A stretch of 64,000 bases of DNA from Bacteroidota bacterium. GTDB lineage: Bacteria; Bacteroidota; Bacteroidia; Bacteroidales; TTA-H9. Both the position numbers and the translations under genes were made by a program. The stretch covers positions 62,001-126,000 of the forward strand of contig QKGM01000007.1 of assembly GCA_003250395.1 (NCBI GenBank), in the 5' to 3' direction. Positions 1 to 64,000 of the stretch are shown piece after piece (within the stretch, counting starts at the first letter, position 1; every line of letters starts with the position of its first letter). The notes beneath the pieces were generated by a model. It saw nothing but the letters and a program-made list of their open reading frames with translations, was not told where the DNA came from and ran no database searches.

Positions 1-1893
1 GAGCATATGAAGAACATTCATGTTATTTTTCGATATCTGATGATCAATAAGCTCCTGGTAACGTTCAAGTTTTGCCCCGTGATAACCTCCTATACTCTTA
101 TGAAAATAGGAAGTTGAGGCATCATTGAAGGTATTGGTGGCAAGATTCAGAACCCTGAAATCAGGGTCTGTATCCTTCATGATAAGTTTGTCTGCACTTG
201 TAGGAACAAAGGGTTTGTCAACCAATGAAGCCTTTACAAAGTCTTTTTCATTAAGATATCTGCGGTTGATGGTATACATATCACCAATCACAAGCAGTGT
301 GAGGGTAATAAATAAGAAAGCCTTGTGAAGTTTCATGTAACTCCAGACAATGATAACTGCCCCGGCAAGCAGTATGAACAGAAAACTTCTGAAAGCGTCG
401 GCTTTAAATATTGCAATTCTGACCGCTTCCAGGCTGTTGGTAAAGAGCGAAACCTGTGTGGCAGCATCAGCACTTTTAGCTTTCATATCTGCATACTGGA
501 TAGCTTCCTGAGCACTCATGAAATCGAAAAATGCAGAGGGGATTAGTGCGAATATTAATGTGACCCCGGCCGTGATCCCTATAGCAATCAATACGGGTTT
601 TCGGAATTCATTGAAAGTTGTTTTTCCATTGACTATCTGGTTCAAAGCTAAAAAAGCAAGAATCGGCATACAGAGCTCTGCTATGACCAGCGTCATGGAT
701 ACCGCCCTGAATTTGTTATAACCAGGAATATAATCGAGGAAGAAATCGGAGAGAGGCATAAAATTATGTCCCCATGCTAACGTAATGCTTAGTACTGTGG
801 CAATTAACAGTGCCCACTTTAAAGTCCCTTTCACGATAATGAGCCCGAGCACAAACAGGAAAACAACAATAGCTCCTACATAAACAGGTCCGGAGGTAAA
901 TGGTTGGTCTCCCCAGTAGGCGTTACTTTGTGCTACATATTGCCTCATCTGGGGATCAGCTTTTTGAAGCGCATCCTCATGATTACCGAGTGCATCGCTT
1001 GCCCCGCCTTTAATGTTGGGAATGAGTAAACTCCATGTTTCTCCGATACCATAACTCCATTGCGTAACATAATCCTTATCAAGACCGGCAGTCTGGTTCT
1101 TTTCATTAACAGTGAGTTCCGATTTTCCACGGGTAGACTCTTTTCCATATTCCCATGTTACCCATAAATTTGTTATGGAAGGAAGAACTGCAATGAGTGC
1201 TGCTGCTGCAAGCACCCCTGTAGCCTTAAGAAAAGTGGATAACTGCTTTTCTTTGAAGGCAACGATCTTTAATCCTGCCGCGATGATTAGCAATGTCAAT
1301 AGCAGATAGTATGTAATCTGAAGATGATTGGCCGTAAGTTGTAACGAGGCAGCTAAAGCAGTAAGGACTCCGCCTGCCAGGTATTTCCCACGGTATGTCA
1401 GAATTACACCTGCCACCACTGGTGCCATATATGCCATGGCATGTGCTTTGGAATTGTGTCCTGCTTCCAGAATTATAAAGAAATAGGAAGAGAACCCGTA
1501 GGCAAGGGCTCCGACAAGAGCCGTCCATGGGTCAGTCTTTAGTACAAGTAACAGAATAAAAAAGCCGAGAAAACTGATAAAAAGCAAACCTGCCGGCCCG
1601 GGTAACCCAAGCCTGAGAACAGAATCAACCTTTTTCATCAGGTTAGCAGGGTACTGGGTCGAAATTTGATATGCCGGCATTCCTCCAAACATTGAATTGG
1701 TCCAAAGCGGTTCTTCACCGGTTTTTGCCCTGAAGTCAATAATCTCTTTGGACATTCCGGTCCAATTCCTGATATCGCCTTGTTGTACTTTTTTCCCTTC
1801 TAATAATGGAGCAAAGTACACGAGCGAAATAACGAGGAAAATAATGATCGCGGTAATAATAGGGATCAGACGGGTTAACGGTCTTTTTTCCAT
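1..1893 (-). CDS. YfhO family polytopic membrane protein (3' end beyond window)
   Basis: The frame is open from an ATG at 1893 down to base 1, giving 631 codons, with the C-terminus beyond the left edge. The protein starts with a short cytoplasmic stretch and a membrane segment at about residues 9-30. Many hydrophobic segments follow, with large loops between them. The N-terminal motif [12 protein letters not shown], the phrase [13 protein letters not shown] and the later stretch [13 protein letters not shown] are typical of Bacteroidota YfhO-like proteins. That family groups with GT-C-type membrane proteins and in Firmicutes has been tied to lipoteichoic-acid glycosylation. No substrate can be assigned here. 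A TACCTTTG -7 box at 1968-1975 lies about 75 bases upstream of the start. Confident for the family, not for the function. Confidence 0.8.
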
Positions 1894-1967
1894 AATAATT
1901 AGTTTAAGCCTGGGTCAGAATCGGTAAATGATGATTGGTTGTGATAAACCGGTTAATAATTTCAAGT

Positions 1968-1975
1968 CAAAGGTA
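1968..1975 (-). promoter_or_regulatory. Bacteroidota -7 box (TACCTTTG) for the YfhO-type gene
   Basis: The minus strand reads TACCTTTG, a full match to TAnnTTTG, upstream of the ATG at 1893. No TTG element is seen at the usual 19-21 base spacing, so only the -7 half is supported. Confidence 0.45.
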
Positions 1976-2031
1976 GCAAAAAGGGTTAATGTAAGGATTA
2001 ACCTACTGCAATGCCGGTTTTTTGAACAGAT

Positions 2032-2310
2032 TTATTCTCTTATTTCTTCATACTCCGTGTATTCGCCAACATTATCAAGGTTACCGGAACGAATGCTCTC
2101 CTGCGACGGCTCTTTCTTGATGCTTACTTTACCTGGTTTACCTGGATTTGGTTGCTCCTGTTCCGGCATTTGAAATCCAAACCTTTTCGACATTCTTGTC
2201 AGGTAGGCTTTGGTCAGGATTGGAAGCAGAATCCGGCTCAACAATCCCAATAAATAAAACGACAGGATGATAATCAGTAATATTTCAAAAAAACCAAGTG
2301 AAGCATTCAT
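2032..2310 (-). CDS. DUF4834 family small membrane protein
   Basis: This 92-residue protein has one hydrophobic segment near the N-terminus (about residues 6-32). A basic stretch (TRMSKRFGF) follows, then a charged, Pro/Gly-rich tail ending in EYTEYEEIRE. The layout and the juxtamembrane motif match DUF4834, a small single-pass family of unknown function found in Bacteroidota. It follows rpmH on the same strand after a hairpin at 2340-2369, so it may be transcribed separately or by readthrough. No catalytic residues are visible. Confidence 0.75.
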   Translation of the reverse strand: MNASLGFFEILLIIILSFYLLGLLSRILLPILTKAYLTRMSKRFGFQMPEQEQPNPGKPGKVSIKKEPSQESIRSGNLDNVGEYTEYEEIRE

Positions 2311-2339
2311 ATAGTTTGTGTTGATCAGTTAAACAGCAA

Positions 2340-2369
2340 AAGGAGGTAATGATTTTCCATTACCTCCTT
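2340..2369 (-). terminator. Strong hairpin between rpmH and the DUF4834 gene
   Basis: A perfect 12-base stem, AAGGAGGTAATG and its complement, encloses a 6-base loop. It lies just past the rpmH stop on the minus strand. The T run after the stem is short (TTTTGC), so it may be an inefficient terminator or an mRNA-stabilising end rather than a full stop. Confidence 0.6.
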
Positions 2370-2406
2370 CCGCTTAAAACAAACAGCGGTTCGTATGCTT
2401 ACGGAA

Positions 2407-2565
2407 TTATTTCCGGTCGAGATTCTCGTCAGAAACAGTTAGTTTCCAGCGGCCTTTGAGCCTTCTGGCTTTAAGAACCCTGCGGCCGTTAGCGGTGGCC
2501 ATACGGCTACGAAAGCCGTGCTTGTTCACTCTTTTTCTTCTGGATGGCTGGAATGTCCTCTTCAT
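2407..2565 (-). CDS. rpmH: 50S ribosomal protein L34
   Basis: The 52-residue product starts [19 protein letters not shown] and continues with [19 protein letters not shown], the unmistakable L34 signature. It is a component of the large ribosomal subunit. The frame could be extended 18 codons upstream, but that region contains a canonical promoter (2590-2619) and adds nothing L34-like, so the ATG at 2565 is chosen. The C-terminal tail [12 protein letters not shown] is slightly longer than in E. coli, as is common in Bacteroidota. The gene stands alone here rather than in the rpmH-rnpA order found in many bacteria. Confidence 0.97.
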
Positions 2566-2589
2566 AACACTAATTCTTTTTTGGGAGTG

Positions 2590-2619
2590 CAAAAGTAGCG
2601 TTTTTTTTCTACGTTGCAA
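2590..2619 (-). promoter_or_regulatory. Canonical Bacteroidota promoter of rpmH
   Basis: On the minus strand, TTG at 2619-2617 is followed by 19 bases and then TACTTTTG at 2597-2590, 24 bases before the rpmH ATG. Both elements and the spacing fit the primary sigma-factor consensus of the phylum. The promoter lies inside the longer alternative rpmH frame and so settles the start. Confidence 0.75.
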
Positions 2620-2664
2620 ACCACTGGTTATCTTTTTTTATAAATGCTGGGTTTTTATTAAAAT

Positions 2665-2698
2665 AAACCCGCCCGATGCTATACATTCGGACGGGTTT
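2665..2698 (-). terminator. Intrinsic terminator downstream of pepD
   Basis: An inverted repeat, AACCCGTCCGA with TCGGGCGGGTT on the minus strand (one mismatch, 10-base loop), is followed by a T-rich run. It sits between the pepD stop at 2763 and the rpmH promoter, as expected for the end of the pepD transcript. Confidence 0.6.
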
Positions 2699-2762
2699 TC
2701 GCTTATTTCCGCTGTGTGGAACAACCGGATAAGCTGCCCAAGGTTAACAAACCGCTTCCGGG

Positions 2763-4223
2763 TTATTTTAAGGGCGCATCCCTGAGTGTAGCTACAAGGA
2801 AGTCCCAGAATTTCTGAACAGTTTCAATATTTACCCGCTCATCAGGGGAGTGAGGTGACCTGATTGTTGGACCAAATGAAATCATATCCCAGTTGGGATA
2901 AACTCCGCCTAGCAAACCGCACTCCAGTCCGGCGTGAATAGCTTTAATCTCTGGAATTCTGCCATATAATTTTTGGTATATATCCTGCATCTTTTTCAGG
3001 ATGGGTGAATCCATGTTGGGTTTCCAGCCCGGATAACCCCCATCAAGCTGCACATCAGCACCGGCCAGCTCAAATACCGAAGATAGCATGGCAGCCAGAT
3101 CTTCCTTGGCTGAATCAACAGAACTACGTAGTAAGCAGGAGATTTTTACTTTTCCAGCTTCTGTGGCTACACTGGCAAGGTTGTTTGATGTTTCAACCAA
3201 CCCTGGCATAGAGTCACTCATACGAATGACACCATTGGGGCAACCATATATGGCATTGGTAACTGACCATTGAGAGGTTTTGTCCATCAGAGCAGCAGGT
3301 ATCGGAGCCTTTTCAATGGTAAAGCAAAGGTTGGGTTCTGTAGCGCTGAGCTCAGCTTTGTATATGGCTTCATAATGAGCAACGCATTTAGCAAGTTTTT
3401 CAGCCTGATCGGCCGGGACAGTTACTACTGCAACTGCTTCACGCGGGATGGCATTACGAAGTCCTCCCCCTTTAACAGAAGCTATACGCAACCTGTGTTC
3501 GTCGGCAGAATGTTTTAGAAATCTAAACAGCAGTTTATTTGCGTTCCCCCGTCCAAGAATAATATCCATACCAGAATGGCCTCCCTTGAGGCCGGAAATC
3601 TTTAAGGTGTATGCTGCCAGATTTCCGGGGACAGCCTCCTCATCATAATCAAAAGTGATATTGGCATCAATACCACCAGCACAACCAACGTATAATTCAC
3701 CCTCATCTTCTGAATCCAGATTTAACAGAATATCAGATTGAAGTATACCCGGCTTCAGACCGAATGCCCCTGTCATCCCTGTTTCTTCATCAGCAGTGAA
3801 GAGAGCTTCAATAGGACCGTGTGCAATATCTTTCGATTCAAGAACAGCCATGGCTGCAGCTACGCCAATTCCGTTATCTGCCCCAAGTGTGGTGCCGTTG
3901 GCTTTAATCCATTCACCGTCTATTTTTACTTCTATGGGATCAGTGGTGAAATCATGTTTTTTTTCTGAATTGGCTTGAGGAACCATGTCGAGGTGCCCCT
4001 GCATCACGATCCCTTTACGATTTTCCATACCCTTGGTTGCAGGCTTACGGATGATCACGTTGCCAACTTCATCCATTATCGTTTCGAGACCAAGCCCTTT
4101 CCCAAAGTTGACCATAAATTCGCGGATTTTATCTTCACTCTTCGAGGGACGCGGAATCAGGGTGAGGCTACGGAAGTTCTTCCAAATAGCCTGTGGTTGA
4201 AGTTGATTGAGTATTTCGTTCAT
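2763..4223 (-). CDS. pepD: Cytosol nonspecific dipeptidase / aminoacyl-histidine dipeptidase (M20C)
   Basis: The 486-residue length is right for PepD. It is a di-zinc M20 peptidase that hydrolyses cytosolic dipeptides, including Xaa-His. Visible landmarks are GHLDMVPQ (zinc ligand His and catalytic Asp), LGADNGIGVAAAMAV (bridging Asp), DEETGMTGAFGL (catalytic and metal Glu pair) and, near the C-terminus, HAGLECGLLG and GPTIRSPHSPDER carrying later metal and substrate ligands. The lid domain lies between the two catalytic halves. No signal peptide is present. The gene follows rsmG by 70 bases, and a TAACTTTG box in that gap suggests its own promoter. Confidence 0.93.
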   Translation of the reverse strand: MNEILNQLQPQAIWKNFRSLTLIPRPSKSEDKIREFMVNFGKGLGLETIMDEVGNVIIRKPATKGMENRKGIVMQGHLDMVPQANSEKKHDFTTDPIEVKIDGEWIKANGTTLGADNGIGVAAAMAVLESKDIAHGPIEALFTADEETGMTGAFGLKPGILQSDILLNLDSEDEGELYVGCAGGIDANITFDYDEEAVPGNLAAYTLKISGLKGGHSGMDIILGRGNANKLLFRFLKHSADEHRLRIASVKGGGLRNAIPREAVAVVTVPADQAEKLAKCVAHYEAIYKAELSATEPNLCFTIEKAPIPAALMDKTSQWSVTNAIYGCPNGVIRMSDSMPGLVETSNNLASVATEAGKVKISCLLRSSVDSAKEDLAAMLSSVFELAGADVQLDGGYPGWKPNMDSPILKKMQDIYQKLYGRIPEIKAIHAGLECGLLGGVYPNWDMISFGPTIRSPHSPDERVNIETVQKFWDFLVATLRDAPLK

Positions 4224-4266
4224 TTATCAATTTTATTTAATGGTGCGTATATTTTTTTTATTGCAA

Positions 4267-4274
4267 CAAAGTTA
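4267..4274 (-). promoter_or_regulatory. -7 box (TAACTTTG) for pepD
   Basis: A full TAnnTTTG match on the minus strand, 43 bases before the pepD ATG and just after the rsmG stop. No TTG is seen at the correct spacing. Confidence 0.4.
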
Positions 4275-4293
4275 AGTAAAAAGCTGAGAGCGA

Positions 4294-4911
4294 TCAGTAA
4301 ATATGAACTACTGCTTTTGTGTCGAAGAAGTCTTCGTAGAAAAAGTTGCTTAGATGATAAACATGGTAATGCCTGTTGATATCCTGTAACTCCTCTTCCA
4401 TGGACCCTCCCTTGATGTAAAGGATTCCGTTGCGCAGATGATTGATCTCTTCTCTGCGTATCCGACCACTGACCCATTCGCAGAACTCCGGAAGTCTGGT
4501 AACCGCCCTGCTGACAATAAAATCGTATTTCTCGGTTACTTCCTGAACACGTCCCCATCGGGGCTCTACATTTTCAAGCCCCAGTTCCGAAGATATTGCC
4601 TCAACAACCTTTATTTTCTTGCCTATACTGTCTAATAGTGTGAATTGTACCTCGGGAAAGAAAATGGCCAGCGGGATTCCCGGGAATCCCCCTCCCGTTC
4701 CTGCATCAAGTACATAGGTGCCTGGCTGAAACCTTACAATCCGGGCTATTGATAGAGAGTGAAGGACATGGTGAAGATATAAATTGTCAATGTCTTTCCT
4801 GGAAATCACATTTATCTTTTGGTTCCATTCAGTGTACAGCAATTGCAATCGATCGAATTTTTCTTTCTGTTCGGCTGTGAGTGTCGGGAAGTATTTGCTG
4901 ATGATTTCCAT
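4294..4911 (-). CDS. rsmG: 16S rRNA (guanine-527-N7)-methyltransferase
   Basis: The 205-residue product matches RsmG in length. This enzyme uses S-adenosylmethionine to methylate G527 of 16S rRNA. Evidence includes the N-terminal WNQKINVISRKD motif, the SAM-binding loop VLDAGTGGGFPGIPLAI, the acidic strand FTLLDSIGKKIKV, and FIVSRAVTRLPEF, where the SRA motif is typical of the family. It is probably soluble. It is transcribed away from the glucosaminidase gene, with about 160 bases between the two starts, and lies upstream of pepD. No oddity was seen. Confidence 0.95.
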   Translation of the reverse strand: MEIISKYFPTLTAEQKEKFDRLQLLYTEWNQKINVISRKDIDNLYLHHVLHSLSIARIVRFQPGTYVLDAGTGGGFPGIPLAIFFPEVQFTLLDSIGKKIKVVEAISSELGLENVEPRWGRVQEVTEKYDFIVSRAVTRLPEFCEWVSGRIRREEINHLRNGILYIKGGSMEEELQDINRHYHVYHLSNFFYEDFFDTKAVVHIY

Positions 4912-5021
4912 GGTTTTGGATCAACGGTCGTATAATTTGCGGGATTTGGAAAAACTTTGTAAATTTAGGAAAATTATCACATTTGCGTTCTTAAGAAAAT
5001 GTGTCACTGGTTATTCTTTCA

Positions 5022-5051
5022 TTGTATTCAAATTGAAATGGGCTAATTTTG
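5022..5051 (+). promoter_or_regulatory. Canonical promoter of the glucosaminidase gene
   Basis: TTG at 5022-5024, 19 bases, then TAATTTTG at 5044-5051, 21 bases before the ATG at 5073. Both boxes and the spacing fit the Bacteroidota consensus. Confidence 0.75.
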
Positions 5052-5072
5052 CCCTCTTAATTAATCACCGGA

Positions 5073-6056
5073 ATGAGAAAGATAATGGCTGTTTTTACAG
5101 CATTTCTGATCACACTGTCTATTGCTGCCCAGAATGATAGTGCATTTTATATAAGAGAGCGCTACATAGCGACTTATCGAGAGATAGCTATAGATAAAAT
5201 GCGAGAGTTCAAGATCCCGGCAAGCATTACCCTTGCTCAGGGGGTACTGGAATCTGGGGCAGGAAGGAGTGATCTTGCCCGTTACGCCAACAACCATTTT
5301 GGAATCAAGTGCCATAAGGGTTGGGAGGGCGATTATTTTATCAAGGATGATGATGCCAAAGGGGAGTGCTTTCGAAAGTACAATAAGGCAGATGAGTCCT
5401 TTCGCGACCATTCTCTGTTTCTGACTTCCCGTGCTCACTACGCACCTCTGTTTAAGTTAGATATTAGCGATTACAAAGGCTGGGCTTATGGTTTGAAAGC
5501 CGCCGGTTATGCCACAAACCCTAACTACCCGCAATTACTATTGAAAATAATTGAAGAGCATAAGCTTTATGCATACGATAGTATCGGGCTGAATCTGGAA
5601 CCTAAGCCTGATTCTGTCTCAAGTCACGATTTTGCTGATGAACCTGATGTAACTACGGCAGCTGAAAGTAATGACATGGCGTTACAGCGATACAGAAGTG
5701 GCCCGTCTGACAGGCAGGTTTTCCTGAAGAATGGTATTAAATGTGTTGTTGCTCAACCTGGAGATACATACATTGCCTTATCAGTCAACTTTAAGTTATC
5801 GCTTGAAGATATTTATCGGTTTAATGACCTGGTAGATGGTGCGATGCTGAAGTCGGGTGATGTTGTCTATATTCAAAAAAAGGCTAAAAGGACTGAGCAC
5901 GATTTTCACATTGTGAGACCCGGTGAGACTCTTCACTCAATTGCCCAATTGTATGGGATAAGACTTACTTTGCTGGAGCGGAGAAATTCATTAAATAGCA
6001 GGGATACGCTTACACCTGGTGATAAAATTTGGCTTAATTACAGAAAGATTGAATAA
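5073..6056 (+). CDS. Secreted glucosaminidase-domain protein with LysM repeats
   Basis: The 327-residue protein has a signal peptide (about residues 1-20, ending IAAQ). A glucosaminidase domain (GH73-like, about 28-170) follows, with the motif ITLAQGVLESGAGRSDLA, whose Glu is the expected catalytic acid, and then NNHFGIKCHKGWEGD. A linker leads to two LysM-like modules: a weak one around 215-263 and a clear one, HIVRPGETLHSIAQLYGI, near 278-322. It probably cleaves peptidoglycan glycan strands in the periplasm or at the envelope, held there by LysM binding. A canonical promoter precedes it. The ModE-like gene follows after 11 bases and is likely cotranscribed. Confidence 0.88.
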   Translation: MRKIMAVFTAFLITLSIAAQNDSAFYIRERYIATYREIAIDKMREFKIPASITLAQGVLESGAGRSDLARYANNHFGIKCHKGWEGDYFIKDDDAKGECFRKYNKADESFRDHSLFLTSRAHYAPLFKLDISDYKGWAYGLKAAGYATNPNYPQLLLKIIEEHKLYAYDSIGLNLEPKPDSVSSHDFADEPDVTTAAESNDMALQRYRSGPSDRQVFLKNGIKCVVAQPGDTYIALSVNFKLSLEDIYRFNDLVDGAMLKSGDVVYIQKKAKRTEHDFHIVRPGETLHSIAQLYGIRLTLLERRNSLNSRDTLTPGDKIWLNYRKIE

Positions 6057-6067
6057 CCTTCAGGCTT

Positions 6068-6457
6068 ATGGATAAAATTGTTGAAAAAGTAGACCAGCTT
6101 TTCCCTGAGTATAAAATCTGGATTGCAGATGAAAAAGGATGCGGGATTCTTGGCGATGGTAAATGGAGAATCTTAAAGGCTGTTGAAGAGTATGGGTCGC
6201 TGGTAGCCGCTTGTAAGGCATTGAATATAACTTACCGGCGTACATGGGGCGATTTGCAAACCATAGGCCTGCAGCTTGGATTTCCCCTTTTATCTACAAT
6301 ACGGGGCGGCAGGGATGGTGGTGGTAGCGCCCTATCTCCCCAGGGGAAGTTACTGGTGGAGGCTTTCGACAGGTTTCATCAGAGAACAGACCAGGTGGTA
6401 AATGAAGCCTTGGCAGCGTTTCTCGATGAGGTGAAATCGATAAGGTCTGAGGATTGA
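6068..6457 (+). CDS. ModE N-terminal-like winged-helix transcriptional regulator
   Basis: This 129-residue protein matches the LysR/ModE-type winged-helix domain: a wing strand around GCGILGDGKWRILKAVEEYG, then the recognition region SLVAACKALNITYRRTWGDL, and a C-terminal dimerisation helix. The length accounts only for the DNA-binding half. The molybdate-binding MOP/TOBE domains of full ModE are absent, as in many standalone family members. No molybdate gene is adjacent. Its 11-base spacing after the glucosaminidase gene suggests one transcript, but a regulatory link between the two is not shown. Confidence 0.8.
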   Translation: MDKIVEKVDQLFPEYKIWIADEKGCGILGDGKWRILKAVEEYGSLVAACKALNITYRRTWGDLQTIGLQLGFPLLSTIRGGRDGGGSALSPQGKLLVEAFDRFHQRTDQVVNEALAAFLDEVKSIRSED

Positions 6458-6547
6458 TTAATTAGGGGTACTACATGGTTAAGAGGCAATATTCTATCGT
6501 TTTTCACCCATAATAACCTCCTGTTTCGCCCAGATCTATAGAAAACC

Positions 6548-9334
6548 CTATTTCTCTATAGTATAACCCCAGATGCGATTACCATCGGCAGTTACCAGGG
6601 TGGCAGGCTCATGTTTTCCTCCACTGTTCATGATTACAAAAGGGGTTCTTCCTTCGAAGGGGAGAGACCTGTATAACCCTTTTTGATCGAAGAGATATAT
6701 CTCTCCGGTCAGTGCACTAAATATGCCTAACAATGTTTGCCCGCCAACTGTGAAAAGTTCTGGAGCCGAACTGATTGGCCGCCGAAAGCGATATTGGAGG
6801 AGGATTTTTTTAAATCTGTCATAAACTACTAACTGGGGGCCGTCAACATAAATGAAATCGTTACTGTGGTCTTGATTGAAATCTCCATACACAAAAATGT
6901 GATCTTTCGAGAAGTTATCAAACACAGTTTTCTCTACTGCGCCCGATGCCGGGATATACACCAGGTTTCCCTGTGTGTCGGTGGTAAGCATTACCCCTTT
7001 GCTGTTAGTCTCATTGATATAATAAGTCGAATGTGAATTATTTGAGAAAGAATTACGAATATTCATAACCTGCTCACCTTTCAGGTTGGTGATCAGAACA
7101 TTCCCGTTTGCCTCAGGAATAATCAGATAGTCTCGGTTTTTGTCTTTCAGATACTTAAGCGATCCGGCGATAGGGTTCGAGGTTTTGGGCTTTTTCCATG
7201 ACCTGTCAATTGAGCCGTTGGCTTTGAAAGCATATACTACCTGACTTTCTCCCGGGCAAAAAATGCGATAATCTCCATTTTGAAGTTTAACCACCGAGAT
7301 AGAAGTTGCGGCCGGCTCGGGTAGCTTTATAGGGAACGGGGATACTGTTTTCCCTGTCGCATCAATCAAAAACAGGTAGTTGCGTGAATTGAAAAGATAT
7401 TGGATTTTCCCGTTTTTAAAATAGTCGACGCTGTGAACTTCCCCCAGAGGAATCTCGTTGAGTGCGATATTCCAGATTTGTTTTCCGGAATGGTCGATTA
7501 GTGCAGCTTTCTGGTTAGCAGTGAAAACTATCATAGCCTCCTTCCCGGGTAGCCTGTGCGCTTTTACATGATAGGGTTGCCTGAGAACATTCCCGTCGAC
7601 AATAACTTCCCACAGCGCGTTTTTGTTAACTGGTAGTGAGTCTGAAAAAATGATGGTATCGGTGTTTACAATAGTTGCTCCACTATCAGCCAGCGCATAG
7701 GAAACCCCGCTTGAACCCCGATCTATGGTATCGGGTGTGCTTTTTTGCTTCAGCGCGATGTGGGTAAAGAATAGTTCTTCTGCACCTGAAAATTGTAATC
7801 CTACTCCTTCTATGTCTTCCAGGCCTTGTCTGCTTTTATCCCATGAGGCAGCGGTACTGTCGTCGAAAAGATAGTGATGGAAGGCAATCGAGCGCGATGT
7901 ATTGTAATAGAGATAGATGTTTGATTGTCCCGACATTCCTTGCGCAAATTTTTGATAATCTGGGTTGTTAGCAAGTGTCTGGCCTGTCAGGTAGTTCATC
8001 AGCAATTGATGCAGGTTCTGTGATGAGGGGCTGAAGATGAAGAAGTCATCGAGCCTGAAGTAATAAACCTGATCAAAGTCAGGCATTACATTATTGAGAA
8101 ATCTGCCGAAAAAGTCTCCAAACCTGATGGCCCTGATTTCACGTCCGTTAATCGAAAGAACATTTTTCTGGAGGGCATTCGGAATGGTCTGGTTCAACAT
8201 TCGTTCCAACTGATCGCCATTTCTGCTTTTTACCAGCACAAGACTGTTTTCCTGAACTGTGGGCAATCCGGTATTGGTCATCGCGACGATAATTTCACTC
8301 AGGTTGGCGTCCTTCAGGTTCTGGATCGTTGATGCGCGAAGGAGCCTAGGTTCCACATCATCTCCTGAGATCGTTTCACTTAGATAATTATTGTAAGAAT
8401 CGGCAAAGTTGTTGAAATCGGCAAAACTGAAAGCTGCAAAATTCGCTGTGTTGTCGGGAATCATCTGCAACCCTTCGATAACCCCAGGTTCCTGGTTGCG
8501 GAAAAGTTTCAGGAAATCACTACCCATAGGCCTGGTAAAGCCCGATAGAAGCAATTGGTCTGAATGAACCACAAGGTCTAATTCTGACCATCTTGCAAAG
8601 TTTTTAAGTTTCTCAAACCCAGGAACTAATGCTCTTGTTGAAAAAGAACGGAGGAATCCTGGTAACCTTGAAAACTGTATGTACAGGTTGGCGTTTACAT
8701 TTTTACCGGCCGTACGGCTGACTTCTGCAAAGGCGGGATCATCAGCCAGTGACTTCTTTGATTCAAGCTGAGCAATCGAAGAATTGAGCAGTGAAATCTG
8801 GTAGCTTCCAATAAACAGGCCATTACGTATGAAATAGTAAAATGGGGTTGATCCGTTTTTAAATAAAATTCCCTTTAGCTCCTTGTTCTCTGCCGGCTCT
8901 TTCGTAGTACCATAATGGTTGATGAAACGCTCAACCGACGATTTGGAGTATGGGATTGGCAACTGTAGAATGAACAGAAAGTCGGCTGTTGTATCAGAAA
9001 CAGGGTTAATGCTAATGATCAGTTTCTTGTTTTCAAATATTTCATAAAGATCTTCGTCACTCCTGAGTGCTGAGTCGGCAGTGTGAATTACCTGGCTTAT
9101 CCGGTTAAAAGTACTCGTCTTCCTTAGTGAACTCCAAATCTGGTTGTCGCTTGATAATTTATCCCATAACAACGCAGGCCCATGCACCTGAAGCAGGGCA
9201 ATAGAATTGGCAGGAACTGCATTGATCGGGGGTAATGCTGGCTGTGAAAGATGCTGATAACCAAGCCAGACACCGATGCAGGCAGTCAGAAATATGAAGA
9301 TACCGGCAATCGTAAAAAGTCTTTTTCTTATCAT
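6548..9334 (-). CDS. Large envelope-anchored protein, DUF3352-like with C-terminal propeller-like repeats
   Basis: The frame allows 937 residues from 9361. The ATG at 9334 (928 residues) is preferred because the TACCTTTG box at 9370-9377 then leaves a normal leader and the product begins MIRKRLFTIAG, a clean membrane or signal sequence. An LTAC box within it could alternatively make it a lipoprotein. Residues about 30-560 resemble DUF3352-type extracytoplasmic domains, with conserved phrases such as ANSIALLQVHGPALLWDKL. Residues about 600-920 form repeated beta units (DHSGKQIWNI, DATGKTVSPFPIKL, DTQGNLVYIP, DQKGLYRSLPF) like a PQQ/WD propeller. No enzyme motif is visible. The gene converges on the ModE-like gene with a 90-base gap. 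Confidence 0.65.
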   Translation of the reverse strand: MIRKRLFTIAGIFIFLTACIGVWLGYQHLSQPALPPINAVPANSIALLQVHGPALLWDKLSSDNQIWSSLRKTSTFNRISQVIHTADSALRSDEDLYEIFENKKLIISINPVSDTTADFLFILQLPIPYSKSSVERFINHYGTTKEPAENKELKGILFKNGSTPFYYFIRNGLFIGSYQISLLNSSIAQLESKKSLADDPAFAEVSRTAGKNVNANLYIQFSRLPGFLRSFSTRALVPGFEKLKNFARWSELDLVVHSDQLLLSGFTRPMGSDFLKLFRNQEPGVIEGLQMIPDNTANFAAFSFADFNNFADSYNNYLSETISGDDVEPRLLRASTIQNLKDANLSEIIVAMTNTGLPTVQENSLVLVKSRNGDQLERMLNQTIPNALQKNVLSINGREIRAIRFGDFFGRFLNNVMPDFDQVYYFRLDDFFIFSPSSQNLHQLLMNYLTGQTLANNPDYQKFAQGMSGQSNIYLYYNTSRSIAFHHYLFDDSTAASWDKSRQGLEDIEGVGLQFSGAEELFFTHIALKQKSTPDTIDRGSSGVSYALADSGATIVNTDTIIFSDSLPVNKNALWEVIVDGNVLRQPYHVKAHRLPGKEAMIVFTANQKAALIDHSGKQIWNIALNEIPLGEVHSVDYFKNGKIQYLFNSRNYLFLIDATGKTVSPFPIKLPEPAATSISVVKLQNGDYRIFCPGESQVVYAFKANGSIDRSWKKPKTSNPIAGSLKYLKDKNRDYLIIPEANGNVLITNLKGEQVMNIRNSFSNNSHSTYYINETNSKGVMLTTDTQGNLVYIPASGAVEKTVFDNFSKDHIFVYGDFNQDHSNDFIYVDGPQLVVYDRFKKILLQYRFRRPISSAPELFTVGGQTLLGIFSALTGEIYLFDQKGLYRSLPFEGRTPFVIMNSGGKHEPATLVTADGNRIWGYTIEK

Positions 9335-9369
9335 GTTATACAGATGAATAGAATGAGCCAATTTTGGTT

Positions 9370-9377
9370 CAAAGGTA
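9370..9377 (-). promoter_or_regulatory. -7 box (TACCTTTG) for the 928-residue envelope protein
   Basis: A full TAnnTTTG match on the minus strand, 36 bases before the ATG at 9334 and only 9 before the ATG at 9361. The position favours the inner start. Confidence 0.45.
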
Positions 9378-9389
9378 CAACAATCGGGA

Positions 9390-9614
9390 TTAAACCCTAT
9401 CAGTAAATGCTCGCTGTAATAAGTAACTTATCGTGGCTTTCAGTCCAACCCGGTTCTGAACATCCTTCACCTTGGCAATGGTACCTTTTTTGATAGATTT
9501 AATCTCCAGGGTAACCCTGACTGTGAGAACCACCTTTATGTAGCGCTGAAATATTTCTATTCTGGTAAGGCTCTTTCCTGATTTCAGACGAAATTCCAAT
9601 ATATGGATGGTCAC
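9390..9614 (-). pseudogene. Short open frame, possibly an eroded LuxR-type helix-turn-helix
   Basis: The frame encodes 74 residues, basic and without a recognisable complete domain. The order SLTRIEI, then about 35 residues, then RVGLKATISYLLQRAF loosely follows the LTxRE...KLGxKNxxxLxxYALxxG pattern of LuxR C-terminal domains. The central recognition helix is not convincing and the spacing is about four residues short. It ends 13 bases before the -7 box of the next gene. It may be a remnant of a regulator gene, or chance. Low confidence throughout. Confidence 0.2.
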
Positions 9615-9626
9615 TCATGGCTGATT

Positions 9627-10070
9627 TTAACACGTTCGTATAAGATTTTTTCTCTTTTTTAGGTTTTTTGTGCAATAAGTGGTCATGATTATTAAGTCGC
9701 TATTAAATTGATTTCGTGTTGTTTGTAAGTTTGTTTTCTCGCAAATAGCTTTCAGATTCATACCAAAGATATACCAAAGATATGTTTTCTCTATGAAATG
9801 CCTATGGTTACAGTAAAGATGAAGTATTGGACATATAAACCGGATGTAAATGTGTGTGATTTTTGGTACAGTTTTTGAAAAGGCTGATTTTATTTAAGGA
9901 CAGACTTACTGAAACGACTGGAAATGCCCAAGTGGGTTCTTGAAGCCTTTTTCAATTTTGATTTGCAACTAATTCTTCCCGAAGAAATTCCCTGATATAT
10001 TCACGCTGGTCTGTTATATTCTGTTCCCGCGTCCTGTCCTGAAAAACTGTCCGGGGAAGAATTTACATGA
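9627..10070. other. Poorly coding gap with tandem promoter-like repeats
   Basis: This AT-rich stretch holds no convincing gene. On the minus strand TATCTTTG occurs twice, 11 bases apart (9764-9771 and 9775-9782), as an ATACCAAAGAT direct repeat read on the plus strand. It sits just before a 44-codon frame starting MNLKAICEK (9761 to 9627). A second frame without an ATG (9952-10062, 36 codons, containing DQREYIREFLREE) follows rnhB. Neither can be assigned. With the frame at 9390-9614 they may be the remains of lost genes. Confidence 0.4.
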
Positions 10071-10682
10071 TCAGGTAAGATCAAGCGAGATTTGTCTTTT
10101 CAGATGAAATGATCGTCGGTGCCATTTGGTATATCCAAATTGATCGATGGCTGCAATATGGGTGGCTGTTGCATAACCTTTGTTATGAGTCCAGTCATAT
10201 TCGGGGTGCTGGTTGTGAATGTTCTCCACCCACTCGTCACGATGCGTTTTTGCAATAACACTGGCAGCTGCAATCGACATCCAGTTACCATCACCTTTAA
10301 CGTGACATTTCCAGGGCACATCACGCCATGGTTTAAAACGGTTACCATCGATAATAATAAAAGCGGGTTTTATTTTTAATTTGTCGAGAGCGAGGTGCAT
10401 TGCTTTGATAGAAGCCTGGAGGATGTTGATTTTATCGATCTCTTCGTGACTAACAGAGGCCACCTCCCAGGCAACAGCCTGTTCTTCTATCTGGAGGCGG
10501 ATCTGGCTCCTTTGAACAGCTGTAAGTTTTTTCGAATCGTTGAGCATTGGGCAATTAAAGTCTGTCGGGAGAATTACCGCTGCTGCAAAAACCGGCCCCA
10601 TGAGGCATCCCCGGCCAGCTTCATCACATCCTGCTTCAGGTTCGAGGCCTGAGAAGTTGGATAATAACTTAACAGTTTTCAT
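10071..10682 (-). CDS. rnhB: Ribonuclease HII
   Basis: From the ATG at 10682 the product is 203 residues, the usual size. It removes ribonucleotides and RNA primers from RNA:DNA hybrids. The catalytic acidic residues are visible in GCDEAGRGCLMGPV (Asp and Glu), MLNDSKKLT (Asp) and FIIIDGNRF (Asp). The later DWTHNKGYATATH motif is also typical. A frame 30 codons longer exists, but the inner start overlaps the stop of the DUF6427 gene in an ATGA, indicating translational coupling, and fits family length better. It is the last gene of a deacetylase-DUF6427-rnhB operon. Confidence 0.95.
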   Translation of the reverse strand: MKTVKLLSNFSGLEPEAGCDEAGRGCLMGPVFAAAVILPTDFNCPMLNDSKKLTAVQRSQIRLQIEEQAVAWEVASVSHEEIDKINILQASIKAMHLALDKLKIKPAFIIIDGNRFKPWRDVPWKCHVKGDGNWMSIAAASVIAKTHRDEWVENIHNQHPEYDWTHNKGYATATHIAAIDQFGYTKWHRRSFHLKRQISLDLT

Positions 10683-11659
10683 ATGATTCGTTGGTTTTGG
10701 AGAAAGGTTAGCGTCAGAAGGGTCAGTAGCAGAATATCTAACCAATGTTGACGTTTTCTCGAAAGCAGCCATGAGGAGGTAAGTGCAACGGCAGGGATAC
10801 TTACCAATGCGAGGTTTTGATAAACTTGTTGTCCGGTAAAGAGGCAGCTTCCCAGCGCGAAGAAGGTAAACCAGGTGAGAGTCCAGAACTGACGCCTGAA
10901 ACTCATCACGTTTTCAAGAAGAGAGCTTAGGTGATGCCTGAATGCCGCGATGAACATAATACCAATCATAACTGATACAATTGTTTCAGGAAATGGTGGC
11001 AGAGGGTTGTTTGAAAAGGGATTGTTATATTTTGGCCAGACGAGATTTGCCAGAAGTCCTGCCTGGTCGTATAGATAGAGCCATGACCACACAAAGACGA
11101 GCGGTATGATGCCTCCTAACAAAGAGATGATCCATTCTCGCCATGTGAACACCCCGTTCACGATGAAACTAACCCAGATGAAAACCAGGAAAAAGATCGC
11201 GGGCGGGTAGAAAAAGGTGGCAACCGTTGTGAAAAAAGCTGAGAAGAATAGTGTTACATATTGTTCGGTCGTGTCGGGGAGGTGAATCATCAGCATCAAC
11301 AGCAACAACAGGAAGGGTGTAGCAATTGTCAGAGCATTTACCTGCAGAAGGTGGGGCCCATGGCTGAAAAGCAGTAAAAACAGGAAAGCGGGTAAAAGAG
11401 TATTCCGTTGAACGAATTCTTTTGAACTTAAGAACTGATTAAAAATTAAAGCTTCAACAATAGTAAGGCTTAAGGCGGTCAATACTCCCAGAAACGGAAC
11501 TGCAACAAAGGGCTTCAGTAATGTAAGCTGTATCTGGGTAAGGCTCCCTGTGTCAACGGGATAGGGGTTTAACAGTCCGTGCAACCATAACAGAATGGCT
11601 GTTATTACAAACAAGATTACCTGGGCCGGGTAGTTGGTTTTAAATATCCTTATCAGCAT
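10679..11659 (-). CDS. DUF6427 family polytopic membrane protein
   Basis: The 326-residue protein is almost wholly hydrophobic, with about nine or ten predicted membrane segments. Examples are residues 13-30, 50-70, 88-108 and 115-128. Motifs such as NPYPVDTGSLTQIQLT and WPKYNNPFSNNPLP resemble DUF6427, a Bacteroidota membrane family of unknown function often found beside polysaccharide-deacetylase genes. Its stop overlaps the rnhB start by four bases, and it begins 34 bases after the deacetylase gene. A role in envelope glycan or lipid-linked sugar handling is a guess from context only. Confidence 0.7.
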   Translation of the reverse strand: MLIRIFKTNYPAQVILFVITAILLWLHGLLNPYPVDTGSLTQIQLTLLKPFVAVPFLGVLTALSLTIVEALIFNQFLSSKEFVQRNTLLPAFLFLLLFSHGPHLLQVNALTIATPFLLLLLMLMIHLPDTTEQYVTLFFSAFFTTVATFFYPPAIFFLVFIWVSFIVNGVFTWREWIISLLGGIIPLVFVWSWLYLYDQAGLLANLVWPKYNNPFSNNPLPPFPETIVSVMIGIMFIAAFRHHLSSLLENVMSFRRQFWTLTWFTFFALGSCLFTGQQVYQNLALVSIPAVALTSSWLLSRKRQHWLDILLLTLLTLTFLQNQRII

Positions 11660-11693
11660 GAGTTATTGGCGAATTAAGCGAATACAAAGTTCG

Positions 11694-13007
11694 CTATTTT
11701 GAAATAATGGCGTTCTCCAGAATTTGCGTGTATACGTTCCGCCATCCAATCCATCTGCCCGTTTCACTGAAGGTTTCGTTGTGCCAGAGGGTTGAAAACA
11801 CTCCCCCTACGTTTTTTACCTCCCTGATAAGTTTCGTTGCAAATTCAACTGCTTGTTGATTGGATAAGTTCAGGTAATCTTTCATTGTACCGTCCATCAC
11901 TGTGAAGGGGTGTATCCTTAAAGGTGTTTCTGCATCAAGATCAAGATCGTAGAAGTTAAATGAAATACATATACCTGCCCTGAAACCAGCATCTGCCGCG
12001 AAGCCCATGGAATAATCATCGGAAATGTCGATGTTGATCAGGTTACGGTATGTAACTGGAAGATCCAACTTTAGAAAATGTTGTCGGCTTCGCGTTATCT
12101 CGGTATTTAGCAATGATCCAAACTGCCCTACTTCTCTTCTAAGAATTGAAAAACTGTTGTTTGACTGAAAAGAGGGATGAATGCCTACTTTCGCATTATC
12201 AGCCAATGATTTAACAAGCATCCTGAATGTCTGGTTCTGAACCGGGATATTTTTATCGAATCGTCCGTAATCGGCAAATAATATAAAGTATATGGGTTTG
12301 AGGTTCAGTTTTTCGTGTAGTTCGTGAAATTGTTCAAACACATCAAACGGATCGGGTACAACACCGGTAATTACACGTGCTCTTAATGCAATTTCATGGA
12401 AATTCAGCTTTTTAAGGCTCTTTCCAAAACCACCAATAGTTCGCAGAAGTCCTTTGTGGTGGAGAGAATAAGCCGCATCAATATCGATAGTTGGTTCACA
12501 TCTGTACACCGGAAGGTTGAATTTGAGATCTGCCCAATGTTGAAGCAGCACATCTTTTAAAAGCAGTGACCAGATATTTACGACAGGTTTGTGAAGGAAC
12601 CCTTTTTGGTGAGCCAGGCTTTCTTTGGCACTGAAACGTCCGTATTCATCGCGGCGGTAAGGTAGGTATTCTTCATAGCGGCTTACCATGTAAAAGGATG
12701 CAGCGAAGAGGTCAAAAGGAAGGGATGATCGTGGATTGAATGTTTTGAACAGAATAGGATGGCCGTTTAACAAACCGAAACCTGTTTCAGTTGTCTCAAT
12801 TCCCCTTTGAAATAAGAGGTTATGAGAGGTAATGTGAAGGGCATCATCGGGTGCAACCCTGCAATACGAGAAGCGTGGACCCGTGTAGATTTTGAAGGCT
12901 TCAATATCGGTCGTTGTTTTGAAATCGAGCCCGAGCAAGTCCCCAAGTATAAGCCTGAATATATATTTTGTTCGATTAGTTTCGCGGGGAAGATAGACCA
13001 GAAGCAT
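11694..13007 (-). CDS. Polysaccharide deacetylase-like protein (Bacteroidota type)
   Basis: The 437-residue protein has an N-terminal region specific to this Bacteroidota subgroup (about 1-150, with SFYMVSRYEEYLPYRRDEYG). A NodB-like fold follows, with the start motif EPTIDIDAAYSLHHKG (acidic pair near 172-174), KVGIHPSFQSN in place of the usual metal-binding HxxxH, and TLWHNETFSETG near the C-terminus. Metal-ligand residues appear present, but the substrate is unknown; carbohydrate N- or O-deacetylation is the family expectation. No signal peptide is seen. It is the first gene of the operon with DUF6427 and rnhB. Its start region faces the small lipoprotein gene. Confidence 0.75.
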   Translation of the reverse strand: MLLVYLPRETNRTKYIFRLILGDLLGLDFKTTTDIEAFKIYTGPRFSYCRVAPDDALHITSHNLLFQRGIETTETGFGLLNGHPILFKTFNPRSSLPFDLFAASFYMVSRYEEYLPYRRDEYGRFSAKESLAHQKGFLHKPVVNIWSLLLKDVLLQHWADLKFNLPVYRCEPTIDIDAAYSLHHKGLLRTIGGFGKSLKKLNFHEIALRARVITGVVPDPFDVFEQFHELHEKLNLKPIYFILFADYGRFDKNIPVQNQTFRMLVKSLADNAKVGIHPSFQSNNSFSILRREVGQFGSLLNTEITRSRQHFLKLDLPVTYRNLINIDISDDYSMGFAADAGFRAGICISFNFYDLDLDAETPLRIHPFTVMDGTMKDYLNLSNQQAVEFATKLIREVKNVGGVFSTLWHNETFSETGRWIGWRNVYTQILENAIISK

Positions 13008-13020
13008 TCTTACTACGTTT

Positions 13021-13028
13021 TAATTTTG
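13021..13028 (+). promoter_or_regulatory. -7 box (TAATTTTG) before the small lipoprotein gene
   Basis: TAATTTTG matches TAnnTTTG 22 bases before the ATG at 13051. A second copy at 13038-13045 is too close to the start to serve. No well-spaced TTG is present. The region also separates the divergent deacetylase gene. Confidence 0.4.
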
Positions 13029-13050
13029 CAAAAATGGTAATTTTGTTGGT

Positions 13051-13260
13051 ATGAAGATGTTTTTTGTTTTTAATTCATCAAGAATCAGGTTATTTATTAT
13101 CCTGTTGGTCGCGATAATTTTAACGGCCTGTGCGTCATCCGGCAGATCGGGTTCAAAAAGAAAGGTTAAGCATAAAGCTCCCTGCCGTGAGTGTCCCTCT
13201 TTTAGTTTTCAGTTTTCAACTCCGTTATCAGTGACCTTTTATGAATCTGGAGCAGCTTGA
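13051..13260 (+). CDS. Small predicted lipoprotein
   Basis: This 69-residue product starts with a basic and hydrophobic stretch. It has a lipobox, ILTAC, with the acylated Cys near residue 27, and a short mature part rich in Lys, Ser and Cys (KHKAPCRECPSFSF). It would be a lipid-anchored peptide of about 43 residues. The stop overlaps the SprT-like start by 20 bases, which points to one transcript and coupled translation. Function unknown. The lipobox and the promoter make it more likely real than chance. Confidence 0.6.
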   Translation: MKMFFVFNSSRIRLFIILLVAIILTACASSGRSGSKRKVKHKAPCRECPSFSFQFSTPLSVTFYESGAA

Positions 13261-13864
13261 GAAAAGTCTTCAGCCTTTTTTACCGGAAGGAACTGCTGCA
13301 ATATACTGCAGGCAGATAGCTGGGATCAGGAGTATTAATTTTAAACTTACCCGGGAAAGGACGAGTAAGCATGGGGATTATCGTAACCATGTAAGTAAGT
13401 GGCGACATCAGATAAGCATCAATGTCACACTTTCACCATATCATTTTTTAGTTACTCTTTTGCACGAAACAGCACATCTGTTAGTTCACGAACGTTTCCG
13501 GAATCATGGTGATCCTCATGGTCCCCGCTGGAAAGCGGCCTTTTCAGAGGTTATTCAGCCCTGGATTGTACAGGGTATTCTTCCTCCAAAGTTGGCTTTT
13601 GCCCTCGAGAACCATATTAAAAAGGGATATGCCACCACAACCGGGGACGCTGGTTTGTTAGCGGTCTTCAGAGAATTGGAAGGTGTTGGACAAAGTATTA
13701 TCACGCTTGACTCTCTTCCTCCTGGAACAGTCTTTGAGTTACAGGGTCATTTTTTCAGGAAAGGGGAGAAAATGCGTACTTTTTACAGGTGTTATTCATT
13801 AACAGGAAAAAAAGAGTACCGTGTAAGGGGAACTGCTGAAGTAACTCCTTTTGATGAGAGTTGA
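13241..13864 (+). CDS. SprT-like zinc metalloprotease domain protein
   Basis: The 207-residue protein carries the SprT-type motif LLHETAHLLVHE, with zinc ligands His75 and His79 and catalytic Glu76. This is followed by the HGDPHGPRWKAAF region, which supplies the third ligand. The C-terminal part (LPPGTVFELQGHFFRKGEK...YRCYSLTGKKEYRV) resembles the short beta region of SprT proteins, although the usual zinc-ribbon cysteines are absent. SprT relatives include the DNA-protein crosslink protease Spartan, but bacterial roles are largely unproven. No signal peptide. The gene overlaps the lipoprotein frame and converges with the PHP gene, only six bases separating the two stops. Confidence 0.82.
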   Translation: MNLEQLEKSLQPFLPEGTAAIYCRQIAGIRSINFKLTRERTSKHGDYRNHVSKWRHQISINVTLSPYHFLVTLLHETAHLLVHERFRNHGDPHGPRWKAAFSEVIQPWIVQGILPPKLAFALENHIKKGYATTTGDAGLLAVFRELEGVGQSIITLDSLPPGTVFELQGHFFRKGEKMRTFYRCYSLTGKKEYRVRGTAEVTPFDES

Positions 13865-13870
13865 AGAAAT

Positions 13871-14698
13871 TTATATAAAACATTTGATCATCCCGTAGTC
13901 GTTTGAAGGCGTAAATCCTAACGACTCTGCCAATACTTTAGCTTCACTCAGTCCAAGAGTCAGTTCTTCCGGCCTATGTGCATCTGAACTTAGGGTTATC
14001 GGGATATTAAGTTTATTTATTTTTTTCAAAATTGCCGTCGTCGGAAAGAAGTCATCACTTCTTTTTTTATACAGTCCCCGGCTGTTGACCTCAATAATTA
14101 CACCCGTTTCTTTAACAGCGTGGAGCATTTCATCTATCAGTAGTTGATACCAGTTCTCATTACCTGTGAAATAGCGGCCGGCATTATGCATCCTAATCTT
14201 ATCGCAATGACCTAAAATGTCAGGTTTTTCGTTTATAACCATCTCTGTCACCTGGTGATAATAAGCAGTAACAGCAGCCCTTATGTCGTTATCAAAACAA
14301 GTCAGTAGTCCATCATCATATTTCGACTTATCAGGACCATCAATAAACCAGAAATCGTCTTTAATGCCTGATTTTACCAAATGAACTGACCCAATTACAT
14401 AGTCAAGGTTGCAATATTTCCGAAATGTATCGAAAGGGAGAGTGACTCCTGGTATATAATCTATTTCAAGTCCAAGCCATATCTTCAGGGATGGCTCGAA
14501 CCTTTGTCTGAGTTCGAGTATTTCTTCGCAATAGGCACTCAGTCGATCTTCAGGAATGGCAAATCCATTGCTGAATGGTACGGGAGCATGGCCTGAAAAC
14601 CCCAGATCAGAGAATCCTGCTGACAGAGCTTCTCTGGCATATTCAGCCGGGTTATCCGATCCATCACAAAAATGGGTGTGAGTATGATAATTTACCAT
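13871..14698 (-). CDS. PHP-domain phosphatase, histidinol-phosphatase (HisJ/HisK) type
   Basis: The 275-residue PHP-fold protein begins VNYHTHTHFCDGSD, the first metal-binding motif. Further ligands appear in GFSGHAPVPF, LGLEIDYIPG, VIGSVHLV, DILGHCDK and, at the C-terminus, ITLSSDAHRPEEL. Family length and order of motifs match the HisJ/HisK type, which hydrolyses L-histidinol phosphate in histidine synthesis. No other his gene is in the window, so a different phosphoester substrate is possible. It follows ispG by 46 bases on the same strand. Confidence 0.8.
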   Translation of the reverse strand: MVNYHTHTHFCDGSDNPAEYAREALSAGFSDLGFSGHAPVPFSNGFAIPEDRLSAYCEEILELRQRFEPSLKIWLGLEIDYIPGVTLPFDTFRKYCNLDYVIGSVHLVKSGIKDDFWFIDGPDKSKYDDGLLTCFDNDIRAAVTAYYHQVTEMVINEKPDILGHCDKIRMHNAGRYFTGNENWYQLLIDEMLHAVKETGVIIEVNSRGLYKKRSDDFFPTTAILKKINKLNIPITLSSDAHRPEELTLGLSEAKVLAESLGFTPSNDYGMIKCFI

Positions 14699-14744
14699 TT
14701 ATTCAAACTAGATTACCAGATAAACAATTATGAGGGCAATTTGA

Positions 14745-16547
14745 TTATGCCGGATCATGCCAGTCACCCCCTGTTTTGATGAGCGCAATCAGCTCTTCCA
14801 CTGCTTCTACCTCCCTTATTCTTTGTTTGCTGATCTGCTGCCCCTTGAATAAGGTTACTCTACCTTCACCGGCACCTACTATTCCGTAATCGGCCCCGTT
14901 CATTTCGCCCGGACCGTTCACAATGCATCCCATTACGCCAATCGTGAGTCCTGTAAGGTGTTCTGTTTTACTACGTACCCGTTTTACCATCTCCTGAATA
15001 TTAAACTTTGTCCGGCCGCATGAAGGGCATGAAATATACTCTGTTCTGGTAAATCTTAACCTCGTAGCCTGTAACAGATTGAAAGCAATCTTCGTTGTAA
15101 GATCTGCGGGTAATACTGATCCTGAGAGCCAGATACCGTCCGCCATCCCGTCGATAAGAAGGGAGCCGAGTAATGCGGACACTTCTATCTGGAATTGGTC
15201 AGCTTTATCCGTGTCTGTCGAATGCTTTATAACAATGGGGTACCTTGATCCGTTCACTCTTGCTTGGTTAATGGAACACCTAACAGCATCAAGCTGGTTC
15301 AATTGGTTACAATGAACGATAATTAGCGATGGAGGATTCTTTAATTCTCCATCATTAAGCATTTCAGTCAATTGTCTGGCATTGGTCATCCATCCATAAG
15401 CCCCTTTTGGGGTGTGCAAGATGGAAGAAACAACCGGAATTTCATAGCCGGTTACATTACTCAAAAGGGTCTTTGTAGATTCAATATATCGGAAGTCGGC
15501 CAGATTGTCTCCTATAACAATCGTGGGTCGTCCATTACCTATTCCCATGAATTCAGACGATGGATTTCTTCTGAATGAATCCTGATTTATGGAGTCATTC
15601 GTGATGGCAATGTTTCTTGATCCATTAATATCAGCCGGTAATTTTGATGTAGGTGAGTCAACCGGATAGAAAAAACGGATTAGTTGTCGTGCAACCGGAA
15701 TTTCATATTCAGGTTCTTCGGTTAGAGAAACCCTAACTGTGTCACCAATTCCTTCAGAAAGAAGAGTCCCGATACCTGCGGCAGATCTTATCCTGCCATC
15801 TTCACCTTCTCCTGCTTCAGTAACACCAAGATGCAGAGGGTATACCGTTCCTCGTTCCACCATTCGTCTTACAAGTAATCTTGTTGCCTGAACCATGATC
15901 CGGCTGTTACTGGCTTTCATGGATAATACCAGATTATGAAAGTCTAAATCCTCACAAATGTCAATGAATTCGATAGCAGATTGAACCATTCCCTCCGGAG
16001 TATCACCATATCGCCCAAGAATCCTTTCGGATAATGATCCATGGTTGCTGCCTATTCGTAGGGCGGTTCCATGATCTTTACAAATGTTGATAAGAGGTTT
16101 TATTCGTTGACGGATGCGATCGATACTCTCGCTGTATTCTGCTTCGGTATAATCGGTTTTACCAGTTAAGTGGTCAGTATAATTTCCCGGATTAATCCTA
16201 ACTTTTTCTACTATTCCGGCAGCTATTTCTGCGGCGGACGGGTTAAAATGGACGTCGGCAACAAGAGGCGTAGTAAAGCCTGAGTTCAACAATTCTTTTT
16301 TAATTACGGCAAGAAGCCGGGCTTCCCTTGTCCCGGGAGTAGTGATACGAATCAGTTCGCAACCTGCTTCAATTAACCTGATACATTGAGCAACTACTAA
16401 TGCTGTGTTGAGAGTGTCGACAGATGTCATCGACTGAACCCGTATCGGGGAATTACCACCCAATACAAGCGTGCCAATGTTAACAGCTCTGGTTTTAAGA
16501 CGTCTGTTCGGGGCGGAATTGACTGTTTCAGCGAAAGGAACTGGCAT
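14745..16547 (-). CDS. ispG: 4-hydroxy-3-methylbut-2-enyl-diphosphate synthase, long form
   Basis: IspG catalyses the reductive ring opening of methylerythritol cyclodiphosphate to HMBPP in the MEP isoprenoid pathway. At 600 residues this is the long form of Bacteroidota, Chlamydiae and plants, with an extra central domain (about residues 280-490) between the TIM barrel and the iron-sulfur domain. The barrel shows PIRVQSMTSVDT, VADVHFNPSAAE and KVRINPGNY. The cluster domain shows EYISCPSCGRTKF and VMGCIVNGPGEMNGADYG, giving three Cys ligands and the catalytic Glu. The cytosolic enzyme needs reduced ferredoxin or flavodoxin. A TACCTTTG box lies just upstream. Confidence 0.95.
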   Translation of the reverse strand: MPVPFAETVNSAPNRRLKTRAVNIGTLVLGGNSPIRVQSMTSVDTLNTALVVAQCIRLIEAGCELIRITTPGTREARLLAVIKKELLNSGFTTPLVADVHFNPSAAEIAAGIVEKVRINPGNYTDHLTGKTDYTEAEYSESIDRIRQRIKPLINICKDHGTALRIGSNHGSLSERILGRYGDTPEGMVQSAIEFIDICEDLDFHNLVLSMKASNSRIMVQATRLLVRRMVERGTVYPLHLGVTEAGEGEDGRIRSAAGIGTLLSEGIGDTVRVSLTEEPEYEIPVARQLIRFFYPVDSPTSKLPADINGSRNIAITNDSINQDSFRRNPSSEFMGIGNGRPTIVIGDNLADFRYIESTKTLLSNVTGYEIPVVSSILHTPKGAYGWMTNARQLTEMLNDGELKNPPSLIIVHCNQLNQLDAVRCSINQARVNGSRYPIVIKHSTDTDKADQFQIEVSALLGSLLIDGMADGIWLSGSVLPADLTTKIAFNLLQATRLRFTRTEYISCPSCGRTKFNIQEMVKRVRSKTEHLTGLTIGVMGCIVNGPGEMNGADYGIVGAGEGRVTLFKGQQISKQRIREVEAVEELIALIKTGGDWHDPA

Positions 16548-16560
16548 GAAGAATTTTTTG

Positions 16561-16568
16561 CAAAGGTA
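16561..16568 (-). promoter_or_regulatory. -7 box (TACCTTTG) for ispG
   Basis: A full TAnnTTTG match on the minus strand, 14 bases before the ispG ATG, implying a very short leader. The nearest TTG upstream is 25 bases away, outside the usual range. Confidence 0.45.
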
Positions 16569-16645
16569 GCAATCAGATTTATTGCCATCGATCCAACGTT
16601 AGCTGTATAGAACAGATGAAGCAGAAAATATATAGTTTCAGGCTT

Positions 16646-17266
16646 TTATTTAATGAAGGATAACCCTTCTTTAGCAGATTTATCGTCGGGTTTCACCATC
16701 AGGGCATTGTTGAACAGTACACGTGCTTCACGGTATTTTCCTAGTTTCAAGCAGGTCCAGCCATACATGAGGTTCGCATCATAATCAAAGGGGTAGTAGT
16801 TAGCGACTTTCTCGAAATATCTTATCGCAGTGGCGAATTGCTCCCGTCCATAATAAATCAGACCTAAGCGATAATTTGCAATACTATGTCCGGGATCAAT
16901 CTTAAGGATTTCGAGATAGGCATTTTTTACCTGTTCCCAGTTGCCTAATGCTGAAGCAGGATATACAAGCCCGAGTCTTGCTTCGATTGATTGCGGCATT
17001 AATCGGATTGCTTTCTGGTAATATGCCAATCCATCGGTAAACCTACCCGAGAGGTAATAAAGCCATCCAAGCCTGATGTTTATGGCATAAGATTTTTCAT
17101 TGTATACTTTTTTAAGTGCATCTATCGCCCGATCATATTCCCCGGCATTCTCTTTTGTATAGCTTTGGCTGAATGCTTGTTCCAGGGTGCTTGAATTCTG
17201 GGAATAGGCCGCTTGCATATTTGCAAGCAGAACTGCCAGGACCAGTATTTTTTTTAAAAATTCCAT
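16646..17266 (-). CDS. Secreted tetratricopeptide-repeat protein
   Basis: The 206-residue protein has a signal peptide (about 1-22, ending AAYSQ) and four to five TPR units across residues 30-205. Examples are NIRLGWLYYLSGRFTDGLAY, SIEARLGLVYPASALGNWEQ and IANYRLGLIYYGREQFATAI. It is probably a periplasmic protein-interaction module. Its start overlaps the end of the upstream TPR/beta-barrel gene by 13 bases, so the two are translationally coupled. It is the last gene of the operon starting with the sensor kinase at 23798. Confidence 0.8.
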   Translation of the reverse strand: MEFLKKILVLAVLLANMQAAYSQNSSTLEQAFSQSYTKENAGEYDRAIDALKKVYNEKSYAINIRLGWLYYLSGRFTDGLAYYQKAIRLMPQSIEARLGLVYPASALGNWEQVKNAYLEILKIDPGHSIANYRLGLIYYGREQFATAIRYFEKVANYYPFDYDANLMYGWTCLKLGKYREARVLFNNALMVKPDDKSAKEGLSFIK

Positions 17267-18597
17267 TTTATTCCTCCAAGAAGTGTGTGTTTTTGATAAT
17301 TTACTGTTTCGGAAATCATAGTATTATTACTCAGGTCATAATGCCAGATTTGCCCTTCAGCCTGGTTATAGATGTATCGGAAGGAAAACATTACATTTTC
17401 GAAAGCAGGAATATAAATTACACCTTGTGCTCTTAATGTTGTTTTATCATCTGTATTCAACGAAAGAAAGTTATTCTCATCAACATAACGCGTAAGATCG
17501 CCGATTGCAACAGAAGTTTCCGCCCATACGTGAGAAGAAATCCTAAAACCTGCCGAGGGTTCAGTGATCCATCGATGCTGATCATCTTCTGAGAGAACGG
17601 TTGCATGTATTTTGAGCCAATAGTTTAAGTTCCCTGATGGAAACCATGTTATCGCTGCACCACCACCTACCTGTGTTTTGTCGAGGAGGGTCGCATAGTT
17701 ACCGTGCAGTGCAAGGTTGAACAGGTCAAAATCAGCATACAGGGCAATTCCGGTGGCAATATCCTTGTTTGAATATGATTTACCTCGGAAATAGTAAGCA
17801 GCCGAGTCTTGATTATATATTGCTGTTATAGGCCTGGAGCGGTTGTAAATAAAGTGAAAAGATGGTATGATCCTTAATCCGGGGAGCGGTTCGATGGACA
17901 GATTGAGGTATCCTTCATGTTGGTTAAAGCTATAGCTTCGTCTTATTGTATCCAGGCTTCCCAGTTCGATTCGTTGGTATCGGTCAAGTGAAAGGTTTGA
18001 ATATCCCACATAGGCAGTAATATAAGATCCCAGTTCAAATCCTCCGCCTGCATGAAAGTAAAAAGCGTTACCCGGAAGATTAAATTCACCATATATACTG
18101 TCTGAGCCACTGATATAAGAATCCCTCAGCGGGTCTATAGCGTTGGAATAGAGAGGCCCTAATTCAGTATAAACATAAGAAGGCCTGACAGGATTTTTAA
18201 GTTGAAGCCGAAGCCTTGCAGCTTCTGAAAAGCCAGAGGTGATTGAACGTGCACCTCCTGATCGACCAGAGTATAACAATGAATAATACAGGTACTCACG
18301 CGAAAATTCATCTCCCTGATTTAAATGAAGAGCCTTACCAAAGTATCTGGACGCTTTACGATAATTATTTTTCGCAAACCAGGCAGCACCTATCCTTGCA
18401 TTCAGATATTGATAATCATTTCCGGAAGCCATAGCCTGTTGGCCGACAATGATAAGTGAATCCCATTGCTTTTGCTGATAAAGCCTCCATGTTGTCTGGT
18501 CATATTCCCTGAAACCTGGAGAATTTTGAGAGAAAGCTATTCCCTTTGAAAAGAGTATTAACAAAACACTAAACAGAGCAATTATTCTATTTACCAT
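17254..18597 (-). CDS. Outer-membrane beta-barrel-like protein with N-terminal TPR region
   Basis: From the ATG at 18597 the product is 447 residues with a signal peptide (ending GIAFSQ). An upstream ATG at 18615 would overlap the preceding stop and lengthen the N-terminus. Residues about 30-130 look like TPR helices (ARIGAAWFAKNNYRKASRYF). From about 150 on, alternating aromatic and polar beta strands with YG/GYSN turns dominate (AYVGYSNLSLDRYQR, LSIEPLPGLRIIPSFHFIYN), and the chain ends HTLLGGIKWNF. A terminal Phe is usual for outer-membrane barrels. Function unknown. The position between the UT-M23 fusion and a TPR protein suggests an envelope complex, by inference only. Confidence 0.65.
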   Translation of the reverse strand: MVNRIIALFSVLLILFSKGIAFSQNSPGFREYDQTTWRLYQQKQWDSLIIVGQQAMASGNDYQYLNARIGAAWFAKNNYRKASRYFGKALHLNQGDEFSREYLYYSLLYSGRSGGARSITSGFSEAARLRLQLKNPVRPSYVYTELGPLYSNAIDPLRDSYISGSDSIYGEFNLPGNAFYFHAGGGFELGSYITAYVGYSNLSLDRYQRIELGSLDTIRRSYSFNQHEGYLNLSIEPLPGLRIIPSFHFIYNRSRPITAIYNQDSAAYYFRGKSYSNKDIATGIALYADFDLFNLALHGNYATLLDKTQVGGGAAITWFPSGNLNYWLKIHATVLSEDDQHRWITEPSAGFRISSHVWAETSVAIGDLTRYVDENNFLSLNTDDKTTLRAQGVIYIPAFENVMFSFRYIYNQAEGQIWHYDLSNNTMISETVNYQKHTLLGGIKWNF

Positions 18598-18607
18598 AAT
18601 CTTTGTT

Positions 18608-20833
18608 TTAGTCATGTATGTATTCGACTTCAATAGAACGGTTGTTCTTAACAATGACAAATTTGCTTATCAGATTGTTGTGCAGTTGCCACCTGAAGTC
18701 AATTATACTGGTAGTTTTTCCAAATATCTTCATAGAAGCACTCGAATCAAGGTAAACATATGAATCAGAGAATTGATCATCCATTTTCCTATAAAGCATT
18801 TTGAAACTACTATTCATGAAAATGCAGAAGGGGGAAATGAAATCCTGCATAAATAACCAACGGCGATCTGAAATGATGTGAAGTGGGTATTGATCCTCAA
18901 CCACCATTCCTTTATAAAATCCATTGATGATTTTATAGGCGCCAAGGTAAAAGTAATAAAGTAACGAACGTTTATCGCCTTCAAAGTGGGTAAACCACAT
19001 CACTTTACCATCATTTTTATACCAGGCACTGGCTTTTCCAGTTTCTGACCATAAGTATGTATTGTTGTAACTATCTGACTTTACCTCCCATACAATTTCT
19101 TTTGTGGAGTTATCATCATTTTTTACTTTAAATTTCAATAGCTGACCCGGAATAAATCTAAAGGCAGATGCAATGGCTTCATTGGGTTGAATGTTTGAAA
19201 TGACTTCATCCTGTAACGGAATCCCTGTCTGAACATATTCAAAACCCGATTTATTATGTCTGATATAAGATGATAAAGCACAAGGAAGAGTATAACTCCC
19301 GATATAAGGAAACTCCTGAACCTGAAAGTGAAGGTGTGGGCGTGGAGAACGACCACTGCTTCCCGCAAGGGCGATTACCTCCCCCCGTTGTACCCATTGT
19401 CCTTTGATAACTTTAAATGAGTCTTTTTTTAGATGGCTCATTTTAGTGTAGAAATGCTCAGAATGTCTTATGATGATTGTATTGCCCCAGTTATGCGTCA
19501 GATCCATATCGCCGACAGGAGAGTCGTTGATGCCATTAAGAATCTCTTCCACATATCCATCAGCCGGGGCAGTAACAGGTTTTGCATAACAATAATAATC
19601 TTCAGGCCGTGTTCCTTCATTCCTGTATAAATCACCATCTTCATCTCTGATTTCAAAATCCCAGGCTTCACGCCATTTTTCGCGATGGGTAAACTCACCA
19701 TTATGTCCTTGTGTTACTGTCCATTCTCCCCAGATTGGTAACGAAAGGGGGATAAGGGGAGGGGTCCCGAATCGTTGATGGTAATTGTGCTGGGCATATA
19801 GGTTTCTTTCTGGGGAAAAGAGCTGGTAATACACCAAAAGAGGTTTTTCGGTAAACCTCTCCCTGAATTTTAAGAAATAAAGAAAAAGTAATACTACTAC
19901 ATTGAAAGGGAGGGAATAGGCTGGTAGTTGCTGTGAATCAAGAACAGCGCCTGAAGCAACTATTATGACAGTAATAATTGGGGTTAACAGGAATAACCAG
20001 AGCAATGTATAACGGGAAGCGACCAGAAAAAAGCCTCCGATTGCAATCGCTGTCAGTATGTAGTTAAATCCAATATATCCATAGCTAAGTTCATTGATGT
20101 CGGCACCTAATAAACCGTAAAGAGCGTATGCCGAATAGAACCCGATCAGGCTGTAGAGGAAAGCGATACGTGAATAGATTAGGAGCCCAATTGAAACTAA
20201 TATCCCTGCAACCAGATGATACTGGAAGAAGACAGCCGCCAGTGATTTGAAATAGGTGGAAAGTGAGACTGGTAACCAGGGTTCGCTGAGAAAAGAATAG
20301 GTTTGAACAAGAGGATCTCCACCAAGTAAAAACATTTCGTTATAAGTATATATACCACGCGTACTGAATTCAAGCGCAGAGAACTCTCTGGTCGCCAAGG
20401 TAAAAAGCCAGATAACAATTAGAAAAGGTATGCTTAAAAATGGGAGTCCGTATTTACCAATTATACCCTCAAGGGCTTGGGTAAAAATAAGTGAGGATAA
20501 TGCCGAGAAGATTAGGATGATAAAGTATGCTAATCCGGGTTCAAAGCTAACGCCCAATCCTAAACCCACCAGAAGACTGTTAAACCCGTATGCACCAAGA
20601 GCAATGTTTTTACGGCTGAGACCGCCTATGTATGCAAAAATGTTGGTTGTTATTACAGTAATTACTCCACTAAGACCTGCCCAAAAGTCAAAGAAAGAAA
20701 CGGCCATAAGCATCAGTGCAAAAATGCGGTTATTTGAAAAAAAAACCTGGCTGTAGGAATTGAGCAGACTCCCTGTGAAGTCCGGGAATATACGATTGAG
20801 CTTGTTTAGTAAGTGCTGGTTTTCCATTTTCAT
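18608..20833 (-). CDS. Urea-transporter-like membrane domain fused to an M23 metallopeptidase
   Basis: The 741-residue protein has two parts. Residues about 30-325 are polytopic and carry urea-transporter features: a GAYGFNSLLVGLGLG motif, a second GFNYILTAIAIGG in the other half, and LPFLSIPF followed later by SLPFNVVV, recalling the LPxxTxPF urea-channel signature. Residues about 365-520 are an M23/LytM domain: GHNGEFTHREKWREAWDF gives His383 and Asp392 at the spacing of one M23 subgroup, and RPHLHFQV gives His500 and His502, so the zinc site appears intact. A beta-rich C-terminus of about 200 residues is unassigned. The gene begins in an ATGA overlap with the aminotransferase gene. Likely inner membrane, with the peptidase domain probably periplasmic. 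Confidence 0.8.
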   Translation of the reverse strand: MKMENQHLLNKLNRIFPDFTGSLLNSYSQVFFSNNRIFALMLMAVSFFDFWAGLSGVITVITTNIFAYIGGLSRKNIALGAYGFNSLLVGLGLGVSFEPGLAYFIILIFSALSSLIFTQALEGIIGKYGLPFLSIPFLIVIWLFTLATREFSALEFSTRGIYTYNEMFLLGGDPLVQTYSFLSEPWLPVSLSTYFKSLAAVFFQYHLVAGILVSIGLLIYSRIAFLYSLIGFYSAYALYGLLGADINELSYGYIGFNYILTAIAIGGFFLVASRYTLLWLFLLTPIITVIIVASGAVLDSQQLPAYSLPFNVVVLLFLYFLKFRERFTEKPLLVYYQLFSPERNLYAQHNYHQRFGTPPLIPLSLPIWGEWTVTQGHNGEFTHREKWREAWDFEIRDEDGDLYRNEGTRPEDYYCYAKPVTAPADGYVEEILNGINDSPVGDMDLTHNWGNTIIIRHSEHFYTKMSHLKKDSFKVIKGQWVQRGEVIALAGSSGRSPRPHLHFQVQEFPYIGSYTLPCALSSYIRHNKSGFEYVQTGIPLQDEVISNIQPNEAIASAFRFIPGQLLKFKVKNDDNSTKEIVWEVKSDSYNNTYLWSETGKASAWYKNDGKVMWFTHFEGDKRSLLYYFYLGAYKIINGFYKGMVVEDQYPLHIISDRRWLFMQDFISPFCIFMNSSFKMLYRKMDDQFSDSYVYLDSSASMKIFGKTTSIIDFRWQLHNNLISKFVIVKNNRSIEVEYIHD

Positions 20834-21993
20834 TCAGGAAAGCTGTGAGAGGATTCTTGTCCGTTAAGGAACCTTGAAAGGCAGAGAACAGCAGCTTTGA
20901 TGTCAGCGATAGGCTTTGCGGCATTAAACCTGATCATGCTATTAAATTGAGTCCCGAAATGGATTCCGGGCACAGTCGCCAGATTTTCTTTTTTATACAG
21001 ATCAAGCACGAATTGTCCTGAATCAGAGAATCCCTCAGGGATATTGGCCCAGACAAAATAGCCGCCACCTGCAGGAATTACATGGAACCCCATCTTTGTA
21101 ACAGATTCTGCCAATAGGGTGTATGAATTTTTTATGGATTTTCGGAGGTTTTCAATAAACACCCTAACATCCTGCTGGTCTTCCAGGTAATTTGAGATAG
21201 CAGCTTGTAAGAGGTGGGGTGCAGAAAGCCCGCTGAAATCGTGTAACAGACATATCTCTTTCATCTCAGCTGCTGTGGAAGTCAACCATCCTATACGCCA
21301 CCCGGTAACTGATAGGAATTTTGAAAAAGAGCTAACTACATAGACTTTATCTTGAATCACTGGTTGAGGGAAAACAGCTGGCTGATCAAACCATAATTCA
21401 CTATACACCATATCAAAGATAATTTTTGCATTGGTGGTTCTTGTAAGCTCACAAAACTGTTCGGTTTCATATTTTGTCAGTACTCTTCCCCAGGGATTAC
21501 CGGGAGAGCCGATAAGTATTAGATCGATATCTTGAATTTGAATTGCTGTTTTGAGATAGTCAAAGTCAATTGATCCATCAGCCTGCCAGGATAGTGCAAC
21601 AAAATTATGACCCAAAAGGGAAGGAAGGTTGACATAGCTTTCGTAGCTTGGCCCAAATGCAGCCACAGTGAACTTCTTCTTCTTCTTTCGGGCCAGATGC
21701 TGATAGATAAGATGGATCGCTTCGGTAGCACCACAGGTAATTAGAAGATTCTCATTAGCAGCCGATGATGGAAGCCCCATGTAATCAGAAATCTTAGTCA
21801 GAAGAGATGGAAAGCCTTTTGTAGGAGCATATTGATGATGAGTGCTTTCTATTTCACTGGCAAGAGAATTAAGAAGACCCCGGGGAGGATTAAACCCGGG
21901 AAGTCCCTGTGCAAGGTTGATTCCTCCATATGTTTTTACTTTGTTACTCATATGGCTTATCCAGGAGCCAATCATTTTGGGATCTTCGTACAT
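20830..21993 (-). CDS. PLP-dependent class I/II aminotransferase
   Basis: This 387-residue fold-type I enzyme shows NLAQGLPGFNPP at the N-terminus (typical of the methionine/kynurenine aminotransferase branch), ITCGATEAIHLIYQ for PLP-phosphate contacts, IGSPGNPWGRVL with the PLP-ring Asn, IIFDMVYSELWF, and SSFSKFLSVTGWRIGW with the Schiff-base Lys225. The conserved carboxylate-binding Arg is expected in SMIRFNAAKP. The substrate cannot be fixed; methionine or glutamine keto-acid transamination is the nearest family role. It starts six bases after the sensor kinase stop and ends in an ATGA overlap with the UT-M23 fusion, so it is in the middle of an operon. Confidence 0.88.
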   Translation of the reverse strand: MYEDPKMIGSWISHMSNKVKTYGGINLAQGLPGFNPPRGLLNSLASEIESTHHQYAPTKGFPSLLTKISDYMGLPSSAANENLLITCGATEAIHLIYQHLARKKKKKFTVAAFGPSYESYVNLPSLLGHNFVALSWQADGSIDFDYLKTAIQIQDIDLILIGSPGNPWGRVLTKYETEQFCELTRTTNAKIIFDMVYSELWFDQPAVFPQPVIQDKVYVVSSFSKFLSVTGWRIGWLTSTAAEMKEICLLHDFSGLSAPHLLQAAISNYLEDQQDVRVFIENLRKSIKNSYTLLAESVTKMGFHVIPAGGGYFVWANIPEGFSDSGQFVLDLYKKENLATVPGIHFGTQFNSMIRFNAAKPIADIKAAVLCLSRFLNGQESSHSFPE

Positions 21994-21998
21994 GATAA

Positions 21999-23798
21999 TT
22001 AAATTTTGAATAAAGGAAGTGTAAAAGTAAAAGTGCTTCCTTTATCGGGTTCACTTTTAACACTGATAGTTCCTCCATTTCTTTCGATGAAATCATGAAC
22101 AAGTATTAACCCTAAACCTGTTCCAGGTTCTCCTGCTGTTCCTTTTGATGAATGACTTATCTCAATTCTCCATAAGCTGGCACAAGTTTCCTTGTCCATC
22201 CCTACTCCTGTATCTGTAATGGATATTTGCGCAAAGTCGGCTGTCCTGGTTGATTTAACAGCGATAGAATGACCAGGATATGAGAATTTAATAGCGTTAC
22301 TAAGCAGATTCCTAACAATAGCAGAAGTCATTTGGTAATCAGACCAAACGAACAATGCCGGAGCCATATCTTTTTCAATGGTTATTTGCTTGGACCCAAG
22401 CATAAGGTCAAGTTGTCCTGTTACTTCATCAATCAATCGGTTCAGGTTGAGTTTCTCCGGCTGGTAGCTGACTCTTCCAGTCTGCATTCGGGTCCATTCC
22501 AGCAGGTTGTTGACCAATTGATATCCCTGGCGACTGGAGTCATAAATCAGTTGATGGAATTTACGCGCTTTTTCAGGAGGCATTGCATCAAAATCTTCAG
22601 TCAGCACCTCAGCCAGGCCTACTAATCCGTGAAATGGATTACGCAGATCGTGGGCAATAATGCTAAAAAACTTATCTTTAGAGAGATTGAGTTCCTGTAA
22701 TTGTTTTTCAGATTCAGCCAGTTTCCAGTTTTTTTCTTTTAATTGCCTGAAAGTTGATATGGAGAACAAGATGAATGTGAAAACAAGAGCTATAAGTAAG
22801 GTAGAAATAATCAGAATTATAAATGTGTCTTTAAGGTAGTCGCTAAGGGTGGCATCAGAGGAGTAGCTGATAATGTATGCAACAGTATTTTTATCAGGTC
22901 CTGCTACTGGGAAAAATAAACCAGTATAACTATTGCCAGTACTTGTTTTTGCATTTAGTCCGAATGGAAGGTTTTTTATCAATCCTTTTTCGATTTCACG
23001 TTTGTTGATTTTGTTAAACAGAACGATTTCCGATTGGGCAATATATTGTTTCATACCGGGACGGTTCAAATCACGGTCGCTCTTTTCATAAAAGTAATCT
23101 ACACTCAGGTCACTGAACGTATAACCAGTTAACATTGGATATGGAGTTGTCTGTAGTACACTTTCCTTGTTTATAAGGAAGACATATTCATAAGGGAAAA
23201 TTTTCTTCATTTCTTGCTGTAGCGCTACGTTATCAATGGAAAGTATTACAAATCCTCTAACGCTTTGTTTATTCCCGGCTGGTAATGCAATGCAATACCC
23301 GGCAGCTGTCCCACCGGCGTAAAAACCAGTTATATTGTTACCCGACCAATCAACAGAATCAAGTAATGAATTAAGGGTTGTAATAGTGTCGCCAAAATAA
23401 CCAGGATTATGCATACGAAGCATCACCTCCCTTTGGCTATTGATGATTGTAAAACCCTTAAATCCCCGATGTAATAGTTTAGAATAAATATCACCTAATA
23501 GTTTTTGGGCAACAAGTTTTCCTGAATCCGGTTGAACAGTTAGTAATAAAATTGCTGAATCACAGGTCTTTGTGTTGGCATTAGGGGCTATCTCTGAGAG
23601 CATTGCCATAGCAACTTCTTCGAAATGATGAAGCGTGGCTGTTAATCCGATCTCAAATTCCCGGGTGTTTTTTTTGATATATACCTGATGATTTTTTTGA
23701 TAATTCTGCCATATAATCCAGGCGCTGAAGCTTTCTGTAATTAAAAAAAGCAAAATAAGAAGATGAGGCAGTTTCTTGATGTGGAGTCGGTTTTCCAT
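21999..23798 (-). CDS. Membrane sensor histidine kinase with large periplasmic sensor
   Basis: The 599-residue protein has a membrane segment at about 13-30, an extracytoplasmic region of about 300 residues (Cache/PAS-like), a second segment at about 331-353 and a short coiled linker. A HisKA domain follows with IIAHDLRNPFHG, the phosphoacceptor being His383. The HATPase domain shows NLLSNAIKF, DTGVGMD and GTGLGLILVHD. The HDLRNP variant H-box is usual for HPK-type kinases of this phylum. No receiver or output gene is adjacent, so the partner is unknown. It is the first gene of the operon and a TACTTTTG box lies 23 bases upstream. Confidence 0.9.
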   Translation of the reverse strand: MENRLHIKKLPHLLILLFLITESFSAWIIWQNYQKNHQVYIKKNTREFEIGLTATLHHFEEVAMAMLSEIAPNANTKTCDSAILLLTVQPDSGKLVAQKLLGDIYSKLLHRGFKGFTIINSQREVMLRMHNPGYFGDTITTLNSLLDSVDWSGNNITGFYAGGTAAGYCIALPAGNKQSVRGFVILSIDNVALQQEMKKIFPYEYVFLINKESVLQTTPYPMLTGYTFSDLSVDYFYEKSDRDLNRPGMKQYIAQSEIVLFNKINKREIEKGLIKNLPFGLNAKTSTGNSYTGLFFPVAGPDKNTVAYIISYSSDATLSDYLKDTFIILIISTLLIALVFTFILFSISTFRQLKEKNWKLAESEKQLQELNLSKDKFFSIIAHDLRNPFHGLVGLAEVLTEDFDAMPPEKARKFHQLIYDSSRQGYQLVNNLLEWTRMQTGRVSYQPEKLNLNRLIDEVTGQLDLMLGSKQITIEKDMAPALFVWSDYQMTSAIVRNLLSNAIKFSYPGHSIAVKSTRTADFAQISITDTGVGMDKETCASLWRIEISHSSKGTAGEPGTGLGLILVHDFIERNGGTISVKSEPDKGSTFTFTLPLFKI

Positions 23799-23820
23799 CC
23801 GTAAAGATAGGTTTATACAG

Positions 23821-23828
23821 CAAAAGTA
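23821..23828 (-). promoter_or_regulatory. -7 box (TACTTTTG) of the sensor kinase operon
   Basis: A full TAnnTTTG match on the minus strand, 23 bases before the ATG at 23798. No correctly spaced TTG was found. Confidence 0.45.
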
Positions 23829-23919
23829 TAAACAATTGCGGTATATTTAGTTCGATATGAAACAAATACCGAAACCCATCAGGGTGGTTCCGGTATTTGG
23901 TACCTGTTGCTTCTTTTTT

Positions 23920-25278
23920 TTAAAGTTCAAAATGATCAAGATGATTAGGTATTCGCTCCTGTCCATTCACTGAATTAAGATTTTCCTTTTCTCTTATAAT
24001 ATGAGGGTTACCGTCATTATCGATCATAACCACAGCGGGTCTGAGGGTAATAAATTGCATCCACTGGGTCATGTTATATGCACCGACCGAATGCACTACA
24101 ATATTATCGCCTTTATTGAGAAGAGGAAGACTTACAGATTCCCGTAATACATCAATATTCATACAAAGAGGTCCATTGAGCGTGGTGTCTTCTGTGTATT
24201 GAGTAAATTCCTGTGCTGGAGTTACTTTGTGATCGTACCAGAAGGAGGTAAACATCAGGTTAACCCCAATATCAACTATTGTAATCCGTTTCCCTTTAGA
24301 TGATCGCTTGTTTGAAATGACAGTCCCTAAAATATATCCTGCATCATCTACAAGAGCTCTTCCTGTCTCAAGTACCAATGTTGGTAAGAATTCGGACGAG
24401 AAATCGGCATTGAGTAGTGCCGTTGTAATTGCTTCGGCGTAATCATCAAACGAAGGGTTCGTATCGGTACCAGGAAGGTAGGCTCCTTTGAGGGTGTTTC
24501 GTGAAGTGAATCCCCCACCCATGTCGATGTACTTAATTGTATGGTTGAACTTTCGTTGTACACCTATTGCCAGTTCAGCCAGTTTACCTGCTGCTACAGC
24601 ATATGCCTGAGCTGATAACATAAAAGTTCCGATATGACAATGCAGCCCTACAAGTTCCAGTCTTCCTGAATGTAGGATTTTATTTAACGCATCCCAGGCC
24701 TGACCGTTTTCATAATTAAAACCAAATCGATCCCACATTGGGTAAACGCCTGTATCCATGTTTACCCTGATCGCAACCCGAGGTTTGGTATTATGTCGTT
24801 CAGCAAGCTCAGTTAAAGTGTAGAGTTCCTCAAGATGATCGATGTGAATCAAGGCATTGTGTTGAATAGCCATTTCCAAATCCTCTTCTGATTTGTCGGG
24901 ACCGTTAAAAATTATCTTACTCCCTTTGACACCATTCCCTAGAGCCTTCTGAAATTCAAACCCTGATACAACTTCAGCCCAACTGCCTTCCTGATGAAAT
25001 ACATTGCAAACTGCGCTGATATAATTAGTTTTATATGACCAGGCGAACTGCACTTTAGGGTATCGTGTAGTGAAGGCTTTTCTGGCTTTCCTGTACTGAC
25101 TTCTGAGTACTTTTTCGGAAATAACAAAAAGCGGAGAGCCAAATTTATCGATGAGTGATTTTACTGGTACTCCATCAATTTGTGTTGTAGGACGGTAATC
25201 GGTTCTCATCCCAAACTTATTTGGCATCTCGCTGTCGAGTCGCCTGATTATAGGTCGTTCGTATCTTAATTTCTCCAT
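23920..25278 (-). CDS. DapDC-like PLP-dependent decarboxylase (fold type III)
   Basis: The 452-residue protein belongs to the Orn/Lys/Arg/DAP decarboxylase group with an alanine-racemase barrel. WSYKTNYISAV places the PLP Lys at residue 83. Other marks are GLHCHIGTF, the phosphate loop IDMGGGFTSRN, VLETGRALV, and the cross-subunit GPLCMNIDVL in the C-terminal beta domain, matching the GPxCxxxD motif of DapDC. Family members include diaminopimelate decarboxylase, carboxynorspermidine decarboxylase and BtrK, which decarboxylates glutamate on a carrier protein. A general LysA role is less likely given the neighbours: it follows an ATP-grasp gene by 11 bases and a PqqD-like gene. The substrate is unknown. 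Confidence 0.85.
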   Translation of the reverse strand: MEKLRYERPIIRRLDSEMPNKFGMRTDYRPTTQIDGVPVKSLIDKFGSPLFVISEKVLRSQYRKARKAFTTRYPKVQFAWSYKTNYISAVCNVFHQEGSWAEVVSGFEFQKALGNGVKGSKIIFNGPDKSEEDLEMAIQHNALIHIDHLEELYTLTELAERHNTKPRVAIRVNMDTGVYPMWDRFGFNYENGQAWDALNKILHSGRLELVGLHCHIGTFMLSAQAYAVAAGKLAELAIGVQRKFNHTIKYIDMGGGFTSRNTLKGAYLPGTDTNPSFDDYAEAITTALLNADFSSEFLPTLVLETGRALVDDAGYILGTVISNKRSSKGKRITIVDIGVNLMFTSFWYDHKVTPAQEFTQYTEDTTLNGPLCMNIDVLRESVSLPLLNKGDNIVVHSVGAYNMTQWMQFITLRPAVVMIDNDGNPHIIREKENLNSVNGQERIPNHLDHFEL

Positions 25279-25289
25279 GGTTATGGGGT

Positions 25290-26336
25290 TTATAATTCTC
25301 CTGTTGTACTAATTTTTTGAAATTCAGATATGTCTACTATCATATCCCAGGCATATCTGATAAACATTTTTCCTATACTGTATGTAGTAAAAGGCGTTAC
25401 CTTATCGCCCAAAGCCATTTGGACAAGGGCTTCAGGGATATTCTGACCAACACCAACGGCGAGGTAAATCCATGCAGGCATTCTTGGGTTAATCTCCAGT
25501 AAGTTAAATTCATTGTTTTTATCTTTCATGAGTTCTAGTTCAAATCCTCCGCGCCACTTGGTCGAACTGACAAAATGATAGGTAAGATCGAGCATTGTCT
25601 GATCAGCTATACTTATTCCTCCCCAGGCTTTTCCTTTGTCGGTAATATATTGTTTACGCATAGGAACAGCTGCAATGGTATTTCCTTTTCCATCGCCCAG
25701 TCCAGTAATATTGAATTCTGTCCCTGAAATGAATTCCTGAATAATTATAGGTAACCCCCACTTGTTGCTTATTTTTTTGTAGAGACTTTTCACCTGATCT
25801 ATATTAGAAGCAACGCCAGCATCATAGAATTTCCCTTTTACCACAACTGGCATCTCGAATTCTTTTTGCAAATCATAAATCTCCGATATCTCGAAGATCG
25901 CTTTACTTTTAGGTACTCTAATGCCATATTTTTGTCCGAAATCAAATAGATTTATCTTTTGCCGCTCTTCCAATTGCGTCATTGTTGGTAAAAAAACGTT
26001 AATTCCCATTGCCTTAAGATCATCCTCTATTTTAATATATGAATAGAGTTCTGCATCAAAATTTGGAATTATCACATCAAGATGCTCCTTATGGTGTATG
26101 TACTCCAACCGACTAAGCAAATTGTCCACACCTGCTGATGGATACGGTACCTGATAAGTTTTAGAGACCAAATTGTGCATATAAATCCCTGGTTCCAGAG
26201 ATTCGTATGCTAATCCGATAATGTTGGTGTCAAATGATTTAGCTTCTAAGAGTCCTCTTATAACAGCGACACCTGGTCCAGGACTGTCAATGGCATTTAG
26301 CCCGGTTACTGCTATGTTAAGCTTCTTCCTGATCAT
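25290..26336 (-). CDS. ATP-grasp ligase of the carbamoyl-phosphate-synthase-like group
   Basis: The 348-residue protein has an N-terminal Rossmann-like domain beginning KLNIAVTGLNAIDSPGPGVA. The ATP-grasp core follows: MPVVVKGKFYDAGVASN for ATP-lysine contacts, PIIIQEFISGTEFNITGLGD, GGFELELMKDKNNEFNLLEI with the metal-binding Glu, and NPRMPAWIYLAVGVGQN. The INPRMP segment is the usual Mg-binding Asn loop. Such enzymes join a carboxylate to an amine through an acyl phosphate. The acceptor here is unknown. Its start overlaps the PqqD-like gene by 20 bases and the decarboxylase follows 11 bases later, implying a shared pathway. Confidence 0.85.
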   Translation of the reverse strand: MIRKKLNIAVTGLNAIDSPGPGVAVIRGLLEAKSFDTNIIGLAYESLEPGIYMHNLVSKTYQVPYPSAGVDNLLSRLEYIHHKEHLDVIIPNFDAELYSYIKIEDDLKAMGINVFLPTMTQLEERQKINLFDFGQKYGIRVPKSKAIFEISEIYDLQKEFEMPVVVKGKFYDAGVASNIDQVKSLYKKISNKWGLPIIIQEFISGTEFNITGLGDGKGNTIAAVPMRKQYITDKGKAWGGISIADQTMLDLTYHFVSSTKWRGGFELELMKDKNNEFNLLEINPRMPAWIYLAVGVGQNIPEALVQMALGDKVTPFTTYSIGKMFIRYAWDMIVDISEFQKISTTGEL

Positions 26337-26577
26337 GATGTTGGCTCAGATGGTGATTGTCAAGCATTCCTGTGAAATCAGTCAGGTCTTTATCAAATGT
26401 TTGTGGATCGATTTGATACTTTTTGCATATGGTTTCTATAATCTGTGCAGATTCTAAGCCGTCATTGATCATCTGTATTATTTCAAAACCAATCGGGTTA
26501 ACAGTGAACGATTCTCCTGTAATTGGATTAAACATGAATCCTGATTCGCTGATAGCGATACTTTTTTTAATTCTCAT
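26317..26577 (-). CDS. PqqD-like small protein
   Basis: This 86-residue protein follows the PqqD pattern. N-terminal beta strands (MRIKKSIAISESGFMFNPIT, then GESFTVNPIGFEII) lead into winged-helix-like helices QMINDGLESAQIIETICKKY and FDKDLTDFTGMLDNHHL. PqqD domains bind leader peptides of RiPP precursors or occur in other small-molecule clusters. The tail SQHHDQEEA is acidic and is encoded within the overlap with the ATP-grasp gene. No radical SAM protein or obvious precursor peptide is beside it. It lies 11 bases after the T9SS gene on the same strand. Confidence 0.8.
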   Translation of the reverse strand: MRIKKSIAISESGFMFNPITGESFTVNPIGFEIIQMINDGLESAQIIETICKKYQIDPQTFDKDLTDFTGMLDNHHLSQHHDQEEA

Positions 26578-26588
26578 ATAAGGTGAAG

Positions 26589-27386
26589 TTATTGCGTAAC
26601 AACTATTTGTTGGCTAGATCCGTGAAAACCTGGTGCTTCAATTTTCCAGAAATAAATACCAGGGGTAAGGTCTTTGGTGTCAAGTATCAGGCTGTCGAAA
26701 TTGCTGTCAATAGTATATTTTTTTATGATAAGCCCGGAAATATTTATTACAGATAATTCTGCCTGTCTGAGCCCTTCCGGGAGCGTGTAGTCGATCTTAA
26801 GGTTTCCTTTTACAGGATTGGGAAAAGCTTTCATTCCAATAGTTTCCGTGACATTGGTTGACTCCGAGGTCAATGATCCACCTAATGTGAACACTTTTGT
26901 CGAAACCGTATATGGTGTTACGGCATAATTGTAAATGTAACTGAAAAGTCTGGTCCCTGACCCAACGACATTGGTAATCCAATTATAACCGGCTCCTGGT
27001 AATGTTAGGAGTATAGTGCCAGTTTCGCTTGCGACCCGTGTTTCATATGTATAATAATCAAGAGTACTATTGTAATTATAACAGACGTATAACATTTCAA
27101 TTGAATTATCCATATTGAAAAGATGATCGGTTACATATTGGATGTCGTAAAGGTAATAATTTGAGGGAATGCTGAGGTTAACACTTTTCCAAAGTGAATG
27201 ATCTAGGTTATATAGTAGGCATTGACTATTGGGTACATCCATTACATAGTATTTGTCTCCATATGTCTCCGTATGAGCAATGCCAGCCGATACACCAGAA
27301 TAGGTGTGTTCTAAAGAGATCTGAGCAACACTAATTTGCGATGTAGCGATCAGCATAAAGATGAGAAGGGAGGTAAGAGTTTTCAT
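26589..27386 (-). CDS. T9SS-secreted protein with type A sorting domain
   Basis: The 265-residue protein has a signal peptide (about 1-21, ending SVAQ) and a central region of about 160 residues rich in Tyr, Asn and Thr that looks like beta repeats. The C-terminal type IX sorting domain runs from about 188 (AFPNPVKGNLKIDY) through LSVINISGLIIKKY and LTPGIYFWKIEA to the end. It should cross the outer membrane by T9SS and be released or lipid-anchored. The middle has no family that can be recognised. It is the first gene of the transcript that continues into pqqD-like, ATP-grasp and decarboxylase genes. Confidence 0.85.
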   Translation of the reverse strand: MKTLTSLLIFMLIATSQISVAQISLEHTYSGVSAGIAHTETYGDKYYVMDVPNSQCLLYNLDHSLWKSVNLSIPSNYYLYDIQYVTDHLFNMDNSIEMLYVCYNYNSTLDYYTYETRVASETGTILLTLPGAGYNWITNVVGSGTRLFSYIYNYAVTPYTVSTKVFTLGGSLTSESTNVTETIGMKAFPNPVKGNLKIDYTLPEGLRQAELSVINISGLIIKKYTIDSNFDSLILDTKDLTPGIYFWKIEAPGFHGSSQQIVVTQ

Positions 27387-27553
27387 TGGATTTAATTTGA
27401 TGAATTATAATTACAACTAGTTCAGAAATATCACCTTAAATACAGTATTCATGTAACTTACAAGCTTGGCACTTATTTGTTCATTCAAACTAATAGCTAA
27501 TAAGACATTTATTCAGAGAATATCATGCGGGATAATGCCAAAAAAATTATACC

Positions 27554-27561
27554 TACCTTTG
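27554..27561 (+). promoter_or_regulatory. -7 box (TACCTTTG) for the ABC-F gene
   Basis: A full TAnnTTTG match 43 bases before the ATG at 27605, in the divergent gap with the T9SS gene. No clear TTG element at the proper distance. Confidence 0.45.
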
Positions 27562-27604
27562 CCGGCTCTTTTAAAAGTGGGAATCGTAAATTAAATAATT
27601 GTAA

Positions 27605-29215
<1,611 letters not shown>

Positions 29216-29306
29216 ATGCTAACCATACTCTCTGCTGCCTGACAAGATTGCAAATATGCCATTACTTTCCAATACCTTGCATTACTGTTCAGACCTCCTT
29301 TTTATG

Positions 29307-29314
29307 TAGGTTTG
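29307..29314 (+). promoter_or_regulatory. -7 box (TAGGTTTG) for the NlpC/P60 gene
   Basis: A full TAnnTTTG match 14 bases before the ATG at 29328. The nearest TTG upstream is 27 bases away, too far for a standard promoter. Confidence 0.4.
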
Positions 29315-29327
29315 CATCTTAAATATC

Positions 29328-29873
29328 ATGAAAAAGAAGTATTGTTTTAAGGTGTGGGGCATTTTGATTATACTTCTGTTACTGGAGGTTGGGTGCAGTC
29401 AGATTCGTCAGTCTCAGAAGGAAATCTATAAGCCTGTAATAACTGCTCCCGACGGTCCGTATGACCCTGATTACACGCAGGTTGTTTCTATTTTGGATAA
29501 TAGGGATGAAGAAGCCAGATTGTCATCAGCAATAGCCCCCTGGCTGGGTGTCCCGTACAAATTTGGCGGAAGCACACGATCTGGTGTTGATTGTTCAGGG
29601 TTAGTGATGAATGTTATTCATGAAGTACGAGGAATTACTCTCCGGCGGAGTTCGATCGAGATGATGAAAGAAATTGATCCTATTGATAAATCTCAGTTAC
29701 GACCAGGAGATTTGGTTTTTTTTAAAATTGGTGGACGAACGGGCTATCATGTTGGCATATACACTGGGAAAGGCAAATTCGCTCATGCCTCAACATCAAA
29801 AGGAGTTATAATAAGTAACCTCGAAGAACCGTACTATGTCAGACATTATTTTGCCTCGGGAAGAATTAAATAA
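29328..29873 (+). CDS. NlpC/P60 family lipoprotein endopeptidase
   Basis: The 181-residue protein has a lipoprotein signal ending in LEVGC (acylated Cys near 23). The C40 cysteine peptidase domain shows GGSTRSGVDCSGLVMNV with the catalytic Cys, RPGDLVFFKIGG, and YHVGIYTGKGKFAHAS with the catalytic and third-position His residues. It likely cleaves peptidoglycan stem peptides at the inner face of the outer membrane. A DMT transporter gene starts eight bases after the stop and is probably cotranscribed. Confidence 0.92.
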   Translation: MKKKYCFKVWGILIILLLLEVGCSQIRQSQKEIYKPVITAPDGPYDPDYTQVVSILDNRDEEARLSSAIAPWLGVPYKFGGSTRSGVDCSGLVMNVIHEVRGITLRRSSIEMMKEIDPIDKSQLRPGDLVFFKIGGRTGYHVGIYTGKGKFAHASTSKGVIISNLEEPYYVRHYFASGRIK

Positions 29874-29881
29874 ATAACACC

Positions 29882-30802
29882 GTGAAAAAGCGTGAAGCGC
29901 TACTGGCTCTTACTATTACGAGCATATTGTTTGGGGTAAATTATGCAGTTGCCAAAGGCCTAATGCCTTTCTTTGTTACACCACGCCAATTAATGATTTT
30001 TCGACTTGCCGGAACTCTGGTAGTACTTTGGCCCCTATACCTGCTTCGGGGAAAGCAGAAAGTTAACCCGTCCGATCGTTTACGTATGATTTTAAGTGGT
30101 CTGACAGGGATTGCGATCAATCAGGTTATGTTTTTTGAAGGACTCTCTCGCACATCTCCTGTTGATACATCGATAATACATACCCTTAGTCCAATGATGG
30201 TAATGCTCTTTGCTGTATTATTAATAAGAGAGAGACTTACCTGGAGAAAAATTGCGGGAATGATGACAGGTGCTTTGGGTGCGTTATGGCTTGTTGTATT
30301 AGCTGGTACTAGTGGAAAGGCTGAAGGAAACCTCACTGGAAATTTATTGATTTTGTTAAATATTACTTCATATTCACTTTACTTAGTTGTAGTAAAACCA
30401 CTAATGGCTCGTTACAGCGCGCTTACAGTTATGACCCATACCTTTTCCTGGGGATCTTTTTTTGTAATACCATATGTAATTCAAGACATCCCCTTGTTGA
30501 GTTTTGACCATTTTACGACTAATACCTGGCTTTCTCTTTTCTATGTTGTATTTCTCACTACTCTTACCGCTTTCAGTCTTACAGCCTGGGCTTTACGACA
30601 TGTTAGTGCAACAGCGGCCGGTTATTTCATCTATCTGCAACCAGTAATTGCTTCTTTAGTTGCCTGGATTGCTTATGATGAAAAGCTTACGCTACAAAAA
30701 GTTGGGGCAGCAATGCTTGTATTCACCGGGGTATTTCTGGTTATCTACCGGCCTAAAGGAGGTGCCTCAGGGGGATTAAAATCCATTCGCGCAGGCGGAT
30801 AA
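29882..30802 (+). CDS. EamA/DMT superfamily transporter
   Basis: The 306-residue protein starts with a GTG codon eight bases after the NlpC/P60 stop. It has about ten hydrophobic segments in two EamA repeats. Typical features are FGVNYAVAKGLMP at the start, the end of repeat one around MLFAVLLIRERLTWRKIAGM, and the second-repeat equivalent VIASLVAWIAYDEKLTLQKV. Family members export metabolites or amino acids at the inner membrane; the substrate is not predictable. Its last 50 bases overlap the convergent phospholipase D-like gene. Confidence 0.88.
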   Translation: MKKREALLALTITSILFGVNYAVAKGLMPFFVTPRQLMIFRLAGTLVVLWPLYLLRGKQKVNPSDRLRMILSGLTGIAINQVMFFEGLSRTSPVDTSIIHTLSPMMVMLFAVLLIRERLTWRKIAGMMTGALGALWLVVLAGTSGKAEGNLTGNLLILLNITSYSLYLVVVKPLMARYSALTVMTHTFSWGSFFVIPYVIQDIPLLSFDHFTTNTWLSLFYVVFLTTLTAFSLTAWALRHVSATAAGYFIYLQPVIASLVAWIAYDEKLTLQKVGAAMLVFTGVFLVIYRPKGGASGGLKSIRAGG

Positions 30803-31811
30803 ACCAATTTCTGTTTTTCCATCCTTCATAATCAAAAGGAATTGTATCGGCAATAGTATTGGAAACATGGTTGATCAACAGATGCGTAATATCGTTCTCA
30901 TACCCAACCATCAATATTTCGTGCTGAAATCTGAAACTGCGGTAGTCAAAATTAGGAGATCCCATTGCAAAGGTATTGTTGTCGGTCATCAGTAGCTTGG
31001 CGTGTAAATTCTGACCTGTATATAAGGTGAAGCGGATTCCTTTCTCATGCAATGGCCCCAGATATCGGTTACGTAGTATGTCGACTATTCCGACATCAGA
31101 ATTACGGGGAATTATGATGTTAACATCGACACCTCTGCGAACCGCATTTATTAAGGCTTTTCGTACAAGGAAGCTGGGAAGGAAATAAGGGGTCTCAACA
31201 ACAATATTTCTCCTGGCATTTCTGATCAGTTTGATCATCTTTTTCTTAACCGGTTGAAAGGTAATAGATGGGATGTCGCGGATAATTTCCAGCCCATGGA
31301 AGGTCAAAGGTATCTTCATTTCAGATGGTACTTTTAAGTATCCACCAGCCAGATCATACATTTGAAAGAATATCTTTTTAAAAGTAAGAGCAATTGGGCC
31401 ATTTAGCCTAAGAATTAGTTCGCGCCAGACAATATTATAATCTGTGAGATTTGATGAACCAATATAACTGATCTTATCGTCAATAATGGTTATTTTTCTA
31501 TGGTTCCTGCGGTGATTTCTTGTGAAAAAGTCGGGAGAAAACCGAAGTTTTTCATGAAATCTCACCTCACCTCCAGCCTCTGTAAGGGGGGCAAAGAATG
31601 CATCTCTTCCTTTGGTTCCCCAAGAATCAAGAAGCAATTTAACGCTTACCCCTTCCCGCGCTTTCCGAGCCAGAGCATCACGAAATCGGCATCCAATAGC
31701 ATCGTTGCCAAATCTGTAAAACTCCATGAAAATAAACTGATGTGCCTTCTCAATGTCGTTGAGAAGCGCATTATAGTACTTCAGCGTATCATCGAAAAGG
31801 GCAACTTTCAC
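30753..31811 (-). CDS. Phospholipase D-like / cardiolipin synthase-like protein
   Basis: This 352-residue protein carries two HKD motifs. The first is NHRKITIIDDKISYIGSSN and the second HAKLLMTDNNTFAMGSPNFD, each with His and Lys and an Asp or equivalent at the right distance. Other marks are FIFMEFYRFGNDAIG and VETPYFLPSFLVRKAL. The usual N-terminal membrane helices of bacterial cardiolipin synthases are absent, so it is a short, probably soluble or peripheral member. Phosphatidyl transfer is the likely chemistry, but nuclease activity of related proteins cannot be excluded. It converges with the DMT gene, the 3' ends overlapping by 50 bases. Confidence 0.85.
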   Translation of the reverse strand: MKVALFDDTLKYYNALLNDIEKAHQFIFMEFYRFGNDAIGCRFRDALARKAREGVSVKLLLDSWGTKGRDAFFAPLTEAGGEVRFHEKLRFSPDFFTRNHRRNHRKITIIDDKISYIGSSNLTDYNIVWRELILRLNGPIALTFKKIFFQMYDLAGGYLKVPSEMKIPLTFHGLEIIRDIPSITFQPVKKKMIKLIRNARRNIVVETPYFLPSFLVRKALINAVRRGVDVNIIIPRNSDVGIVDILRNRYLGPLHEKGIRFTLYTGQNLHAKLLMTDNNTFAMGSPNFDYRSFRFQHEILMVGYENDITHLLINHVSNTIADTIPFDYEGWKNRNWFIRLREWILIPLRHLL

Positions 31812-31896
31812 CTTTAACAGTTTTGATGTTTGCTAAATTAGAAAAAAGTCGCTAAGAATAGTCGGGGTATTCTAATTTTCATCCTATTCTATTGCC

Positions 31897-33135
31897 TTAC
31901 CCATTACTACGCATGGCTTCCACAGGATCAAGTTTTGAAGCTGACCATGCCGGGATAAGTCCTGAAATTAACCCTATAAATGCACTTACTGATAATCCAA
32001 GAACAGTATTTTTAACAGTAAGGAACAGCTCAAAATCGAATCCATATGTTACCAGTAAAGTGAGGAGCCATATGATTATCAATCCACCTAAACCTCCCAT
32101 TAGTGCTAATACCACTGATTCTGTCAGGAATTGAGTCAGTACGAAATAGTTTTTTGCACCTAATGCTTTCTGAATTCCAATTATACTTGTTCTTTCTCTG
32201 ACCGATACAAACATAATGTTTGCTATTCCAAATCCTCCAACCAGAAGTGAGAACCCACCTATCACCCAACCGATGATGGCAAGGGCCTTGAAAAAACCAT
32301 CAAACATCTCGGTAATTATGCTGATTTCATTTATTGCGAAATTGTCTTCAGCCCCCGGTCGCAGTCTTCTTATACCTCGCATTACACCTGTAAGTTCATC
32401 CTTCAGTTCAGCACGGGTAACGCCCTCTTTTGGCATCACAACTATTGTTCCATCTCTATCAAAGTCAAGCATATTCCTGGCAAAGTTTACTGGTATCATT
32501 GCCTGATCATCAAAACTCTCGCCAATAGCATTACCTTCTTTTTTCATAACCCCGATTACTTCAACTTTGCGCCCAAGTACTTTAATTGTTTTGCCTAAGG
32601 CTTCCTCGTCTTTGAACAGGTTTTCTGCTAAGCTTCCTCCCAAAATTATAACAGGCCTTCCATTTTGCGACTCAACTGGTGAAAAATACCTCCCTTGTGC
32701 AAATTCCATTGAGCGTAATTTATAATACTCATGTGAACACGCCAAAATTCCGACATCTTCCAGGCTTTTGCTCTTGAACTTAATGTTTGAACTGGTCCCC
32801 AGCAGATAGGCAGCAGGACCAGCTGCCGGACAGCGATCAACAAGCTGTTCCATTTCTGAAATGGTAGTATTAGGCCGGTTGATATATTTCCACCAAGGGT
32901 AGTTATTATCCATACTCCATGGCCATTTCTGAATATACAGCACATCTGATCCCAATGAATTGATACTTGTACGCAATTGTATTTCAAGTGAATCAAAGAT
33001 TGTAAGTACTGAGATAACAGAGAAAATCCCGATTGTTATTCCCGAAAGAGAAAGTATCGTGCGAACCTTGTTCACTCTAAGTTCGTGAAGCGCAAAAATG
33101 AGGCTTTCACGCAAAAGCCGAAGAAATATTTTCAT
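31897..33135 (-). CDS. MacB/FtsX-type ABC transporter permease
   Basis: The 412-residue protein has the type VII ABC layout: one N-terminal membrane helix (about 22-48, ILSLSGITIGIFSVISVL), a large periplasmic MacB-PCD domain (about 50-280) and three C-terminal helices. The FtsX domain shows GGFGIANIMFVSVRERTSII, IGIQKALGA and the end PAWSASKLDPVEAMRSNG. The partner ATPase is not adjacent. Family members drive mechanotransmission at the envelope, such as drug or lipoprotein export. A TACGTTTG box lies 32 bases upstream. Confidence 0.88.
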   Translation of the reverse strand: MKIFLRLLRESLIFALHELRVNKVRTILSLSGITIGIFSVISVLTIFDSLEIQLRTSINSLGSDVLYIQKWPWSMDNNYPWWKYINRPNTTISEMEQLVDRCPAAGPAAYLLGTSSNIKFKSKSLEDVGILACSHEYYKLRSMEFAQGRYFSPVESQNGRPVIILGGSLAENLFKDEEALGKTIKVLGRKVEVIGVMKKEGNAIGESFDDQAMIPVNFARNMLDFDRDGTIVVMPKEGVTRAELKDELTGVMRGIRRLRPGAEDNFAINEISIITEMFDGFFKALAIIGWVIGGFSLLVGGFGIANIMFVSVRERTSIIGIQKALGAKNYFVLTQFLTESVVLALMGGLGGLIIIWLLTLLVTYGFDFELFLTVKNTVLGLSVSAFIGLISGLIPAWSASKLDPVEAMRSNG

Positions 33136-33167
33136 GTTGAAATGGGTCTTTCTATATAGATAAGACG

Positions 33168-33175
33168 CAAACGTA
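33168..33175 (-). promoter_or_regulatory. -7 box (TACGTTTG) for the permease gene
   Basis: A full TAnnTTTG match on the minus strand, 32 bases before the ATG at 33135. No TTG at standard spacing. Confidence 0.4.
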
Positions 33176-33302
33176 ACTGTTTTTTTACAATCAGCCTTAT
33201 GAATATTTTCAATAGTATCTTTGATATTTAATTAAAATTGTCGGATTCTTTTGAAAAAGTGTTAGTATACTTTAACGAAATAGTTATAAATTAATTTATT
33301 AT

Positions 33303-33971
33303 ATGATGACTGCAGCTCCTTTCCTCAATTTTCTAACCCGTTTGGCCGCTAATAATCATCGTGATTGGTTTGATGCAAACCGGTCCGAATACCAAGCTCT
33401 TCGTAACGACCTACTAAAGATGACTGAAGAACTAATTCTTCAGATCAAGCAGTTTGATCCCTCTATTGGCACATTATCTGCTTCTGATTGCCTGTTTCGT
33501 ATTAATCGGGATATTCGTTTTAGCAAAAACAAAGACCCTTACAAAACCAATATGGGTGTTTATGTGACCCGAGGAGGAAGAAAGAGCTCCTTCGCAGGTT
33601 ATTATCTTCATATTGAACCGGGAGCTTCTTTTATCGGAGGTGGTGTTTATATGCCAATGCCTCCGCTGTTGAAAAAATTACGTCAGGAGATTTTCTATAA
33701 CTACCCGAAATTTAAGTCAATTATTACAGCCCCTGAATTTGTGAAAATTTTTGGTAGTCTAAGCGATATGGGGGATCGCCTTACTCGGCCTCCAAAAGGG
33801 TACGACAGCTCTTTTGAAGGGATTGATTATTTGATGAACAAACATTTTGTTGTTGGCCACTCTCCCGATGAAAAGGTATTTGCAAATGCCAATCTTGTGA
33901 ATTTATCAGCAGAGGTCTTCAAGGTAATGAGAGAATTCAATGCTTTTTTGAATGTCGTTGTTGAGGAGTAA
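33303..33971 (+). CDS. DUF2461 domain-containing protein (TIGR02453 family)
   Basis: The 222-residue protein fits DUF2461 along its whole length: FLNFLTRLAANNHRDWFDAN at the start, LFRINRDIRFSKNKDPYKTN, and YYLHIEPGASFIGGGVYMP. These are the most conserved stretches. The family is widespread in bacteria and some fungi, soluble, and of unknown biochemical role. Two Met codons in a row begin the frame. It is a single-gene unit diverging from the permease gene, with a loosely promoter-like AT-rich region upstream. Confidence 0.88.
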   Translation: MMTAAPFLNFLTRLAANNHRDWFDANRSEYQALRNDLLKMTEELILQIKQFDPSIGTLSASDCLFRINRDIRFSKNKDPYKTNMGVYVTRGGRKSSFAGYYLHIEPGASFIGGGVYMPMPPLLKKLRQEIFYNYPKFKSIITAPEFVKIFGSLSDMGDRLTRPPKGYDSSFEGIDYLMNKHFVVGHSPDEKVFANANLVNLSAEVFKVMREFNAFLNVVVEE

Positions 33972-34019
33972 GGTGAATAGCTGACAGTCTTAGTTTGAAT
34001 ATGTTATTTAGGACAAAGG

Positions 34020-35282
34020 TCAATGACCTGCAATCTGACTTTTGTTGTTTAAGATTCTGTCGCGAAGCATTTGCAAAGCAGCAACTGTAGCCCTGGTAAT
34101 ATTTCGTTCACGGTTATCTCCAAAAAGAAACTTTTGAGCTGTTATCCCATCGGGACCAGCTACCCCAATCCAAACAGTACCTACAGGTTTTTCTTCAGTT
34201 CCTCCATCAGGACCGGCAATACCCGAAACAGAAACAGCCCAGTCGGTATCAAAAACGCTACAGGCTCCATGGGCCATTTTTTCAACGACTTCTTTGCTGA
34301 CAGCCCCATATTGTATTATTGTTTCTCTGTCAATATGCAATACCTTCTGTTTTATCTCATTTGCATATGCTACAACTGAACCCTTGTAATAAGCTGAACT
34401 ACCTGCTATAGATGTAATCTTTTGCGATATGGAACCACCTGTGCAGCTTTCTGCTGTTGCAAGAGTTTGTCTTTTCGATAATAGAAGTTCTCCTATTACC
34501 CCTTCCAGTGTTTCTGAGTCTTCTCCGAATATTAATTCTGGAATCAGACCATATAGGCTTTCTATCAGGGTATCAATTTCTTTTTGAAGTTTATCTTCAT
34601 GGCATCCACGTGCAGTCAGTCTTAACCTTACAATCCCTGGTTGGGGTAGGTAGGCTAGTTTGATGTGCCCGGGAAGACTTTTTTCCCATTTTTCGATACG
34701 GTCGGCAAGGAACGATTCCCCTAACCCACTGGTCATGATCGTCCGATGTATAACAATCGTATTTGGAAATCTTTTTCTAAGAGTAGGTAATACATATTCA
34801 TTCATGATAGACTTCATCTCGAATGGTACTCCTGGCATTGAAATATAAATTGTGTTATCTTTTTCAAACCACATACCCCTGGCAGTTCCTACAGGATTTG
34901 GGATAGGGATACATCCTGCCGGAATTTCCGATTGCTTACGATTTAGCTCGGTCAATGGGATTCCTCTACGCTTAAAAAAAGCTGTAATATCTTCGAGAGC
35001 AGCTTCATCAACAATCAAATGAGTATCAAAATATTCACAAAGAGTTTGTTTGGTAATATCATCACTGGTTGGTCCTAATCCTCCCGAAATCAGAACAATT
35101 CGGGCCCTGTTACCTGCTTCTGATAAAGTATGAAGGATTTGTAGCCTCGTATCAGCGATAGTAGTAATCTGTTTAACATCTATTCCTATCAAACTGAGTT
35201 GTGAGGCCATCCAGGCAGAGTTTGTGTCTATTACCTGTCCAATGAGTAATTCATCCCCGATGGTTATGATTTCTGCTTTCAT
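34020..35282 (-). CDS. cinA: CinA: competence/damage-inducible protein with nicotinamide-nucleotide amidase domain
   Basis: The ATG at 35282 gives 420 residues starting MKAEIITIGDELLIGQVIDT, the exact family N-terminus. A frame 42 codons longer contains a -7 box (35303-35310) and non-family sequence, so it is rejected. The N-terminal MoCF-like domain (about 1-170) shows LISGGLGPTSDDITK. The C-terminal CinA domain (about 260-415) shows AESCTGGSISQKITSIAGSS, VVAYANEIKQ and GIAGPDGGTEEKPVGTVWIG, features of nicotinamide mononucleotide deamidase (PncC). The likely role is NAD salvage and pyrophosphate or nucleotide housekeeping; the competence link is historical. Confidence 0.94.
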   Translation of the reverse strand: MKAEIITIGDELLIGQVIDTNSAWMASQLSLIGIDVKQITTIADTRLQILHTLSEAGNRARIVLISGGLGPTSDDITKQTLCEYFDTHLIVDEAALEDITAFFKRRGIPLTELNRKQSEIPAGCIPIPNPVGTARGMWFEKDNTIYISMPGVPFEMKSIMNEYVLPTLRKRFPNTIVIHRTIMTSGLGESFLADRIEKWEKSLPGHIKLAYLPQPGIVRLRLTARGCHEDKLQKEIDTLIESLYGLIPELIFGEDSETLEGVIGELLLSKRQTLATAESCTGGSISQKITSIAGSSAYYKGSVVAYANEIKQKVLHIDRETIIQYGAVSKEVVEKMAHGACSVFDTDWAVSVSGIAGPDGGTEEKPVGTVWIGVAGPDGITAQKFLFGDNRERNITRATVAALQMLRDRILNNKSQIAGH

Positions 35283-35302
35283 GAATACACGTTTTAGGGA
35301 CA

Positions 35303-35310
35303 CAAAGATA
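35303..35310 (-). promoter_or_regulatory. -7 box (TATCTTTG) of cinA
   Basis: A full TAnnTTTG match on the minus strand, 21 bases before the ATG at 35282. It lies inside the longer alternative frame and supports the shorter start. Confidence 0.5.
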
Positions 35311-35621
35311 AAGACTTCGTATTGACATCCGGCCCCATTAAATGCAACTACCAGATCGAAAATAGGTTGGGAAAGATGCTGGGTGTGAATTTTTAGAACA
35401 TTGTCCATTTATTTTTGTCATAGGCAATACAAGCATATTGATTCTATAGATTGTCTTAAGGCTTTAACTGAGTTCAATTTGATTGATGACATATCCGATA
35501 AAAAATATGTCTTGTAATTTATCGATGGATGTTTGGTTAGAAGCGGGTATTCTTTGATCGTCCTGAAAAAGTAACCTCTTCACACCTGTTGGAAATTCAG
35601 TTTAACTTGAAACGGAATCAG

Positions 35622-35651
35622 TTGGAATTTCAATCCAATTCAATATATTTG
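35622..35651 (+). promoter_or_regulatory. Canonical promoter of the sodium:solute symporter gene
   Basis: TTG at 35622-35624, 19 bases, then TATATTTG at 35644-35651, 24 bases before the ATG at 35675. A small inverted repeat TTGGA/TCCAA (35622-35626 and 35634-35638) overlaps the -33 side and could be an operator. The remainder of the 392-base gap after cinA shows no gene. Confidence 0.7.
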
Positions 35652-35674
35652 CTGAAACAGAAGTTGAACTGAGC

Positions 35675-37108
35675 ATGAATTGGCTGATATTCTGGATAAC
35701 TGTCTTTCTGCTGATAATGATTGTCCTTGCAGTCAAACATATGCGCAGTGGAACTCTAGAGTCATATCTCGTTAACAATCGAAATACAGGTTTGACTCTT
35801 CTGGTTTTTACGACGATAGCAACTTTTGTTGGCGGAGGAACCTCTATTGGTCTTATTTCGATGGGTTATCAGGCAGGTTTTGCTGCTACAGGAGTAGGTA
35901 TTGCATATTTCCTTGGTTTTTTTCTGGTTGCTAAGTTCGCTCCGCGAATTCATGAAGCGGGTGTAAGGTTTAATATTCTTTCTTTTCCTCAATACCTCAA
36001 CCAGTCTTATGGGGTTGGGCCAAACTCTGGATTTTCTCGTTGGTTTTCATCGGTAGTGGCCGGGGTAAATATCTTTATTTTCTTTTTTCTATTGTCAGCC
36101 CAATTTGTGGGAATGGCGTCATTGCTGAAGTATGCCTTTGCTCTGGGATATGTCACTGCATCTGTAATATCAAGTATAATAGTTATTTTTTATACTGCCA
36201 TGGCCGGATTGGCCGGTGTGATCATTACTGATATGATCCAGTTCATTGTCATTGTACTGATGATTATTGTAATTTTTATTCCTGGTATATGGGCTGATAC
36301 TAACGGATTGGAAGCATTAAGTCAGCTTCCGGGAGAGATGCTTAATGGTACAATGTATGGATGGGCTTTCCTCCTCGGTTTACCCCTTTTTATTGCTCCA
36401 TCAGTGCTGGTTAGAATGGATATTTGGCAACGCTTGCTGGCAGCCAGGTCAGCCAAAGTTGCCCGCTCGACGGCATTATGGTCAGGCTTCGGCATGCTCC
36501 CTTTTTATTTATTGTTCCCGTTGGTTGGTATGGCGATGAGGGTTCAGTATGGTGACTCACTGGCTCCTGATGATACAACTTTTCTTTTTTTAACTCGTCA
36601 TTCTTCGCATGGCCTTCTTGCTTTTTCTGTCGTAGGCCTGATGTCGGCGCTTATGTCCTCGGGGGACAGTTTTCTGAATATTATCTCGATTTCAGCGCTT
36701 AATGACCTTAAAGGATGGAGAGGAAGAGAAATGACCCGACAAAGCTTTTTTAGCTTGCTTAGAATTGCTACAGTTTTATTTGGAATACTGGCACTGATAT
36801 TGGCATTACTGGTTCCCGATATAGTAAACCTCATGGTAGTCGGGTTGGGTACAATTTCGATTTTTGTTCCTATTGCCCTGCTCGCACTTATAGACAACAA
36901 ACCGACCAGGTATCGGAAGAGTGCCCTGGCAAGTATTCTTTCAGGATTCGCCATTAATATTCTTTTTTTTGTCCTGGGTGTTATTCATCCATTGCAGTTT
37001 GAAGCCAAATCTTCATTTGTCCCTGCATTTTGTGTAGCTGCTTTAGTTTTGATATTTGGAATCGTATTTACCCGGTTGAAATGCTGGAAATCCGCCGGTG
37101 AAATATAA
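35675..37108 (+). CDS. Sodium:solute symporter family protein
   Basis: The 477-residue protein has about 13 hydrophobic segments and the SSS hallmarks: TIATFVGGGTSIGLISMGYQ in the early core, AGLAGVIITDMIQFIVIV in the sodium-site helix region, and LMSALMSSGDSFLNIISISA with the Ser/Thr cluster of the second sodium site. Substrates in this superfamily range from sugars and amino acids to organic acids; none can be fixed. It lies 81 bases upstream of the hybrid kinase gene on the same strand. In several bacteria SSS domains are linked to kinases, so a sensing partnership is possible but not shown. Confidence 0.9.
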   Translation: MNWLIFWITVFLLIMIVLAVKHMRSGTLESYLVNNRNTGLTLLVFTTIATFVGGGTSIGLISMGYQAGFAATGVGIAYFLGFFLVAKFAPRIHEAGVRFNILSFPQYLNQSYGVGPNSGFSRWFSSVVAGVNIFIFFFLLSAQFVGMASLLKYAFALGYVTASVISSIIVIFYTAMAGLAGVIITDMIQFIVIVLMIIVIFIPGIWADTNGLEALSQLPGEMLNGTMYGWAFLLGLPLFIAPSVLVRMDIWQRLLAARSAKVARSTALWSGFGMLPFYLLFPLVGMAMRVQYGDSLAPDDTTFLFLTRHSSHGLLAFSVVGLMSALMSSGDSFLNIISISALNDLKGWRGREMTRQSFFSLLRIATVLFGILALILALLVPDIVNLMVVGLGTISIFVPIALLALIDNKPTRYRKSALASILSGFAINILFFVLGVIHPLQFEAKSSFVPAFCVAALVLIFGIVFTRLKCWKSAGEI

Positions 37109-37189
37109 TATAGTAACTTATTTAATTATTTTCGTATAACCCGTTTTGATGTACAGAAAATACAATCATAAACATTTGATCCAATCGTC

Positions 37190-40100
37190 ATGATGAGCTC
37201 CAAATTTCTCAAAGCTTCACTCAATGCCAAATTGATGGGGGCTGTTATAAGTACTACTGTGCTTGTTTTTGGAATCGTTTTGTTTTACGTGGGGAGTACC
37301 AACCGGCATAGGGCTATTGATGCTGCACACTCTTTGGTTGATTCAAAAGCCCGGGAGTTCTCCAACCAGACTGCCAATACTTTGAACGAATATATGACGG
37401 CTGCCCGTACATTGGCACAGAATTTTTCCCAGTTTAAAGTCATTCCTGAAAATGAACGCCGATCAGTTTTTATGGCAATGATGAAAAAGACGATGGAAGA
37501 TAATTCCTCCTTTCTCTCTGTGTGGACGTTATGGGATACAGCCACTATCGATAATCTTGATAAGCGTTTTGCCCGCCGCGATGGCAGTACTCGTCTGGGA
37601 AATTTCGCTGTAACTTTTTATCGCGAAGGAAATAGTATTCTGTTAGAAAAATGGGATCCAAACGCTATCCTATTTCAAAATGATTATTATACTATCCCCA
37701 AAAAGTCACTTAGAGAAACCGTTATTGCCCCCTACAGTTATAGTTTTACTGGTCGACCTGAAGATGCTATCCTCCAAACAAGTATGGTAATTCCAATATT
37801 GGTTGATGGTAAGTTTCAGGGAGTTATTGGAATCGATGCAAGTCTTGACAGATTTCGCACCGATTTTGGCGAAAATAAAAGTATTGAAAATGGGTTCGCA
37901 TTTCTTGTTGCAAATAATGGTTGTTTAGTCTCTTTTCCACAAGAGAACCTGATAGGGAAAAATATTACAACGATTGATTCTGTCATTATTAACAGGTTAG
38001 GTTTCCCTGAATCAATAATGAAAGGGATGCATCTCTCGTTGACATTTGACGACCCGTTTACAGGTGGAGAAGCATATATTAGTTTTGTCCCGGTAAGTAT
38101 TGGTTCTTCTCCCAAACCCTGGTCTATTGGTGTTCTTGTTCCTGTAGAAATAATAACAGCCAGAGCGAATGCTGATTTAGCGAGAACAATGATGGTTGGA
38201 TTATTTGGAATCATACTTCTGTCTATTGTCATAGCTCTGGTAGCCCGTTACATTACCCGGCCGCTGGTGCAGTCTACTTCTGTTCTTAATGATCTTGCCG
38301 CTGGAGTGGTTGATCGTGAGCATCCTTTAATTATTAAAAGTGAAGATGAATTAGGTATGATGGCCTCAGCACTCAATAAACTCTCGGCCAGCCTTGCTTC
38401 TGCTGCGCAGTTTGCCAGTGCTGTTGGTGAAGGTGATGACCATGCTTCTTATACTTTACTTAGCAAGAAAGATTTGCTCGGGAACGCGCTTATCCGTATG
38501 CGAGATAATCTTACAGAATTGAACAGGATAAAGAGGGAGAATATTTGGTTGCAAACCAGTGTTGTGAAAATTAACGATACCCTCAGAGGGGAAAAAACAC
38601 TTGAACAACTGGGCAGTGATATTTTATCAGAGATGGCTCAGATTGTTGGTTTTCAGGCTGCTGCATTCTATTTGTGCCGTGATAACAATCTACTTACACT
38701 GACGAGTAGTTATGCCTTTACTCACCGTAAATCTGATGTCTCGTCTTTCGCTTTTGGTGAAGGGCTGATTGGACAGGCTGCTCTTGAAAAGAAAATGATT
38801 TGCTTTGAGAATGCTCCATCAGATTTTATCTTAATTCGTTCCGGCATGGGTGAAGCCGACAAGCAACATATTATCGTATTACCACTCGTTCACGAAAAAG
38901 CAGTTGCCGGAGTAATTGAGATGGCTTCAACAGTTGCCTTCTCACCAGAGAAGCTTAAATTGCTTGAAGCAATTTCTGAAGGAATGGCGATTTCAATCCA
39001 AGGCATAAGGGTTAAATGGGAAATGAAACAGCTTCTGCTTCAGACACAGGAACAAGCTGAGGAATTACGTGTACAACAGGAGGAACTTCGTGAAGCCAAT
39101 GAAGAGTTGGAAGAACAGGCCCAGGCCCTGAAAGAATCGGAGCAACACCTGCAATCACAACAGGAAGAGCTTCGCGTGACCAACGAAGAGTTGGAAGAAA
39201 AAACCCATATGCTCGAACAACAGAAGGCAGGAATTGCAAACAAAAACCTGGAACTTCAGAAAGCAAAAGAAGAAATTGAACGAAAAGCAGCTGAAGTTGA
39301 ACGTGCCAGTAAGTATAAATCGGAATTTCTTGCCAATATGTCGCATGAACTCAGGACTCCTCTCAACAGTTTGTTAATTCTTTCCAGGAGCCTGGCTGAT
39401 AACAAAAAAGGAAACCTTAAGAACGATCAGGTTGAAGCCGCTGAAATAATTAACCATAGCGGGAATGAGTTGCTTAGTCTGATTAACGATATCCTTGATC
39501 TGTCAAAGATAGAAGCTGGCCGGATGGATGTGAACTACGAACAATTGGTTGTGTCCGATTTGCTTCACTATGTACGCAGATCGTTTGCTCACCAGATTGA
39601 AGCCCGAAGCCTGAGCCTTGACCTTCACCTTGCTGAAGACGTTCCTGATACAATTGTTACTGATCGTCAACGGGTGGAACAAATTCTGAAAAATCTGATG
39701 TCGAATGCTTTGAAATTTACAGCCAAAGGTGGTATCCAATTTAGTATCGATTTAGTCTTACCTTCTGACTTGCTACATCCTGAGAAATTCAGAAATTCAG
39801 GTACAATCAGGATAAGTGTCCGAGATACTGGAATAGGAATTTCATCAGATAAACAGCAGGAGATTTTTGAAGCTTTTAAACAGGCTGACGGGAGTACATC
39901 CCGCAAGTATGGTGGTACAGGTTTGGGTTTATCTATCTCACGTGAACTGGCTCGTTTGCTAGGGGGGGAGATCGGGCTTGAGAGTGTTCCCGGGGAGGGC
40001 TCGTGCTTTATGCTTTATCTTCCGATTGATGGCCAGAGAGAAGGCATCAACAGAAAAACCGAAAGCATCGTGAGTACCTCTAATCCTTCTTCTGATGAAC

Positions 40101-41407
40101 ATTCAACCACTCCCGGCCAATATAAGCAGGCAATGAATCCACTGGCCCCGGATGTTGAGATGCCCAAACCGGCACATTTACCTGATAAACCTATCGAACG
40201 TATTCCGGACGACAGAGAATCGACAACTGAAGCGGATAAACAGATTCTTATCGTTGAAGACGATGTAAATTTTGCTCGCGTCCTTTCAGGTGAAGCCAAA
40301 AATAAGGGATTCAAAGTCTTGGCTGCACCGACAGGAGAGGAGGGTATCGAGCTCGCGGTTCAATACCAGCCTGCCGCCATAATTCTTGATATTAATCTGC
40401 CAGGGATTGATGGCTGGGCAGTACTTGATGAGCTAAAGCAAAACCCTGCCACCCGCCACATTCCTGTTCATATGATGTCTGCTTACGAGGAAACAATTGA
40501 TGCTTTCCGCAAAGGTGCCATCGGTTATCTGACAAAACCTGCTCAGCCAGAAGCTTTGGAAAAAGCGTTCGACAGGTTGGGTAGTTTTATTAATCGTAAG
40601 ATAAAAGACCTTTTACTTGTAGAAGATGATGCCAACCTCCAGAAAAGCATTCGTACAGTGATCGGCGATCAGGGTGTTGCAATTATGGCTGTTTCGACAG
40701 GAAAAGATGCCATTGAACATATTAAAAGTGGCCATTATGACTGTATGATTCTTGATCTCGGTTTACCTGATATGACAGGATTTGAGCTGTTAAAGCAATT
40801 GCGGAGGGATCCCTCGGTAGAAATACCACCTGTAATTGTTTATACGGGTAGGGAACTTACCCGCGAAGAGAATGCTGAACTTCACAATTATACAGAGTCA
40901 ATTATAATCAAAGGTGTGAAATCGGAAGAACGTTTACTTGATGAGACTGCACTGTTTCTTCATCGCGTTGTAAGTGAACTCCCCTCTGACCAGCAACAAA
41001 TAATATCTTATCTGCATGATAAAGACAGTATCTTCAGAGATAAAAAGGTGCTGATTGTCGATGACGATATGCGTAATGTAATTGCCCTGACCCGTGTATT
41101 AGAAGATAAAGGACTAGATATTAAGGCAGCTGATAACGGGCGAAACGCTATCCAGATGCTCGATAACCATCCTGATACCAATCTTGTGCTCATGGATATT
41201 ATGATGCCCGAAATGGATGGTTATGAAGCCATCAGTAAAATACGAGATGACAAACGGTTTCGAAACCTTCCAATCATCGCTCTTACAGCCAAAGCAATGA
41301 AAGAAGATCGTGCCAAATGCATCAACGCTGGTGCCAACGACTATATCTCCAAACCGGTAAATGTTGAGAAATTAATCTCTCTGATGCGGGTCTGGTTGTT
41401 TAATTAG
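37190..41407 (+). CDS. Giant hybrid sensor kinase: Cache-HAMP-GAF-HisKA-HATPase-three receivers
   Basis: At 1405 residues this is a membrane hybrid kinase. In order: membrane helix (about 13-36), periplasmic dCache domain (about 45-325), second helix (about 333-352), HAMP (to about 405), GAF (about 475-610) and a long coiled coil with repeated QQEELRxxNEELEE units (about 610-705). HisKA follows with [10 protein letters not shown] (His719). HATPase shows [16 protein letters not shown] and GGTGLGLS (about 800-945). After a Pro/Ser-rich linker come three receivers with expected phospho-acceptors Asp1067, Asp1189 and Asp1336. No DNA-binding output and no Hpt domain are seen. The gene precedes a second hybrid kinase by seven bases. 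Confidence 0.93.
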
Positions 41408-41414
41408 AATAATT

Positions 41415-43010
41415 ATGAACCAAAAACCTCAGATACTTATCGTCGATGATAAGCTTGAGAATCTCGTTTCTCTTGAGACAGTTCTTGATGGCTTTGATGT
41501 AACTTTTGTTAGAGGGCTTTCTGGTAACGAGGCTCTGGTTAAGGTTCTTAACCACGATTTCGCCCTCGCCATTATTGACATTCAGATGCCCGGCATGGAC
41601 GGTTTTGAAACAGTACAACTGATGCGGCAAACCAGGCAGGCCCAGTTCCTTCCTGTAATATTTGTCTCCGCGATCTACAAGGAAGATTTTCATGTGGTAA
41701 AGGGAATTGAAAGCGGTGCCGTTGATTTTATTAGTAAACCAATAGATCCAAGAATTTTACGGGGAAAAGTCAAGGTGTTTCTTGAACTCTATAATCAGAA
41801 GCAGGAGCTTTCTAAGTTGCTTCGCGAAAAGGAGAGTATGAATGAAGAACTTTTACAGGCCAAAGACACCGCTGAAGCTGCCACACGTGCCAAATCTTTG
41901 TTTCTTGCAAACATGAGTCACGAAATAAGAACTCCGATGAATGGTATCATTGGTATGTCTGAATTATTAGCTCAAACAGATCTTGACGATGAACAGCGCG
42001 ACTACCTGAGCACTATTCTGATTTCAGGTAAGAACCTGCTTTCTATCATTAACGATATACTCGACTTTTCCAAGATTGAATCAAAACAAATAGATCTTGA
42101 ATGTATCGCGTTTAATTTACGGAATGAATTAAAGGAAGTTTTCAAATTACTTCAGGTAAATGCACAGAATAATAATGCTCAATTGAAGTATTTTGTTGAT
42201 CCGGATATTCCCGAGGTCATTGTTGGGGATCCATACCGACTAAAGCAAATTATCGTGAATCTGCTGAATAACGCGATCAAATTTTCTCCTAAAGGACTGG
42301 TGCAGGTATGCGTCAAACAGAATCAGGATAGCGAAAATGCGTTGAAATTGCTATTCGAAGTAATTGATAACGGAATCGGAATTTCTACTGAGCAACAGGA
42401 TCGACTTTTCAAATCTTTTTCTCAGGCCGATGCCTCTACGACCCGCAGATTTGGCGGTACAGGTCTGGGTCTTGCTATTTGTAAAAGCCTATGTGAAATG
42501 ATGGATGGTCAGATCGGCGTCAATAGTATGCTTGGGAAAGGATCAACTTTTTGGTTTACTGCTACATTTGAGAAAATAGAGCCTTCTCCTCCCGAGCCGG
42601 GTTCCAATATAGTTGCCGAACCTTCAGGCCCTTTGCCAGGGCTTAGCATTCTGCTGGCTGAGGATAATCCAATTAACCAAAAGGTTGCGCTTATCAATCT
42701 TAATAAATCGGGTCATTCTGTCGAAGTGGCCTCTAACGGAATAGAAGCATTAAATCTCTTCAGGAAAAAATCTTACGATTTGATTTTAATGGATGTGCAA
42801 ATGCCCGAAATGGACGGTATACAGTCTACTATTAAAATCAGAGAAGACGAAAAGAGGCTGGGGACACATATTCCAATCATTGCAATGACTGCCAACACGC
42901 TTGATAATGATCGTGACACCTGTATTGAGGCTGGTATGGATTATTTTATCACTAAACCATTCAAGGCAGAACAATTGAACGATGTGATTAATCGTGCCGT
43001 TAAACGATAA
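41415..43010 (+). CDS. Soluble hybrid kinase: receiver-HisKA-HATPase-receiver
   Basis: The 531-residue protein has no membrane segment. A receiver (about 4-125) has phospho-acceptor Asp55 in [14 protein letters not shown] short coiled linker leads to HisKA with [11 protein letters not shown] (His169). HATPase follows with [16 protein letters not shown] and GGTGLGLAI. The C-terminal receiver (about 410-530) has Asp460 in [13 protein letters not shown]. It lies seven bases after the giant kinase gene, so the two are almost surely cotranscribed and may form a phosphorelay. No Hpt protein is encoded nearby, so relay to the lone receiver or beyond is an inference. Confidence 0.93.
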
Positions 43011-43040
43011 TTTTCAAACAATCTGAATAACATTTTCAAT

Positions 43041-43442
43041 ATGCGACAAATGTATCGCTGGCCAGGTAAAACAATATTGATTGCGGAAGATGCCGAAACA
43101 AGTGTCCAGTATTTTTCTGCAGCCCTTTCGCACTCGGAGCTTACTATTCTCTGGGCAGGAAATGGATTTGAAGCTGTGGAACTTTATAAAAAAAATCCGC
43201 AAACTGACCTTATCCTGATGGATCTAGATATGCCTGGAATGGATGGTCTGGATGCTACCAGGACTATCCGGTCAATTTCAAAAACCATCCCGATAGTCGC
43301 TCAGACTGCTCATGTATTACTTGCCGACACGATTGCCGGTACAGAGGCAGGTTGTGACGATTTTATTACAAAACCGATTTCCCTGGCTGTTTTGTTTTCA
43401 ACTATTGATCAATATCTTACCGTAGATGGAAAAAAAGGATGA
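43041..43442 (+). CDS. Single-domain response regulator (receiver only)
   Basis: The 133-residue protein is one receiver domain: acidic pair in ILIAEDAE, phospho-acceptor Asp61 in LILMDLDMPGMDG, the Thr/Ala switch in IVAQTAHVL, and Lys in DDFITKPIS. The usual first acidic cluster is AED, with only one Asp. There is no output domain, so it probably acts as a phosphate shuttle or by protein contact. It lies 30 bases after the second hybrid kinase and its last 17 bases overlap the start of tadA. Confidence 0.9.
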   Translation: MRQMYRWPGKTILIAEDAETSVQYFSAALSHSELTILWAGNGFEAVELYKKNPQTDLILMDLDMPGMDGLDATRTIRSISKTIPIVAQTAHVLLADTIAGTEAGCDDFITKPISLAVLFSTIDQYLTVDGKKG

Positions 43443-43893
43443 AAAACTGGAATTTTCAGTTTTCTCCGATCGAAGCTTCATGTTGGAGGCCTTAAAGGAG
43501 GCACGCAAAGCTTTCGAAGCTGATGAAGTGCCTGTTGGTTGTGTTATTGTTTTCAAAAACCGGATAATTGCCCGGGCTCATAATCTTACAGAACGGTTGA
43601 AGGATCCTACTGCTCATGCAGAAATGCTTGCTATTACAGCTGCTGCAAATGCACTTGGGGGAAAATACCTGACTGATTGTACCCTGTTTGTTTCACTTGA
43701 ACCTTGCGTAATGTGTGCCGGTGCACTGGCATGGGCCCAGGTCGGTAGGATTGTTTATGGTGCTTCGGATGTGAAAAGGGGCTTTACTGTTTTTGCCCCG
43801 CTGGCAATGCATCCTCACACTAGTATTGAATCTGGCCTGGAGGCCGAAGAAGCCTCCCGGTTGATTAAAGATTTTTTTGCCAGGAAGAGATAG
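43426..43893 (+). CDS. tadA: tRNA-specific adenosine deaminase
   Basis: TadA converts the wobble adenosine 34 of tRNA-Arg(ACG) to inosine. The 155-residue protein shows AHAEMLAIT, with the zinc-binding His and catalytic Glu, and SLEPCVMCAGAL, with the two zinc Cys residues. The DEVPVGCVIVFKNRIIARAHN stretch near the N-terminus is also typical. Related guanine deaminases share this fold, but the motif set points to TadA. The ATG lies inside the receiver gene (17-base overlap), so its translation may be coupled to that of the signalling operon, which is unusual for an essential tRNA enzyme. Confidence 0.9.
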   Translation: MEKKDEKLEFSVFSDRSFMLEALKEARKAFEADEVPVGCVIVFKNRIIARAHNLTERLKDPTAHAEMLAITAAANALGGKYLTDCTLFVSLEPCVMCAGALAWAQVGRIVYGASDVKRGFTVFAPLAMHPHTSIESGLEAEEASRLIKDFFARKR

Positions 43894-44771
43894 TCAGGAC
43901 TTTACAGACTATTCTTCACCATGAATTTTTTCTCTACGGTTCTCTCTTGTAAAGTGGATGTATTCATGTAATGTATCCTCTCTTTACATTATTATTTGAT
44001 AAATAGTCATGTCTATAGATGGCTAAAGGTACCCCGACGATACAAAAGTTTTCAATAAATTCATTTTTGAAAGGTTTTCATCTTGTTGAAAGTGGGTCTG
44101 ACAGAGTTTTTATTACAGGCTGTTTAATACCCATGCAGATGATAATGAATCGCAGTATGCCTGGTTACAGATTCTTTTGAGAAGTTAGTAATTCAACAGG
44201 CTCAACCGATATTTTCGCCACCGAAACAAATCAACTAACAGAAAGTGCTGATAAATAGTCTGCCAGTTCAAAATGACCGGCATCGGCTATCCTGTGCTTT
44301 CATCAATCCATTACCATGAATGACCTCAAAAAGAATGACTGGAGCTCATAAGCTGATACCTTGAATAACAGATATTAAATATATAGTCGCTTCGTTGTCG
44401 CTTCGTTGTCGCTTCGAAGCTCGACCGTATAATTACGAAAGGAAGATGGAGCTATATCGAAAGCAAAATATCTTTGAAAATACTTCCATCCCTTCCCGAT
44501 TAATCAGGTTTACTGCAATAAGTAGTAGAAGACTTAGAATAACAATCTGCTGAAAGCACTCTTTTTCTATCTAAACCCTATATAAAATATGGCTACAGTT
44601 GCTTGTACCTGTTGTTACTACATTATATTAGGAGGGTGCCAGAACACCATGAAGACTTTTGTTACCACAATACTGGTTAAGAAGATAGCCTGGTTTTTCG
44701 CCGCTTCATTTATAGTAAACTTCTTATAGCAATCATAACCAGATAATAAAGAGGAGGTAATCCATAAGCAT
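43894..44771. other. Gene-free convergent gap
   Basis: About 880 bases between the tadA stop and the ferritin terminator hold no convincing gene on either strand; frames are short and lack domain signatures. The region is AT-rich and contains the 11-base tandem repeat at 44386-44416. It may be a decayed locus or a spacer. Confidence 0.5.
44386..44420. repeat. Short tandem repeat GTCGCTTCGTT with terminal palindrome
   Basis: Two full copies of GTCGCTTCGTT (44386-44396 and 44397-44407) are followed by a third, GTCGCTTCG, that runs into the palindrome GCTTCGAAGC (44411-44420). The unit length is 11 bases, close to one helical turn. It lies in non-coding sequence. Confidence 0.75.
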
Positions 44772-44800
44772 AAAAAAAGCCCGACAGAAAGTGTCAGGCT
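44772..44800 (-). terminator. Intrinsic terminator after ferritin
   Basis: On the minus strand AGCCTGACA, a short loop and TGTCGGGCT (one mismatch) are followed directly by seven T residues. This is a textbook terminator about 24 bases after the ferritin stop, and the first found after the ATP synthase genes. Confidence 0.8.
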
Positions 44801-44823
44801 ATATTTACACGATATCAAAAATA

Positions 44824-45348
44824 CTATTGCTCCGTGGAGGAAGTAGTTGCACGTGCGGAAGCCATTGTAGTTAACTCCTTATCGATGTGGAAGAGCCCAC
44901 CCGATTGACCATCTCCGGCAAGGTTAAGTTTATCTAGAATTCCACGCATGGTGCTTTCTTCTTCAATTTGTTCATTAATGAACCATTGGAGAAAATTTCC
45001 GGTGGTAAAATCTTTTTCATCAAAACTTACTCCGTATAACTCATTGATAGAGGCTGTGATATATTCCTCATGCTTCATTACCTGCTCAAATACGTCTTTT
45101 AATGATTTGTATTCAGGTTTTGGCATATCGAGTGCCGACATGATGGCATGACCGCTACGGTCGTTGAGGTAATGGACAAACTTGAGCATATGCATACGTT
45201 CTTCCTCAGCCTGGGCATAGAGGAAAGCAGCAGCGCCAGGAAATCCAGTCACTTCACACCAGGATGCCATGGCAAGATAGAGCCTTGAACTGTGTTCTTC
45301 GCGTTTTATCTGTTCATTTACAGCAGCTTCTACTCGTTTGTTAATCAT
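44824..45348 (-). CDS. ftnA: Bacterial ferritin (FtnA type)
   Basis: The 174-residue four-helix protein stores iron as a 24-mer. The ferroxidase centre is visible in NEQIKREEHSSRLYLAMASW (first Glu), YAQAEEERMHMLKF (Glu and His bridging pair) and later WFINEQIEEES (Gln/Glu ligands). The YL-LA-A-W pattern of helix A is typical of non-haem FtnA rather than bacterioferritin. The short C-terminal tail SARATTSSTEQ is variable. It starts 61 bases after the atpG stop with no evident terminator or TAnnTTTG box between them, so readthrough from the atp transcript is likely. Confidence 0.93.
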   Translation of the reverse strand: MINKRVEAAVNEQIKREEHSSRLYLAMASWCEVTGFPGAAAFLYAQAEEERMHMLKFVHYLNDRSGHAIMSALDMPKPEYKSLKDVFEQVMKHEEYITASINELYGVSFDEKDFTTGNFLQWFINEQIEEESTMRGILDKLNLAGDGQSGGLFHIDKELTTMASARATTSSTEQ

Positions 45349-45408
45349 AGCTAGTTAATATTAATTTATTTATTATTAGCATGGTCGGGTTTGTACTGAA
45401 GGTTGAAA

Positions 45409-46293
45409 TTACCCTTTCTGTGCTTCTGCACCACCGACAATTTCAATGATTTCGTTTGTAATAGCACTCTGACGTGCCTTGTTGTATGACAGTTTTAGCT
45501 GTTTGATCAATTCACCGGCATTATCGGTGGCCTGGTGCATGGCGGTCATTCTGGCCCCTTGTTCTGAGGCGAAAGAGTCGATAAAAGCCTTATAAACCTG
45601 AAGGGTAAGTGCTTTGGGAATGATCTCGTCAAGGATCTCCTTTTTCCCGGGTTCAAAAATATAATCAGCATGTGTATTGGAAGCCGTACTAGCGGCTTCA
45701 GGAACAGGCAGCGGGAGTAACTGTTCTGTAACAAGTAGTTGAACTGCTGCATTTTTGAACTGGTTGTACACCATTACAATCTGATCATACTCTCCTTTAG
45801 CATAAAAGTCCATTAATCTACCAGCGAGGGGAGCTATTTTCGCGAACGACATCTTCTCAAACAACTCATCATGGCGTTCCACAACAGGGTATCCACGCCT
45901 GATGAAGAAGTCGGTCGCGTGTTTTCCTGCGCTCAGAATACTAAGATTTCCCTGTTCATAGTAGCTGGCGAAATTGGTTTCCACCAGGTTTTTTACGGCC
46001 TTAATCACGTTGGAGTTAAATGCACCACATAGACCACGGTTTGATGCAAGCACTACGATAAGTACTTTTTTGACAGGCTTGGGAGTTATGAAAGGGTTTT
46101 CGGCCTGTTCGCCCAGATTTTGCTGCAGATTTTGCAAAATACCAGTCATCTTAACTGCATATGGCCTTAAAGCAATAATGGCCTGCTGGGCTCTACGCAG
46201 TTTTGAGGCCGCAACCATTTTCATGGCGCTGGTAATCTGTTGGGTCGATTTCACCGACTCTATGCGCAGGCGAACCTCTTTTAAATTGGGCAT
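45409..46293 (-). CDS. atpG: ATP synthase F1 gamma subunit
   Basis: The 294-residue product forms the central rotor shaft of F1. N-terminal LKEVRLRIESVKSTQQITSA and MKMVAASKLRRAQQAI, the middle SNRGLCGAFNSNVIKAV, and the C-terminal ARMTAMHQATDNAGELI with YNKARQSAITNEIIEIVGGA are all conserved gamma features. It is the last atp gene in the cluster, 13 bases after atpA. Downstream lies the ferritin gene. The beta and epsilon genes are not in this window. Confidence 0.97.
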   Translation of the reverse strand: MPNLKEVRLRIESVKSTQQITSAMKMVAASKLRRAQQAIIALRPYAVKMTGILQNLQQNLGEQAENPFITPKPVKKVLIVVLASNRGLCGAFNSNVIKAVKNLVETNFASYYEQGNLSILSAGKHATDFFIRRGYPVVERHDELFEKMSFAKIAPLAGRLMDFYAKGEYDQIVMVYNQFKNAAVQLLVTEQLLPLPVPEAASTASNTHADYIFEPGKKEILDEIIPKALTLQVYKAFIDSFASEQGARMTAMHQATDNAGELIKQLKLSYNKARQSAITNEIIEIVGGAEAQKG

Positions 46294-46306
46294 TGGTCAG
46301 TGGGGT

Positions 46307-47890
46307 TTATTTTTCGTATTTGCGGGATACCTCTTTGGCAAGTTCTTCAAGACGGTTAATTACTTCATCTGTGAGTTGACCCGCTTTAAGAGTTTTTAAT
46401 GCTTCGGGTGAATGAACTTCCAACTGGTGCAGGAATTCAAGTTCGAAATCATGAATTCTGTTAACTGGTACCTTGAGCAGAAGACCACGTGTTCCGCAGA
46501 AAAGAATAGCAATTTGCTTCTCAACAGTCATGGGGCTGAATTGACCCTGTTTGAGGATTTCAACATTGCGCTTCCCTTTGTCAAGAACAGCCATGGTAGC
46601 AGCATCGAGATCGGAACCAAACTTGGCGAAGGCTTCCAGTTCACGATATTGAGCCTGATCAATTTTAAGGGTGCCGGCTACTTTCTTCATTGATTTGATC
46701 TGTGCATTACCCCCAACACGCGAAACAGAAATGCCAACGTTGATTGCCGGCCTTACTCCTGAATTAAAGAGATTAGATTCTAGGAAAATCTGTCCATCTG
46801 TTATAGAAATCACGTTTGTAGGGATATATGCAGAAACGTCACCAGCCTGAGTTTCAATTATAGGTAAGGCAGTAAGCGAGCCTCCTCCTTTAACTATTGG
46901 CTTGATAGAATCCGGTAAATCGTTCATATTGGCCGCGATATCATCAGAATCAATAATCTTTGCAGCACGTTCAAGCAACCGACTATGCAAGTAAAAGACG
47001 TCGCCCGGATATGCTTCACGTCCTGGTGGGCGACGAAGGAGTAATGAAACTTCCCTATAAGCAACTGCTTGTTTTGACAGGTCATCATAGATTACAAGGG
47101 CTGGACGTCCTGAATCGCGGAAATATTCCCCTATAGCTGCACCTGCAAAAGGAGCGTAAAATTGCATAGCAGCAGGGTCAGACGCTGTAGCCATTACAAT
47201 GGTTGTATAGGCTAAGGCGCCATGCTCTTCTAAGGTTCTCATCACATTAGCTACTGTGGAGCCTTTCTGACCGATAGCAACATATATACAATAAACGGGT
47301 TCACCTTTTTCGTAGAATTCACGTTGATTGATTATTGTATCGATAGCTATAGCAGATTTTCCTGTCTGTCGGTCTCCAATAATTAATTCACGTTGTCCAC
47401 GTCCAATAGGGATCATGGCATCTATCGCCTTAATACCGGTTTGGAGAGGTTCATTTACTGGACGGCGAAAAATGACACCAGGTGCTTTTCGTTCGAGAGG
47501 CATCTCGTAGAGTTGCCCTTTGAGAGCCCCTTTTCCGTCAACGGGATTGCCAAGAGTATCAACAACCCTGCCAAGTAAACCCTCTCCAACTTTAAGGGAG
47601 GCGATACGACCTGTTCTCTTTACGGTATCACCCTCTTTGATTTGGGTTGATTCACCTAGAAGCACAGCTCCTACATTGTCTTCTTCAAGATTGAGAACGA
47701 TTGCCATCAGGTTCTCTTTCTCAAATTCTATGAGTTCGCCCGACTGGGCATTAGTCAATCCGTAGATACGGGCAATGCCATCACCTATCTGCAACACCAC
47801 ACCCACTTCTTCCAGTTCAGACTGGCTTTTATGGCCGGCTAACTGTTGCCTGAGAATGGCCGATACTTCTGCAGGTTTAATTTCTGCCAT
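46307..47890 (-). CDS. atpA: ATP synthase F1 alpha subunit
   Basis: The 527-residue product is the non-catalytic nucleotide-binding subunit of F1. The Walker [15 protein letters not shown], the [20 protein letters not shown] stretch, [20 protein letters not shown] and [20 protein letters not shown] carry the family signature and the arginine finger (VSRVGG). The length is normal, with a slightly extended middle segment typical of Bacteroidota. It lies between atpH (13 bases) and atpG (13 bases). Confidence 0.98.
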
Positions 47891-47903
47891 TATATATCAA
47901 TTT

Positions 47904-48461
47904 TTAAAATTGTCTGACGTATAGATTTTCCTGAAATTCTTTTCGAAGTTCTTTCACCTGACGCAACAGGGATGCGTCATAACGTTGGTCGTTCCAGTCG
48001 AGGATAAAACCGCCTACCAGGCCAGGATTAACGACCTCCTGAAGTTCTAATTTGTTGCCTAGTGTTTCTTTTAATTGTTCCAACAATTGATCACGGTTTC
48101 CTTTACTTAAAGGAACAGCGGAAGTAACACGAACAACAACAATACCCATAAATTCATTGTAGAGAACACCAACCTGTTCGGCAACCAGTTCAAGATACTG
48201 TTCACGTTCGTGTCTGGTAAGCAGTGTCATAAACCGAATGCTAAGATCCTGCATATGGTCTGAAAACAACGAATTTAAAACATTGATCTTTTTATACGCC
48301 GGAATCACTGGACTGTTAAGCATTGTTCTGAAGTCGCTGTGTTGCTTAATAACAGTAATCAATTGGTTAAAGTCTTCTGCAACTTTTTTCGTAAGGTTGA
48401 GTTCCCGGGCAACAGAAAATAGCGCCAAAGCATACCGGCGGGCCAGTTGGTTTTCTTTCAT
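47904..48461 (-). CDS. atpH: ATP synthase F1 delta subunit
   Basis: The 185-residue OSCP-type stator subunit links F1 to the peripheral stalk. Typical are LARRYALALFSVARELN at the N-terminus and the C-terminal GLVGGFILDWNDQRYDASL, with LLRQVKELRKEFQE at the end. It has family length and sits in the conserved order after atpF with 20 bases between them. Confidence 0.96.
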   Translation of the reverse strand: MKENQLARRYALALFSVARELNLTKKVAEDFNQLITVIKQHSDFRTMLNSPVIPAYKKINVLNSLFSDHMQDLSIRFMTLLTRHEREQYLELVAEQVGVLYNEFMGIVVVRVTSAVPLSKGNRDQLLEQLKETLGNKLELQEVVNPGLVGGFILDWNDQRYDASLLRQVKELRKEFQENLYVRQF

Positions 48462-48481
48462 TGTTTGAAGATTTTCAACTG

Positions 48482-48976
48482 TTAATTGATTTTTATCTCA
48501 TTGATAAGCTTTTGAACCAGGACATCCTGTTTTTCTGCAGATGTGAGTCGTTCGCGAATGAGCCTTTCTGCTACTTCGATGCTTAGTGTGGCAATTTCGT
48601 TTTTTAGCTCGGTAATCGCCGACATCTTTTCATTTTTAATTGCTTCCTGAGCAGACTCAATCAAACGGTTATATTCACGACCTGCTTTTTCACGGGCCTC
48701 TTCTATCAGTTTCTCTCTGATTTGCCGGGCATCTTTCAGGATGGCATCACGCTCTTCTTTAGCCTGATTGAGCAACTCAACGTTATGCGCCTGCAATTGC
48801 TTCATCTCGTCGCGTGCTTTATCGGCTTCATGAAGTGCCTCCTCGATGGATTTTTCACGTTCTTTAAGCATTGACATGATAGGCTTCCAAGCAAACTTTG
48901 TTAAAACGAAAAGCAACAGACCAAACGAAAGGGTCATCCAGAATATCAGACCAATTCCCGGGGTTACTAATTCCAT
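48482..48976 (-). CDS. atpF: ATP synthase F0 b subunit
   Basis: The 164-residue protein has one N-terminal membrane helix (about 8-28, GLIFWMTLSFGLLLFVLTKF). WKPIMSMLKEREKSIEEAL and a long charged coiled coil to the C-terminus follow. It forms the peripheral stalk. It lies 95 bases after atpE, a gap holding the strong hairpin at 49016-49057. Confidence 0.96.
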   Translation of the reverse strand: MELVTPGIGLIFWMTLSFGLLLFVLTKFAWKPIMSMLKEREKSIEEALHEADKARDEMKQLQAHNVELLNQAKEERDAILKDARQIREKLIEEAREKAGREYNRLIESAQEAIKNEKMSAITELKNEIATLSIEVAERLIRERLTSAEKQDVLVQKLINEIKIN

Positions 48977-49015
48977 ATACCAAATTATTTTTAAGGTTTA
49001 ATTTCGATAAATTGA

Positions 49016-49057
49016 GGGGCTCTGTCCGATAACCAACCGTTATCCGACAGAGTCCCC
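49016..49057 (-). other. Strong intercistronic hairpin between atpE and atpF
   Basis: On the minus strand the 42 bases just after the atpE stop fold into a stem of about 17 pairs, GGGGACTCTGTCGGATAAC with its partner, containing one bulged A and one mismatch around a 5-base loop. No T run follows, so it is not a typical terminator. It is placed to protect the upstream mRNA end or to partly attenuate. Confidence 0.7.
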
Positions 49058-49071
49058 GACTGGCTTGTGAA

Positions 49072-49332
49072 TCAGATGAACAATATAAGCAAACACACCA
49101 CAATAGCAAAGAAGGCAACACCTTCAATGAGTGCGGCGGCTACAATCATATTCGTTCTGATGTCGCCGGTAGCTTCAGGCTGGCGTGCAATCGACTCAAG
49201 GGCGCGGGCGCCGATGTTGCCGATACCAAGGGCAGCACCTAAAACTGAAATACCAGCTCCAATCGCTGCTCCAAATTTTGCGTAGGGAGTCAGATCAGCG
49301 GCAGCCTGTAATAATACGGATAATAGTGACAT
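49072..49332 (-). CDS. atpE: ATP synthase F0 c subunit
   Basis: The 86-residue proteolipid has two membrane helices with a polar loop ARQPEA. The proton-binding Glu is in ALIEGVAFFAIVV of helix two. The residues around it (Glu-Gly, no Gln or Ser/Thr cluster in the loop-side helix) resemble the proton-type rather than the sodium-type ring. Helix one has the small-residue pattern GAAIGAGISVLGAALGIG. It lies between atpB (46 bases) and the hairpin before atpF. Confidence 0.96.
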   Translation of the reverse strand: MSLLSVLLQAAADLTPYAKFGAAIGAGISVLGAALGIGNIGARALESIARQPEATGDIRTNMIVAAALIEGVAFFAIVVCLLILFI

Positions 49333-49378
49333 ATAAACTTGAATTTAAAATGGTTATACAATTATTAATTATTGAACG

Positions 49379-50500
49379 CTATCCGTGATGTTCTTCTGTT
49401 GCCATCCCGAAGTATATCGCCGATAACAGTGTGAATACATAAGCCTGAATGAGAGCTACCAGACATTCAAGCAAACCCATGAAGATGGCAAAAACAACAG
49501 AAACAACTGAAACGCCATAGCCAGTAAACGGGTTCATGTTACCGAAAATAAAAATAAGACTCATGAAGCCAAGAATGATGATATGACCTGCTGTAATATT
49601 TGCAAACAGACGAACCATCAATACAAAAGGCTTAGTAAATACACCAACGAGTTCAACAATCGGCATCAGCGGAACAGGAAGTTTCAGCCACCAGGGGACT
49701 CCTGGTGCATTAAATATATGTTTCCAATAGGCTTTATTTCCAGATATAGTGGTGATAGCAAAAGTGAAAAGTGCCAATACTGCTGTTACGCTGATATTGC
49801 CTGTTACATTAGCTCCCCCGGGGAAAAATGGAATCAGTCCCAAGAGGTTATTCAGAAAAATAAAGAAAAAGATCGTAAGCAGATATGGTGTAAATCTTTC
49901 GTAATGGTGACCAATGGATGCTTTGGCAATATCATCACGGATAAAAATAATTAGAGGTTCAAAAAGGGATTGAATCCCTTTCGGGGCGTGACCACGGGTT
50001 CGCTTGTAGTTTTTGGCGATAATAATAAACAGAATAGCGATGAGCAGAGAGCTCATGAATACGGAAAGGACGTTTTTAGTGATTGAGAAATCAAGGGGCA
50101 GGATGGGGTTGATAACTTCTTTCCCATCTGAACCATTTATAACATTGACTACCTTGCCCTTATATGGCCCTTCACTCATTAGTCTGAATCCTCTATAAGC
50201 ATCATTACCATGGTGGAAATTAGAACTGCTGAAGGAATATAATTGGCCGTTGTGCCAAAGTATGATCGGTAGGGGTATAGTGATGTGAGTATGACCAACA
50301 ACAGCAATATGCCATTCATGGGCATCGACTACATGGTCGACAATCATTTCACCTGCAGCGAAGGCTTCCTGTTCTGAGGAAAGGTGGTTCTGTTGAAGCG
50401 CTGGTTCTCCCTGAACAACAGTTGATATCATAATTCCGGCCAACAATAAAGCTCGGTAGGGCACAAGTTGGGACAGGGCTTGTTTTAAAGTTCTTTTCAT
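49379..50500 (-). CDS. atpB: ATP synthase F0 a subunit, Bacteroidota long form
   Basis: The 373-residue product is much longer than the E. coli protein (about 271), with an N-terminal extension of about 130 residues. The extension carries a signal-like segment and a His-rich soluble part (DAHEWHIAVVGHTHITIPLP), as seen across Bacteroidota. The core shows FLNNLLGLIPFFPGGANVTG, FVLMVRLFANITAGHII with the essential Arg, and LVALIQAYVFTLLSAIYF. It is the first gene of the atpBEFHAG unit. A near-match -7 box, TAATCTTG, lies at 50538-50545. Confidence 0.96.
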   Translation of the reverse strand: MKRTLKQALSQLVPYRALLLAGIMISTVVQGEPALQQNHLSSEQEAFAAGEMIVDHVVDAHEWHIAVVGHTHITIPLPIILWHNGQLYSFSSSNFHHGNDAYRGFRLMSEGPYKGKVVNVINGSDGKEVINPILPLDFSITKNVLSVFMSSLLIAILFIIIAKNYKRTRGHAPKGIQSLFEPLIIFIRDDIAKASIGHHYERFTPYLLTIFFFIFLNNLLGLIPFFPGGANVTGNISVTAVLALFTFAITTISGNKAYWKHIFNAPGVPWWLKLPVPLMPIVELVGVFTKPFVLMVRLFANITAGHIIILGFMSLIFIFGNMNPFTGYGVSVVSVVFAIFMGLLECLVALIQAYVFTLLSAIYFGMATEEHHG

Positions 50501-50670
50501 GATAATGAATCTCAGTTTTGGAGCTGATAATCGTATGCAAGATTACTAAAAATAAAGGAAACCCCGAAGTGTTCAGGTTCAATTTTTTTACTTACCCGAT
50601 TGCAATCGTGTGCTTCACGAACAACAACATATTGCAAAAGTTCAAGAGTCAGCTAATTTCGTGAGATATC

Positions 50671-52092
50671 TCAAACTGATGCAAGGTATAGCATGTTTGT
50701 TTTTCCTTTTGCGCTTAGAGGAAAACTAGCAAGGTGGATGACGACATCGCCCTTATCAAGCCACCTGTTACGGGAAAGAGCCAGACGCATCATTTCCGTG
50801 TAATCAACTGTTTTGGAGGGTTTAGGAAGGAAGAAAGCTTCAACCCCCCAAAGAAGTTTCAGCCTGGATGTTAGCCATGGATTATCAGTAAAGATAAAAA
50901 TTCTTGCTTTAGGTCTGTGAGCTGATAGTCTGAAGGCTGTATAACCGGTATGTGTGTAGGCTGTAATTGCTTTCGCATTAGTTTCAGTTGCCAGTTGAGT
51001 TGCATTTTGAATGAGGGTATCCGTGATGAATCTTTCGGTTGTCCCCGGGTAAGCTTCTCTGTTGTTTTGGTTTACCTCACCCGATAATTCTATTCGGTTG
51101 ATAACCCGTTGCATGGTTTCAACTGATTCTATTGGATGAAGGCCTGTTGCTGTTTCGCCACTTAGCATCAAGGTATCAGCACCATCTAGAACCGAGTTTG
51201 CTATATCATTGACTTCAGCCCTCGTAGGCTGCAGGCTGGCCATCATCCCTTCGAGCATTTGTGTAGCTACTATGACTGGTTTGGCAGCCGAAATACATTT
51301 TCTTACAATTTCTTTCTGGATAACAGGAAGGCGCTCAAAAGGGACTTCAACACCAAGGTCACCTCTCGCAATCATTATGGCATCGGAAACCTTCAGAATT
51401 TCGTCAAAATTGTCTACTGCTTCGGGTTTTTCAATTTTGGCAATAATTCCGGGTTGATTCATGTTGCCAGATTGTTGAATAAGTACTCTTACTTCTTCAA
51501 TGTCATTGGGAGAACGGACGAAAGAAAGAGCAAGCCAATCAATCTCGAGTTCAATGGCAAGCTTAATATTTTCTTTATCATTTTCTGTGAGTGCAGGAAC
51601 ATTTAGTTGAGTCTCCGGGAAATTGACTCCTTTCCGTGATGTCAGCAGTCCTCCGGAAATTACTTTCGCAATGAGCTTGTCCGCTCCTTCTGAACCTGTG
51701 ATTTGAAGAGCTATTTTCCCATCGTCAATAAGAATACGCTCTCCGATTCTGGTATCATTTATTAATCCATGATAATTTATATATACAAGATCTTCATTGC
51801 ATTGGCACGGATTGTTGGTAAGGACTATGTCATGATTTGAATGTAAGATAACACCAGAGGAAGGTGTCTCGCCTGTTCTGATTTTAGGTCCCTGAAGGTC
51901 AAAAAGTAACGCTGGCATACGGCCAGAACGTTTCCCTGCCATACGCGCATTTGTAACCCTGGAACGCCATTCTGGAGGACCCTGATGGGAAAGGTTAATA
52001 CGGAAGACATCTACCCCGGCGTGGATCATATCAGCCATGGTTTCAATGGCTTCACATGCCGGACCCAATGTGGCAATGATTTTCGTTTTCAT
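50671..52092 (-). CDS. pyk: Pyruvate kinase
   Basis: The 473-residue enzyme catalyses the last ATP-yielding step of glycolysis, PEP plus ADP to pyruvate plus ATP. It begins KTKIIATLGPACE and includes FRINLSHQGPPEW, IIAKIEKPEAVDNF, IMIARGDLGVEVPFE (Lys/Glu/Asp active site and metal ligands), VATQMLEGMMASLQPTRAEV and TLMLSGETATGLHPIE. The barrel, B domain (about 70-170) and C-terminal domain are all present. The start overlaps the stop of the IPExxxVDY gene in an ATGA, a conserved Bacteroidota arrangement. Confidence 0.97.
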   Translation of the reverse strand: MKTKIIATLGPACEAIETMADMIHAGVDVFRINLSHQGPPEWRSRVTNARMAGKRSGRMPALLFDLQGPKIRTGETPSSGVILHSNHDIVLTNNPCQCNEDLVYINYHGLINDTRIGERILIDDGKIALQITGSEGADKLIAKVISGGLLTSRKGVNFPETQLNVPALTENDKENIKLAIELEIDWLALSFVRSPNDIEEVRVLIQQSGNMNQPGIIAKIEKPEAVDNFDEILKVSDAIMIARGDLGVEVPFERLPVIQKEIVRKCISAAKPVIVATQMLEGMMASLQPTRAEVNDIANSVLDGADTLMLSGETATGLHPIESVETMQRVINRIELSGEVNQNNREAYPGTTERFITDTLIQNATQLATETNAKAITAYTHTGYTAFRLSAHRPKARIFIFTDNPWLTSRLKLLWGVEAFFLPKPSKTVDYTEMMRLALSRNRWLDKGDVVIHLASFPLSAKGKTNMLYLASV

Positions 52093-52646
52093 GGGTTTAT
52101 GGATTTGGAGGATAGGTTGTCGCGGTTCCGGTCGATTATTGTTTCTGTTCTGGGCAGAGATGGTCTTGATTGACGAGAGAGTTCCATTAAATAGATTTCG
52201 AGGTCATATATAATGCTTGTAATTCTGTCAGTTGTTCTTTTACGTCTGGAGTCAATCTGCTTATCGTTTGAATGAATGAAGAGGGAGTAATCATCAGCCA
52301 GAAATACATCTTCAATGGTACCGCAGTTTGTCAGGATATTATTAAAAGTGTCTATTCGATGTGCACCTTTGTCGATAAGGAGATGTGGTTCAGCCATCCA
52401 TTGGGTAAGGCGAGCGTTCCCGGTGAAGTAATACTCAGTGTATTCATCAGGATGGTAAGCAAAGAGAAAAAACCATTGAATTTCATTAAGGTAGTGTACT
52501 TGAAAAGTACCCAGACGTCTTAAATCCCAATGCAGAAGCCGGTTAATTCTGTAAACGAGTCTATAATCCGGCAAAGGGGTGGTGATACCAATCAGACGAT
52601 AATCGTCGGAAGGATCAAAGCTGAGCCGGATTTTTCGTGAAGTCAT
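52089..52646 (-). CDS. IPExxxVDY family protein
   Basis: The 185-residue soluble protein matches the Bacteroidota family named for its IPExxxVDY motif, though that exact string is not seen here. The recognisable parts are DYRLIGITTPLPDYRLVYRI near the N-terminus, the middle FFLFAYHPDEYTEYYF, and its position directly before pyk. Function unknown. It lies between rnc and pyk, with its own canonical promoter upstream and an ATGA overlap with pyk downstream, so it may serve as the leader cistron of pyruvate kinase. Confidence 0.75.
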   Translation of the reverse strand: MTSRKIRLSFDPSDDYRLIGITTPLPDYRLVYRINRLLHWDLRRLGTFQVHYLNEIQWFFLFAYHPDEYTEYYFTGNARLTQWMAEPHLLIDKGAHRIDTFNNILTNCGTIEDVFLADDYSLFIHSNDKQIDSRRKRTTDRITSIIYDLEIYLMELSRQSRPSLPRTETIIDRNRDNLSSKSINP

Positions 52647-52708
52647 CTACTTAATTGTTTATACATCAATCAGAATATCTCGGACACAATATCATTCACC
52701 AGATATGC

Positions 52709-52739
52709 CAAAGATAGTAATCGTTGGCTATCTGTACAA
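52709..52739 (-). promoter_or_regulatory. Canonical promoter of the IPExxxVDY-pyk unit
   Basis: On the minus strand TTG at 52739-52737 is followed by 20 bases and TATCTTTG at 52716-52709, 62 bases before the ATG at 52646. Both boxes and the spacing fit the consensus and separate this unit from acpP-fabF-rnc. Confidence 0.7.
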
Positions 52740-52787
52740 TAAGAAATTGGAAAGAGAGTAGTTTCAGAAGAGTATTAGTTGTTTTCT

Positions 52788-53540
52788 TCAGGATGGATCG
52801 ACAGTTGTCAAAAGGTTTTCCTCTCGTAATCGTGTGAGAGCTTTTTCTGAAGCTTGCTGTTCAGCTCCTTTGATCGAAAAATCCTGTCCCCGTCCGAAGA
52901 CTTCACTATCAATGAGAGCATCAACAAGGTATAGTCTGTTATGGTTGGTTCCTGTTTCACCTGTTGTGTGAAAAGTAACATTTCGTTTTTCTCTTTGACC
53001 CCATTCAATCAACTTACTCTTGAAGTTAAAGTCAGTGCTCATAAGAGTTTCCATGTCAAAATAGACATTAATAATGCGTTGAATGATAATCTGACGAGTA
53101 AAGTTGTATCCCTTATCAAGGTAAAGAGCCCCTATAAATGCTTCAAAAGCGTCTCCGTTTATGGATCGCCATGTACTATGAAGTTCTGATCCGGCAGTAA
53201 TGAAATTGTTAAGCCCTAGTTTTAAACACAGCTTATTCAGTTGAGACCTACTGACAACCTTCGATCGCATTTCGGTGAGGAATCCTTCATCGCGAAGGGG
53301 AAATTTCTTAAACATGTAATCTGCCACTACAGCATCAAGGATAGCATCTCCAAGGAACTCAAGTCTTTCGTTGCTGATTCGGCTTCCTCCTATTATTTCA
53401 GTAGCTGCTGAACGATGCCGGAATGCCAGTTTATACAAAAAAATATTTTCGGGATAGAACCCGAAAATATTTTTAAGTGTTCTGTACATTTCCCTGTCGC
53501 TTGAAAAACGTATCCGAATTTCTTTCAGCAGGTTAAACAT
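52788..53540 (-). CDS. rnc: Ribonuclease III
   Basis: The 250-residue double-strand-specific RNase processes rRNA and mRNA. NERLEFLGDAILDAVVADY is the signature with the metal-binding Glu and Asp, and INGDAFEAFIGALYLDKGY gives the other catalytic pair. The C-terminal dsRNA-binding domain runs from about 175 (DFNFKSKLIEWGQ) to 240 (GAEQQASEKALTRL). It starts eight bases after fabF. Confidence 0.95.
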   Translation of the reverse strand: MFNLLKEIRIRFSSDREMYRTLKNIFGFYPENIFLYKLAFRHRSAATEIIGGSRISNERLEFLGDAILDAVVADYMFKKFPLRDEGFLTEMRSKVVSRSQLNKLCLKLGLNNFITAGSELHSTWRSINGDAFEAFIGALYLDKGYNFTRQIIIQRIINVYFDMETLMSTDFNFKSKLIEWGQREKRNVTFHTTGETGTNHNRLYLVDALIDSEVFGRGQDFSIKGAEQQASEKALTRLREENLLTTVDPS

Positions 53541-53548
53541 TCAATAAT

Positions 53549-54802
53549 TTATACCTTAAACTTTTTAAAAGCAATCGAAGTATTATGTCCTCCAAAGCCA
53601 AATGTATTGCTCAGAGCAACATTTACGACTCGTTCTTGGGCTTTATTTGCTGTAAGGTTCAACTTCTCATCAATTTCCGGATCCCGGTTGAAGAGGTTGA
53701 TAGTTGGCGGGACAATGTCATTCTGAATAGAAAGTACTGTTGCAATGGCTTCAACTGCACCAGTAGCCCCCAATAAGTGACCAGTCATTGATTTGGTCGC
53801 ATTGATGTTGAGGGAATAAGCATGTTCTCCGAACAGCAGTTGAATTGCCTTGATTTCAGCAAGATCACCCTGAGGAGTCGAGGTGCCATGAGTATTTACA
53901 TGATCAATATCGGTCAGCTTAAGCCCGGCATCTTCAACAGCTAAACGCATTGCATTTGCTGCACCAATTCCATCAGGATGAGGAGAAGTCATATGGTAAG
54001 CATCTGCTGAAAGACCAGCACCAACAACTTCACAATATATCTTGGCTCCGCGAGCCAGAGCATGCTCCAGTTCCTCGAACACAAGAGCACCACCACCTTC
54101 ACCGATCACAAAACCATCACGGTCCTGATCGAAAGGACGAGAAGCAGTAGCGGGATCATCATTACGGGTCGAAATGGCATGAAGGGCATTAAAGCCCCCG
54201 ACACCAGCTTCATTTACAGCAGCTTCTGAGCCTCCAGAGATGAATACATCAGCTTTCCCCAGTCGAATGTAGTTAAATGCATCAGCCAGAGCGTTAGCTG
54301 ATGATGCACAAGCCGATACGGTGGCAAAATTTGGGCCACGAAAACCATATTTAATTGATATATGGCCGGCTGTGATATCTGCAATCATTTTGGGGATAAA
54401 AAACGGGCTGAATCTTGGAGTCCCATCACCTTTGGCGAAACTGGATACTTCATCCAGAAAAGTAACCAAGCCTCCTATCCCGGAAGCCCAAATAACACCG
54501 ACGCGATCCAGGTCTATCTTTTCCAGATCAATGTTACTATCATTTACGGCTTCCTCTGCTGCAGCAATTCCAAATTGCGCGAAAAGATCGTATTTACGAG
54601 CCTCTTTGCGATCGAAATACTTCAGCGGATCAAAATTTTTAACCTCACAGGCAAACTGACTTTTAAATTTGCTGCTGTCAAAACGGGTAATGGCTGCAGC
54701 GCCACTTATTCCATTGATCATAGCTTCCCATGTACTGGGAACATCATTGCCCAATGGAGTAAGTGCGCCTAAGCCTGTTACGACTACTCGTTTTAATTCC
54801 AT
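53549..54802 (-). CDS. fabF: 3-oxoacyl-[acyl-carrier-protein] synthase II
   Basis: The 417-residue elongating condensing enzyme of fatty-acid synthesis has its catalytic Cys in TVSACASSANAL, the two catalytic His residues in VNTHGTSTPQGD and SMTGHLLGATGAVE, and the N-terminal VVTGLGALTPLGND. The Cys-His-His triad marks KAS II/I rather than FabH. It follows acpP by 23 bases, the conserved order. Confidence 0.96.
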   Translation of the reverse strand: MELKRVVVTGLGALTPLGNDVPSTWEAMINGISGAAAITRFDSSKFKSQFACEVKNFDPLKYFDRKEARKYDLFAQFGIAAAEEAVNDSNIDLEKIDLDRVGVIWASGIGGLVTFLDEVSSFAKGDGTPRFSPFFIPKMIADITAGHISIKYGFRGPNFATVSACASSANALADAFNYIRLGKADVFISGGSEAAVNEAGVGGFNALHAISTRNDDPATASRPFDQDRDGFVIGEGGGALVFEELEHALARGAKIYCEVVGAGLSADAYHMTSPHPDGIGAANAMRLAVEDAGLKLTDIDHVNTHGTSTPQGDLAEIKAIQLLFGEHAYSLNINATKSMTGHLLGATGAVEAIATVLSIQNDIVPPTINLFNRDPEIDEKLNLTANKAQERVVNVALSNTFGFGGHNTSIAFKKFKV

Positions 54803-54825
54803 TGAAAATCTGACTGGTGAGTGAC

Positions 54826-55062
54826 TTATTTCGTATTGTTCTCGATATAAGCGATAGCATCACCAACGGTGCCGATCTTTTCAGCCTGATCATCTGGAAT
54901 GGCAATATTGAATTCTTTTTCAAATTCCATGATCAGCTCAACAGTGTCCAGAGAATCTGCACCAAGATCATTGGTGAAGCTTGCTTCAGGAGTAACTTCA
55001 TTTTCGTCAACACCTAGCTTATCAACAATGATAGCTTTTACACGTTTTGCAATGTCAGACAT
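54826..55062 (-). CDS. acpP: Acyl carrier protein
   Basis: From the ATG at 55062 the product is 78 residues, normal for Acp[21 protein letters not shown] carries the phosphopantetheine Ser in DSL. The N-terminus [20 protein letters not shown] is typical. A longer frame with 21 extra hydrophobic residues is rejected as non-family sequence. Acidic, soluble; carries acyl chains for FabF and others. It heads the acpP-fabF-rnc unit; a possible -7 box TATGTTTG lies at 55149-55156. Confidence 0.97.
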
Positions 55063-55416
55063 AGTTTTACATTTTTGGTTTAACAGGGTGCAAAGAAACA
55101 GATATTGCAAAATATATGCAAACAAAAACTGTTAAAAAAGTCTAAAATCAAACATAAAGCTCTAAAGTAAAGAAGTATATGTGCTTTAACCATGTGGCTA
55201 AAATGGCTTTTTGTACAGGTTTTGCCATCCTATTTAGTAAATGATGATACAAAATTGGGCTTTTTTCTTTCTGTTTCTCTTTTTTACCGTTTCGAGATTC
55301 AGGAAGGGAGCTGAAATATCATTACAGCGATTCAGTAAAACCTTTCCTATAATAGTGCCGGGGATTGCGTTCTGGCATGGTTCTTCATTAAATTACTTCT
55401 AATCTTAATTTAAACA

Positions 55417-55449
55417 AAAGTCTTCCAGATAAATACATTGGAAGACTTT
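55417..55449 (-). terminator. Intrinsic terminator after the DUF4252 gene
   Basis: An 11-base perfect stem, AAAGTCTTCCA with TGGAAGACTTT, encloses an 11-base loop and is followed on the minus strand by a T-rich run (TTTTGTTTAAATT). It lies 84 bases past the DUF4252 stop. The rest of the gap to acpP (55063-55416) shows only a possible promoter. Confidence 0.7.
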
Positions 55450-55532
55450 AAGGCAGATGCCCATGATTAACCAAGATGAGAGATTACAATCTAGGTCATC
55501 CAGTTGATGATCCCGCCGGATATTTCTCTTTT

Positions 55533-56090
55533 CTAGTGTTTCTTAATTTTATTTAGCTTTTTTGCAGCGTGAATGTTCATTCTGCTTGCAAGGCGGCCAA
55601 TCTGTTCGAGATCAACATCGCCGGTGATACATAGGAATACTGTAGAATTCGGTTCTTTTACCAGTACAATAACCTCAGAGATGATTTTTCCACTCCGTCG
55701 GGTATAGACTAGCACATTTTCTTTGTTATCCTTAACCTCCATCAGCATAGTATAGGCAGGGCCAATGAGAGGTTTAACTTCGTTGTACAGATCAATAGCT
55801 CTGCGTTTTGAAAGGGATAGGTCAGTAGAATCGGTATTGACAGTGATGGCTTTGATTCCTGTTAATTTTGATGCAGCATTGATTAGTTCAGTGGCTTCAT
55901 TTTTTCTGCCATCTTTATCCTCCATATTGGCGAACAATTTGAACATCTCAGACGATATGTTGATAGTTGTGTAACCATCTTTACCGTTGTAGCGCTCAAA
56001 AAGTTTGTCCATAATAGTTTGAGAGCGAAGACCTGTTATTGACAGAAAAAGTAGAGATGTTAAAAAGGATAATTTAATTTTATTCATCAC
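55533..56090 (-). CDS. DUF4252 domain-containing exported protein
   Basis: The 185-residue protein has a signal peptide (about 1-23, ending LRSQ). DUF4252 follows: MDKLFERYNGKDGYTTINIS near the start, MFKLFANMEDKD, LMEVKDNKENVLVYTR, and VFLCITGDVDLEQIGRLA near the end. The family is Bacteroidota-specific, envelope-located and of unknown function, and is commonly encoded next to an ECF sigma factor, as here. It lies 43 bases after the putative anti-sigma gene. Confidence 0.8.
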   Translation of the reverse strand: MMNKIKLSFLTSLLFLSITGLRSQTIMDKLFERYNGKDGYTTINISSEMFKLFANMEDKDGRKNEATELINAASKLTGIKAITVNTDSTDLSLSKRRAIDLYNEVKPLIGPAYTMLMEVKDNKENVLVYTRRSGKIISEVIVLVKEPNSTVFLCITGDVDLEQIGRLASRMNIHAAKKLNKIKKH

Positions 56091-56133
56091 GTTACAGTTT
56101 TTTAAGTAATTTAATTAGATGCAATATTTTGGT

Positions 56134-56742
56134 TTAAATCCCGGAATTCTCAAGAATTTGGTTTTCATCTTCCGCATCCAATGGAGGAAAGAGCATGGCT
56201 GTAACCTTGTTAAGCTTCGAAAAGGCATCACCGACAGCCGCTAAAGCACCTCCTTTGGCGGAAATGTCAGTGGCTTGCGCAACATCTGCAACTGGGGTCA
56301 GTCCTTTATTTAGTGTGTTGGATACCATGATTAACACATCAGACATTTCGCTGAAAGTTTTCAGATTCAATTCGTTCTGTTTGGCCAAAATTGTTTCATT
56401 CTTTTCATTATTCTTCTGAATACGCATATAATTTATACTAAGCGCTACAAGAATTAAAGTAGCAGCAACAGATGTCCATATGTAAATGATACGACGGGGG
56501 CTCCTCATTTTATGTTGGGCTAAGTATAATTTCATATTGGGTCGTTGTTTTTCTGGCGGACATACTGTTTGCATCTCGGCTGAATAGTAATCTAGCATGA
56601 CTTTGTAATGAAGCAAATCACAAGGTACTTCATTTTCAGAGAACCAGGTGCGGATTTGTCTTTCTTCATCAAGGGTGGTTTCTCCTTCTATATAACGTTG
56701 AAGCAATTTTTCAACTTCTACGCGATTCAGTAGCAGATTCAT
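56134..56742 (-). CDS. Putative anti-sigma-like single-pass membrane protein
   Basis: The ATG at 56742 gives 202 residues starting MNLLLNRVEVEKLLQRYIEG; a start six codons earlier is also possible. The N-terminal half (LLQRYIEGETTLDEERQIRT) resembles the cytosolic anti-sigma/zinc-finger-like helices, without a clear HxxxCxxC motif. One membrane helix lies at about 85-105 (IYIWTSVAATLILVALSI), then a periplasmic region of about 95 residues without known domains. The gene overlaps the end of the sigma gene by 32 bases. The layout, not the sequence alone, suggests it controls the sigma factor. Confidence 0.6.
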   Translation of the reverse strand: MNLLLNRVEVEKLLQRYIEGETTLDEERQIRTWFSENEVPCDLLHYKVMLDYYSAEMQTVCPPEKQRPNMKLYLAQHKMRSPRRIIYIWTSVAATLILVALSINYMRIQKNNEKNETILAKQNELNLKTFSEMSDVLIMVSNTLNKGLTPVADVAQATDISAKGGALAAVGDAFSKLNKVTAMLFPPLDAEDENQILENSGI

Positions 56743-57241
56743 AGTTATAGATTTTTTCAAGTTCTTCTTTTACTCGTTTACGGGCTCTGGACAAATTGAC
56801 TCTGGCTGCATTGTGTGATTGTCCTGTTACGAATGCAATCTGTTCCATTTCTAAACCTTCAACATCCCTAAGGTGCATTACAATACGTTGTTGTTCTGGC
56901 AAAGAGTTAACTAGCCGTTGTATCCAGTTACGCATTTCAGAATGTTCAGTATACCTATCAGGTGTTACATGATCAGCGGATTCAAAATCTGCTTGTTCAT
57001 TTGACCGGTATTTTGTAGCATGTGATTTTAACCGATCGAGACAGAGGTTACGTATCACTGCCATAGCCATTGCCTCCATGTTTCTTACATCGTCGAGGTT
57101 AGTTTTTGACGACCAGAGTTTCAGATAGGTGTCCTGAACTATGTCTAAGGCGTCATCACTATCAGCAAGAAAGCGGTTGGCCAGTCTGAACAATTTGTCT
57201 CGCAGAGGGAGCAACTTGTGGGTGTATTCTTCAATGGTCAT
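56711..57241 (-). CDS. ECF-type RNA polymerase sigma-70 factor
   Basis: The 176-residue protein has region 2 with DDALDIVQDTYLKLW and NLCLDRLKSHATKYRS, and region 4 with LPEQQRIVMHLRDVEGLEME and the helix-turn-helix QIAFVTGQSHNAARVNLSRA. No extra domains are present. It would direct transcription in response to an envelope or other signal passed by the neighbouring membrane protein. Its regulon cannot be read from the window. It diverges from the POT transporter gene. Confidence 0.92.
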   Translation of the reverse strand: MTIEEYTHKLLPLRDKLFRLANRFLADSDDALDIVQDTYLKLWSSKTNLDDVRNMEAMAMAVIRNLCLDRLKSHATKYRSNEQADFESADHVTPDRYTEHSEMRNWIQRLVNSLPEQQRIVMHLRDVEGLEMEQIAFVTGQSHNAARVNLSRARKRVKEELEKIYNYESATESRRS

Positions 57242-57456
57242 ATAGCATTATTCGAATTAATGACGAATAAGTAAAATTAATATTACATTTTCAGTTTTTT
57301 GAAATGAAATAATTAGGGATAGAATACTAGTTTGTTTAAGAATTAGTTCATGAAGTCGTTCAAATAGAATATGGCCAAATTATACGTTAACAGTTTATGA
57401 TGTTGAATAATTCTTATTTAACGATCCTTGTACGGGTTCGATCCATTGTTTTTCCT

Positions 57457-57464
57457 TATTTTTG
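57457..57464 (+). promoter_or_regulatory. -7 box (TATTTTTG) for the POT transporter gene
   Basis: A full TAnnTTTG match 60 bases before the ATG at 57524. It lies within a longer open frame that would begin at 57428, arguing against that start. No TTG at 19-21 bases. Confidence 0.45.
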
Positions 57465-57523
57465 CCAATCACGTATCGTGCAAACATTTCAATCGATCAA
57501 ATTATTCACGTAAAACTCTGATT

Positions 57524-59209
57524 ATGTTAAAAGGACATCCAAAGGGATTGCTGGTAGCCTTCTTTGCCAACATGGGGGAGCGTTTTGGCTTCTACACCAT
57601 GATGGCTATTTTGGTATTGTTTCTACAGGCTAAATTCGGCCTAACAGGAGCGAATGCCGGAATCATTTATTCCATTTTTTATGCTTCTATTTACGCGCTG
57701 GCATTGGTTGGTGGCATTGTGGCTGACAGGGTAGTAGGGTTGAAGCGCACTATCGCTTTTGGTATAGTAAGTATGGCAGTTGGATATGTTCTAATAGCTA
57801 TCCCTACAGCTTCAACAACAGCTGGGCTTATACAGGCATGCGCAGGCTTATTTGTAATTGCATTTGGTAATGGCATGTTTAAAGGTAATTTGCAGGCAGT
57901 TGTTGGAAATTTGTATGAAGATCCTGCTTTTGCAAGCAAACGCGACTCAGCTTTCTCTATATTTTATATGGGGATTAATATTGGAGCGCTCTTCGCACCA
58001 ACAGTAGCTATCAGTTTAAAAAAATATGTTCTTGGCTTGTCTGATTTCGTTGACAAAGCTGAACTTCCTGCACTTTGCTGGAATGTAAAGAACGGGATGA
58101 CGGGGGCTGCTGAAAAATTGACAGAGGTTGCCCACAACGCATATATTGGAGGAGTTTTACCAACAGATTTCAATGTTTTAACTTTTGCTGACCAATATAT
58201 TAAGGCATTTTCAACAGGGTATAATTACGCCTTTGGATTTGCTGCTTTCATGATGTTGATTTCGTTGGTTGTGTACTTTGCCTTTAACAACCTGTTGCGC
58301 CCTGGTTTTACTGTCGGGAAAAAAGATGCTACAGGTACTGTATCTAATATCCCTGACATGCCTCGTGAAGAGGTTAGAGAACGGTTAACCGCCCTCTTTC
58401 TGGTTTTTGCCGTTGTAATTTTCTTTTGGATGTCTTTCCATCAAAATGGCCTTACGCTTACATTCTTTGCCCGGGACTATACGCAACGGGTTGTCGGGGC
58501 TGAAACTTTCTTCTGGTTTGATCTATGGACTCTGCTACCTATGTTTGGTTCAGCTCTTGGTTTATACTTCCTTATCAGAAAGAGTTCAACTTTTTTACAT
58601 AGGGGTCTTGGCCTTGTTGGTGCCATTATACTTGCCTATCTATCCTATTACCGATTAGATGCGATGCCTGCCACTAATCTTTTCTCACCAGAGTTGTTTC
58701 AACATATGAATCCCTTTTTTATTGTTGCTTTGACTCCGGTTGCTGTCGCTATGTTCTCCTGGATGAATAAGAAAGGAATTGAACCGTCTGCTCCGAGGAA
58801 GATAGGTATAGGTATGATTTTGGCCGCATTGGGCTTCTTTGTAATGGTCATGGGATCATTGGGGCTCACTTCTCAACCTGATTTAGCAGGAAATCCAGTT
58901 CCTGATAATCAATTGGTCAGTCCGTATTTATTGATCTCGACCTATTTTATTCTTACTATAGCTGAACTTTTCCTTAGCCCGATGGGAATCTCTTTTGTTT
59001 CCAAGGTTGCTCCTCCCAAATATAAAGGTACGATGCAGGGAGGATGGCTTGCAGCAACTGCAATTGGGAATCAGCTTCTATTTATTGGTGCTCTTTTTTA
59101 TGGAAAACTAGAACTGTGGCAATTGTGGTCTTTCTTTGTAATTTGCTGTCTCTTGTCTGCTGGCTTTATCTTCTTCATGATGAAACGACTTGAAAAAACG
59201 GCCAGTTAA
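57524..59209 (+). CDS. POT/PTR2 family proton-dependent oligopeptide transporter
   Basis: The ATG at 57524 gives 561 residues beginning MLKGHPKGLLVAFFANMGER. The earlier ATG at 57428 adds 32 residues with no family match and spans the promoter box. About 14 membrane helices are expected. The helix-one ExxER motif appears as NMGERFGFYT, so the first Glu is Asn. GRDAK-type residues are not clear. Later motifs include YMGINIGALFAPTVA and LSPMGISFVSKVAPPKYKGT. Di- and tripeptide import is the family role. An intrinsic terminator follows. Confidence 0.88.
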   Translation: MLKGHPKGLLVAFFANMGERFGFYTMMAILVLFLQAKFGLTGANAGIIYSIFYASIYALALVGGIVADRVVGLKRTIAFGIVSMAVGYVLIAIPTASTTAGLIQACAGLFVIAFGNGMFKGNLQAVVGNLYEDPAFASKRDSAFSIFYMGINIGALFAPTVAISLKKYVLGLSDFVDKAELPALCWNVKNGMTGAAEKLTEVAHNAYIGGVLPTDFNVLTFADQYIKAFSTGYNYAFGFAAFMMLISLVVYFAFNNLLRPGFTVGKKDATGTVSNIPDMPREEVRERLTALFLVFAVVIFFWMSFHQNGLTLTFFARDYTQRVVGAETFFWFDLWTLLPMFGSALGLYFLIRKSSTFLHRGLGLVGAIILAYLSYYRLDAMPATNLFSPELFQHMNPFFIVALTPVAVAMFSWMNKKGIEPSAPRKIGIGMILAALGFFVMVMGSLGLTSQPDLAGNPVPDNQLVSPYLLISTYFILTIAELFLSPMGISFVSKVAPPKYKGTMQGGWLAATAIGNQLLFIGALFYGKLELWQLWSFFVICCLLSAGFIFFMMKRLEKTAS

Positions 59210-59228
59210 TATCTTGTAAATAGATTTT

Positions 59229-59258
59229 AAAAGGCTGCCAATTTCGGCAGCCTTTTTT
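59229..59258 (+). terminator. Intrinsic terminator after the POT transporter gene
   Basis: An 11-base perfect stem, AAAAGGCTGCC with GGCAGCCTTTT, encloses a 6-base loop and ends in a T run. It lies 20 bases after the stop at 59209 and 18 bases before the next start. Confidence 0.85.
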
Positions 59259-59275
59259 ATACTGAGAATGATGCT

Positions 59276-60232
59276 ATGAATTTTCCAGTATTCCCAGGGC
59301 AGAAGCGTTATAATTCATATAACGAATACTTCAAACGAACTTTTGGCACCCGGATACAAAAACTATCAATTGATGCTGGATTTACATGTCCTAACCGTGA
59401 CGGGACGAAAGCCTTCGGAGGATGTACATTCTGCAACAATAATGCATTTAATCCTTCGTATTGTCAGGCTTCAAAAACTGTAACTCATCAGCTTGAAGAG
59501 GGAAAACAGTTTCATGCCTGGCGATATAGACGCGCGATTAATTATTTGGCTTATTTTCAAGCCTTCAGTAATACAAATGCGCCAATAGCCAGACTTAAGA
59601 AATTGTACGATGAAGCTTTGAGTGTTCCCGGTATAATAGGCCTTGTGATTGGAACACGACCAGATTGTGTTGACGAAGAAAAACTGGATTACTTCGCTAC
59701 TTTGGCCAAAAAGTACTACATCATCATAGAATATGGAGTAGAGTCCTGCTATGATTTTACACTTTCAAAAATCAATCGAGGACACAGTTTTGAAGATGCT
59801 GTTAAAGCTATAGAGGCAACCACGCAACGTGGAATAAAGACTGGAGCTCATTTAATACTTGGTTTACCTGGTGAGAGTCGGGAAATGATTTTAGATGAAG
59901 CTTCGATTGTATCAAAGTTGCCGCTTACTACCATTAAGTTTCATCAATTACAGGTAATTCGCGGAACTTCAATGGAAAGGGATTATGCCATGCATCCTGA
60001 ATGTTTTCAATTGTTTATTGTGAACGATTATGTAGCACTCATGGTTGATTTTCTTGAACGGCTTAATCCTGAATTTGTTGTTGAAAGATTTTCAGGGGAG
60101 GCCCCTCCATCTTATGTCATAGCACCCGATTGGGGCTTGCTGAGATCTGATGAGGTAGCGCGCAAAATTGAAAAACTTCTTGAAGAAAGAAATACATGGC
60201 AAGGGAAGCTCTATAACAATGAAAGGACTTGA
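59276..60232 (+). CDS. TIGR01212 family radical SAM protein (YhcC-like)
   Basis: The 318-residue enzyme has FTCPNRDGTKAFGGCTFCNN, where Cys38, Cys50 and Cys53 form the C-x11-C-x2-C iron-sulfur site typical of this subgroup rather than the standard CxxxCxxC. Other marks are VIGTRPDCVDEEKLDYFA, the GxE-type IIEYGVESCYDFTL, and GAHLILGLPGESREMILDEA. The fold matches YhcC/TIGR01212, a widely conserved group of unknown substrate, possibly in RNA modification. It lies 18 bases after the terminator, so its own promoter is unclear. Confidence 0.9.
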   Translation: MNFPVFPGQKRYNSYNEYFKRTFGTRIQKLSIDAGFTCPNRDGTKAFGGCTFCNNNAFNPSYCQASKTVTHQLEEGKQFHAWRYRRAINYLAYFQAFSNTNAPIARLKKLYDEALSVPGIIGLVIGTRPDCVDEEKLDYFATLAKKYYIIIEYGVESCYDFTLSKINRGHSFEDAVKAIEATTQRGIKTGAHLILGLPGESREMILDEASIVSKLPLTTIKFHQLQVIRGTSMERDYAMHPECFQLFIVNDYVALMVDFLERLNPEFVVERFSGEAPPSYVIAPDWGLLRSDEVARKIEKLLEERNTWQGKLYNNERT

Positions 60233-60320
60233 TATAAAGGAGAAATAGGCATTTAGATCGTTGATATATTTGGCCGAGCAATATAAAAATATAAAAAAGC
60301 TGGGTTTTGTGAACAGGAAG

Positions 60321-60352
60321 TTGCCTTTTGTTTTATTTTTTGTTTAGTTTTG
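60321..60352 (+). promoter_or_regulatory. Canonical promoter of the large T9SS protein gene
   Basis: TTG at 60321-60323, 21 bases, then TAGTTTTG at 60345-60352, 49 bases before the ATG at 60401. Both boxes fit the consensus. The leader is AT-rich with no clear structure. Confidence 0.7.
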
Positions 60353-60400
60353 TGTATCGTTTACATTTTTTTCCAAATACTAACCTAAAAAAATCAAAAA

Positions 60401-62833
60401 ATGAGAAAACTCTTACTTTTTGTTTCTCTTTTCATCTGGTTTGGCGCATCCGCACAGACGTTGCCTTATACCGACAATTTTGAAAGCTATACTACTGGTG
60501 GCTTTCTGGCTCAACAGAGTGGAGATTGGTGGACAACCTGGAGTAATGCTCCGGGCACAGCCGAAGATGGTAAAATCAGTGAAGCATTCTCTCACAGTAC
60601 CTCAAAAGCTGTTGTAATTGAAGGAACCAACGATCAGGTTTTGAAATTAGGTAACAAGACTACCGGTCATTATGAACTTAAATGGTGGATGTATGTTGAA
60701 ACCGGAAAATGCGGCTATTTCAATATTCAACATTTCGAAACGCCAGGTGTCGAATGGGCTTTTGAAACCTATTTGAATGCTGATGGTAGTGGAACCCTAA
60801 CTGTTGGAGATGTTGATTACACATTCGCTTATCCAAAAGATACCTGGTTTGAGGTTGTTAGTGATATCAATCTTGATGCTGATAACGCAAAGCTTACCAT
60901 CAACGGTACAATGGTTCACGAATGGCCGTTCAGTTATCAAGGTGGTAGCACTACAGGAACTCTTCAACTCGGGGCTGTTAATTTTTATGCAGGAGGACCT
61001 ACCGGTGAGACCCCCAAGTATTTCTTTGATGATATAAGTTACTCAGCTGCTCCAACTACACTTCTATGGGAAGATATGGAAGCTTATGCTGTGGATGCTT
61101 ATCTTGCCGTGTCGAATCCTACATGGTTTACTACCTGGAGCGGAGCACCTGGAACTGCTGAAGACTCTAAGATTAAGGATACATACAGTCACAGCACTTC
61201 TAAATCAGCTATCGTCGAAGGAACAACTGATCTTCTTCTGAAACTGGGTAATAAAGTGTCTGGTAAATATGACCTTTCTTGGTGGGTGTATGTTGAGACA
61301 GGTAAAGCTGGTTATTATAACGTTCAGCATTTTGAATCCCCTGGTACCGAATTTGCATTTGAAGTCTATTTTAATGCTGATGGCTCAGGTTTATTAACAG
61401 CTGGTGATGTAGATTATAATTTTACATATCCTAAAGATACCTGGTTTGAGGTTAAACATGAAATAGATCTTGATATCGATAATATAAAACTTACTGTCAA
61501 TGGTAATTTAGTTCATGAGTGGCCTTTCAGTTATCAGGCAAGCAGTGCATCAGGAACTAAGCAATTAGGAGGTGTTGACTTCTTTGCCGGTGCTGCAACT
61601 GGTGAAACTCCCAAATATTATTTTGATGATGTTTTGTTTACCCAGGCTGGTGCATCAACTGATCCAATTATAACCGTGAATCCCGTTTCCTTCGACCTGC
61701 ACACAATACCAGGTGGCATCGGAAGTAGTGTGCTAACGATTTCAAATGAGGGTGCTTCTGATCTCACTTTTAATACCAATATCATTTACGTTTTTGATGG
61801 TAAAAAGAATGCAGCCGTAATGCCAGAACAGAACATCAGTCCCAAATCCCTCTCATCAGGTGTAGCTTCTGCTGATCCAACACCATCTCCTGCAACCTGG
61901 AGCCCTGTTACGGATGATTATGTGCTTCATTATGATGGTGATAACGCTAGTGCTATAGGATGGAATACTGTACCAGTGACAGCAACAGTCGCTGCACGTT
62001 TTCTGAATCAACATACTTTACCTCATGCTGGTATGGTTGTTTCTTCAGTTGATTTGATGGTGAATGACCTCAATACAACAGGTAGTAATGAAATGTCTGT
62101 AGTAATATATGGAATGGGTACAAGTTATGAGCCAGGCGAGTTACTTTATACTCAAACATTTACCCCATTTGGAAACAGCTGGGAACACATTGTTCTTAAT
62201 ACTCCGGTAACTGTAACCGGTGAAGAACTTTGGATTGGTTATACTTTTACTCAAAGCGATGCAGGTATCTATATTCCTGGTACCGATGAAGGTCCAAATG
62301 ATGTTAATGGTGACTGGATTAAGTCTGGGATAGCTTGGTCACATCTCTCAAATAATCCAGCTCTTCCTTATAACTGGAATATCAGAGCTAATCTTACTGG
62401 TACAGTCAGCCCTCATTGGCTTACAGTTGCACCCACAACGGGAACAGTTATCCCGGCTGGCTCAACAGATATCAATGTTAATTATAATGCTACTGATCTT
62501 GAAGTTGGTAATATTTATAACGCTATTATTCGTATTCTTTCCAATGATCCCGAAACACCACAGCTCGATGTTCCTGTTAAATTGGGGCTGTATGATGGAA
62601 TAGAAGAAGGCTCGAATATAGCTGTTGCTGTATATCCCAATCCTGCTAATGATGTCCTCAATATTCGTACCGCCAACCGTGTTGTTGAAGTTCGCATATT
62701 GAACCTGACTGGTCAGGTGATTTCAAGTAGCAATACTTCTACTGTTAACGTATCGGAGTTACCTACCGGAACCTATCTCATTCAGGTAACCACCGACAAC
62801 GGTACAGCCAATATGAAGTTTAATAAGAACTAA
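60401..62833 (+). CDS. Large T9SS-secreted protein with a duplicated beta-sandwich-like domain
   Basis: The 810-residue protein has a signal peptide (1-19, ending ASAQ). Two tandem domains of about 195 residues follow (about 22-212 and 222-415), nearly colinear: both contain WTTWSNAPGTAED or WFTTWSGAPGTAED, DGSGTLTVGDVDY or DGSGLLTAGDVDY, and YPKDTWFEV. Next are an Ig/BACON-like segment (about 425-470), a further beta domain with a WIGYTF strand (about 505-670), a second Ig-like part and a type A sorting domain (about 742-810; VAVYPNPANDVLNI, LPTGTYLIQVTTDNG). It is probably exported by T9SS and anchored. The duplicated domain resembles a concanavalin-like fold by pattern only; no catalytic residues stand out. 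Confidence 0.85.
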   Translation: MRKLLLFVSLFIWFGASAQTLPYTDNFESYTTGGFLAQQSGDWWTTWSNAPGTAEDGKISEAFSHSTSKAVVIEGTNDQVLKLGNKTTGHYELKWWMYVETGKCGYFNIQHFETPGVEWAFETYLNADGSGTLTVGDVDYTFAYPKDTWFEVVSDINLDADNAKLTINGTMVHEWPFSYQGGSTTGTLQLGAVNFYAGGPTGETPKYFFDDISYSAAPTTLLWEDMEAYAVDAYLAVSNPTWFTTWSGAPGTAEDSKIKDTYSHSTSKSAIVEGTTDLLLKLGNKVSGKYDLSWWVYVETGKAGYYNVQHFESPGTEFAFEVYFNADGSGLLTAGDVDYNFTYPKDTWFEVKHEIDLDIDNIKLTVNGNLVHEWPFSYQASSASGTKQLGGVDFFAGAATGETPKYYFDDVLFTQAGASTDPIITVNPVSFDLHTIPGGIGSSVLTISNEGASDLTFNTNIIYVFDGKKNAAVMPEQNISPKSLSSGVASADPTPSPATWSPVTDDYVLHYDGDNASAIGWNTVPVTATVAARFLNQHTLPHAGMVVSSVDLMVNDLNTTGSNEMSVVIYGMGTSYEPGELLYTQTFTPFGNSWEHIVLNTPVTVTGEELWIGYTFTQSDAGIYIPGTDEGPNDVNGDWIKSGIAWSHLSNNPALPYNWNIRANLTGTVSPHWLTVAPTTGTVIPAGSTDINVNYNATDLEVGNIYNAIIRILSNDPETPQLDVPVKLGLYDGIEEGSNIAVAVYPNPANDVLNIRTANRVVEVRILNLTGQVISSSNTSTVNVSELPTGTYLIQVTTDNGTANMKFNKN

Positions 62834-62850
62834 CATCTTAAATGTTAGAG

Positions 62851-62890
62851 TAATAAAAGAGGCCATCCGTAAGGATGGCCTCTTTTATTA
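62851..62890 (+). terminator. Strong intrinsic terminator, likely bidirectional
   Basis: A perfect 18-base stem, TAATAAAAGAGGCCATCC and its complement, encloses the loop GTAA. It has T-rich and A-rich flanks on both sides, so it can end the T9SS transcript and also recJ on the other strand. A smaller palindrome, TAACAT/ATGTTA, precedes it at 62831-62847. Confidence 0.9.
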
Positions 62891-62933
62891 CGTTGTATAT
62901 GGAATTTGTAGACAAAGAGCTTCTATTGCGATA

Positions 62934-64000
62934 TTAAGGAACACCCATTTTCATGTCCTTGACATTTAGTTGAAGTGTTGTCTTTCCGTTCCAGTCATTC
63001 TCTTCAATCTGATAACAAATGTTAAAAGGAGTTCCTTTATGAATGTCTGAAAATGAATCGCCTAACTGAAAAGCGATTCCTGAAATTGGGAAGCCACTAA
63101 TGTGAGGATGTACCACAGAAAGTTTGATATGGTTTTTACCAACAATTCGGGAATAACCTGTATCCATAACCCTTTCTGTCAGAAAGATCGGCGCCATATT
63201 ACCTGGACCGAATGGTGCAAATTGTTTTAAAATAGTATAGAATTTTGGGTTGATATCACCTAACGTTAGGATGGCATCTATCTCAACTTCAGGAACAGGG
63301 GGCCCTGTTTTAAATACCTCTCGTGCATATGCTTCAAAGCAATTTCTGAATGCCTCAAGGTTTTCTGGCTTCAGGGACAATCCGGCAGCGTACTTGTGTC
63401 CTCCAAAATGTTCAAGTAAATCTGAACAATGATCAACGGCATCATAGATATCAAAATCTTTAATCGAACGAGCAGAACCTGTAATCATTCCATTACTCTT
63501 GCAGAAAATGATTGTTGGCCTGTAGAAGACTTCGGTAAGCCTTGACGCCACTATACCAATAACCCCCTTGTGCCAGTCTGGCCTGTATAACACAGTTGTA
63601 AGATTATCTTTAAGGGTCGGGTCGTTGATAATGCTGTCAAGGGCTTCCTGGGTGGTCTGAGAGTCCAGACTTCGCCTTTCATTATTGCAGTTATTAATCT
63701 GATCCGCCATTATATGTGCCTCTTCAAGTGAACGCGTAACCAAAAGGTCCACTGAATTTCTGCCAGTCTCAATTCTCCCGGCTGCATTGATTCTGGGGCC
63801 AACTCCAAACACCAGGTCGCTGATTGTAAGTTCTTTGTTGAAGTAGAATGGTCCTCCTGATGTTCGGCCGACTCCTGTTACTAAAACCAGGGCTTCAAAT
63901 CCGGGTCTCGGTTTTGAGTTAATAAGTTGAAGCCCATAATACGCAAGAATTCTGTTCTCTCCTGTAATGGGAACGATATCGCTTGCAATGCTGACAACTA
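62934..64000 (-). CDS. recJ: Single-stranded-DNA-specific exonuclease RecJ (5' end beyond window)
   Basis: The frame stays open from the stop at 62934 to the right edge, giving about 355 C-terminal residues of a protein that is usually 560-580. It continues through ASDIVPITGENRILAYYGLQ, typical of RecJ, then GVGPRINAAGRIETG, DWHKGVIGIVASRLTEVFYR, FGGHKYAAGLSL and the OB-fold region near the end. The N-terminal DHH motif that binds metal is beyond the window. RecJ degrades single strands 5' to 3' in recombination and mismatch repair. Confidence 0.95.
   Translation of the reverse strand, partial: VVSIASDIVPITGENRILAYYGLQLINSKPRPGFEALVLVTGVGRTSGGPFYFNKELTISDLVFGVGPRINAAGRIETGRNSVDLLVTRSLEEAHIMADQINNCNNERRSLDSQTTQEALDSIINDPTLKDNLTTVLYRPDWHKGVIGIVASRLTEVFYRPTIIFCKSNGMITGSARSIKDFDIYDAVDHCSDLLEHFGGHKYAAGLSLKPENLEAFRNCFEAYAREVFKTGPPVPEVEIDAILTLGDINPKFYTILKQFAPFGPGNMAPIFLTERVMDTGYSRIVGKNHIKLSVVHPHISGFPISGIAFQLGDSFSDIHKGTPFNICYQIEENDWNGKTTLQLNVKDMKMGVP

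Follow-up and report, generated by a model that had tools for sequence, protein, structure and literature searches.

What purpose is served by the fusion, in one protein, of a urea-channel-like membrane domain with an M23 peptidase? UT channels are known as urea pores and M23 enzymes as cell-wall cutters, and a single open frame in the window (i.e., the whole 64,000-nucleotide stretch analysed here, positions 62,001 to 126,000 of contig QKGM01000007.1 in assembly GCA_003250395.1 of a Bacteroidota bacterium) carries both domains, followed by a third, beta-rich one. An earlier, sequence-only reading of the stretch proposed that flux of an osmolyte or nitrogen through the channel is coupled to wall remodelling, or else that the channel part is only an anchor. 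The fusion and its parts are as follows:

18608..20833, minus strand: fusion protein with UT, M23 and (at best) LolA-like domains, 741 aa; open frame, Pfam UT and Peptidase_M23, model mean pLDDT 88.6
19874..20767, minus strand: UT channel domain, residues 23-320; PF03253 E 1.2e-59; VIA-align Z 36 to 3k3f and human UT structures
19268..19753, minus strand: M23 peptidase domain, residues ~361-522; PF01551 E 1.7e-16; VIA-align Z ~14 to LytM domains; His383, Asp392, His467, His500, His502
18611..19171, minus strand: C-terminal beta domain, residues ~555-741, LolA/YmcC-like at best; model pLDDT 92.9; PDB matches 4fvs, 3fzx, 2w7q

The domain assignment and the fusion itself were borne out, as both Pfam matches exceed their curated cut-offs (202.4 bits against 25 for PF03253; 60.7 against 28.7 for PF01551, the latter spanning residues 418-506). 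Both GFN motifs (at residues 83-85 and 255-257) and the LPFLSIPF motif (130-137) lie where they had been placed, as do His383, Asp392, and His502, which together with His467 and His500 comprise the zinc ligands and catalytic His and are invariant in 122/122 distinct fused proteins (137 fused proteins less those with identical UT stretches; L005, L044, and L055, which have no usable frame, were left out). In the fusion, the first His and the Asp are separated by five more residues than in the usual HxxxD spacing. Modelling of the fusion with AlphaFold2 on 28 homologues gave a mean pLDDT of 88.6 and a pTM of 0.74, and residues 6-350 superpose on the dvUT structure 3k3f with a Z of 36.4 over 314 aligned residues (rmsd 3.3). 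The beta-rich C-terminus of about 200 residues was likewise confirmed, folding with a mean pLDDT of 92.9 when modelled alone. Among its best matches in the PDB are two Bacteroides-type exported proteins, 4fvs (Z 8.7) and 3fzx, an entry titled YmcC-like (Z 8.6), as well as a triglyceride transfer protein domain (Z 8.8) and LolA structures at about 7.9 and less (2w7q, Z 7.8); as these values are near those of chance likeness, "LolA-like" is a lead only, and the modelled domain, which has no clear family, is LolA-like at best.

The fusion is real and old. A search for the spread of the architecture found the fused frame open in many genomes, so that it is neither a chance occurrence nor an assembly artefact; its recurrence across dozens of genomes likewise rules out a gene-fusion artefact. 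An even sampling of 395 Bacteroidota genomes yielded a UT match in 45; it lies in frames of 535-769 aa in 33 genomes and in a broken frame in a 34th, G005 (fusion was judged here by frame length, and neighbourhoods were read for 19 of the 34). The shortest frame (G255, 535 aa) holds UT and M23 without the C-terminal domain. In G005, a single frame break falls at the UT/M23 junction; the two parts occupy overlapping frames (L152:6444-8698), and homology runs across the break. A match above 500 bits is present in 25 of 60 relatives, the window's own genome not counted, and a scan of named genomes, taken as the best 80 of 567 candidates, returned entries nearly all titled Bacteroidota. Culturable carriers of the gene include Algoriphagus sp. 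CAU 1675 (locus L135) and Plebeiobacterium sediminum (locus L112). In a tree of 67 UT domains with long branches, 58 fused domains fall on one side of a branch with 100/100 support and 8 stand-alone domains fall apart from them; by this sequence tree, the fused UTs are one clade, separate from stand-alone UT channels.

The fusion does not occur by itself. Genes for a PqqD-like protein, an ATP-grasp ligase, and a LysA-like decarboxylase lie upstream of it, and genes for a barrel-like outer-membrane protein and a TPR protein lie downstream. In the window, these and two inserted genes are arranged as follows:

26317..26577, minus strand: PqqD-like protein, 86 aa, first of the conserved set; PF05402 E 1.2e-9
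25290..26336, minus strand: ATP-grasp ligase, 348 aa; PF15632 E 1.2e-10; same 34/395 genomes as the fusion
23920..25278, minus strand: LysA-like PLP decarboxylase, Cys372-Met373; nearest solved relative 7kh2
21999..23798, minus strand: histidine kinase, HisKA and HATPase_c; operon insertion in the window's own family
20830..21993, minus strand: class I/II aminotransferase, PF00155; operon insertion in the window's own family; its stop overlaps the fusion's start
17254..18660, minus strand: exported TPR and beta-rich, barrel-like protein; weak TPR match; barrel predicted from sequence; probable true start 18597 or 18615
16646..17266, minus strand: exported TPR protein, 206 aa; TPR families

Profile searches of the named loci (best 80 of 567 candidates) found the PqqD-like gene in 47, the ATP-grasp gene in 47, and the decarboxylase gene in 45 of the 51 loci with more than 4.5 kb upstream, and barrel-type and TPR genes each in 58/58 loci with room downstream. 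Across the phylum-wide sample, the three upstream genes are each present at 18/18 loci, while the downstream barrel profile matches at 9/18 and TPR at 15/18; at several distant loci the position of the barrel is occupied, as judged by eye, by exported ORFs of 275-317 aa. At E<=1e-30, the ATP-grasp gene occurs in 34/395 genomes, which are exactly the 34 fusion genomes, and in 0/11 genomes whose UT is solely stand-alone or partial; L160, the single neighbourhood of a stand-alone UT that was searched, contains no gene of the set. The kinase and aminotransferase insertion is found at 4/4 further loci of the same genus or family and is absent from the single locus (1/1) of another family.

No precursor peptide for the PqqD-like protein was found upon clustering of 850 small ORFs near the loci, in which the only clusters reaching at least five loci were missed PqqD-like genes and their antisense frames; a RiPP with a neighbouring precursor was rejected for this lack of a conserved small ORF. 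Several further genes were observed at the edges of the set. A regulator-like gene of about 200 aa, which by eye looks to be of AraC type and to begin with a part resembling a heavy-metal domain, lies ahead of the PqqD-like gene in up to 18/45 named loci (one similarity cluster; 3 of the 18 on the other strand), examples being L077:6522-7118, L105:6561-7154, L131:6442-7011, and L120:54-641, among others. In the window, an exported protein (26589-27386, minus strand) is encoded just upstream of the PqqD-like gene and has an end resembling the sorting domain of type IX secretion; in L061 and L063, the same place is occupied by large proteins that end in a similar way. A gene of about 300 aa, EIF2B-like by eye, lies between the decarboxylase and the fusion in four named loci (e.g., L061:9067-9975 and L063:9045-9962). 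Lastly, the set's genes occur twice in G124:C1, near either end (998-4956 and 3732415-3736372), and one of the UT copies is split, which may reflect duplication of the contig end.

Among solved structures, the nearest relative of the neighbour decarboxylase is the N-citrylornithine decarboxylase 7kh2 (E 2.9e-83, against 4.4e-62 for LysA 1twi), and BtrK was also matched; the protein falls below the cut-off of TIGR01048 (LysA; 239.5 vs 297.9 bits). Service as a duplicate LysA for lysine synthesis is unlikely, because a separate, true LysA above the cut-off is also present in 29/33 fusion genomes. Methionine follows the catalytic Cys in 14/14 neighbour decarboxylases, and in FigC, M355 occupies the position at which other members of the family have an acidic residue for binding the free side-chain amine (PMC7857480). 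As this Met adjoining the catalytic Cys is a mark of the N-citrylornithine enzyme, the sequence suggests a substrate whose side-chain nitrogen carries an amide. In the alignment, Thr344 corresponds to T327 of FigC and Tyr348 to Y331, and Ile375 stands where FigC has the citrate-contacting His357. The ATP-grasp ligase is, we infer, the natural maker of that amide.

Because the fusion travels with these biosynthesis genes, it probably handles the small molecule of the set rather than urea or the cell wall. The broader reading, to which we attach about even credence, is that the fusion is the inner-membrane component, with a cytoplasmic processing head, of an apparently undescribed, conserved biosynthesis-and-transport system of Bacteroidota; no paper on the fusion or its gene set was found in the full text of open-access PMC, the PqqD passages of PMC8939145 included. 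In its usual orientation, the UT domain would place the M23 and LolA-like domains at the inner mouth of the channel, on the cytoplasmic side. The ATP-grasp enzyme would link an acyl group to a diamino acid, the LysA-like enzyme would strip the carboxyl from the amide-linked amino acid, and the PqqD-like protein would present the substrate; the M23 domain, aided by a hydrophobic-ligand-binding LolA-like domain, may trim or free a small amide-bearing product, which would leave first through the UT-type pore and next through the barrel/TPR pair of the outer membrane. Because the UT pore is narrow, a large product could not pass. The missing precursor peptide and the incomplete matches of the downstream profiles in the phylum-wide sample also weigh against this reading. 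That the cytoplasmic M23/carrier head takes the amide product of the upstream trio, cuts it free, and feeds it directly into its own UT pore toward a dedicated outer-membrane barrel is a tentative proposal, possible rather than probable. If true, neither a cytoplasmically active M23 enzyme nor a UT channel devoted to the product of a biosynthetic pathway would, to our knowledge, have a precedent.

A further question is on which side of the membrane the peptidase resides. Membrane segments were taken from the model, and Lys and Arg were counted in the loops of each side: in 122/122 fused proteins, the side of the N- and C-termini carries more of them (10.0 on average, against 2.5 on the other side), its four short loops together contribute a mean of 4.48 as compared with 0.23 across the membrane, and 3.3 such residues on average directly follow the last membrane helix. 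Stand-alone UTs have the same charge sense (8/8), and full-length alignment to UT structures leaves room for no extra membrane helix in the fusion. Since the charge asymmetry puts both UT termini in the cytoplasm, as in known UTs, the M23 domain can with reasonable confidence be predicted to lie on the cytoplasmic side, a location that argues against peptidoglycan as its substrate. The T5a-Pb loop of UT lies outside, in support of cytoplasmic termini (PMC4357013).

The main rival to the cytoplasmic head would reverse this arrangement, with the UT domain upside down or the C-terminus otherwise exported, such that the M23 and LolA-like domains would reach across the periplasm in the direction of the barrel/TPR pair as an arm that opens or docks at peptidoglycan to pass on the product of the operon. 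Known M23 enzymes and LolA/YmcC relatives are extracytoplasmic, and this habit of the families of both extra domains favours such an arm, as does the fact that the next two genes encode exported proteins. A composition classifier also judged the soluble part to be exported-like (P averaging 0.70 and exceeding 0.5 in 89%), although its own control, stand-alone M23 domains, reached only 0.45 (n=8, being those of 24 stand-alone M23 loci, L057-L060 included, that passed the motif filter); as the control was misjudged, composition is not decisive for location. The arm is nevertheless opposed by the uniform charge sense, the Lys and Arg residues after the last helix, and the lack of room for an additional one, as well as by a cysteine content that is cytoplasm-like and unpaired. 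Cysteine makes up 0.98% of the soluble part vs 0.18% and 0.24% of two exported cluster proteins (training sets: cytoplasmic 0.93%, exported 0.60%), and the two commonest cysteines, Cys415 and Cys490, occur together in 83 proteins where 84.2 are expected, i.e., independently, and are thus not a fixed disulfide. On balance, a periplasmic arm appears rather unlikely.

The sequence-only reading had called for a structure model to show whether the urea pore residues are kept. Selectivity-filter residues of dvUT/UT-B (PMC4357013) were scored over the 122 distinct fused proteins. Most are retained, namely Q24 (103), F80 (110), L84 (118), L247 (116), F190 (120), and F243 (117); other positions are mostly changed. 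T130 is Ser in 114/122, a hydroxyl (Ser or Thr) being present in 121/122; Ser replaces T294 in 101; L293 has given way to Tyr in 78 and to Phe in 28 (106/122 in all); and E187 is Ala in 109, with Glu or Gln in 0/122. Stand-alone UTs keep both Thr residues in 8/8 and Glu or Gln at 187 in 8/8. The fusion further falls below the equivalog cut-off of TIGR03441 (NCBIfam urea_trans_yut; 131.4 vs 274.6 bits). A hydrophobic slot that is conserved together with an outer site that is altered suggests passage of a solute other than urea. The same outer changes (E187 to Ala, L293 to Tyr or Phe) might be expected if the UT domain were a dead anchor holding a cytoplasmic peptidase near the membrane, but L84, L247, F80, F190, F243, and the hydroxyl at T130 would be needless for an anchor, the retention of which makes this explanation unlikely.

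As for urea itself, urease alpha (counted at E<1e-50) occurs in 1/34 fusion genomes (G166) vs 6/10 tested stand-alone-UT genomes; in 5 of these 6, urease and UT are encoded less than 7 kb apart. Five further fusion genomes gave weak matches (E 5e-5 to 2e-4) that were counted as other amidohydrolases. None was found in the window's own genome, a result that says little alone because that genome is only 76% complete. Urea nutrition via the fusion was rejected on the urease contrast. The stand-alone UT genes near urease (L160:6574-7476 and those of genomes G186, G198, G210, and G316) provide a contrast set for true urea uptake. The coupling of urea or osmolyte flux to peptidoglycan cutting, which accords with the UT fold, the mostly kept filter, and an M23 metal site intact in 122/122, is very improbable in view of this contrast, the loss of the outer filter Glu in 122/122 (Ala in 109), the strict link to the ligase/decarboxylase pair, and an M23 domain predicted to be cytoplasmic, away from peptidoglycan, in 122/122.

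UT and M23 domains were recruited together, in one protein and one clade, into a Bacteroidota-wide gene set. The union of a channel and a processing enzyme can here be put directly to the test, and the set points to an unrecognised metabolite in a major phylum. Where these long genes are annotated as "urea transporter", the label is probably mistaken.

With UT/SLC14 channels (dvUT 3k3f, human UT-B), the fusion shares the fold, the ten-helix pattern, most filter residues, and the charge sense, whereas it adds C-terminal domains, has a central Thr pair that is mostly Ser, has lost E187 in 122/122, and shows no urease link. Its M23 domain retains the fold (Z ~14) and the invariant His/Asp/His-x-His site of M23 peptidases such as the LytM domains of EnvC, ShyA, and lysostaphin, but is joined to a channel and predicted to lie on the cytoplasmic side. 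The C-terminal domain resembles LolA/LolB/YmcC-like ligand carriers in its beta-sheet with helices, yet is attached to a channel and matches most of them at identities below 10%, with Z near the level of chance likeness. In the downstream genes, an exported TPR protein and a barrel-like outer-membrane protein recall the TPR-barrel exopolysaccharide exporters (PgaA, AlgK/AlgE), although the profile matches are weak (VexE, PgaA-like) and the set is without a polysaccharide synthase. The nearest parallel for the biosynthetic trio is found in FigC/FslC and BtrK, the closest solved relatives of the decarboxylase, with which the Cys-Met pair is shared. The butirosin side chain is reportedly built by the ATP-grasp/LysA-like pair BtrJ/BtrK, of which BtrK works with an ATP-grasp ligase and a carrier; the set described here differs in that a PqqD-like protein takes the place of the acyl carrier as partner and in that Ile375 replaces His357.

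Follow-up and report, generated by a model that had tools for sequence, protein, structure and literature searches.

A conserved Bacteroidota operon in which a PqqD-like protein is predicted to bind a leader-like tail on a PLP decarboxylase

Introduction

What does a discrete peptide-binding protein of the PqqD type recognise when its neighbours encode an ATP-grasp ligase and a PLP-dependent decarboxylase, and do these genes together form a pathway? The question is raised by a 64,000-nucleotide stretch of Bacteroidota DNA (the window, from whose first letter all positions below are counted), in which positions 23920–27386 hold four minus-strand genes with gaps or overlaps of 11, −20 and 11 bases. 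These coordinates, given in a preliminary description of the locus, were confirmed, and Pfam and NCBIfam concur on the types of all four genes. No description of the operon was found in the literature on PqqD with an ATP-grasp ligase and a decarboxylase, or on a urea transporter with an M23 peptidase.

Results

A six-gene operon kept across Bacteroidota

The interval first delimited proved too short. The conserved operon runs past 23920 as far as 16646 and consists of six neighbouring minus-strand genes, which encode PqqD (26317–26577), the ATP-grasp ligase (25290–26336), the PLP decarboxylase (23920–25278), a urea transporter (UT)-type channel fused to an M23 metallopeptidase (18608–20833), a barrel-like protein (17254–18615) and a TPR protein (16646–17266). 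It is kept in hundreds of Bacteroidota genomes and is widespread in environmental Bacteroidota; no match to it was found on plasmids or viral contigs. An ortholog of the ATP-grasp ligase (>50% identity, fragments counted) is present, as a single copy, in 122 of 295 genomes of the order. PqqD accompanies the ligase in all of the first 30 loci fetched from the order and the decarboxylase adjoins them in 27, with two of the remaining three loci ending at a contig edge. Phylum-wide, the ATP-grasp gene precedes the decarboxylase and UT-M23 comes after it in all 29 loci examined, and this order is kept in the Bacteroidales and in other Bacteroidota families. The phyletic profile of UT-M23 agrees with that of the ligase: the two occur together in 116 genomes, and one without the other in 6 and 5, respectively (p = 2e-67). 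The arrangement is not chance, and since the order of PqqD, ligase and decarboxylase is conserved, as a neighbourhood check proposed earlier had asked, the cluster can be treated as a system. One genome (G268) has the ATP-grasp gene and no decarboxylase.

The ligase (348 aa) overlaps pqqD by 20 bases and gives PF15632 and PRK12767-type matches; E268, E281 and N283 are invariant in A1, and its solved relatives, only general ATP-grasp matches and chiefly CPSase-like, give no pointer to its substrate. The UT-M23 fusion (741 aa; PF03253, 202 bits; PF01551, 61 bits) shares its channel fold and QxxF site with the bacterial urea transporter dvUT, but the Glu187 and LP-box Thr of dvUT are Ala and Ser here, and the loss of Glu187 raises the possibility of a cargo other than urea. 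Its peptidase domain has the full zinc-ligand and catalytic set of M23 endopeptidases (H383, D392, H467, H500 and H502, in 83/83); from the charge pattern this domain is predicted to be cytosolic. Whereas dvUT and M23 endopeptidases are separate proteins, the two are fused in this operon. The 453-aa protein that follows, with a weak TPR match at its N-terminus, probably forms an outer-membrane beta-barrel, judging by the character of its sequence. Its place in the operon is kept in 73 of 94 loci, and some distant members have another barrel-like protein instead of this family. The last conserved gene, for a secreted 206-aa TPR protein (PF07719), is present in 74 of the 94.

Other genes at the locus come and go. 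The T9SS sorting-signal protein upstream of pqqD (26589–27386, minus strand; 265 aa; PF18962), which had been counted as a member of the cluster, is an optional neighbour: only 12 of 94 loci have a member of its family, in one case between the ATP-grasp and decarboxylase genes, and on this count it was rejected as a substrate or core part. A sensor histidine kinase (21999–23798; PF00512 and PF02518) and a class I/II aminotransferase (20830–21993; PF00155), both on the minus strand, are lineage-specific insertions in the operon that were also seen at two other loci (L033 and L127).

Identity of the PLP decarboxylase

The 452-aa decarboxylase carries the PLP lysine (Lys83) and the catalytic cysteine (Cys372) of alanine-racemase-fold PLP decarboxylases in 176/176 orthologs. 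It might simply be a divergent LysA whose neighbours are incidental; it scores 239.5 bits against TIGR01048 (LysA), and neither the 76%-complete host genome nor some near-complete genomes yielded a better LysA. That score, however, lies under the curated cut-off of 297.9, and both positions that bind meso-DAP in DAPDC, R343 and the acidic residue beside the catalytic Cys (PMC7857480), are changed, to Thr344 in 174/176 orthologs and to Met373 in 176/176. Moreover, a separate true LysA exists alongside the decarboxylase in G002, G007, G024, G062, G080, G195 and others, several of these genomes being near-complete. The conserved linkage and the conserved N-terminal tail described below also speak against incidental neighbours. 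Judged on its sequence the decarboxylase is not LysA, the possibility that the preliminary description had singled out for checking, and we consider that explanation scarcely credible.

The nearest relative in the PDB is the N-citrylornithine decarboxylase FigC/FslC (7kh2; sequence 1e-58, Foldseek rank 1), with which Met373 and Thr344 agree where they differ from LysA. The same two residues are features of the wider FigC/FslC clade (SbnH, AcsE, MccE, BtrK), in which BtrK and MccE fall with FigC (PMC7857480). The decarboxylase thus groups with decarboxylases whose amino-acid substrates are joined to a larger partner, which bears out an earlier comparison with BtrK. It is distinct from FslC itself: the score against NF041039 is 236.6 bits (cut-off 500), and the citrate-contacting His357 of FigC corresponds to Ile375 in 176/176 orthologs, so that the acyl group would differ. 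Furthermore, FigC/FslC is partnered by an NIS synthetase, whereas the enzyme here is partnered by an ATP-grasp ligase and bears a putative RRE-binding tail of its own.

Covariation between PqqD and the decarboxylase tail

PqqD (86 aa; PF05402, 38.7 bits) is a discrete RRE protein whose nearest solved relatives are the lasso RREs TbiB1, TfuB1, PbaB1 and LppB. It shares their PqqD-like fold and the leader-groove Asn/Asp/Phe set of LppB, N27 (26497–26499), D64 (26386–26388) and F68 (26374–26376) aligning with LppB N33, D70 and F74; N27 is kept in 176/176 orthologs. In the LppB crystal structure, D70 hydrogen-bonds the leader Tyr (PMC13381572). A candidate ligand is found at the N-terminus of the decarboxylase, where residues 1–23 (25210–25278, minus strand) form a leader-like tail with the motif [YF]ExPx[ILV]-x9-K[FY]G, represented here by YERPII (25246–25263) and by Lys21 (25216–25218) within NKFG. 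The first part is of the [YW]xxPx[LVIFA] type bound by the lasso RREs and seen in LppB-LppA, the nine-residue spacing is exact in 177 of 179 sequences, and the motif is missing from eight LysA-type relatives. Lasso RREs bind a precursor peptide, whereas the ligand here would be the N-terminus of an enzyme.

The two proteins vary together at just this site. The top three of ~22,000 PqqD-decarboxylase couplings pair PqqD with the tail under four settings, and the best pair corresponds to the Tyr-Asp contact of the solved RRE-leader complex, LppB-LppA. Tail Tyr is paired with Asp or Asn at PqqD position 64 in 143 of 144 cases, and tail Phe with Tyr, Ser, Ala or His in 32 of 32. The Tyr6-64 signal survives shuffling of PqqD within 39 fine clades, which means that this pair taken alone is partly clade-level. 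Residue 4 of the tail and residue 53 of PqqD swap charges in 18 independent pairs, with none against (median p 0.0005). Consistent with docking, tail residues 3–14 become ordered in AlphaFold2 models, with a strand, only if PqqD is in the chain; the chain was artificial (locus L230, stop codons read as Gly), the alignment had 38 rows with PqqD in only 8, and tail pLDDT was ~60. Taken together, covariation and modelling give good computational support for PqqD binding the decarboxylase tail in the manner of a lasso leader. The role of recognition factor previously suggested for PqqD is upheld, with the tail as its probable ligand.

The second part of the tail admits a further role. Across the whole tail only the Pro and Lys21 are invariant (183/183), and Lys21, set among variable residues, keeps a fixed distance from the RRE motif. 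The tail might therefore be a fused RiPP-like leader and core, in which Lys21 is loaded and the tethered group decarboxylated: PqqD would present Lys21 to the ATP-grasp ligase for attachment of an amino acid or acyl group, from which the decarboxylase domain would remove a carboxylate before release by the M23 domain, with its intact site and predicted cytosolic location. The substrate of BtrK is tethered to a protein and that of MccE is a RiPP, while borosins show that a core can be fused to its own enzyme. However, Lys21 and the KFG around it may do no more than add a second point of docking, and the best couplings between the ligase and the tail are weak (4.8 sd or less). We regard this alternative as unlikely. 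Its full form, in which the decarboxylase is its own carrier, an amino acid on Lys21 is decarboxylated while tethered, and the UT-fused cytosolic M23 domain releases and exports it, is likewise unlikely; if true, the operon would encode an assembly line whose swinging arm is RiPP-like and fused to an enzyme.

Precursors, carriers and known pathway types

PqqA and the radical SAM enzyme PqqE are not among the conserved operon genes, in keeping with the earlier view that the cluster does not fit PQQ-type pathways. Nor are the B2 protease and asparagine-synthetase-like cyclase with which lasso clusters are equipped. The butirosin pair BtrJ/BtrK likewise joins an ATP-grasp ligase to an alanine-racemase-fold decarboxylase but uses an acyl carrier protein, for which the conserved operon has PqqD and the tail instead; no acyl carrier protein was found, pqqD being the sole conserved small gene. 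PQQ-type, lasso-type and carrier-protein pathways are rejected because these defining genes are missing, and, for want of a carrier, the original idea that a decarboxylated adduct is built on another small protein finds no support. PqqD was itself considered as a LysW-like carrier and rejected, its C-terminus being variable and lacking a conserved attachment residue.

PqqD, a ligase, a peptidase and an exporter make up a usual RiPP set, and small precursors are easily missed, so an unlinked or undetected precursor might share the leader motif, with the decarboxylase tail competing or regulating. Against this, no recurrent small ORF starting [YF]xxPx[hydrophobic] was found in loci of at least 9 kb, and a DNA-level scan of six genomes gave the YExPxI pattern no more often than its reversed control; among the matches inspected there, the sole clear genes with the pattern near their start were decarboxylases. 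That PqqD varies together with the decarboxylase tail also argues against a separate ligand, and we judge such a precursor improbable. A 77-aa candidate in one genome (G299) was discarded as an out-of-frame ORF over another gene. The earlier statement that no precursor is obvious therefore stands in that no separate leader-and-core gene recurred in the loci or appeared in the genomes probed, but with a leader motif fused to the decarboxylase the absence is probably only apparent.

Discussion

The reading that we lean towards, with some reserve, is a Bacteroidota-conserved biosynthesis and export pathway in which PqqD grips the decarboxylase tail and so keeps the decarboxylase at the ATP-grasp ligase. 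The chemistry, substrate and export route that we infer for this pathway are as follows. An amino acid would have its side-chain amine coupled to a carboxylate by the ligase; the decarboxylase would then strip the alpha-carboxylate from this enlarged, acylated substrate, as FslC/FigC, SbnH, AcsE, MccE and BtrK do with their own. A small neutral product could leave through the UT-type channel, the cytosolic M23 domain may trim or release it, and the TPR and barrel proteins would carry it across the outer membrane.

PqqD/RRE proteins serve as markers of RiPP clusters. The PqqD of this operon very probably serves another purpose, keeping two pathway enzymes together via a leader-like tail; if so, enzyme docking would account for at least one set of RRE genes that apparently lack a precursor. 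With its odd channel-peptidase fusion, the operon appears to be a previously undescribed variant of RRE-dependent pathways, and points to an uncharacterised small exported metabolite or modified protein.

Conservation and extent of the operon

Gene calls reproduced the four minus-strand genes of the preliminary description (T9SS protein, 26589-27386; pqqD, 26317-26577; ATP-grasp, 25290-26336; decarboxylase, 23920-25278) and the gaps of 11, -20 and 11 bases between them. Pfam and NCBIfam assign a T9SS sorting domain to the first gene, the PRK12767/Ter-operon type to the ATP-grasp protein and an alanine-racemase fold to the PLP decarboxylase, and PqqD is identified by Pfam as PF05402 (38.7 bits). 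The source genome is 2.98 Mb and 76% complete (contig C52).

Among 295 genomes from the order to which the source belongs, 122 have an ATP-grasp ortholog (>50% identity, fragments counted). PqqD adjoins it in 30/30 first-fetched loci of the order and the decarboxylase is next in 27/30, a contig end truncating two of the other three. Decarboxylase orthologs of 47-67% identity are found in 33 Bacteroidota genomes beyond the order; past these, similarity falls to about 30% and the matches are LysA-type genes. In 29/29 phylum-wide loci inspected, ATP-grasp lies 5' of the decarboxylase and a fusion of a urea-transporter channel to an M23 peptidase (UT-M23) lies 3', with PqqD within the short flank in 28/29. 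There are 554 ATP-grasp relatives among GTDB representatives; the titles of the 80 retained describe uncultured genomes, mostly Bacteroidales or Bacteroidetes. A search for plasmid or viral relatives found none.

The order conserved in 94 wide loci is pqqD (73 loci, an undercount because ORF picking skips some overlapping pqqD genes), ATP-grasp (94), decarboxylase (91), UT-M23 (90; 18608-20833 in the window), a 453-aa barrel-like protein (73; 17254-18615) and a TPR protein (74; 16646-17266). The T9SS protein is present in 12/94, and an AraC-type regulator lies close by in 37/94, usually just upstream. Presence of ATP-grasp and UT-M23 is concordant in 116 + 168 of 295 genomes, with exceptions of 6 and 5 (Fisher p 2e-67, kinship ignored).

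Several loci show variations. In the window, an insert at 20830-23798, made up of a histidine kinase gene and a class I/II aminotransferase gene, separates the decarboxylase from UT-M23; loci L033 and L127 have it too. Locus L045 (7841-11078) of the 99%-complete genome G268 retains the AraC regulator, ATP-grasp and T9SS protein, that genome contains no cassette-type decarboxylase or UT-M23, and the locus is a decayed or divergent form of the operon. A second ATP-grasp paralog, 31% identical, adjoins a TPR protein in genome G065 (L204, 5656-6708), with neither pqqD nor decarboxylase. Other lineages carry other proteins upstream of pqqD (L039, L088, L102, L182, L183, L185), of 1260 aa in L039 and 278-280 aa in L182/L183/L185, whose C-termini look like secretion sorting domains. 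The AraC-type regulator (L045, 7841-8446; L049, 10590-11255) has an N-terminal Cys-x-x-Cys-like motif resembling heavy-metal-associated domains, which suggests metal or redox control.

The UT part of the fusion resembles dvUT in keeping the QxxF site but differs in Glu187 (Ala) and the LP-box Thr (Ser). M23 catalytic residues are complete in 83/83. The membrane topology of UT proteins is known and, together with the positive-inside charge pattern, predicts an unusual, cytosolic placement of the M23 domain. In L179 the two halves appear to be separate, overlapping ORFs, the M23 half lacking a signal peptide.

The decarboxylase is distinct from LysA

Against the lysA model the decarboxylase reaches 239.5 bits, where 297.9 would be needed to pass, and its closest solved relative is the N-citrylornithine decarboxylase 7kh2 (sequence 1e-58; Foldseek concordant). 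That enzyme, FigC, has Thr/Tyr in place of DAPDC Arg343, and Met355 replaces the Cys-adjacent acidic residue that binds the substrate side-chain amine (PMC7857480). In our orthologs these positions are Thr344 (174/176) and Met373 (176/176, beside the catalytic Cys). The natural reading of these residues is a substrate without a free side-chain amine, i.e. an acylated or tethered amino acid. A true LysA accompanies the cassette decarboxylase in genomes G002, G007, G024, G062, G080, G089, G119, G132, G195, G212, G234 and G291; none above the cut-off was found in others, including G134, G168 and G196.

PqqD and the decarboxylase tail

The decarboxylase orthologs carry an N-terminal extension (the tail, residues 1-23) which is missing from the LysA relatives (loci L167-L174). 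The consensus of this extension reads K-x-x-[YF]-E-[RK]-P-x-[ILV]-x9-K-[FY]-G, with the nine-residue spacing exact in 177/179. The Pro and the Lys, which are P9 and K21 of protein P0001, are invariant in 183/183, and Glu and Gly are conserved in 98%; the linker beyond is variable. The motif matches [YW]xxPx[LVIFA], found in leaders recognised by discrete lasso RREs (PMC12710340, PMC13381572). Across the wide loci, no other recurrent ORF starts with such a motif.

Mean-field DCA was applied to 176 matched gene sets (effective number 113; about 22,000 PqqD-decarboxylase column pairs, the tail supplying 30 of 293 decarboxylase columns). The top three pairs were PqqD64-tail6 (9.7 sd), PqqD53-tail4 (7.4 sd) and PqqD24-tail13 (6.8 sd), a ranking unchanged under three further settings. 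The covarying residues are chemically sensible: Tyr6 is paired with Asp/Asn64 in 143/144 and Phe6 with Tyr/Ser/Ala/His64 in 32/32, while Lys at tail 4 occurs mostly with an acidic PqqD 53 and Leu/Gln/Ile mostly with a basic one. In a tree from which these columns were excluded, basic tail 4 versus basic PqqD 53, a pair picked after the DCA ranking, gave 18 independent pairs, 11.5 compensating and 0 opposed (median p 0.0005). Tyr/Phe at tail 6 changed five times, nearly always concordantly; supported branches yielded only two independent pairs.

Shuffling PqqD within 9 broad clades abolished all three pairs, the highest value being 5.9 sd. When shuffling is confined to 39 fine clades, PqqD53-tail4 and PqqD24-tail13 vanish, chance pairs reach 7.0 sd and Tyr6-64 persists at 6.9-8.3 sd, so this last signal is in part clade-level, and what gives it weight is its match to a crystal contact. 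The PqqD profile aligns gap-free to LppB (9x8z), placing positions 27, 64 and 68 on N33, D70 and F74. In the LppB complex D70 makes a hydrogen bond with leader Tyr-16, N33 holds the Pro kink in place and F74 forms part of the pocket wall (PMC13381572). The top covarying pair therefore coincides with a known RRE-leader contact, and PqqD24 sits on the leader-pairing strand.

In locus L230 the three genes share one frame, so that reading the stops as Gly yields a single 894-aa chain (P0008), for which AF2 gave pLDDT 84.9 and pTM 0.50. Residues 445-456 (decarboxylase 3-14, KLSYERPVIKKV) contain no segment under pLDDT 50, and 453-456 (decarboxylase 11-14) form a strand, although the chain is artificial and tail confidence only about 60. 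In the chain minus PqqD, modelled with the same loci as alignment rows, 354-384 (the entire tail) falls below 50 with no strand ahead of its end. From this contrast we infer that PqqD would be the partner that orders the tail in the models. Binding of the decarboxylase tail by PqqD is well supported by computation.

A possible pathway

Neither the operon nor an RRE that binds the tail of an enzyme is described in the open-access literature searched. Gene overlap and the shared phyletic profile suggest that ATP-grasp cooperates with PqqD and the decarboxylase; DCA gave no strong ATP-grasp-tail coupling. The chemistry would be amide formation followed by decarboxylation, and the product may leave through UT-M23 and then the barrel/TPR pair. 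There are precedents both for the decarboxylation of tethered groups (BtrK, MccE) and for cores fused to an enzyme (borosins). The preliminary description suggested that the adduct may be built on a small protein. The invariance of Lys21, at a fixed distance from the RRE motif, prompts a bolder reading in which the tail itself may be loaded.
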